Assembly: GCA_900764695.1 (NCBI GenBank)
Contig: CAAFOY010000089.1
Location: 1-23,819, forward strand
DNA: 23,819 nucleotides
Direction of reading: 5' to 3'
Source of the DNA: Lachnospiraceae bacterium
Lineage (GTDB): Bacteria; Bacillota_A; Clostridia; Lachnospirales; Lachnospiraceae
Below are positions 1 to 23,819 of the stretch, piece by piece. The translations under genes and the position numbers were made by a program. The notes under the pieces were generated by a model. It saw only the letters and a program-made list of their open reading frames with translations, had not been told where the DNA came from and ran no database searches. How positions within the stretch are numbered: the first letter of the stretch is position 1; every line of letters begins with the position of its first letter.

Positions 1-2
1 CG

Positions 3-65
3 TATAGGCAGGATAATATGGATATATCAAATAATCAAAAGAACGAGAAACATTACAGAGAATAA
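3..65 (+). other. possible 3' end of an upstream reading frame
   Basis: The frame starting at base 3 is open from the window edge and stops with TAA at 63-65, encoding about 20 hydrophilic residues ending in HYRE. It could be the tail of a gene lying to the left, but the stretch is too short to recognise and no family can be assigned. Frame 1 is also open to a stop at 70-72, so the choice of frame is uncertain. Confidence 0.2.
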
Positions 66-107
66 TTCCTAAACAAAAAGCGTTAGTCTTTGTAGAGTGG
101 GAATAAG

Positions 108-121
108 TGAACATATGTTCG
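108..121. promoter_or_regulatory. LexA (SOS) box-like palindrome
   Basis: TGAACATATGTTCG contains the perfect 12-bp palindrome GAACATATGTTC at 109-120. The Gram-positive LexA/DinR consensus is CGAAC-N4-GTTCG, and only the first base differs. It lies about 330 bp upstream of the excisionase gene, with a terminator in between, so a direct link to excision is not shown. No gene begins immediately next to it apart from an unsupported 17-codon frame (115-168). It could be a real SOS operator of flanking DNA or element DNA, or a chance palindrome. Confidence 0.4.
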
Positions 122-195
122 AATATCCCGTAAACAAAGGGAAAGTACCGAATACAAGTCTCTTATGAGAACATTTTGAGAACAAAATTAAGAAT

Positions 196-241
196 AAGAA
201 GAGTTATTTTGACTAATAAGTTGAAATAGCTCTTCTTTTTT
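196..241 (+). terminator. intrinsic terminator
   Basis: A 15-bp stem pairs AAGAAGAGTTATTTT (196-210) with GAAATAGCTCTTCTT (223-237), allowing G-U pairs, and is followed directly by a T run. This is a strong rho-independent terminator. It separates whatever is transcribed from the left flank from the integration operon. Confidence 0.7.
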
Positions 242-396
242 TGCTTGAAAAGCCGATAAATAAAGGGAATTTGAACTTTAAGCCTGATAAAAAAACAAAT
301 TTGTTTAATGTTGGTTACAAGAGAAAGAAGAAGTTTATTAAAGGAAAAGGTATAGTGCCACTAACTCCTATTTGGAAAGTAAAAGGACTAAAGTAG
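241..396 (+). other. short open frame, possible remnant
   Basis: An open frame of 51 codons runs from a TTG at 241 to TAG at 394-396. It encodes a very basic peptide rich in Lys, with GYKRKKKF and a C-terminal LTPIWKVKGLK. No ribosome site precedes the TTG, and the frame begins inside the T run of the preceding terminator. It may be the decayed 3' end of a gene cut by recombination, or chance. The rest of 1-450 holds no convincing gene; weak promoter-like elements for the downstream operon occur (for example TTGGTT at 311-316 and TTTATT at 334-339), but none is compelling. Confidence 0.2.
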
Positions 397-450
397 AACT
401 ACGGTCAAACAAGAACAAGTTAATCAAAAGAGAGAAAGGAGATTACAAAT

Positions 451-633
451 ATGACAGACAAGATGTTTATGGAAGTTCAGGACGTAACAGAGATGCTAAA
501 TATTTCAGAAGGAAAGGCATATGAAATCATAAGAATGCTTAATGCTGAACTAAAAGAAAAAGGATATATCGTAGTTCGAGGAAAAGTAAATACAAAGTAC
601 TTTTTTAAGAAACTTATTTACAACGAAGAGTAG
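451..633 (+). CDS. excisionase-like small DNA-binding protein
   Basis: A 60-residue protein of the helix-turn-helix type that precedes tyrosine integrases in Firmicutes ICEs. The N-terminal half (residues 5-35: FMEVQDVTEMLNISEGKAYEI and onward) reads as a winged-helix/MerR-like recognition fold, followed by a short wing around GYIVVRGKVNTKYFF. Such proteins act as recombination directionality factors that bias the integrase towards excision, and sometimes also as regulators. The start has a good ribosome site (AAAGGAG, about 9 bases upstream). It ends 9 bases before the integrase, so the two are co-transcribed. The excisionase role is inferred from family resemblance and position. Confidence 0.75.
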   Translation: MTDKMFMEVQDVTEMLNISEGKAYEIIRMLNAELKEKGYIVVRGKVNTKYFFKKLIYNEE

Positions 634-642
634 GAGGAAAAA

Positions 643-1728
643 ATGTCAGTTTACAAAGATGAAAAAAGAAACAGTTGGTATGTAAAGTTTCGTTACGTTG
701 ATTATTACGGAGTAAAGAAACAGACAACTAAGCGCGGATTTGCAACAAAGAGAGAAGCAAGTGAATGGGAAACTGCTGAAAAGATGAAAAGAAATTTTAA
801 TCTTGATATGACATTTTCAAAATTTTATGAAATCTACGAGGTCGATGTAAGGCATAGGGTTAAGGAGACAACCTGGGAAAATAAGGAAACAATGGTAAAA
901 ACAAAAATCATACCATTCTTTGGAGAAAGAAAAATGATAGATATATCTGCAAAGGATGTAAGACATTGGCAGAAAGAAATGATTGAGTTTAGGGATGAAA
1001 AAGGAAAGTCATATTCCCAGTCATATCTTGCAACATTACACGCACAGTTAAGTGCGATATTCAACCATGCTGTAAAATTTTATGATTTGAAGAACAATCC
1101 CGCAAAGATTGCCGGCAGTATGGGAAGTAAAAGAGGAGGCAATATAATGTTTTGGACTCAGGAACAATATAAAGCATTTATTGAATGTGTGATGGACAAG
1201 CCATTATCATTTTATGGATTTGAAATGCTTTATTGGTGTGGATTAAGAATTGGAGAATTATTGGCACTAACTCCAGAGGATTTTGATTTTGAAAAGAAGA
1301 CGGTTTCTATTACTAAAAATTATCAGGTAGTAAGAGGTGAAAAGCTAATATTAACTCCTAAAACTGCAAAAAGTGTAAGAACAATATATATGCCGGAGTT
1401 TTTAAATGAAGAAATGGAAGAACTGATTAATAGTATGTATGAGCCTGACGGAAAAGAAAGAATATTTCCATTATCAAAAAGATATTTTCAACATGAAATG
1501 GAAAGAGGCAGTGAAATGTCAGGAGTACCAAAAATCAGATTGCATGATTTAAGACACAGTCATGTTTCACTTCTTATAAATATGGGATTTTCAGCATTGG
1601 AGATTGCAGAACGAATGGGCCATGAAAGTGTAAGAATTACATATCACTATGCGCATTTGTTCCCATCAAAGCAATTGGAGATGATTAATAAACTGGATGA
1701 AATTAAAGGAGAATTAGGAGATGTCTGA
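643..1728 (+). CDS. int: tyrosine recombinase / integrase
   Basis: A 361-residue phage-type integrase. Residues 1-45 look like an Arm/AP2-type DNA-binding domain (SWYVKFRYVDYYGVKKQTTKR). Residues 55-155 are the SAM-like core-binding domain and 170-350 the catalytic domain. The expected catalytic residues are visible: R202 (CGLRIGE), K240 in TPKTAKS, H301 and R304 (LHDLRHSH), H327 (MGHES) and the nucleophile Y336 (THY-type motif YHYAHLF). Length is typical for Tn916-like integrases. The start has AGGAGG 6-7 bases upstream. It would integrate and excise the element by site-specific recombination. No attachment site could be identified in the window. It overlaps the next gene by 8 bases. Confidence 0.93.
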   Translation: MSVYKDEKRNSWYVKFRYVDYYGVKKQTTKRGFATKREASEWETAEKMKRNFNLDMTFSKFYEIYEVDVRHRVKETTWENKETMVKTKIIPFFGERKMIDISAKDVRHWQKEMIEFRDEKGKSYSQSYLATLHAQLSAIFNHAVKFYDLKNNPAKIAGSMGSKRGGNIMFWTQEQYKAFIECVMDKPLSFYGFEMLYWCGLRIGELLALTPEDFDFEKKTVSITKNYQVVRGEKLILTPKTAKSVRTIYMPEFLNEEMEELINSMYEPDGKERIFPLSKRYFQHEMERGSEMSGVPKIRLHDLRHSHVSLLINMGFSALEIAERMGHESVRITYHYAHLFPSKQLEMINKLDEIKGELGDV

Positions 1729-2173
1729 TAGAAAATTGGATAGCAAAGGAAGATGGCGCAGCAGAGTAGTTGCATTTAGAGTTTCTGATGAAGAAGCAGA
1801 GTTATTAAACAGACTTGTAGACATATCAGGACTTACAAAGCAGGATTATTTAATAAAGAAAACAACAGACCGTAAAGTAGTTGTAAAGGGTTCCATTCGT
1901 GTGTTTGGAGCCCTTAAGGCGCAACTTACCTTTGTATATGAAGAATTAAAAAGGCTGGATAAAGTTACTCCTAAAAATGATGAATTAATGGAATTGATTA
2001 AAGTAATTTCAATGATTCTTTTAAAGATAGAAGAAAATGAGAATCTAAAAGAGCAGCAGAGAGTGGAGAACTTTGAAAAGAAAATGGCAGAACAAAAAAG
2101 ACTTAAAAACAGCAGTATGGGAAACAGAAAGTTAAAAAGTTTTAAAGACGAAGGAGAGAGAACAAATGTGTAA
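1721..2173 (+). CDS. ribbon-helix-helix (MobC-like) DNA-binding protein
   Basis: A 150-residue, strongly basic protein. Residues 17-48 ([20 protein letters not shown], then [11 protein letters not shown]) fit a ribbon-helix-helix fold like that of plasmid mobilisation accessory proteins and antitoxin-type repressors. The second half (residues 75-140) is highly charged and probably helical or coiled. Overlap with the integrase (8 bases) and with parA (8 bases) suggests translational coupling. Possible roles are autoregulation of the integration/partition operon or a relaxosome accessory; sequence alone does not decide. A separate MobC-like protein lies next to the relaxase at 14440. Confidence 0.6.
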
Positions 2174-2963
2174 AATAATAGCAATAGCAAATCAAAAGGG
2201 TGGAGTAGGAAAGACTACAACAACATTAAATTTGGGAGTGGGTTTGGCAAGAGAAGGGAAGAAGGTCCTTTTAATAGATGCGGATCCTCAGGGAAGTTTG
2301 ACAATTAGTGTAGGTATAAATGAACCGGACCAGTTAGATTATACACTTGCAAATGTGCTTATGGACATAGTAAACGAAGAAAAATTGCCAGAAAATAGAG
2401 GAATAGTTAAACACGAAGAAGGAATAGACATATTGCCATCAAATATTGAATTATCAGGAATAGAAGTTTCTTTGGTAAATGTTATGAGTAGAGAATTGTT
2501 AATGAGAGAGTTTATAGAAAAGGTAGAAGATGATTACGATTATATTTTAATTGACTGTATGCCTAGTCTTGGAATCATTACAATCAATGCCCTTGCGTGT
2601 GCAGATACAGTATTAATACCGGTGCAGGTTTCATATTTACCGGTAAAAGGCTTGCAGCAGTTAATAAAGACAATCGCAAGAGTAAAAAGACAGATTAATC
2701 CTAAATTGGAGATTGAAGGAATTTTACTTACAATGGTGGACTATAGGACAAATTACGCAAAGGATATTTCAACAGCAATCTATGAAACATATGCATCAGA
2801 TATTCCAATGTTTAATAGTAAAGTGCCAATGTCTGTAAGAGCAGCGGAAACATCAATTAAAGGTACAAGTATATTTAAACATGATCCTAAAGGAAAGGTA
2901 GCACAAAGCTATATGAAAGTTACAGAGGAGGTTTTAGAACATGGCAACAAGAGAGAAAATTAA
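2166..2963 (+). CDS. parA: ParA-family partition ATPase
   Basis: A 265-residue ParA/Soj ATPase. The deviant Walker A motif is KGGVGKTT (K11 to T18) directly after the N-terminal strand, with no N-terminal helix-turn-helix extension, so it is of the short Soj/type Ib-like class. The switch motif [10 protein letters not shown] holds D38 and D40, and the Walker B-like strand [12 protein letters not shown] lies near residue 125. It would bind the nucleoid and, with ParB, segregate copies of the element. It overlaps the preceding gene by 8 bases and parB by 23 bases, so parA and parB are translationally coupled. Confidence 0.93.
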
Positions 2964-3804
2964 ATTAACAAGTTACAATGAATTACTTGGTGTAAACAAC
3001 GATATGATTAGTGAAATAGATATAAACAAATTGCATCAATTTAAAGATCACCCATTCAGTGTGGTTGATAACGAAAAAATGTTTGAGCTGGCTAAATCAA
3101 TAGAGAACAATGGAATATTATCACCTTTATTGGTAAGACCTTTGGGCAATGGTGAATATGAAATAATTTCAGGGCACAGAAGAAAGAGAGCCTGTGAAAT
3201 TGTAGGAAAGGAAAAAGTTTCAGCAATTATAAAAGATATAAGCCATGAAGAGGCTATACCACTTATGGTTGATGCAAACTTTCAAAGAGAAGATACATTA
3301 CCAAGTGAAAAAGCAAAAGCTTATAAAATGAAAATGGAAGCCTTAGCACATCAGGGAAAAAGTTCAGATGAAATGTCATCGGCAAAACAGATAGGACAGT
3401 TGGCAGGAATTTCAGACAGACAGGTTCAAAGATATATAAGACTTACGGAACTAATACCAGAGTTAAGCAAATTGGTGGATGATAAACAAATAACATTTGT
3501 ATTAGGTGTAGAGATTTCATTTTTGAAAACAGAATATCAACAATTAATTTATGAAAACATTTGTAAAGGTAAAAAGGTAAGTAAAGACAATGTACGGATA
3601 ATTAGAGAAAATCAGAAAAATTTGTCATTCGAAGAGGTAAGTCAAATACTCTTTGCTGACAAGGCAAAGGTACAAAAAAGGATATGCAATGTGACGCTTA
3701 AAGAAAACAAGTTGTCTGAATTTTTTGATTCGACTTACACGAAAAAAGAAATGGAGAAAGTAATCTATTCATTGCTAAAGGAATGGAAGAAAGGAAAGGA
3801 TTAG
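2941..3804 (+). CDS. parB: ParB/Spo0J-family partition protein
   Basis: A 287-residue ParB-like protein. The N-terminal ParB/Srx domain (about residues 25-120) shows the nucleotide-binding GHRRKRA motif (G78 onwards) and the NFQRED motif (113-118). A KorB/ParB helix-turn-helix follows (about 148-172, [20 protein letters not shown]). This is the CTP-dependent clamp family that loads at parS sites. No parS-like palindrome was recognised nearby, so its centromere is unknown here. The start lies inside the parA 3' end, with GAGGAGG about 10 bases upstream. It ends 3 bases before repA. Confidence 0.9.
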
Positions 3805-3807
3805 TGT

Positions 3808-4905
3808 ATGGCATTTGAATATTATTATGGAAAACAAGCCGACCAATATAGTTTCATAAAAGTACCTAAATTGTTAGTACATGATAAGGCTTTCATTGGA
3901 TTATCAGTGGACGCTAAGATGCTATATGGTTTGCTTTTAGACAGAATGAGTTTATCTATGAAAAATGGATGGCTGGATGAAGAAAATAGGGTTTATATTA
4001 TTTATCAGATAAAAGATATTATGAGCGATATGAATATGGCAAGAGCAACAGCTGTGAAATATCTGCAGGAGCTGGTAGATTTTGGATTAGTTGAAAAAAA
4101 GAAAAGAGGTTTGGGGCTTCCAAACATATTATATGTTAAAAGTTTTCTTGTGGAAAAAGAAAGCACAGAACAAGAAAAAACTTTGGGTGGAAGGTATACA
4201 AATACACCAGAAACACCGAAGAATACACAGAAGTTCAACAATTATACTTCAAGAAGTTCAAAAATTGAAACTCAGGAAGTTCAGAAATTGAACTACAAGG
4301 AGTTCAATAATTATACTTCCGGCAGTTCAGAAAATGAAATTCAAGAGGTTCAAGAATTAGACCCTAATAATACTAATATAAATAATACTAAAAATATTAA
4401 TACTAATATCTTATCTTATCCGCTAACAGAAGGCGAAGAGCCAGATATGACAGGTGCAGATAATTGGACGCATAAAAAAGGGCTTAGTATAACTATGCCT
4501 AAAGCAGATAGGATGGGATGCGATAAGAAAAAATCTGAATATGAACTTTATATGGATTTAATCAAAGACAATATTGAATACGATGCATTAAAAGAACGTT
4601 ATCCACTTGATGCAGAACTAATAGATGGAATAGTTGAAATGATGACAGAAGTTACAGTTAGCACGAATGATTATATTGTCATAGCGAGCAATTCGTTTCC
4701 GAAGGAAGTTGTAAAATCAAGATTTCTTAAACTTAATTTTTCACATTTAGAGTATGTTATGAGTTGCTTTAAATCAAATACAACTAAAGTGAAAAATATC
4801 AAAAAATATTTGCTGGCATCATTGTTTAATGCACCATCAACAATGAATGGGTATTATACAGCAGAAGTAAATCATGATATGCCACAGTATGCATCTAGGA
4901 GGTAA
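3808..4905 (+). CDS. repA: RepA_N-type replication initiator
   Basis: A 365-residue protein whose first 110 residues match the RepA_N initiator domain (YSFIKVPKLLVHDK, LSVDAKMLYGLLLDRMSLS, IYQIKDIM, then a winged helix ending LGLPNILYVK). The middle (about 140-210) is low-complexity and encoded by tandem iterons. The C-terminal part (about 240-350) resembles the DUF6017 domain found in ICE replication proteins. RepA_N proteins start theta replication of Gram-positive plasmids, and their origin usually lies inside the rep gene itself, which agrees with the repeats seen here. The gene follows parAB directly, making a complete replication and partition cassette. Confidence 0.88.
   Translation: MAFEYYYGKQADQYSFIKVPKLLVHDKAFIGLSVDAKMLYGLLLDRMSLSMKNGWLDEENRVYIIYQIKDIMSDMNMARATAVKYLQELVDFGLVEKKKRGLGLPNILYVKSFLVEKESTEQEKTLGGRYTNTPETPKNTQKFNNYTSRSSKIETQEVQKLNYKEFNNYTSGSSENEIQEVQELDPNNTNINNTKNINTNILSYPLTEGEEPDMTGADNWTHKKGLSITMPKADRMGCDKKKSEYELYMDLIKDNIEYDALKERYPLDAELIDGIVEMMTEVTVSTNDYIVIASNSFPKEVVKSRFLKLNFSHLEYVMSCFKSNTTKVKNIKKYLLASLFNAPSTMNGYYTAEVNHDMPQYASRR
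4232..4369 (+). repeat. six tandem 23-bp iterons (candidate replication origin)
   Basis: Six consecutive 23-bp units start at 4232, 4255, 4278, 4301, 4324 and 4347. The first five begin AGTTCA and the sixth GGTTCA; an AATT or close variant follows, and units 1, 5 and partly 3 end in CAAGA or CAAGG. Units 1 and 4 are the most alike (AGTTCAAYAATTATACTTC). Because 23 is not a multiple of three, the DNA period is kept while the encoded peptide changes unit by unit. The protein repeats only every 69 bp (FNNYTSxSS, 23 residues). That is the signature of initiator-binding iterons rather than a protein repeat, and matches the known location of RepA_N origins. Confidence 0.8.
4364..4420. other. AT-rich block beside the iterons (possible unwinding element)
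   Basis: Immediately after the iterons the coding sequence becomes almost pure A/T, with near-repeats of AATACTAATA (about 4367-4378 and 4397-4408). It encodes Asn/Thr/Ile-rich residues (NNTNINNTKN). Placement next to iterons fits a DNA unwinding element of a theta origin. This is inferred from composition and position only. Confidence 0.5.
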
Positions 4906-4909
4906 GGCT

Positions 4910-5074
4910 ATGGATAGAGCAAAAAGTTTAGTGAAATACATAATAGCAATTATAATGTTTATATGCAGAGTGACAATTGCTGTACTGGGAAGTTTACTAA
5001 AGATATTTTTAGTATTGACTATAGCAGTATTTAAAATTGTGTTTTCTTTAATAAGAGTTGTAGAGTATAATTAA
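4910..5074 (+). CDS. small membrane protein, function unknown
   Basis: A 54-residue protein that is almost entirely hydrophobic after a short basic start (MDRAKSLVKYII): one or two membrane helices spanning about residues 8-48, with a polar tail ending VVEYN. The chosen ATG at 4910 has the ribosome site AGGAGGT just upstream, overlapping the end of repA; an in-frame ATG at 4874 lacks one. No family is recognised. Its position between the replication genes and a secreted protein, with no promoter of its own, makes it part of the same operon. Confidence 0.55.
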   Translation: MDRAKSLVKYIIAIIMFICRVTIAVLGSLLKIFLVLTIAVFKIVFSLIRVVEYN

Positions 5075-5107
5075 AGACAGTTATTTATAACTTGGGAGGT
5101 TTGCCAA

Positions 5108-6034
5108 ATGATAAAAAAATTAAAAAGAACGCTTATAATTGTGGGAATATTTGTATTGATGATGGGAATTGGCACAAATATTCAGGTAAAGGCTGATACT
5201 TTGGGACAAGTAAAATCAATAAAAACAAAAACTAATTATAAGTATTATAAAGGCATAGTTAGTGCCAAGGATATGAGAAAAAAGAAAATTAAATACAAAT
5301 ATGGAATTAAAGCTTCATGGAAAAAGGTGAAGAATGCAAATGGATATGAGATATATGTTTACGGTGTTGCATCAAAGAAGTGGAGAAAAATTAAAGATAC
5401 AAAAAAGACAAGTTATGTATTCACCAATTTATTAGAAAAGGACAAATTTAAATTTAAAGTACGGGCTTATAGGAAAATAAATGGAGAAAGAGTTTACGGT
5501 AACTGGTCAAAAAAGAAGACAATAAAAACAAATTCGGCACTTTATAAGATAAATAACAACTTTAAATTGCCGGGAAAATATTATGATAGATATGCAGCAG
5601 AACAGGCTTTTGTATTGCAGAATGAATATAGAAAAAGTGCTGGAAAACAAAGTATTGTTTGGTCAGATGTTTTATATGAAATATGTAAAGTAAGGGCAAA
5701 GGAACTTGTTAATGATTTCAGTCATAATAAATTTATAAGTACATCGACAGAGTTATTAGAAAAAAAGTATGGACTAAAAGATGGTGGAATACCATATGAG
5801 GGAGACGATGGTTATATACATTATCATATGTATGCAAATACAGAAAATATTGCAATGGGGTATTACACATATAAGTCTGCTATGGAAGGATGGAAAAGTA
5901 GTCCGGGACATTATAGAAACCTCATAGACGAAGAACATAGAGCAGGTGCCATTGCTTGCTATAAACAAGGTGGAAAAACATATTGGGTAGCAATATTTGG
6001 TGGAGTGGATTTAGATAAGGAAATAAAAAAGTAA
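5108..6034 (+). CDS. secreted CAP-domain protein with fibronectin III-like region
   Basis: A 308-residue exported protein. Residues 1-30 form a signal peptide (KKLKRT, a hydrophobic core, then QVKA before DT). Residues 45-145 look like a fibronectin type III-like fold (KASWKKVKNANGYEIYVYG, FKVRAY, GNWSKKKTIKT). Residues 160-305 form a CAP/SCP domain: VLQNEYRKSAG, a FSHNKF motif, the NTENIAMGY motif and SPGHYRNLI. CAP proteins are extracellular and of varied function. It is the last gene of the integration/replication operon and is followed by a terminator. Start support is GGGAGG about 11 bases upstream. A role in surface contact or wall modification during transfer is possible but not shown. 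Confidence 0.85.
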   Translation: MIKKLKRTLIIVGIFVLMMGIGTNIQVKADTLGQVKSIKTKTNYKYYKGIVSAKDMRKKKIKYKYGIKASWKKVKNANGYEIYVYGVASKKWRKIKDTKKTSYVFTNLLEKDKFKFKVRAYRKINGERVYGNWSKKKTIKTNSALYKINNNFKLPGKYYDRYAAEQAFVLQNEYRKSAGKQSIVWSDVLYEICKVRAKELVNDFSHNKFISTSTELLEKKYGLKDGGIPYEGDDGYIHYHMYANTENIAMGYYTYKSAMEGWKSSPGHYRNLIDEEHRAGAIACYKQGGKTYWVAIFGGVDLDKEIKK

Positions 6035-6036
6035 TT

Positions 6037-6076
6037 AAAAATAACTTTGCGACATAATGTCGTGAAGTTATTTTTT
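6037..6076 (+). terminator. intrinsic terminator built on a 23-nt palindrome
   Basis: The arm AAAAATAACTT (6037-6047) pairs with AAGTTATTTTT (6065-6075), enclosing a fully paired CGACAT/ATGTCG core, and a T run follows. The inner 23 nt (6045-6067) belong to the same palindromic family as three tandem copies at 16143-16237. It ends the xis-to-CAP operon. Confidence 0.8.
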
Positions 6077-6109
6077 GCTTTTACACTCCTGCTGAAATAT
6101 AAATTTAAT

Positions 6110-6155
6110 TTTAACAGCATGACTTTTAGGTAAAGTAGATAATCAATGTTAAAAT
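6110..6155 (+). promoter_or_regulatory. promoter of the adhesin-sortase operon
   Basis: The sequence has TTTAACA (6110-6116), N5, ACTTTTAGGTAA (6122-6133), N13 and the extended -10 TGT-TAAAAT (6147-6155). A second -10-like TATAAT follows at 6155-6160. If TAGGTA is the -35 the spacer is 17 bp, but it is far from TTGACA, suggesting an activator or another sigma factor. The same arrangement, with identical spacing, lies at 12472-12517. Confidence 0.55.
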
Positions 6156-6159
6156 ATAA

Positions 6160-6250
6160 TTGTCAGTAACCGGGAATGACAAAAAACAAATTAATAGATT
6201 AACGCCAAGATGAACTCATTATATGTGAGTTTTAGTCTTGGCGTTTTTTA
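6160..6250 (+). promoter_or_regulatory. structured 5' leader with attenuator (copy 1)
   Basis: Directly after the predicted transcription start comes a small hairpin, TTGTCA (6160-6165) pairing with TGACAA (6177-6182), around the loop GTAACCGGGAA. An A/T-rich linker with AACAAATTAATA leads to a strong terminator hairpin (6201-6250), and the adhesin ribosome site comes only after that. Transcription into the adhesin must therefore read through a terminator. The same design precedes the transfer operon at 12523. No known riboswitch class was recognised. Confidence 0.6.
6201..6250 (+). terminator. intrinsic terminator in the adhesin leader (attenuator)
   Basis: AACGCCAAGA (6201-6210) pairs perfectly with TCTTGGCGTT (6236-6245), with an inner stem AACTCA/TGAGTT (6213-6218 with 6226-6231) and a TTTTTTATTTT tail. 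It lies between the promoter and the ribosome site of the adhesin gene, with no gene before it, so it acts on that operon itself. Confidence 0.8.
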
Positions 6251-6270
6251 TTTTATCAGGAGGAAAGTAA

Positions 6271-9200
6271 ATGTTAGGTAAATTAAAAAGAATTACAGCA
6301 ACAATATTAGCAATTGCAACGGTAGTAACATCAATTCCTATAATTAATGTTGCAGCAGCAGGCAATGGAGAGAAGAAGCAGGCAGGTATAGTAACTCTTG
6401 GGAAACTTGGAACAGTAAATATCGGATCAAAAAGTGAAAGTGGAACATGGGTAAAAACATTAGTGGATGGAAATGATGTGTTTTGCTTAGATTTAGGAAA
6501 GGCATGTCATACCGGATACACCTACATTGCATCCAACAGTACAATATCAAGTGATAGTTCTAATAAGAAAAATGCTTTGGAGGCTAAAATAGGATATTGG
6601 TATGATCAAACAAAAACGCGTTCAAACAAGGCATGGGTGTATGCACAGTGTCTTATATGGGCTGTTGAAGAAGGCATTACAAGTGAAACCGGATTAAAGG
6701 ATATCATTAAACAAGTTAAAAACAATACAGGATATTATGCAAATGATAGCCTTTATGCTGATATTTTTGAAGGGACAAGCGTAGTTAAGTGTACAATTAC
6801 AAAATGGAAATATAGTGGAAAAACTGATAGTGATGAAGTTCAGGAACTAATGGAAATTGTAGGAAATAGAAAAGAATACAAGTATACACCTATTAGTAAA
6901 AAAGATTACTACCGTCAGAGAATTACATTACAAAAGTGTGATGAAGATGGAAAAGAACTTCCACAGGTCACTTTTAGATTTACAGCAAAGAATATAAAAC
7001 AGTTATATTCTTATCAGTACAATGGCTGGGGAGATTCTGTTAAGGAAGATGTAGATGATGATGCTAACAAATTTAGTCAGGAAGTAAAAACAGATTCCAA
7101 AGGAAAAATCGTATTTCGTTTTACATACGAACTAAATTCTAAGAGTTATTATTATGTAGCAGATGAAGAGTTAAAGGATATGTCATCAAGTGATAAAAAA
7201 CAAATTAAGGACGAATTAGATGATAAGGGATATGATTATGCATCAGATTTGTCAAAAGCAGGAGCAGAAAAGTTAATAAAGAATGACATCAATGATCAGA
7301 TGGATGATATCTCAAACAATTACGTAATTGAAGAAATCTCATCAGGTAACAACAACATTCTTACATCGTTTGTTGTTGATGCAGGTTTAAATAAGATTAC
7401 CAGTCAGTCATCAAACAAGGTTACAGTAACACTTACAAAGTCTGATTCATGGAAGAAGAACAGTGATGGAAAGTGGCCCGAGACTGCAGAAGAGTCATAC
7501 AGTAATTACAAGCTTGCATACAAGCCTGTTCTTAAGGACAAATACAAGAAAGTAAAAATGACTGTGTGGAAAAAGGATTCTGAAACAGGCAGTACACCAC
7601 AGGGAGATGCAACATTGGAAGGCGCAGTGTATGGAGTATATTCAGATGTAGCATGCACAAAACTTGTAAAGTTATACAAGACCAATGCCAAGGGTACATT
7701 TGAAACAGACTATTACAGATGTGGTGTAAACATGTACTTAAAGGAAATTACACCGCCTGAAGGCTACCTTAAAAATGACAAGGTATACACAATCACAAAG
7801 GATGGTCAGCAGTTTACCAACGAATACAATTCGGCAGAAACACAGGTTGATGACGACGTGGTAAAAGGTGACGTATCAATTATTAAGGGAATGGGAAATG
7901 GTCTTGCAGGTATTGTTGCACCTGAAAACAAGGCACAGTTTCAGATTTACCTTGCAAGTGCAGGTTCATATGACAAGGCAAAGGCAACAGAAAGAGACAT
8001 TCTTACAACAGATTTAACAGGTTATGCAAAGTCAAAGAAGATGCCATATGGAACATATGTGGTTCATCAGACTGTTGGAGCTGCAAACACTGAAAAGTGT
8101 CCTGACTTTTACGTGAATGTGAAGGAAAACGGAAAGACATACAAGTATCTTTTAAACAATCCGGAATTCAACGCATATCTAAAAATTGTAAAGAAGGATT
8201 CAAAAACAAATCAGACAGTTTTAAAGGCTGGAACAACATACCAGATTTATAAGGTAAATGAGGATGGCAGTGAAACTCTTGTTACACAGACATACAGCAA
8301 TGGAAATGCAATTGAGGTTGTGGACAGATTTGTAACAGATGAAACAGGAGAAATCATTACTTACGAAAAGTTAAAAGCCGGTACATACAAGGTTTATGAA
8401 ATTGAAGGTCCGGAAGGATACAGGGTAAACAGACAGCCGGTGATGGTTGAGATTAACAGTAACTCATACAAGACAATGGTAGACAAACTTGGTAAGGAAT
8501 ATCTGTATGCAGAATGTGAGTATTATAATGATGTGACTTATGGAAAATTTACAATAAATAAAATTGGTCCTGAATTATGCAAGAAGGAAGATGAAAATGA
8601 TTCTGCAGATGAAAATACGGATGGTATAGCAAAGACAGATTTAGTAAATAAAAATGGTAGTGAGGGTGAAACAACAGGAAATGATGGCAATAAGTCAAAT
8701 GACATTGTTGTAAATCTATTTAACTATAAGGACACATTGCTAAATGGTGTTGTATTTGAACTTACTGCAAGAGAAGACATCATGTCACAGGATAATCAGG
8801 GAACAGTATTGTTTAAGAAGGATTCAGCTGTTGCAAAAATTACAACAGGTGAAAAGGCAGAGTTTACAAACGATTGTAATGGTATCTGTAATTTTGTGTT
8901 AAACGATGACGGAACAATCACACTTAATGTCCCACTTGGAGAATACACTTTAAAGGAAGTAAAGACAAAGTATGGTTATGTTCTTCCAGAACAGTCATTC
9001 TGTGACTTAAGTTTTAAGTGGAATAACAAGGATGATGAGTATGTGTTTGACATTTCTGAAAACTCAAAGGATGGAAAGATTGACATACACAATGACATGG
9101 TAAAGACAGACATTACACTTGAAAAGCATGATTCAAAGACAAATGAGCCTGTTGAAAATGCAAGATTTGGATTTTATTCAAGGGACAACATTTACGATAA

Positions 9201-10575
9201 GAATGGGAATGTGATTGTTGCTGCAGGTGAAAAGATTGCAACAGTAACAACTGACAAGGAAGGAAAGGCGAAAATCCCATTCGATGTACCTGTAATGGAT
9301 GAAGGTTATGGAAAGACGGAAGGCAACTTAAATTCAGGAGATTACTATTTCCTTGAAGAAAGTGTTAGCGACAGTTATTACATTAACAGGGAAAAACATC
9401 AGGTACATCTTGAATACAAGGATCAGGAAACCGCAGTTGTATCAGCCAAGGCAGTAGTTAAGGAAGACCAGACTGAAACAGTAATCAGTAAAAAAATGAT
9501 TGCATCATCAGTTGAGATTAAGGACTGCCATTTAAAAATCAGTGATGAAAATGGTAATGAAATCGTAAGCTGGATAACAGGTGAAATTTCATCAGTTAAG
9601 TTAAATGAAAAGATTGATGAGATGGGATATGATAACGTTCGTGTAGAAAACGGTGACGGTTATGCAGTTAAGATATACGGATTGCTTCATGACAGGGAAT
9701 ACACATTAACAGAAACAAAGCCGGCAGACGGTTTTGTAACTGCAAATGACATTACCTTTAAACTTGTGGAAAGTGATGACGAAAATGCAAAGACAAGGGT
9801 ACTTATAAAAGATGGTGATGCTTTTAATGAAAACATTGACAATCAGGTGGTAATGTATGATGACACAACAAAGATTGAATTTTCAAAAACAGACATTACA
9901 AACGGAAAGGAACTTCCGGGATGTCATATGCAGGTAACTGATAAGGACACAGGAAAGGTAATGGATGAATGGGTTTCATCAGAACAGAGTCACGTGATTG
10001 AAGGAAAGTACGCCGTGGGAAAAACTTATATTTTAACAGAAACAAAACCAAGAGACGGATACGCAACAGCAACAAGTATTGAATTCACGGTGGCTGATGA
10101 TGGAAAAGTACAGAAAGCAAAAATGGTTGATGACACAATCAAGGTTGAATTCAATAAGATTGCATCAGACACAAAGAAACAGCTTGGTGGTGCAAAGTAC
10201 AAGGTATATGACAGCAAGGGCAAAAAGATGTATGAGTTTACAACCGGAAAGAAAGCAGAATTTATCGAAGGCATCTTTAAGGTAGGAGAAACCTACACAT
10301 TTAAGGAAGTGGATGCACCAGAGCATTACAAGGTTGCAAAGGATAAGAAAATAAGAATTAAGGACACAGGAAAGGTTCAGAAACTTACAGTTACAGATGA
10401 AAGAATCCCTGTGGTACCTGACACACCACAGACAGGCATTAATGGAAAGACAGCAGGAATGGTGGTTTCACTTATTTCATTATTACTTGCACTTGGATGT
10501 TTTGCATGCGTAAGAGCAAAGGACAAGTCAAAATACAATTTTAAACAGGAGAAGGACGATGAAGAGGATAATTAA
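6271..10575 (+). CDS. thioester-domain / Cna-B repeat surface adhesin, sortase-anchored
   Basis: A 1434-residue wall-anchored protein. A signal peptide (1-30, ending VAAA) is followed by a thioester/TQXA-type domain (about 38-200). There C72 in FCLDLG and Q126 in AQCLIWA are the likely internal Cys-Gln thioester pair; C79 and C127 are also nearby. Several Cna-B/SpaA-like beta domains follow, beginning near residues 515, 630, 950 and 1185, with the recurrent [KH]DSKTN...Y and TYxxxE motifs; isopeptide cross-links are expected. The C-terminus has the sorting signal TPQTG (1385-1389), a membrane helix (about 1395-1417) and a charged tail. The xPxTG motif suits class B sortases, and a sortase gene overlaps its end. 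It probably mediates cell-cell or host contact during conjugation. AGGAGG lies 7 bases before the start. Confidence 0.88.
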   Translation: MLGKLKRITATILAIATVVTSIPIINVAAAGNGEKKQAGIVTLGKLGTVNIGSKSESGTWVKTLVDGNDVFCLDLGKACHTGYTYIASNSTISSDSSNKKNALEAKIGYWYDQTKTRSNKAWVYAQCLIWAVEEGITSETGLKDIIKQVKNNTGYYANDSLYADIFEGTSVVKCTITKWKYSGKTDSDEVQELMEIVGNRKEYKYTPISKKDYYRQRITLQKCDEDGKELPQVTFRFTAKNIKQLYSYQYNGWGDSVKEDVDDDANKFSQEVKTDSKGKIVFRFTYELNSKSYYYVADEELKDMSSSDKKQIKDELDDKGYDYASDLSKAGAEKLIKNDINDQMDDISNNYVIEEISSGNNNILTSFVVDAGLNKITSQSSNKVTVTLTKSDSWKKNSDGKWPETAEESYSNYKLAYKPVLKDKYKKVKMTVWKKDSETGSTPQGDATLEGAVYGVYSDVACTKLVKLYKTNAKGTFETDYYRCGVNMYLKEITPPEGYLKNDKVYTITKDGQQFTNEYNSAETQVDDDVVKGDVSIIKGMGNGLAGIVAPENKAQFQIYLASAGSYDKAKATERDILTTDLTGYAKSKKMPYGTYVVHQTVGAANTEKCPDFYVNVKENGKTYKYLLNNPEFNAYLKIVKKDSKTNQTVLKAGTTYQIYKVNEDGSETLVTQTYSNGNAIEVVDRFVTDETGEIITYEKLKAGTYKVYEIEGPEGYRVNRQPVMVEINSNSYKTMVDKLGKEYLYAECEYYNDVTYGKFTINKIGPELCKKEDENDSADENTDGIAKTDLVNKNGSEGETTGNDGNKSNDIVVNLFNYKDTLLNGVVFELTAREDIMSQDNQGTVLFKKDSAVAKITTGEKAEFTNDCNGICNFVLNDDGTITLNVPLGEYTLKEVKTKYGYVLPEQSFCDLSFKWNNKDDEYVFDISENSKDGKIDIHNDMVKTDITLEKHDSKTNEPVENARFGFYSRDNIYDKNGNVIVAAGEKIATVTTDKEGKAKIPFDVPVMDEGYGKTEGNLNSGDYYFLEESVSDSYYINREKHQVHLEYKDQETAVVSAKAVVKEDQTETVISKKMIASSVEIKDCHLKISDENGNEIVSWITGEISSVKLNEKIDEMGYDNVRVENGDGYAVKIYGLLHDREYTLTETKPADGFVTANDITFKLVESDDENAKTRVLIKDGDAFNENIDNQVVMYDDTTKIEFSKTDITNGKELPGCHMQVTDKDTGKVMDEWVSSEQSHVIEGKYAVGKTYILTETKPRDGYATATSIEFTVADDGKVQKAKMVDDTIKVEFNKIASDTKKQLGGAKYKVYDSKGKKMYEFTTGKKAEFIEGIFKVGETYTFKEVDAPEHYKVAKDKKIRIKDTGKVQKLTVTDERIPVVPDTPQTGINGKTAGMVVSLISLLLALGCFACVRAKDKSKYNFKQEKDDEEDN

Positions 10576-11260
10576 AATATCTCTGATACTTCTTTTAGTG
10601 GGGATGGCTGTGATTGCAGCTGTCCCTTTTTTAAAGGAAAAAAGAGCAGAGAAAAAGTATGAGAATGATTTTAAGAAGATACAAGAGAGCGTGACAGAAA
10701 AGAAGTCTGATGTAAATGGTCTCGTAAAGAAAAACAAGGACTGCATAGGTTATGTGGAAATACCGGGAACGACCATAAGTTATCCTGTGATGCAGACAAA
10801 GGACAAACCGGATTTTTATTTGAATCATGATTTTAACAGGAATTACAGTTTTTATGGGACACCATATTTAAGTGCATACTGTGATGTGGAAAAATCAGAC
10901 AACCTGATTATTTACGGTCATAACATAAACGGAGGAAAAATGTTTGGAGCACTGGAACAGTATAAGGATAAGGAGTTTTTTTATAAGCACAGGAAGATAT
11001 ATTTTACAACAGATAAAAAGAGGGAGTATGAAGTGTTTGCAGTGATGAGTGTTAACATACATGAGTTTGAATACTGGAAATTCGTAATGGCAAGAGATGC
11101 GAAGGAGTATGATGAGTTCGTTGACAAGGTGGAGGAGCATAGTTTGTGGAGACAGGGGAATAAGCCTAAGTATGGGGAGCAGATGCTGATGTTGTCTACT
11201 TGTGATAATGGAAAAGGGGATGATTGGAGAATTGTGGTTATTGGAAAAATGGTTGTATAA
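10559..11260 (+). CDS. srtB: class B sortase
   Basis: A 233-residue membrane-anchored transpeptidase. Residues 5-27 are an N-terminal signal anchor. The catalytic domain starts near residue 60 (IGYVEIPGTTISYPVMQ). The catalytic residues are H121 (IYGHNINGG), C215 (LSTCDNG) and R224 (DDWRIVVIGK). The long ISYPVMQ...YLNHDF segment and the helix around residues 180-195 are typical of class B rather than class A. It overlaps the adhesin by 17 bases, so that protein with its TPQTG signal is the obvious substrate. The next promoter begins about 50 bases downstream. Confidence 0.92.
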   Translation: MKRIIKISLILLLVGMAVIAAVPFLKEKRAEKKYENDFKKIQESVTEKKSDVNGLVKKNKDCIGYVEIPGTTISYPVMQTKDKPDFYLNHDFNRNYSFYGTPYLSAYCDVEKSDNLIIYGHNINGGKMFGALEQYKDKEFFYKHRKIYFTTDKKREYEVFAVMSVNIHEFEYWKFVMARDAKEYDEFVDKVEEHSLWRQGNKPKYGEQMLMLSTCDNGKGDDWRIVVIGKMVV

Positions 11261-11308
11261 AAAAAGCTAAGAGAATAAAAAAGATAATGGAAAGTTGAAA
11301 AATGTAAT

Positions 11309-11336
11309 TAGGTAAAGATACTTTTTATGTTAAAAT
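11309..11336 (+). promoter_or_regulatory. promoter of the orphan membrane-protein gene
   Basis: TAGGTAA (11309-11315), then 12 bp, then the extended -10 TGT-TAAAAT (11328-11336). It resembles the promoters at 6110 and 12472 but has a spacer one base shorter, lacks the upstream TTTAACA element and is not followed by the hairpin leader. It may be related but differently controlled. Confidence 0.45.
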
Positions 11337-11383
11337 ATTACATAGCAAAAGTGTAAAGTATAATAAAAGAAGGAGAGATTAAA

Positions 11384-12202
11384 ATGATAAAATTTATAAA
11401 AAAACATCTAAAATTAATTGTTACAATTTTTATAATAATAGAAGTTATAGCATGTTTGACATTTGCATTATTATGCCAGAAAACATATTGGATGGCCGAT
11501 TTGATTTTATTAAATTTGAGCTTTGCTCCAATATATATTTTGTACAATATCATAAAAAATAGAGAAGATAGACAAGTGACTTATTTAAATAAATTAACCA
11601 ACCAAACAAATAATTTTCTGATAAATAAAAGTTATAAAATTGTACAAATAATTTTGGTGGGTAGTTTTTTAATATTAATATTGGGCATTATCTTGATTAC
11701 CTTCAAATATCAGATATTAATGACGATAGGTACATATACTTTTATATTTGGAATAATATTAGTATTTATAGGGTTAATTCTAGTTCCGATATGCTTAAAT
11801 GATGAAAATAGTAATTTAACGGAGAAGGATATTAATAATATTAAATATATGCTAAGCATAAACGGTATAAAAACAATAGAAGAAATGAATCAATTAACTG
11901 TAGCGTTAAATAAAAAAAATGAAACTAAAAAGAAGTATACAACTTTAATAAAAATATATGCATCGGTAATTGTAATACCATTTTTAAATTATATATACAA
12001 GGAAGAGATTTTAAAGTATATTAAATTAAATACAATTTTCGTACAAATAGTTCTAATTGGTTTAGGGGTTGCAATTGTGGATTTTTTATATGCTGGAGTG
12101 AGATGCATTTTTGATGAAAATAAGTATAATGATAAGCAAATTGTTATAGCTATAGAACAAATTAAACTAATGAATATGATAAATAGTAAACAGCAAAAAT
12201 AA
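11384..12202 (+). CDS. multi-spanning membrane protein, function unknown
   Basis: A 272-residue protein with about six predicted membrane helices (near residues 10-32, 36-58, 86-110, 114-140, 190-206 and 218-242) and a polar stretch at 143-185 (NLTEKDINNIKYMLSINGIK). It is not recognised as any family. The ribosome site GAAGGAGAG lies about 9 bases before the start. Base composition is strikingly AT-rich (about 18% GC in 11401-11460), well below neighbouring genes, so it may have been acquired separately. It has its own promoter and sits between the adhesin and transfer operons. Entry exclusion, immunity or phage-defence cargo are possible roles, but nothing in the sequence proves one. Confidence 0.7.
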   Translation: MIKFIKKHLKLIVTIFIIIEVIACLTFALLCQKTYWMADLILLNLSFAPIYILYNIIKNREDRQVTYLNKLTNQTNNFLINKSYKIVQIILVGSFLILILGIILITFKYQILMTIGTYTFIFGIILVFIGLILVPICLNDENSNLTEKDINNIKYMLSINGIKTIEEMNQLTVALNKKNETKKKYTTLIKIYASVIVIPFLNYIYKEEILKYIKLNTIFVQIVLIGLGVAIVDFLYAGVRCIFDENKYNDKQIVIAIEQIKLMNMINSKQQK

Positions 12203-12243
12203 CATAGATGACTTACAGTTTGATTATGAAATTGTGAGTTTAT

Positions 12244-12411
12244 ATGTTAAGAATATTTGTAGATCCGTTTGATGGCAAAGTGACTACATACTATAAAAGA
12301 TTAGAAAAAAACACATTAAAATTACCTATTGCTCGATATTCTAATGAATTAAGAGAATGCAGGATGAAAGATAGACGATATAACGGAAAATCACTAATTA
12401 TGGACATATGA
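12244..12411 (+). other. possible 55-residue ORF or gene remnant
   Basis: An ATG at 12244 opens 55 codons to TGA at 12409, encoding a basic peptide (MLRIFVDPFDGKVTTYYKRL and onward, ending SLIMDI). No good ribosome site precedes it and no family is recognised; it may be a decayed fragment or chance. The remainder of 12203-12471 contains only AT-rich sequence with no terminator or gene seen. Confidence 0.25.
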
Positions 12412-12471
12412 TTAAAGACACTTGGGTATGTATATATTATTTTATCATCCTAACTGTAATTTTCCACAAAA

Positions 12472-12517
12472 TTTAACACTCCTACTTTTAGGTAATTACC
12501 CATCTCCATGATATTAT
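12472..12517 (+). promoter_or_regulatory. promoter of the transfer operon
   Basis: TTTAACA (12472-12478), N5, ACTTTTAGGTAA (12484-12495), N13 and the extended -10 TGA-TATTAT (12509-12517). All spacings match the adhesin promoter base for base, while the in-between sequence differs. This argues for a conserved recognition pattern rather than a recent duplication. Confidence 0.55.
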
Positions 12518-12522
12518 ATATC

Positions 12523-12625
12523 TATCAGAAACCTAGGACTGATACATAACAATTTAATAAGCAAATTAAGAAACGCCAAGAATGAACTTAGTGAGTTAAG
12601 TTCATCCATTGGCGTTTTTCTTTTT
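12523..12625 (+). promoter_or_regulatory. structured 5' leader with attenuator (copy 2)
   Basis: Five bases after the -10, as in copy 1, a hairpin forms from TATCAG (12523-12528) and CTGATA (12539-12544) around AAACCTAGGA. The second stem pair is A-T here and G-C in copy 1, a covarying change, while AACC and GGA are kept in the loop. A linker containing AACAATTTAATA and a strong terminator follow, then the AGGAGG of the first transfer gene. Confidence 0.6.
12571..12625 (+). terminator. intrinsic terminator in the transfer-operon leader (attenuator)
   Basis: The outer stem AAACGCCAA (12571-12579) pairs with TTGGCGTTT (12609-12617), and the inner stem ATGAACTTA (12582-12590) pairs with TAAGTTCAT (12597-12605). 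A T-rich tail follows. The outer stem shares ACGCCAA with the adhesin leader, whereas the inner stem differs but stays fully paired. Confidence 0.8.
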
Positions 12626-12656
12626 GCAAAATTCATATTAGCAGGAGGAAGACAAA

Positions 12657-13673
12657 ATGATGAATTACGAAGAATTCAAACAGAAAGTTCAGAATGAATT
12701 TAAAAATTATCTTGGAGAGGAATACAAGGACGCAGAAGTATTTATTAGAGAAGTAACAAAGGTTAATATGCAGGTAGATCAGATGTCATTGTTAAATCTT
12801 CCGGGAAATGATTTTGCATCACCTTCAATATCATTACAGAGCATTTTTGAGAATTATGAAAAAACAGGTGACTTTGAAGGTGTTATGGAAGCATTAAGCG
12901 AAACTTTTAAGGAGGCTATTGAAGGCTTTGAAAAGTCACCATTAAACAATGGATTAGATTTTAGTAATGTAGATAAAAATATTATTTTTACATTAGTAAA
13001 CGCAGAGCAGAACAAAGAACTTCTTGAAAATGTTCCACATAGGAAATTTGAAGATTTGGCAATTATATATCGTTGGAATGTAGGAGTTGACAGTAATGGT
13101 TTATATACCAACATAGTGACTAATGAATTTGCTGAGAAAATTGGAAAAAGTGAAGAAGAATTATATGGTCTTGCAAAGGAAAACACTAATAGGATTTTCC
13201 CGTCAGAAGTTAGAAATATGGCTGAGGTTATAAGTGAAATTATTTTTGGAGAAGATGGTGAGTTAATGCCGGAAGATGAAGAGTTCAGAAATATGATGAC
13301 AGAAACACCGGATGACAAATCAATGTATGTTATTACAAACAAGTCAAAATTGTTTGGAGCGGCAGCAATGCTTTATGAAGAAAATTTATATGATTTATCA
13401 CAGCAGCTTGATTCGGACCTTTATATATTGCCATCATCTACGCACGAGGTGATTGCTATTAGTGACAAGTTTGGAGATGCCAATGAGCTTGCGGATATGG
13501 TTTATGAAATCAATATGGATCAGGTTGACCTTAGTGACAGATTGTCAAATCAGGTTTACCACTATGATAAAGAAGCAAGAACATTAAGACTTGCAACAAA
13601 CAAATTTGAAAGAACAATCTCTGATGACATTAAGGAAAAAACACCGGAAATTGAAGAGGGAAAGGCTAGGTAG
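12657..13673 (+). CDS. DUF5688 family protein
   Basis: A 338-residue soluble, acidic protein resembling the DUF5688 family common in Lachnospiraceae mobile elements. Recognisable stretches are the N-terminal MNYEEFKQKV, RNVP-like ENVPHRKFEDLAIIYRW near residue 125, and the late motif FGAAAMLYEENL with YILPSSTHEVIAI near 240-275. No signal peptide, membrane helix or known catalytic motif is visible, and its function is unknown. It is the first gene of the transfer operon. AGGAGG lies about 8 bases before the ATG at 12657; a second ATG follows immediately at 12660. Confidence 0.75.
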   Translation: MMNYEEFKQKVQNEFKNYLGEEYKDAEVFIREVTKVNMQVDQMSLLNLPGNDFASPSISLQSIFENYEKTGDFEGVMEALSETFKEAIEGFEKSPLNNGLDFSNVDKNIIFTLVNAEQNKELLENVPHRKFEDLAIIYRWNVGVDSNGLYTNIVTNEFAEKIGKSEEELYGLAKENTNRIFPSEVRNMAEVISEIIFGEDGELMPEDEEFRNMMTETPDDKSMYVITNKSKLFGAAAMLYEENLYDLSQQLDSDLYILPSSTHEVIAISDKFGDANELADMVYEINMDQVDLSDRLSNQVYHYDKEARTLRLATNKFERTISDDIKEKTPEIEEGKAR

Positions 13674-13677
13674 AAAA

Positions 13678-13815
13678 ATGGACAAAAAAATTGAAGTTAA
13701 AGAAATTGAAGATGTGATTGAAATAATTAAGAACACATTACAAGGCTTAAAAGAAGATGAGGAAGTATATATAAGCGTTGAGGTGATAAAGCATGGAAAA
13801 AACAAAGTTGAATAA
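13678..13815 (+). CDS. small acidic protein, function unknown
   Basis: A 45-residue highly charged protein (MDKKIEVKEIEDVIEIIKNT and onward), predicted to be an alpha helix followed by a beta strand (EEVYISVEVIKHG). The frame can be extended to an ATG at 13591, but that would run within the previous gene. The ATG at 13678 lies 5 bases after its stop. It overlaps the radC-like gene by 23 bases, indicating coupling. No family is recognised. Confidence 0.5.
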   Translation: MDKKIEVKEIEDVIEIIKNTLQGLKEDEEVYISVEVIKHGKNKVE

Positions 13816-14341
13816 AGTATCTATTAGATTGATAAATGATGCACCACTTGTATCAGATGAACAACTTGATACGCCTAAAAAGGCAGCAAAAATTGTAGGT
13901 GATTTTATTAGAAATATGGATAGAGAAGTGCTTTGTGTTGTTAATTTTAATTCAAAATTACAACCAATAAATTTTAATGTAGTAAGTGTTGGAACAGTCA
14001 ATCAGTCATTGGCTGTTCCAAGGGATATATTAAAATCAGCAATACTTTCAAATGCAACAAACATAATGATTTTGCATAATCACCCAACAGGAATTTTAAC
14101 TCCTTCAACAGAAGATATAAAAACAACGTCAAAACTGATTGATACTTGTGACATGATAGGAATTCCACTTTTGGACCACATTATTGTAGGTCCCAACAGA
14201 GATGAATTTTTCAGTATGAAAATGAAGGAAGTTGTTAAGTTTAACAAAAGTGTAAATTATGAGGTTAGCCTGGAATTCTTAAAATTTAAAGAGCCTAATT
14301 TAAATCAGCTGACAGAGAAAAATAACAAATTAGCTAGGTAG
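13793..14341 (+). CDS. radC: RadC-like JAB/MPN domain protein
   Basis: A 182-residue protein with the RadC-type JAMM metal site HNHPTG...PSTED (H95, H97 and D108) and E45 upstream in NMDREVLCVV. It lacks the helix-hairpin-helix region of chromosomal RadC, as is usual for the short mobile-element versions. The family was once linked to DNA repair, but its biochemical role is unresolved; in mobile elements it often lies next to transfer or antirestriction genes. Here it precedes the candidate oriT, and its last codons form one arm of an inverted repeat belonging to it. Confidence 0.87.
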   Translation: MEKTKLNKVSIRLINDAPLVSDEQLDTPKKAAKIVGDFIRNMDREVLCVVNFNSKLQPINFNVVSVGTVNQSLAVPRDILKSAILSNATNIMILHNHPTGILTPSTEDIKTTSKLIDTCDMIGIPLLDHIIVGPNRDEFFSMKMKEVVKFNKSVNYEVSLEFLKFKEPNLNQLTEKNNKLAR

Positions 14342-14428
14342 AGGTTTTAGGATACCTCCTAACAAGAATGCATTTGTAGCTACAAATGCGTATCTTGCAA
14401 TATACATACCCACTACCTGTCTAGCTAA
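14330..14428 (+). other. oriT: candidate origin of transfer (oriT)
   Basis: This 99-bp stretch holds nested inverted repeats. Outer arms TTAGCTAG (14330-14337) and CTAGCTAA (14421-14428) are joined by GTAG/CTAC. Inside are a hairpin TTAGGA-TACC-TCCTAA (14347-14362) and a perfect palindrome GCATTTGTAG/CTACAAATGC (14370-14389), extended by CAAGA (14363-14367) and TCTTG (14393-14397). TATCTTGC (14391-14398) is one base from the YATCCTGY nick consensus of MOBP relaxases, 8 bases past the palindrome as in IncP-type origins. It sits directly upstream of mobC and the relaxase. Confidence 0.6.
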
Positions 14429-14439
14429 TAATACAAAAA

Positions 14440-14805
14440 ATGAAGAAGGTGATTGTATTGAAAAAGAACAACAAGGATATTACAAAGCGTGTACGTCTTA
14501 CAGAAAATGAATGCAGAAAAATTATGAAGGAAGCTAAAAAGAAGAATATGAATTTTTCAGCTTATGTAAGATATGCTGCAAAGCTTGATAAGAATATGGA
14601 TCCTGAATTTATAAAAGCAATTTATAAGTTGGCAAATGAAATCAACTATATAGGTCATAACATTAATCAGGTTGTAAAAAACAATAACAGTAAATTATAT
14701 TCTGAAATTGACAAGGCAAGATTAATGGAATATATGAGAATTTTAAACGAAAAAGTAGAAAGTCTTTTAAAACAGAATGGCTATAAGCAAAATTCTTCAT
14801 ATTAA
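14440..14805 (+). CDS. mobC: MobC-like relaxosome accessory protein
   Basis: A 121-residue basic protein. Residues 15-50 (ITKRVRLTENECRKIMKEAK, then NMNFSAYVRYAA) form the ribbon-helix-helix-like N-terminus of bacterial MobC proteins. Residues 60-110 (LANEINYIGHNINQVVKNNN and onward) match the conserved C-terminal mobilisation motif NxIGxNINQ. MobC binds near oriT and helps the relaxase open the DNA. A likelier start is TTG at 14458, which has GAAGGTGATT 5-8 bases upstream, whereas the ATG at 14440 has no ribosome site. It overlaps the relaxase by 29 bases. Confidence 0.85.
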   Translation: MKKVIVLKKNNKDITKRVRLTENECRKIMKEAKKKNMNFSAYVRYAAKLDKNMDPEFIKAIYKLANEINYIGHNINQVVKNNNSKLYSEIDKARLMEYMRILNEKVESLLKQNGYKQNSSY

Positions 14806-16204
14806 TCCACATATGAATTCGGAAAGTTATCATTTAAAAACCGGATTAAATTACATTACAAAAAGTGAAAAGACTATGAATGGACTTTATGTGGGAGCTG
14901 TTAATTGTATGGTGGAAAATGCATATGAATGTATGCGAACTACCAAGGAGATATATGGCAAAACTGATAAGAGACAGGCATATCATCTTATCATTTCATT
15001 TGAAGAGGGGGAAACAAATCCTGAGACAGCATTTGAAATAATAAAAGAGTTTGTTAACAGGTATTTGGCAGATAATTATGAGGCTGTTTATTCAGTACAT
15101 AATGATACCGACCACATTCATGGTCACATCATCTGGAACAGTGTGAGATTCACAGATGGTTACAAATACAGATACGAAAAGGGCGACTGGGAAAGACAGA
15201 TTCAGCCGTTAGTGGATGAAATTTGTGAGAAATATGGACTTCACACACTAGAACAAAATAAAACTAAAGATGATGAAAAGGAATGGGATGTTTCTAAAAA
15301 TGGTCCGTTTGTTTGGAATGAGCAGATAAAAAAGGATGTTGATGAATGTATTATTATGGCAACAGATTTTGATATGTTCATACAGATGATGGAAGAAAAA
15401 GATTATACAATAAAGTATGGCAAGTACATTTCTGTGAAGCCTAAGGGAATGGAGAGATTTAGAAGGCTTAAAACTCTGGGAGAAAACTATTCGGAGGAAA
15501 TAATCAGAAAAAGAATATCACAGAAAAGTATAGCTGGATACAAATCTATTGATATGCCAAAAGCACTAAGAATTAAAAGTTACAGAGGACATATTGGAAA
15601 GAAAAGACTTACAGGATTGCAGAAACAGTATTTTGCTATACTTTATAAATTAAAAAAGATTAAGAAGCATTCATATTCTAATAACTATAAATATAAGGAT
15701 GACATTAGGAAGTTGAATATATTGCAGAAACAATATATATTTCTTTCAAATTATGACATAGAGACTATGGAGGATTTAGAAAAATCACAGGAGTTAATAA
15801 AGGCTAAGATTCAGACAACCAACAAGGCAAAAAAGATTTTGATAGAGGAAAATAGTAAGCATGAAGAAATCTTCAAAGCAGTAAGAACAATTAAGAAAGA
15901 AAAACAGGCAGCGGCATTTTATAAGCTGGGAGATAAAACGTTTGAAAAACAAAATAATCTTGTAGAAGAGGCAAGAAAAATTTTAAAATGCGAAGAACTT
16001 ACTTACAAGGAAGCGGAAAAGTTAGAGACATACTATCAATCGTTAATTGATGAATGCAACAGAACAATTAAGAAATTAAAAAAAGATATGAGAATATCTT
16101 ACGGAATCTTAAAAGACATTAGATACAGAGAACAGAAAGAAACTTTACGACATGATGTCGCAAAGCAGGAAAAAGTAACTTCACGACACGATGTCGCAAA
16201 GTAG
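14777..16204 (+). CDS. MOBP-type relaxase/mobilisation nuclease
   Basis: A 475-residue relaxase. The family opening MAISKI is followed by motif I, SYHLKTGLNYI, with Y26 the likely nicking tyrosine. Motif III is the HxDxxHxHxH metal-binding signature (H108, D110, H113, H115 and H117) followed by IIWNSV. From about residue 270 the protein is Lys-rich and probably coiled-coil. It would nick oriT, stay attached to the DNA and pilot it through the channel. Its last 20 or so residues are odd: LRHDVAK and SRHDVAK repeats encoded by two tandem palindromic elements, so the C-terminus has probably been extended by repeat insertion. Confidence 0.92.
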   Translation: MAISKILHINPHMNSESYHLKTGLNYITKSEKTMNGLYVGAVNCMVENAYECMRTTKEIYGKTDKRQAYHLIISFEEGETNPETAFEIIKEFVNRYLADNYEAVYSVHNDTDHIHGHIIWNSVRFTDGYKYRYEKGDWERQIQPLVDEICEKYGLHTLEQNKTKDDEKEWDVSKNGPFVWNEQIKKDVDECIIMATDFDMFIQMMEEKDYTIKYGKYISVKPKGMERFRRLKTLGENYSEEIIRKRISQKSIAGYKSIDMPKALRIKSYRGHIGKKRLTGLQKQYFAILYKLKKIKKHSYSNNYKYKDDIRKLNILQKQYIFLSNYDIETMEDLEKSQELIKAKIQTTNKAKKILIEENSKHEEIFKAVRTIKKEKQAAAFYKLGDKTFEKQNNLVEEARKILKCEELTYKEAEKLETYYQSLIDECNRTIKKLKKDMRISYGILKDIRYREQKETLRHDVAKQEKVTSRHDVAK

Positions 16205-16237
16205 AAGAAAATAACTTCCCGACATAATGTCGTAAAG
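16141..16237. repeat. three tandem 36-bp repeats each carrying a 23-nt palindrome
   Basis: Copies start at 16143, 16179 and 16215, exactly 36 bp apart, with the general form CTTYRCGACATRATGTCGYRAAG. Two lie in the relaxase coding sequence and add RHDVAK repeats; the third is in the intergenic gap. A fourth copy forms the core of the terminator at 6045-6067. No T run follows these copies, so they are less likely to terminate transcription; they could still form hairpins in the mRNA. Confidence 0.8.
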
Positions 16238-16254
16238 TATGAATGGAGGAAAAG

Positions 16255-16596
16255 ATGGGACAGGAGTTTGAATGTGCATATAAGAATGCACAGAACGAGA
16301 GAAAGAAATCTGAAAGATTAAGGATTGAAAAAACGGAGATACCCAAGAAAAAATTTGGATTGTTAAAAAAGGTATTTTTATCAAAAAAAAACAACGACAG
16401 TCTTGTAAGAAAATTGTCAGCAGGAGAACTTACTGTTGCACAGTTAAAGCAAATTAATAGAGCAATCAAAAGTGGTCTTTCAGACAAGCAGCTTAATTCT
16501 ATTATAAATAGTAAAAAAGATGCTAGTAGAATGTCTGTGATAATAGACATTGCTATAAATGTTAATAAGATGAATCAGAAAGAGGTGAAATGTTAA
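16255..16596 (+). CDS. small conserved-looking transfer-operon protein, function unknown
   Basis: A 113-residue basic protein with a charged N-terminal half (ECAYKNAQNERKKSERLRIE) and a helical C-terminal half that includes LSAGELTVAQLKQINRAIKS, then GLSDKQLNSIINSK. The latter resembles the short 'gain-of-contact' helical repeats seen in ICE proteins, but no named family can be assigned. ATG 16255 has GGAGG 6 bases upstream; the in-frame ATG 16243 has none. The stop overlaps the start of the PcfB gene (TAATG), indicating coupling. Confidence 0.6.
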   Translation: MGQEFECAYKNAQNERKKSERLRIEKTEIPKKKFGLLKKVFLSKKNNDSLVRKLSAGELTVAQLKQINRAIKSGLSDKQLNSIINSKKDASRMSVIIDIAINVNKMNQKEVKC

Positions 16597-17522
16597 TGGC
16601 AGATGAAATCATGGAAGCAATACAAATGTTAAGGTTTGGATATGATGGTATAAAGTTAGGATTAGATGTAACAGGTTCCTCAATAAGAGAGGCAAAAAAT
16701 CTAACAATATTCATTGTTGGACTTTTAAATCATGAGAAAACACAAGGAAAAACAAGTCTTAAAAAGATGCTTAAAAATAGTGGTAATCTTCAGGTACTTC
16801 AAATAAAAGAAAAAGACGTAAAGGAATTTGAAAAACTGGCAGGGAAATATGGAATTTTGTATTCAAAAATGCCGGATATAAACAAAGGTGATGGCATGAA
16901 AGAATTTATCTTTCCGGTGGAGGCAACTCCAAGGATAAATGCATTGATAGAAAAACTAGGTAATGGCAAGCTTGAAGATATTGCAGAATATGTAAGAAAT
17001 GGAGATGGAAACTGCAAGAATACAATGGACTATCTTAAGAAGAAAAAATTATTACCGGAAGCACCAGTATCTGTTACTGCAGAAAGAAAAAAAGAAATTG
17101 TAAATGCAGAAAAGAATATTAAGTATAACGAGAATATTAATGACCTTGAAAAAATAGATATTACAATTTCAAAGAATCTTGTTGAAAGTGAAAAAAGAGA
17201 TTTATTCATAACAAGAGTACCGGGAACGTTTGGAGAAAATGTTAAATATCTTATTATAAAAAAGGAAGACATAATAACAATAAATGGAGGAAAGACATTT
17301 CTTACATTTTTAAACAAAAATCAGGAATATGAACTTCTTGATAAAAATAAGAAACCGGCAGGAAAAATGCGTGGTGAGGAATTAAGGGACAACTATTATG
17401 ACAAAGTTGGAGAAGAGATAAGAAAGAGAGCGAATAAGCAAAGGGACAAAGAAAGGCAGAAAAAGGAAAAAGTGAAGAAACATCAGGAAAGGGAAAGTAA
17501 GCCTATTGCAAAAAAGAAATAA
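16596..17522 (+). CDS. PcfB family (DUF3801) conjugation protein
   Basis: A 308-residue protein of the PcfB/DUF3801 family. The N-terminal 130 residues carry the typical pattern (LTIFIVGLLNHE, GKTSLKKMLK, VLQIKEKDVKEFEKLAGKYG, then ILYSKMPD). The C-terminal end is extremely Lys/Glu-rich (KRANKQRDKERQKKEKVKKH). In Enterococcus pCF10, PcfB works with the coupling protein PcfC to bring the relaxosome to the channel, and here it lies directly before the coupling-protein gene. ATG 16596 is preferred over ATG 16590 because GAGGTGA is then at normal spacing. It overlaps virD4 by 17 bases. Confidence 0.85.
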   Translation: MADEIMEAIQMLRFGYDGIKLGLDVTGSSIREAKNLTIFIVGLLNHEKTQGKTSLKKMLKNSGNLQVLQIKEKDVKEFEKLAGKYGILYSKMPDINKGDGMKEFIFPVEATPRINALIEKLGNGKLEDIAEYVRNGDGNCKNTMDYLKKKKLLPEAPVSVTAERKKEIVNAEKNIKYNENINDLEKIDITISKNLVESEKRDLFITRVPGTFGENVKYLIIKKEDIITINGGKTFLTFLNKNQEYELLDKNKKPAGKMRGEELRDNYYDKVGEEIRKRANKQRDKERQKKEKVKKHQERESKPIAKKK

Positions 17523-19545
17523 CAAGATGTTAGTTCCTTTTCTTATTGCAGGAGAACTTTTTGTCTTATTTATTTCATACATTATAAGTGGTGTATGGAA
17601 AGAAGGAATGGATGTAATAACTTTACTTAACAAGGTAAATGATGCATTAGATCATCCATTTAAAAATTATTGGACTGAACATAGTTTAAAGGCTATGATA
17701 GTCGGAACACTTATTTATGCAATGGCAGTACTTTTGTATATTACAAGCAGAAGAAATTTTATGCATGGAAAAGAGTATGGTACTGCAAGTTTCGCAAACA
17801 TAGATCAGGTAAATAAATCTATAAGTGATAAATCTGATGAGAAGAACAGAATACTTAGCAAGCACGTAAGGATGAGTACAGATACTAAAGTTACAAAGCT
17901 AAACAACAATATGCTTGTAATCGGTGGTTCAGGTGCAGGTAAAACATTTTATATTGTAAAGCCAAACATAATGCAAATGTTACCAAAGGGTTCGTTTATC
18001 GCAACAGATCCAAAGGGCGAGCTGCTTAGAGCAACTGGTGGGATGTTGAAGAAAAACGGATATAACGTAAAAGTACTTAACTTGATAGATATGGCTAAGT
18101 CGGATTGCTACAATCCATTCAATTATATAAGAACAGAAAATGATGTGATAAAGCTGGTCACAAATTTAATTAGTAATACAACGCCAAAGGAATCAGCCCC
18201 TACAGACCCATTTTGGGAACATGCGGAGGGGATGTTACTTCAGGCGTTGTTTTATTATGTATGGCTTGAGATGCCATCAAACCAAAAGAACTTTCAATCG
18301 GTTTTAAAGTTGCTGTCAGAGGCAGAGGTTAATGACAAGAAGGATTCAAAACTAACTATACGAATGAAAAAACTTGTAGATACAAGTTCACTTGGTGAAC
18401 ATCATCCGGCATATAGGCAGTATATGAAAGTGGTAAGAGGTGCAGGAGATACTGTAAAATCAATTATTATTTCAGTAAATTCACGATTAGCATTATTAGA
18501 AAATCCGCAGATATTGAGAATCTTGTCAAAGGATGACCTTCATATTGAAGAATTGGGAATAGGGACAAAACGAAATAGGGAAAAAAGAACAGCACTGTTT
18601 TGTGTAATACCCGATTCAGACAAGTCATACAACTTTTTGGTTGGAATGCTTTATACACAGCTATTTCAGGAACTTTATTATCAGGCTGACTTTAAGTTTG
18701 GAGGGAAACTTCCACTTGATGTCACACTTATGTTGGACGAGTTTGCCAATGTAGCTTTACCTGATGACTTTTGTTCATTACTGTCAACTATGAGAAGTAG
18801 AAGAATCAGCGCAATCATCATTATTCAGAATTTGGCGCAGATAAAGGCACTGTTTAAAGAAACATGGGAAACAATTACAGGTAACTGTGACACCCTTGTA
18901 TATCTTGGTGGAAATGAAAAGTCTACCCATGAATATATATCTGAGTTACTTGGTAAAGGCACTATAGACAAAAGGTCAACAGGTGAAACAAGAGGTGTAC
19001 ATGGTTCGGCATCAAGAAATTATGATGTGCTTGGCAGACCCCTTATGAATCCTGATGAAGTAAGAAATATGGATAACAAAAATTGCCTTATTTTCATAAA
19101 GGGATTTAATCCTATATTTGATGAAAAATATTGGCCTTTTGACCATAAGAATTTTAAACAAACAGAAGATGGAGGGGCAAAGCCTTATACACACAATATT
19201 AGGAAAAGTAACAAAATTAAGGATGGATTAAAAATTTACAGTGAAAGAGAAATCAAAGAAGTTGAGAAGTCAGGAGAAAAAGTTAACATTATTGATTTGA
19301 CTCCACAAGAGATTGCAGCATTACAGGCGAGTGAGTTTCAGATGGAGACAAAACCAACAGATGAAGAATTAAGAGAGGAGCTTACAACAAGACTATGTAC
19401 AATGGATTTTTCAGCAGAGCAAATGGACGAAGCAAAAAAGGCATTAGCAATAAAAATGGATTTGAAGTATTTGCTTGAATACTTAAAACCGGAAATATCC
19501 ATTGAAGAAATGAAAGAGAAACTAGAAAAATATCAAAGCAGATAA
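17506..19545 (+). CDS. virD4: VirD4-like type IV coupling protein (CD1115 family)
   Basis: A 679-residue TraG/VirD4 ATPase. Two N-terminal membrane helices (about 8-30 and 62-82) precede the nucleotide-binding domain. Walker A is GGSGAGKT (140-147) and Walker B is LMLDEF (408-413). Other family motifs are FIATDPKGELLRATGG, DPFWEHAEGMLLQAL, TMRSRRISAIIIIQNLAQ and GNCDTLVYLGGNE. The C-terminal 90 residues are acidic and probably contact substrate. It couples the relaxase-DNA complex to the mating channel. It overlaps the PcfB gene by 17 bases; an alternative start is Met8. Confidence 0.94.
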   Translation: MQKRNNKMLVPFLIAGELFVLFISYIISGVWKEGMDVITLLNKVNDALDHPFKNYWTEHSLKAMIVGTLIYAMAVLLYITSRRNFMHGKEYGTASFANIDQVNKSISDKSDEKNRILSKHVRMSTDTKVTKLNNNMLVIGGSGAGKTFYIVKPNIMQMLPKGSFIATDPKGELLRATGGMLKKNGYNVKVLNLIDMAKSDCYNPFNYIRTENDVIKLVTNLISNTTPKESAPTDPFWEHAEGMLLQALFYYVWLEMPSNQKNFQSVLKLLSEAEVNDKKDSKLTIRMKKLVDTSSLGEHHPAYRQYMKVVRGAGDTVKSIIISVNSRLALLENPQILRILSKDDLHIEELGIGTKRNREKRTALFCVIPDSDKSYNFLVGMLYTQLFQELYYQADFKFGGKLPLDVTLMLDEFANVALPDDFCSLLSTMRSRRISAIIIIQNLAQIKALFKETWETITGNCDTLVYLGGNEKSTHEYISELLGKGTIDKRSTGETRGVHGSASRNYDVLGRPLMNPDEVRNMDNKNCLIFIKGFNPIFDEKYWPFDHKNFKQTEDGGAKPYTHNIRKSNKIKDGLKIYSEREIKEVEKSGEKVNIIDLTPQEIAALQASEFQMETKPTDEELREELTTRLCTMDFSAEQMDEAKKALAIKMDLKYLLEYLKPEISIEEMKEKLEKYQSR

Positions 19546-19559
19546 GGAGAAAATCAGAT

Positions 19560-19877
19560 ATGAAGAGATTTAAGAAAAATATTGGAAACATAAAAAACTG
19601 TTTAATTGGGGCAACGTACATGACAGTATTTCAGGTAAATAACGTACTTGCTGCGGGAGATGCAAGTTCAGTTACAAAACCACTTGATAACTTAAAGACA
19701 CTGGTGCTTGCAATCATTGGGGCAATCGGCGTAATTATTCTTGCAAAGAATGTAATGGAGTTTGCACAGGCATATCAGGCACAGGATTCATCAACAATGA
19801 ACTCGGCACTTAAGGGAATTGTTGCAGGAGTAATGATGGCAGGCATTTCATCAGTACTTGGAATATTGGGATTCTAG
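19560..19877 (+). CDS. Maff2 family / TrbC-VirB2-like membrane protein
   Basis: A 105-residue protein with an amphipathic basic N-terminus, a likely signal or processing region ending LAAGDASS (about residue 34), and two membrane helices (about 45-65 and 84-104) joined by the polar loop QAYQAQDSSTMNS. Glycine/alanine-rich helices and size match Maff2 and VirB2/TrbC-like pilin or channel subunits of Gram-positive conjugation systems. Ribosome site AAGGAG. Position between virD4 and virB6 is standard for the family. Confidence 0.83.
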   Translation: MKRFKKNIGNIKNCLIGATYMTVFQVNNVLAAGDASSVTKPLDNLKTLVLAIIGAIGVIILAKNVMEFAQAYQAQDSSTMNSALKGIVAGVMMAGISSVLGILGF

Positions 19878-19890
19878 AGGGAGGTGCAAC

Positions 19891-19995
19891 ATGAACGAAG
19901 TGAATGTTTTGGAACGCACCGACCGACTTGCCGACGAGCAAAGCGAGGGGGCGTTACCGAAGGGAGGTAAGAGATTATGGACATATTTAGCTTAG
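19891..19995 (+). CDS. tiny ORF upstream of virB6, possibly a leader peptide
   Basis: A 34-codon frame (MNEVNVLERTDRLADEQSEG, then ALPKGGKRLWTYLA) has an excellent ribosome site, GGGAGGTG, and overlaps the virB6 start by 19 bases. Its sequence is GC-rich (58% in 19921-19980), unlike most of the window. It may only couple translation between Maff2 and VirB6, be a real small protein, or be a fragment carried in with the GC-rich patch. No family is recognised. Confidence 0.35.
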   Translation: MNEVNVLERTDRLADEQSEGALPKGGKRLWTYLA

Positions 19996-20819
19996 GCGGT
20001 GTAATCCTTGATCTTTTGCAGACGGTTGTTGATTTCTGGAATGACAAGGTGTCTCTTGTTTTTGAACTGCTGGGGCAGTCTCCGGTAAGCTTCAAGAACG
20101 GAGGCCCCTGGGCCGTGGTGGCAAACCTTGAACCCATATTTGTGGCGGTTGGTTCGTCACTGGTGGTTCTGTTCTTTGTAATAGGTTTCTGTTCGGAGAG
20201 CATTGACGTAAAGGAAGAGGTAAGATTTGAAACCATACTAAGGATGTTAATGAGAATAGGAATAGCAGAATGGCTTGTTGCAAACAATGTGACAATAATG
20301 AAGGCATTTTTTACATCAGCAGGAAATCTGGTGGGGCTCATGACACAGGGAACAACAACCAAGCTAAAGATACCAAGTGAACAACAGACAATCATAAAGG
20401 ACCTTGGATTCGGGGAAAGCCTTTTGATGATGATACTTGCAGTAATCATTGCACTTGTAATCATTTTCTGCGGTTTCATGCTCATATACACCGTGTATTT
20501 CAGATTCTTAAAAATACTTGTGGTTGTACCCTTTGGTGCACTTGCGTTTTCAACTGTAAGCGGAAACCGGATGGTAAGTCATTCGGCAGTAAGCTATGCA
20601 AAGTACTTTCTGTCAATAGTGCTGGAGGCAGTGACAATGGCACTTGCAATAATTGTCTGCAATGCATTTTTGAATGCAGGACTGCCAACGTTTACAAGTG
20701 ATTACGCGGACTGGACCAAGGCACTGATGTACATGTGTGAACTTACATTCAGTGTGGCAATGACAGTCGGAGCAGTGAAGGGAGCACAGAATCTTACAAG
20801 TAAGGCACTTGGATTATAG
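19977..20819 (+). CDS. virB6: VirB6/TrbL-like inner-membrane channel protein (CD1112 family)
   Basis: A 280-residue polytopic membrane protein with about six helices (near residues 50-75, 95-110, 140-175, 177-200, 205-230 and 240-270) and the N-terminal VILDLLQTVVDFW motif typical of the family. It probably forms part of the inner-membrane translocation pore with VirB4 and PrgI. GGGAGG lies about 9 bases before ATG 19977. The first 180 bases are noticeably GC-richer than the rest of the gene. Confidence 0.85.
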   Translation: MDIFSLGGVILDLLQTVVDFWNDKVSLVFELLGQSPVSFKNGGPWAVVANLEPIFVAVGSSLVVLFFVIGFCSESIDVKEEVRFETILRMLMRIGIAEWLVANNVTIMKAFFTSAGNLVGLMTQGTTTKLKIPSEQQTIIKDLGFGESLLMMILAVIIALVIIFCGFMLIYTVYFRFLKILVVVPFGALAFSTVSGNRMVSHSAVSYAKYFLSIVLEAVTMALAIIVCNAFLNAGLPTFTSDYADWTKALMYMCELTFSVAMTVGAVKGAQNLTSKALGL

Positions 20820-20834
20820 AAACAGGAGGAACAG

Positions 20835-21227
20835 ATGAACATATCAATTAACAAGGACATAGAAAAATATCAGGAGTCAGTGGTGATGGGACTTACTGCA
20901 AGACAGCTGATATTCTCCATTGCATCAGTTGTATGCGGTGGCGCAATAGTTCTTCTTACATACAGATACGTGGGGCTTACAGGAAGTGCATACATTGCCA
21001 TTCCCGTGGTGGCACCACTTGCATTAAACGGATTTTATTCATATCAGGGAATGAGTTTTACACAGATGTTTAAAAGAAAACTGTGGTTCGCTTTTAAGAA
21101 CAGACCACTTACATACATTTCAGAGGAAAGTGAGAAAATCATAAAAAGAATGAGAATGGAAGAGGAACGGCAGAGAAAAAAGGAAGACAAAAGGAAAAAC
21201 AGGAGAAGTAACAAAAACAGAAAATGA
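20835..21227 (+). CDS. PrgI family (VirB3-like) membrane protein
   Basis: A 130-residue protein matching the PrgI family: start MNISINKDIEKYQESVVMGL, two adjacent membrane helices (about 27-45 and 51-68), the FYSYQGMSFTQM motif and a basic C-terminal tail (RRSNKNRK). PrgI/VirB3 proteins tether the VirB4 ATPase to the channel. AGGAGG lies 6 bases before the start, 15 bases after virB6. It is followed by a 48-base gap and virB4. Confidence 0.88.
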   Translation: MNISINKDIEKYQESVVMGLTARQLIFSIASVVCGGAIVLLTYRYVGLTGSAYIAIPVVAPLALNGFYSYQGMSFTQMFKRKLWFAFKNRPLTYISEESEKIIKRMRMEEERQRKKEDKRKNRRSNKNRK

Positions 21228-21275
21228 GAAACATAAAGGAAAATTTAACACAGGAAAATAAACGGAGGAACAGGA

Positions 21276-23639
21276 ATGAACATATTTAAGGACAGGTTTT
21301 CTGAAATAAAGAAGGCATCAGAGCCACTTTACAAATCACCAAAGTCGGTGCAGGAAACAATAGAAATACTAAAGATTTCGGAAAGCGGAATATTTGAGGT
21401 GGCGGATGGAAAGTATTCAAAGACATACAGATTCAGTGATGTCAATTATGCCACACGTTCAGAGGAGGAACAGGAAAGCTTCTTTCAGAGATACTGCAGG
21501 TGCCTTAATTCATTTGACTGTACATTCAAGATAACAGTCAACAATAAAAACAAGGACATGGATGTGCTGAGAAATGAGGTAATGCTTAAGTACAGAAATG
21601 ACAGATTCGATAAGATGAGGGAAAGTTACAACAGAATCATTGAGGAAAAGATACTTGAGGGAAGACAGGGCATCGAGCAGGAAAGATATCTTACAATAAC
21701 AATTGAGAGAAAAAATTTTGAGGAGGCAAAGGCGCAGTTTGCAACAATTGAGGCATCAATGTTTCGAAGTTTTGCCGAACTTGGTTCAAAACTGACACCA
21801 CTTACAGGAAATGAAAGGTTAAAGATTCTTCACGACTATTACAGACTTGGAAGGGAGGATGAATTTAACTTTGACATAAGACAGGGAAGAATTACCGGAA
21901 CAGACTTTAGAAATGAAATCTGCAACACAAGAATAAAATATCATCCTGACTACTTTGAGGATGAGGGAAAGGTTGGAAGGGTTCTTTTCATAAAGAAATA
22001 TCCAACATACCTGTCTGACAGATTTTTTACGGAGCTGACATTTCTGCCGGTACATTCGGTTACAAGTGTGGATGTGGTTCCGGTGCCAAAGGACCTGACA
22101 ATGAAGATGCTGCAGAAAAAGTATCTGGGCATTGAGTCAGACATAATAAAACAGCAGAGAACAAGAAACAGAAATAATGACTTCTCATCAGACATTTCAT
22201 ATGCAACAAGACAGAAGAAAAAGGACATTGAGGAGATGATGAACAACGTAAGGGAAAACGATGAAAGCCTTTACTATGTTTCAGTGACAATGATTGTCAT
22301 GGCAGATGACAGGGATGAACTTGAAAGCATCTGTGAGACAGTGGATTCCATTGCAAAGGGAGCAGGATGTGCTGTTGACACATGCATGTACAAACAGAGG
22401 GAAGCAGTTAACACAACACTTCCCATAGGAGTAAGACAGATTGAAACAATGAGAACAATGCTTACACAGAGCCTTGCAGTGCTGATGCCGTTTAACGTGC
22501 AGGAACTTTGTGACAGAAACGGCATTTACTATGGCGTAAACCAGATATCCAAAAACATAATTGTGGGAAACAGAAAGAAACTCTTAAACGGCAACGGATT
22601 TATATTCGGTGTGTCAGGTGCAGGAAAGTCATTTCAGGCAAAAATGGAAATGGGCTCGGTTTTACTTTCAACAGATGACAATGTAATCGCAGTGGATCCA
22701 ATGAATGAATATGAGGATGTGACGGAAAAATACAACGGCACTTACATAAACATTTCAACAAACACAAGAAACTACATTAATCCCATGGACATGGATGTGT
22801 GGAATCTTGATGTCATGGACAGCAGGGGCTGGGTAAGGGACAAGTGCCAGTTCATGTTAAGCATCTGTGAGCAGATAATGAAGGAAATAACACCACAGCA
22901 GCGTTCAATCATTTCAAGATGCGTAAAGGACTTGTACATGGACATTGCAAGAAGCAGGGAAAAATACGTTCCCACAATGGAAGACTTGTACAACAGACTT
23001 CTTGAACAGGAAGACAAGGAAGCAAGAGACGTGGCACTCGGACTTGAAATATTTGTTACCGGAGCACTGAACATCTTTAACCATCAGACAAACATAAATG
23101 TAAACAACAGATTCATTGTGTACGGAATAAGAGACCTTGGAGAATCCCTTGCCCCACTTGCGATGCTTGTAATGATGGAAACAATACAGCAGAAGATAAT
23201 CGACAATGGTGAAAGGGGAATAGCAACGTGGTTTTACATTGATGAGGTGCATGTCCTTTTAAATTCGCCATTCAGTGCTGAATATCTTCGCCAGATGTGG
23301 AAAAAGGTAAGAAAGCAGGGAGGACTTTGTACAGGAATAACACAGAACATAGTGGACCTTTTAATGAGTGAGACAAGCACAACAATGCTTTCAAACTCTG
23401 CATTCATACTTCTTTTAAATCAGTCAAGCAAGGACATAGAAAAGATAGTGGAGGCACTGGAAATATCAGAGGAGCAACTTAACTATGTGATAGACTCACC
23501 GTCAGGATGCGGACTGATAAAATGCGGAAGCAGAATGGTGCCGTTTGACAATGTGATAACAAAGGACAGTGAACTTTACAGACTTTATAATACCAATATG
23601 TATGAGAAGATGGAAAGGTTGGAGAAAGAAAAGCAGTAA
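21276..23639 (+). CDS. virB4: VirB4-like conjugal transfer ATPase (CD1110 family)
   Basis: A 787-residue ATPase, complete. The N-terminal CagE/TrbE-like part (about 1-400) has the motifs VQETIEILKISESGIFEV and FLPVHSVTSVDVVP. The motor domain has Walker A GVSGAGKS (445-452) and Walker B WFYIDEVH with D656 and E657, then a TQNIVDLLMSET sensor region. It powers channel assembly and substrate transport. CGGAGGA lies upstream of the ATG. It is the last recognisable transfer gene in the window; the peptidoglycan hydrolase that usually follows in this type of element is not next to it. Confidence 0.94.
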   Translation: MNIFKDRFSEIKKASEPLYKSPKSVQETIEILKISESGIFEVADGKYSKTYRFSDVNYATRSEEEQESFFQRYCRCLNSFDCTFKITVNNKNKDMDVLRNEVMLKYRNDRFDKMRESYNRIIEEKILEGRQGIEQERYLTITIERKNFEEAKAQFATIEASMFRSFAELGSKLTPLTGNERLKILHDYYRLGREDEFNFDIRQGRITGTDFRNEICNTRIKYHPDYFEDEGKVGRVLFIKKYPTYLSDRFFTELTFLPVHSVTSVDVVPVPKDLTMKMLQKKYLGIESDIIKQQRTRNRNNDFSSDISYATRQKKKDIEEMMNNVRENDESLYYVSVTMIVMADDRDELESICETVDSIAKGAGCAVDTCMYKQREAVNTTLPIGVRQIETMRTMLTQSLAVLMPFNVQELCDRNGIYYGVNQISKNIIVGNRKKLLNGNGFIFGVSGAGKSFQAKMEMGSVLLSTDDNVIAVDPMNEYEDVTEKYNGTYINISTNTRNYINPMDMDVWNLDVMDSRGWVRDKCQFMLSICEQIMKEITPQQRSIISRCVKDLYMDIARSREKYVPTMEDLYNRLLEQEDKEARDVALGLEIFVTGALNIFNHQTNINVNNRFIVYGIRDLGESLAPLAMLVMMETIQQKIIDNGERGIATWFYIDEVHVLLNSPFSAEYLRQMWKKVRKQGGLCTGITQNIVDLLMSETSTTMLSNSAFILLLNQSSKDIEKIVEALEISEEQLNYVIDSPSGCGLIKCGSRMVPFDNVITKDSELYRLYNTNMYEKMERLEKEKQ

Positions 23640-23684
23640 TTGAAAAAGGGACGGAGGGTGTGGTAGAATTAAAAAATAAAATGT

Positions 23685-23713
23685 TTGAAAATTTTAGTTT
23701 TTAGAGCTAAATA
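23685..23713 (+). promoter_or_regulatory. candidate promoter for the last gene
   Basis: TTGAAA (23685-23690) and TAAATA (23708-23713) are separated by 17 bp, a near-consensus housekeeping arrangement. It lies between virB4 and the next gene, whose ATG is about 25 bases downstream. No terminator was seen after virB4. Confidence 0.45.
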
Positions 23714-23737
23714 AATCGGAAGTTGTGGAGGTGCTTT

Positions 23738-23819
23738 ATGAACGAGAGAGAAAAAATTATCCGATTATGGTTTGATATGTGGATTAAGAAAGCAGATTTA
23801 GGAATTGACAATATTTTTA
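23738..23819 (+). CDS. N-terminus of an NTF2/SnoaL-like protein (partial)
   Basis: The first 27 residues (MNEREKIIRLWFDMWIKKAD and onward, continuing LGIDNIF) match the start of nuclear transport factor 2 / SnoaL-like proteins in Firmicutes, small enzymes or binding proteins with a cone-shaped fold. The gene runs off the right edge. Ribosome site GGAGGTG lies 5 bases before the ATG. It is not a transfer gene, so the transfer operon appears to be interrupted or to end here, or this is cargo or chromosomal sequence. Confidence 0.55.
   Translation, partial: MNEREKIIRLWFDMWIKKADLGIDNIF

What the first reader, a model, noticed from the sequence alone, without database searches (positions are those of the whole stretch)
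6160..12625. Two operons share the same structured leader with an attenuator-like terminator
Copy 1 (6160-6250, adhesin-sortase) and copy 2 (12523-12625, transfer operon) have the same order. A hairpin with a TGTCA/TGACA or TATCA/TGATA stem has a loop keeping AACC and GGA; an A/T linker with AACAAWTTAATA follows, then a strong terminator beginning ACGCCAAGA, then AGGAGG and the ATG. Stem bases differ but stay paired (G-C versus A-T in the small hairpin; different inner stems in the terminators), and the loop differs by one base in length, which suits RNA better than a DNA operator. Terminators with no gene before them imply controlled read-through. I do not recognise the class; it may be an undescribed cis-regulatory RNA, or a protein target, linking surface adhesion to transfer.
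Basis: partly seen in the sequence, partly recalled or inferred. Interest (0 to 1): 0.8.

Follow-up and report, generated by a model that had tools for sequence, protein, structure and literature searches.

The report
Shared start-stop leader on conjugation operons
A mobile gene element related to ones in Lachnospiraceae bacteria puts the same leader (a fixed promoter, a small hairpin, then an early stop signal) in front of both its surface-adhesion genes and its DNA-transfer genes, which may switch sticking and transfer on together.

Summary
Two leaders in one integrative conjugative element (ICE), before the SpaA adhesin-sortase genes and before the DUF5688/relaxase/T4SS genes, align far above shuffles (score 89; shuffles mean 22, max 44, 0 of 2000). 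A covariance model of three copies finds full copies in two genomes of one Lachnospiraceae genus, before the adhesin orthologue in both and before the DUF5688 orthologue in one (protein identity to the window 62% and 57% in G001). A replication-gene copy keeps promoter and terminator but has another hairpin. No Rfam family matches; overlapping draws of 397, 392, 79 and 329 genomes added no full copy. The terminator's 5' arm pairs with nothing stable upstream, so no classical attenuator fold. Best reading: a conditional leader terminator needing antitermination keyed to the 5' hairpin. Hairpin evidence is modest: one compensatory pair, matched by 108 of 500 shuffles. RNA versus DNA recognition stays open. 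New variant of a known kind.

The parts
6122..6130 (+). copy 1: ACTTTTAGG promoter block
   Evidence: shared with copy 2 (D9) and with 5 copies in G001/G399, one of them AGTTTTAGG
6147..6155 (+). copy 1: extended -10 TGTTAAAAT
   Evidence: 25 nt after the start of the block in 7 of 7 copies examined; the weaker resolvase copy L138 was not among them
6160..6182 (+). copy 1: 5' hairpin, loop with AACC..GGA
6201..6250 (+). copy 1: leader terminator, outer stem ACGCCAAGA/TCTTGGCGT
6258..6263 (+). copy 1: Shine-Dalgarno AGGAGG
6271..10575 (+). SpaA-domain surface adhesin (1434 aa), first gene after copy 1
   Evidence: Pfam PF17802, 6 stretches; 62% identical to the G001 orthologue
10559..11260 (+). 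sortase, second gene
   Evidence: Pfam PF04203
10600..10627 (+). terminator-like hairpin plus T run inside the start of the sortase gene
   Evidence: dG -18.6; same place in G001 (-13.9) and G399 (-16.6)
12484..12492 (+). copy 2: ACTTTTAGG promoter block
12509..12517 (+). copy 2: extended -10 TGATATTAT
12523..12544 (+). copy 2: 5' hairpin, loop AAACCTAGGA
12569..12619 (+). copy 2: leader terminator
12643..12648 (+). copy 2: Shine-Dalgarno AGGAGG
12657..13673 (+). DUF5688 protein, first gene of the transfer operon
   Evidence: Pfam PF18941; 57% identical to the G001 orthologue
13793..23639 (+). transfer genes: RadC, MobC/NikA-like, relaxase, DUF3801, VirD4, PrgI, VirB4-like ATPase
   Evidence: Pfam

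Best explanation
Each leader is a start-then-stop gate. A shared extended -10 promoter starts transcription at the base of the hairpin, so the nascent RNA begins with a short stem-loop, then an unstructured A/U linker, then a strong intrinsic terminator whose 5' arm begins about 40-50 nt from the start. By default most polymerases stop there and make a short RNA of roughly 90-100 nt. Full expression needs antitermination: a factor, ICE- or host-encoded and not identified, recognises the 5' stem-loop (in most copies stem TATCA/TGATA, loop AACC..GGA) and lets RNA polymerase pass. Because the adhesin-sortase and transfer operons carry the same gate and the same promoter, mating-pair adhesion and DNA transfer switch on together. 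Shown here by computation: layout, conservation in orthologous places, lack of a competing upstream pairing. Inferred: start site, termination, read-through, recognition of the hairpin, identity of the factor.
For: Fixed geometry in 7 of 7 copies examined: block, extended -10 at offset 25, next feature 4-5 nt later (L138 not included). R1, built from the two window copies and G001:C218, finds G001:C41 (E 1.8e-16) and G399:C144 (E 6.5e-18), both before the adhesin orthologue. C218 is before the DUF5688 orthologue. Protein identities of 57% and 62% to the window imply long divergence. A search for ACGCCAAGA..TTGGCGT in four genomes found 4 sites in G001, each upstream of a mobile-element-type gene: DUF5688, adhesin, RepA_N type, resolvase. 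Terminators of the five core leaders are strong (-22.7 to -26.3) and lie 13 nt before the Shine-Dalgarno sequence in three adhesin copies. Little upstream pairing of the terminator 5' arm (at most 0.16 per base in six of seven leaders; a 2-bp contact at 0.6 in G001adh). The sortase carries an internal sense terminator in three of three elements.
Against: The hairpin is weak (-3.6 to -5.1 in the five core copies) and not better than shuffles. One compensatory pair, 108 of 500 shuffles as good; copy 1 lacks the closing G-C pair. The G001 replication-gene copy keeps promoter and terminator but has a different hairpin; the resolvase copy L138 has another loop and no clear promoter block. No candidate factor: one NusG-type gene in each of four genomes, the housekeeping one in the two whose neighbours I read (neighbours named by recognition). 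The terminator core also occurs as an ordinary end-of-gene terminator (G013; G299 after tRNA-Ser). No transcript data.
Confidence: 0.5

Rival explanations
1. Control is at the DNA. An activator or unusual sigma factor reads ACTTTTAGG in the -35 region and a dimeric repressor binds the inverted repeat over the start site. The terminator is only an insulator against transcription from upstream, leaky enough for the induced promoter.
For: The block is as conserved as the hairpin and rigidly phased to the -10. The repeat lies at a fixed place at the predicted start. In G001 and G399 the arms and the CCGG centre are symmetric. Tn916 T1 is a known insulating terminator (passages of PMC11658703).
Against: Half-site spacing differs inside one ICE (11 and 12 nt between TCA and TGA) and is 10 nt in G001, awkward for one dimer. 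An insulator placed after the promoter still hinders the promoter's own transcripts.
Confidence: 0.25
2. The 5' hairpin itself, as cis RNA, turns RNA polymerase terminator-resistant (like put, EAR or canT), so transcripts from this promoter pass the leader terminator and internal ones without an element-encoded protein.
For: Hairpin at the predicted 5' end; strong terminator right after; conserved internal terminator in the sortase and several intergenic ones in the G001 transfer region. No factor recognised among the proteins scanned (not every ORF was scanned). canT is most likely a cis RNA (passages of PMC11658703).
Against: At about 22 nt it is far smaller than canT (452 nt; a 341-nt fragment still active). 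The hairpin is not conserved in the replication-gene copy. If always active it gives no switch.
Confidence: 0.13
3. The hairpin is a 5' stabiliser against 5' exonuclease and the terminator merely sets a low constant level; no regulation.
For: 5'-terminal stem-loops stabilise some Gram-positive mRNAs (recalled, no call). Weakness and loop differences would be tolerated.
Against: Does not explain the AACC..GGA loop kept between diverged elements or the invariant ACGCCAAGA arm.
Confidence: 0.08
4. The terminated leader is itself a trans-acting small RNA, or is controlled by a countertranscript as in pCF10.
For: The layout would release a short RNA. Antisense extended -10 words exist near copy 1 (offsets 128 and 182) and copy 2 (offset 151).
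Against: No antisense extended -10 word in the other five copies examined. No competing fold for a countertranscript to switch.
Confidence: 0.04

Closest known systems
conAn bipartite antitermination (pLS20 family)
   Same: Start of a Gram-positive conjugation operon; terminators inside the operon; only main-promoter transcripts should pass (passages of PMC8955417).
   Different: conAn needs the protein ConAn1, encoded at the operon start. tblastn of six early pLS20 genes, including the one that gene order suggests is ConAn1 (my inference), gave no match below E 0.14 in the window or the G001/G399 contigs tested, while pLS20 VirD4 did match. R2 gives no convincing match in 40 kb of pLS20 (best E 0.027).
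canT and terminator T1 of Tn916
   Same: ICE; terminator that insulates; antitermination needed for transfer genes (passages of PMC11658703).
   Different: canT is several hundred nucleotides long and meets T1 only after excision; here one compact leader of about 130 nt is repeated on two operons.
pCF10 prgQ leader (IRS1, anti-Q, PrgU)
   Same: An adhesin and T4SS genes under one leader with terminators; RNA-level control (passages of PMC8265641 and PMC7117660).
   Different: pCF10 has one long operon and alternative folds switched by a countertranscript; here two operons, no alternative fold found, no conserved antisense promoter word.
LoaP with the dfn/mln leader hairpin
   Same: Small hairpin then terminator in the leaders of long operons, two operons named as targets (passages of PMC12691694).
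   Different: LoaP reads a UNCG hairpin; here the loop is AACC..GGA. Only one NusG-type gene in each of four genomes.

Membership tests
Any Rfam 15 family | match at the curated score | tested here: not met
   only GA-cis, elsewhere in the window; none in leader loci L115, L116, L118, L119, L138; below-threshold matches to the window leaders fall far short of the curated scores
conAn | ConAn1 homologue at the operon start | tested here: not met
   with VirD4 as positive control; which pLS20 gene is ConAn1 was inferred, and the window does not hold the whole ICE
conAn | intrinsic terminators inside the operon | tested here: inconclusive
   sortase-internal terminator in 3 of 3 elements and intergenic ones in L113; none tested for function
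LoaP regulon | NusG paralogue in the genome | tested here: not met
   one NusG-type gene per genome in 4 of 4; beside ribosomal-protein genes in G001 and G399 (recognised, not scanned); none of these is the window's own host genome
LoaP regulon | UNCG-type leader hairpin | tested here: not met
   loops
Riboswitch, T-box or countertranscript attenuator | antiterminator pairing that competes with the terminator | tested here: not met
   seven leaders folded up to the 5' arm
Intrinsic terminator | GC-rich hairpin then T tract | tested here: met
Cis-acting RNA antiterminator (put, EAR, canT) | orientation-specific read-through caused by the RNA itself | not testable with these tools
   needs reporters or in vitro transcription

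The most novel reading that the evidence does not exclude
A compact 5'-terminal RNA hairpin of about 20 nt, sitting at the start site, is the loading signal for a new antitermination system of Lachnospiraceae ICEs. It controls a two-operon regulon (adhesion and transfer), and at least one related element keeps promoter and terminator but has swapped the hairpin, as if each element carried its own specificity key.
Probability: 0.2. Interest if true: 0.75.

Novelty: new variant of a known kind. Interest (0 to 1): 0.5.

Why it matters
Antitermination is known to guard conjugation operons of a few Gram-positive model elements (pLS20, Tn916). If this leader works as proposed, a compact form of the same logic exists in ICEs of Lachnospiraceae, a large group of gut and rumen bacteria. 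It would tie surface adhesion to DNA transfer through one short leader that can be tested with a simple reporter.

Tried and rejected
Viral contigs: a promoter-plus-loop pattern gave 69 stretches; with at least 5 stem pairs and a T run behind, only the window's own two copies remained. Two more patterns gave 6 and 14 stretches; R2 scored 20 of these loci, the two best (L151 E 9e-4, L149 E 0.035) were read and are not full copies. Relatives of the VirB4-like protein in viral contigs: none; of DUF5688: 4 loci, none with this leader by eye. Blastn of leader stretches found nothing in plasmids or phages, except that copy 2 hit Enterococcus plasmids weakly (E 5e-3, 30% of the query, from the T-rich stretch over the Shine-Dalgarno sequence); I take this as chance. 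The pattern TTTAGGNAA..AACC..GGA matched 111 of 397 family genomes; the reversed control also matched in many rows (not totalled), and on skimming the list only G001 looked credible. R2 in the same 397 genomes: 12 at E <= 0.05, of which G001 alone holds full copies, G299 and G013 hold the terminator only, and the other nine look, by eye, like end-of-gene terminators or coding sequence. Further draws: 6 of 368 at E <= 0.01, five of them already seen, the sixth (G298, L170) not a copy by eye; 0 of 392 at E <= 0.001; 1 of 79 at E <= 0.001, an end-of-gene terminator by eye; 1 of 329 at E <= 0.0001, G001 itself; 0 of 10 DUF5688 genomes at E <= 0.01. These draws overlap and most used strict filters.

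Rejected: riboswitch or countertranscript attenuator (no competing fold); LoaP; known Rfam class. A CsrA site (GGA in a loop) was considered and not tested; GGA is absent from the hairpins of L119 and L138.

Literature: the listings of the ten searches showed no title or abstract start describing this leader; I read no full paper, only passages found by term. DUF5688 occurs in no paper of the library. The original conAn paper was not held and is known here only through other papers. Passages of PMC6540685, PMC8092201, PMC11730352 and PMC11701678 were also seen.

Full report
What the window is. The window reads as a large part of an ICE: integrase, NikA-like protein, a RepA_N initiator, a CAP-domain protein, a SpaA-domain adhesin and a sortase, then DUF5688, RadC, MobC, relaxase, DUF3801, VirD4, PrgI and a VirB4-like ATPase. 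ParA and ParB at 2166-3804 are named from their sequence, without a call. No whole genome is held for it, so its host is not known; its DUF5688 relatives lie mostly in Lachnospiraceae records.

Observation. Copy 1 (6122-6263) and copy 2 (12484-12648) agree in order: ACTTTTAGG, 25 nt from its start an extended -10 (TGTTAAAAT; TGATATTAT), 4 or 5 nt later a hairpin, a linker, a terminator opening with ACGCCAAGA, AGGAGG, ATG. The alignment score of 89 stands far above 2000 shuffles (max 44).

Homologues. Of 12 loci encoding DUF5688 relatives none showed the leader by eye or with model R1, but another contig of the genome holding L001 did. It precedes a DUF5688 gene 57% identical to the window's. 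Model R1 from these three copies found six matches in the three genomes held of that genus. G001:C218 was in the model. G001:C41 and G399:C144 are new full copies, both before the adhesin orthologue (G001's is 62% identical to the window's; G001's and G399's are 94% identical). G001:C27, before a RepA_N-type gene and upstream of an integrase with a Tn916-type DNA-binding domain, keeps promoter and terminator but has another hairpin. G001:C52 has promoter and hairpin, then unrelated sequence. G299:C1 has only the terminator, after tRNA-Ser. R2 adds a weaker G001:C22 before a resolvase (35.7 bits). C41 shows ParB-like, RepA_N-like, CAP-like, leader, adhesin and sortase in the window's order, with extra genes between (ParB, RepA_N, CAP and sortase named there by likeness to window proteins).

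Distribution. Full copies were found in two genomes besides the window. Family, order, genus and phylum draws add none. These draws overlap, used strict filters, and did not include G399 in the family sample list of matches, so they miss members. The class is rare or narrow in what is held; absence elsewhere is not proven.

RNA evidence. Hairpin pairs on five sequences: 96.7% of cells paired against at most 43.3% when slid; one pair changed on both sides (A-U to G-C in copy 1); 108 of 500 shuffles do as well. The stem is weak. This fits RNA and does not prove it. The terminator's outer ACGCCAAGA arm does not vary among the leaders, even where copy 2 has lost pairing at its inner end, while inner stems differ; this hints at sequence recognition, from one event. 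In the terminator-only piece of G299 one base of the arm differs.

Mechanism. Folded up to the terminator's 5' arm, seven leaders show no stable upstream partner. A terminator 13 nt before the Shine-Dalgarno sequence in three adhesin copies leaves little room for a later promoter; in G001's transfer copy the gap is 44 nt, so there a later promoter is less excluded. Read-through is therefore the likely route. Sense terminator-like hairpins inside the sortase in three elements, and between genes downstream of VirB4 in G001 (L113 near 7932, 6690, 6130, 3976, 2329), fit a processive antitermination system, since internal terminators are taken as a sign of such systems (passage of PMC8955417). The same scan also found weaker hairpins on the antisense strand. 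None was shown to work, and some may end separate transcripts.

Wider theme. Of 19 starts examined (two in the window, the G001 transfer start, 16 other DUF5688 loci), 7 have a terminator within 220 nt upstream: both window starts, G001, L002, L005, L007, L011; 12 do not. Eight of those 12 have an ORF of at least 60 aa ending within 60 nt upstream, and for L168 the position used was not the start codon and a terminator lies further up. Random 220-nt stretches: 52 of 300. The other terminators are unlike ours in sequence, so a leader terminator before this operon may be common while this particular leader is not.

Verdict. A real shared leader; most likely a conditional terminator that couples adhesion and transfer; the factor and the chemistry are open.

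Noticed in passing
window 19875-19962: GA-cis RNA (Rfam RF02987, 66.2 bits) lies inside the transfer operon between two small genes; not found at threshold in the G001 element L113. The only paper listed for GA-cis was the Rfam release paper.
   Followed up: partly
L113 8935-11535: In G001 the VirB4-like gene is interrupted by a group II intron with an ORF that looks like its reverse transcriptase.
   Followed up: no
L113 3205-3852: The G001 element carries a protein with two SpoVG stretches, a possible nucleic-acid-binding regulator.
   Followed up: no
L005, L007, L011 upstream of DUF5688: Repeated TGGTGTA words and a different, mutually similar terminator precede the transfer operon, perhaps a second leader type.
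   Followed up: partly
L113 6090-6130: A strong hairpin overlaps the ribosome-binding site of an NlpC/P60 gene in the G001 element.
   Followed up: no
L120 and L117: A partial leader (promoter and hairpin) in G001:C52 and a terminator-only piece after tRNA-Ser in G299 share a short nearby repeat in opposite orientation, seen by eye; perhaps recombination remnants.
   Followed up: partly
loops of leader hairpins: window 6168-6176 and 12530-12538; L115, L119, L138: Each loop region holds a short palindrome (CCGG, CCTAGG, CTTAAG, TTTAAA) although the sequence differs; unexplained, could be chance, loop-loop contact or DNA symmetry.
   Followed up: partly
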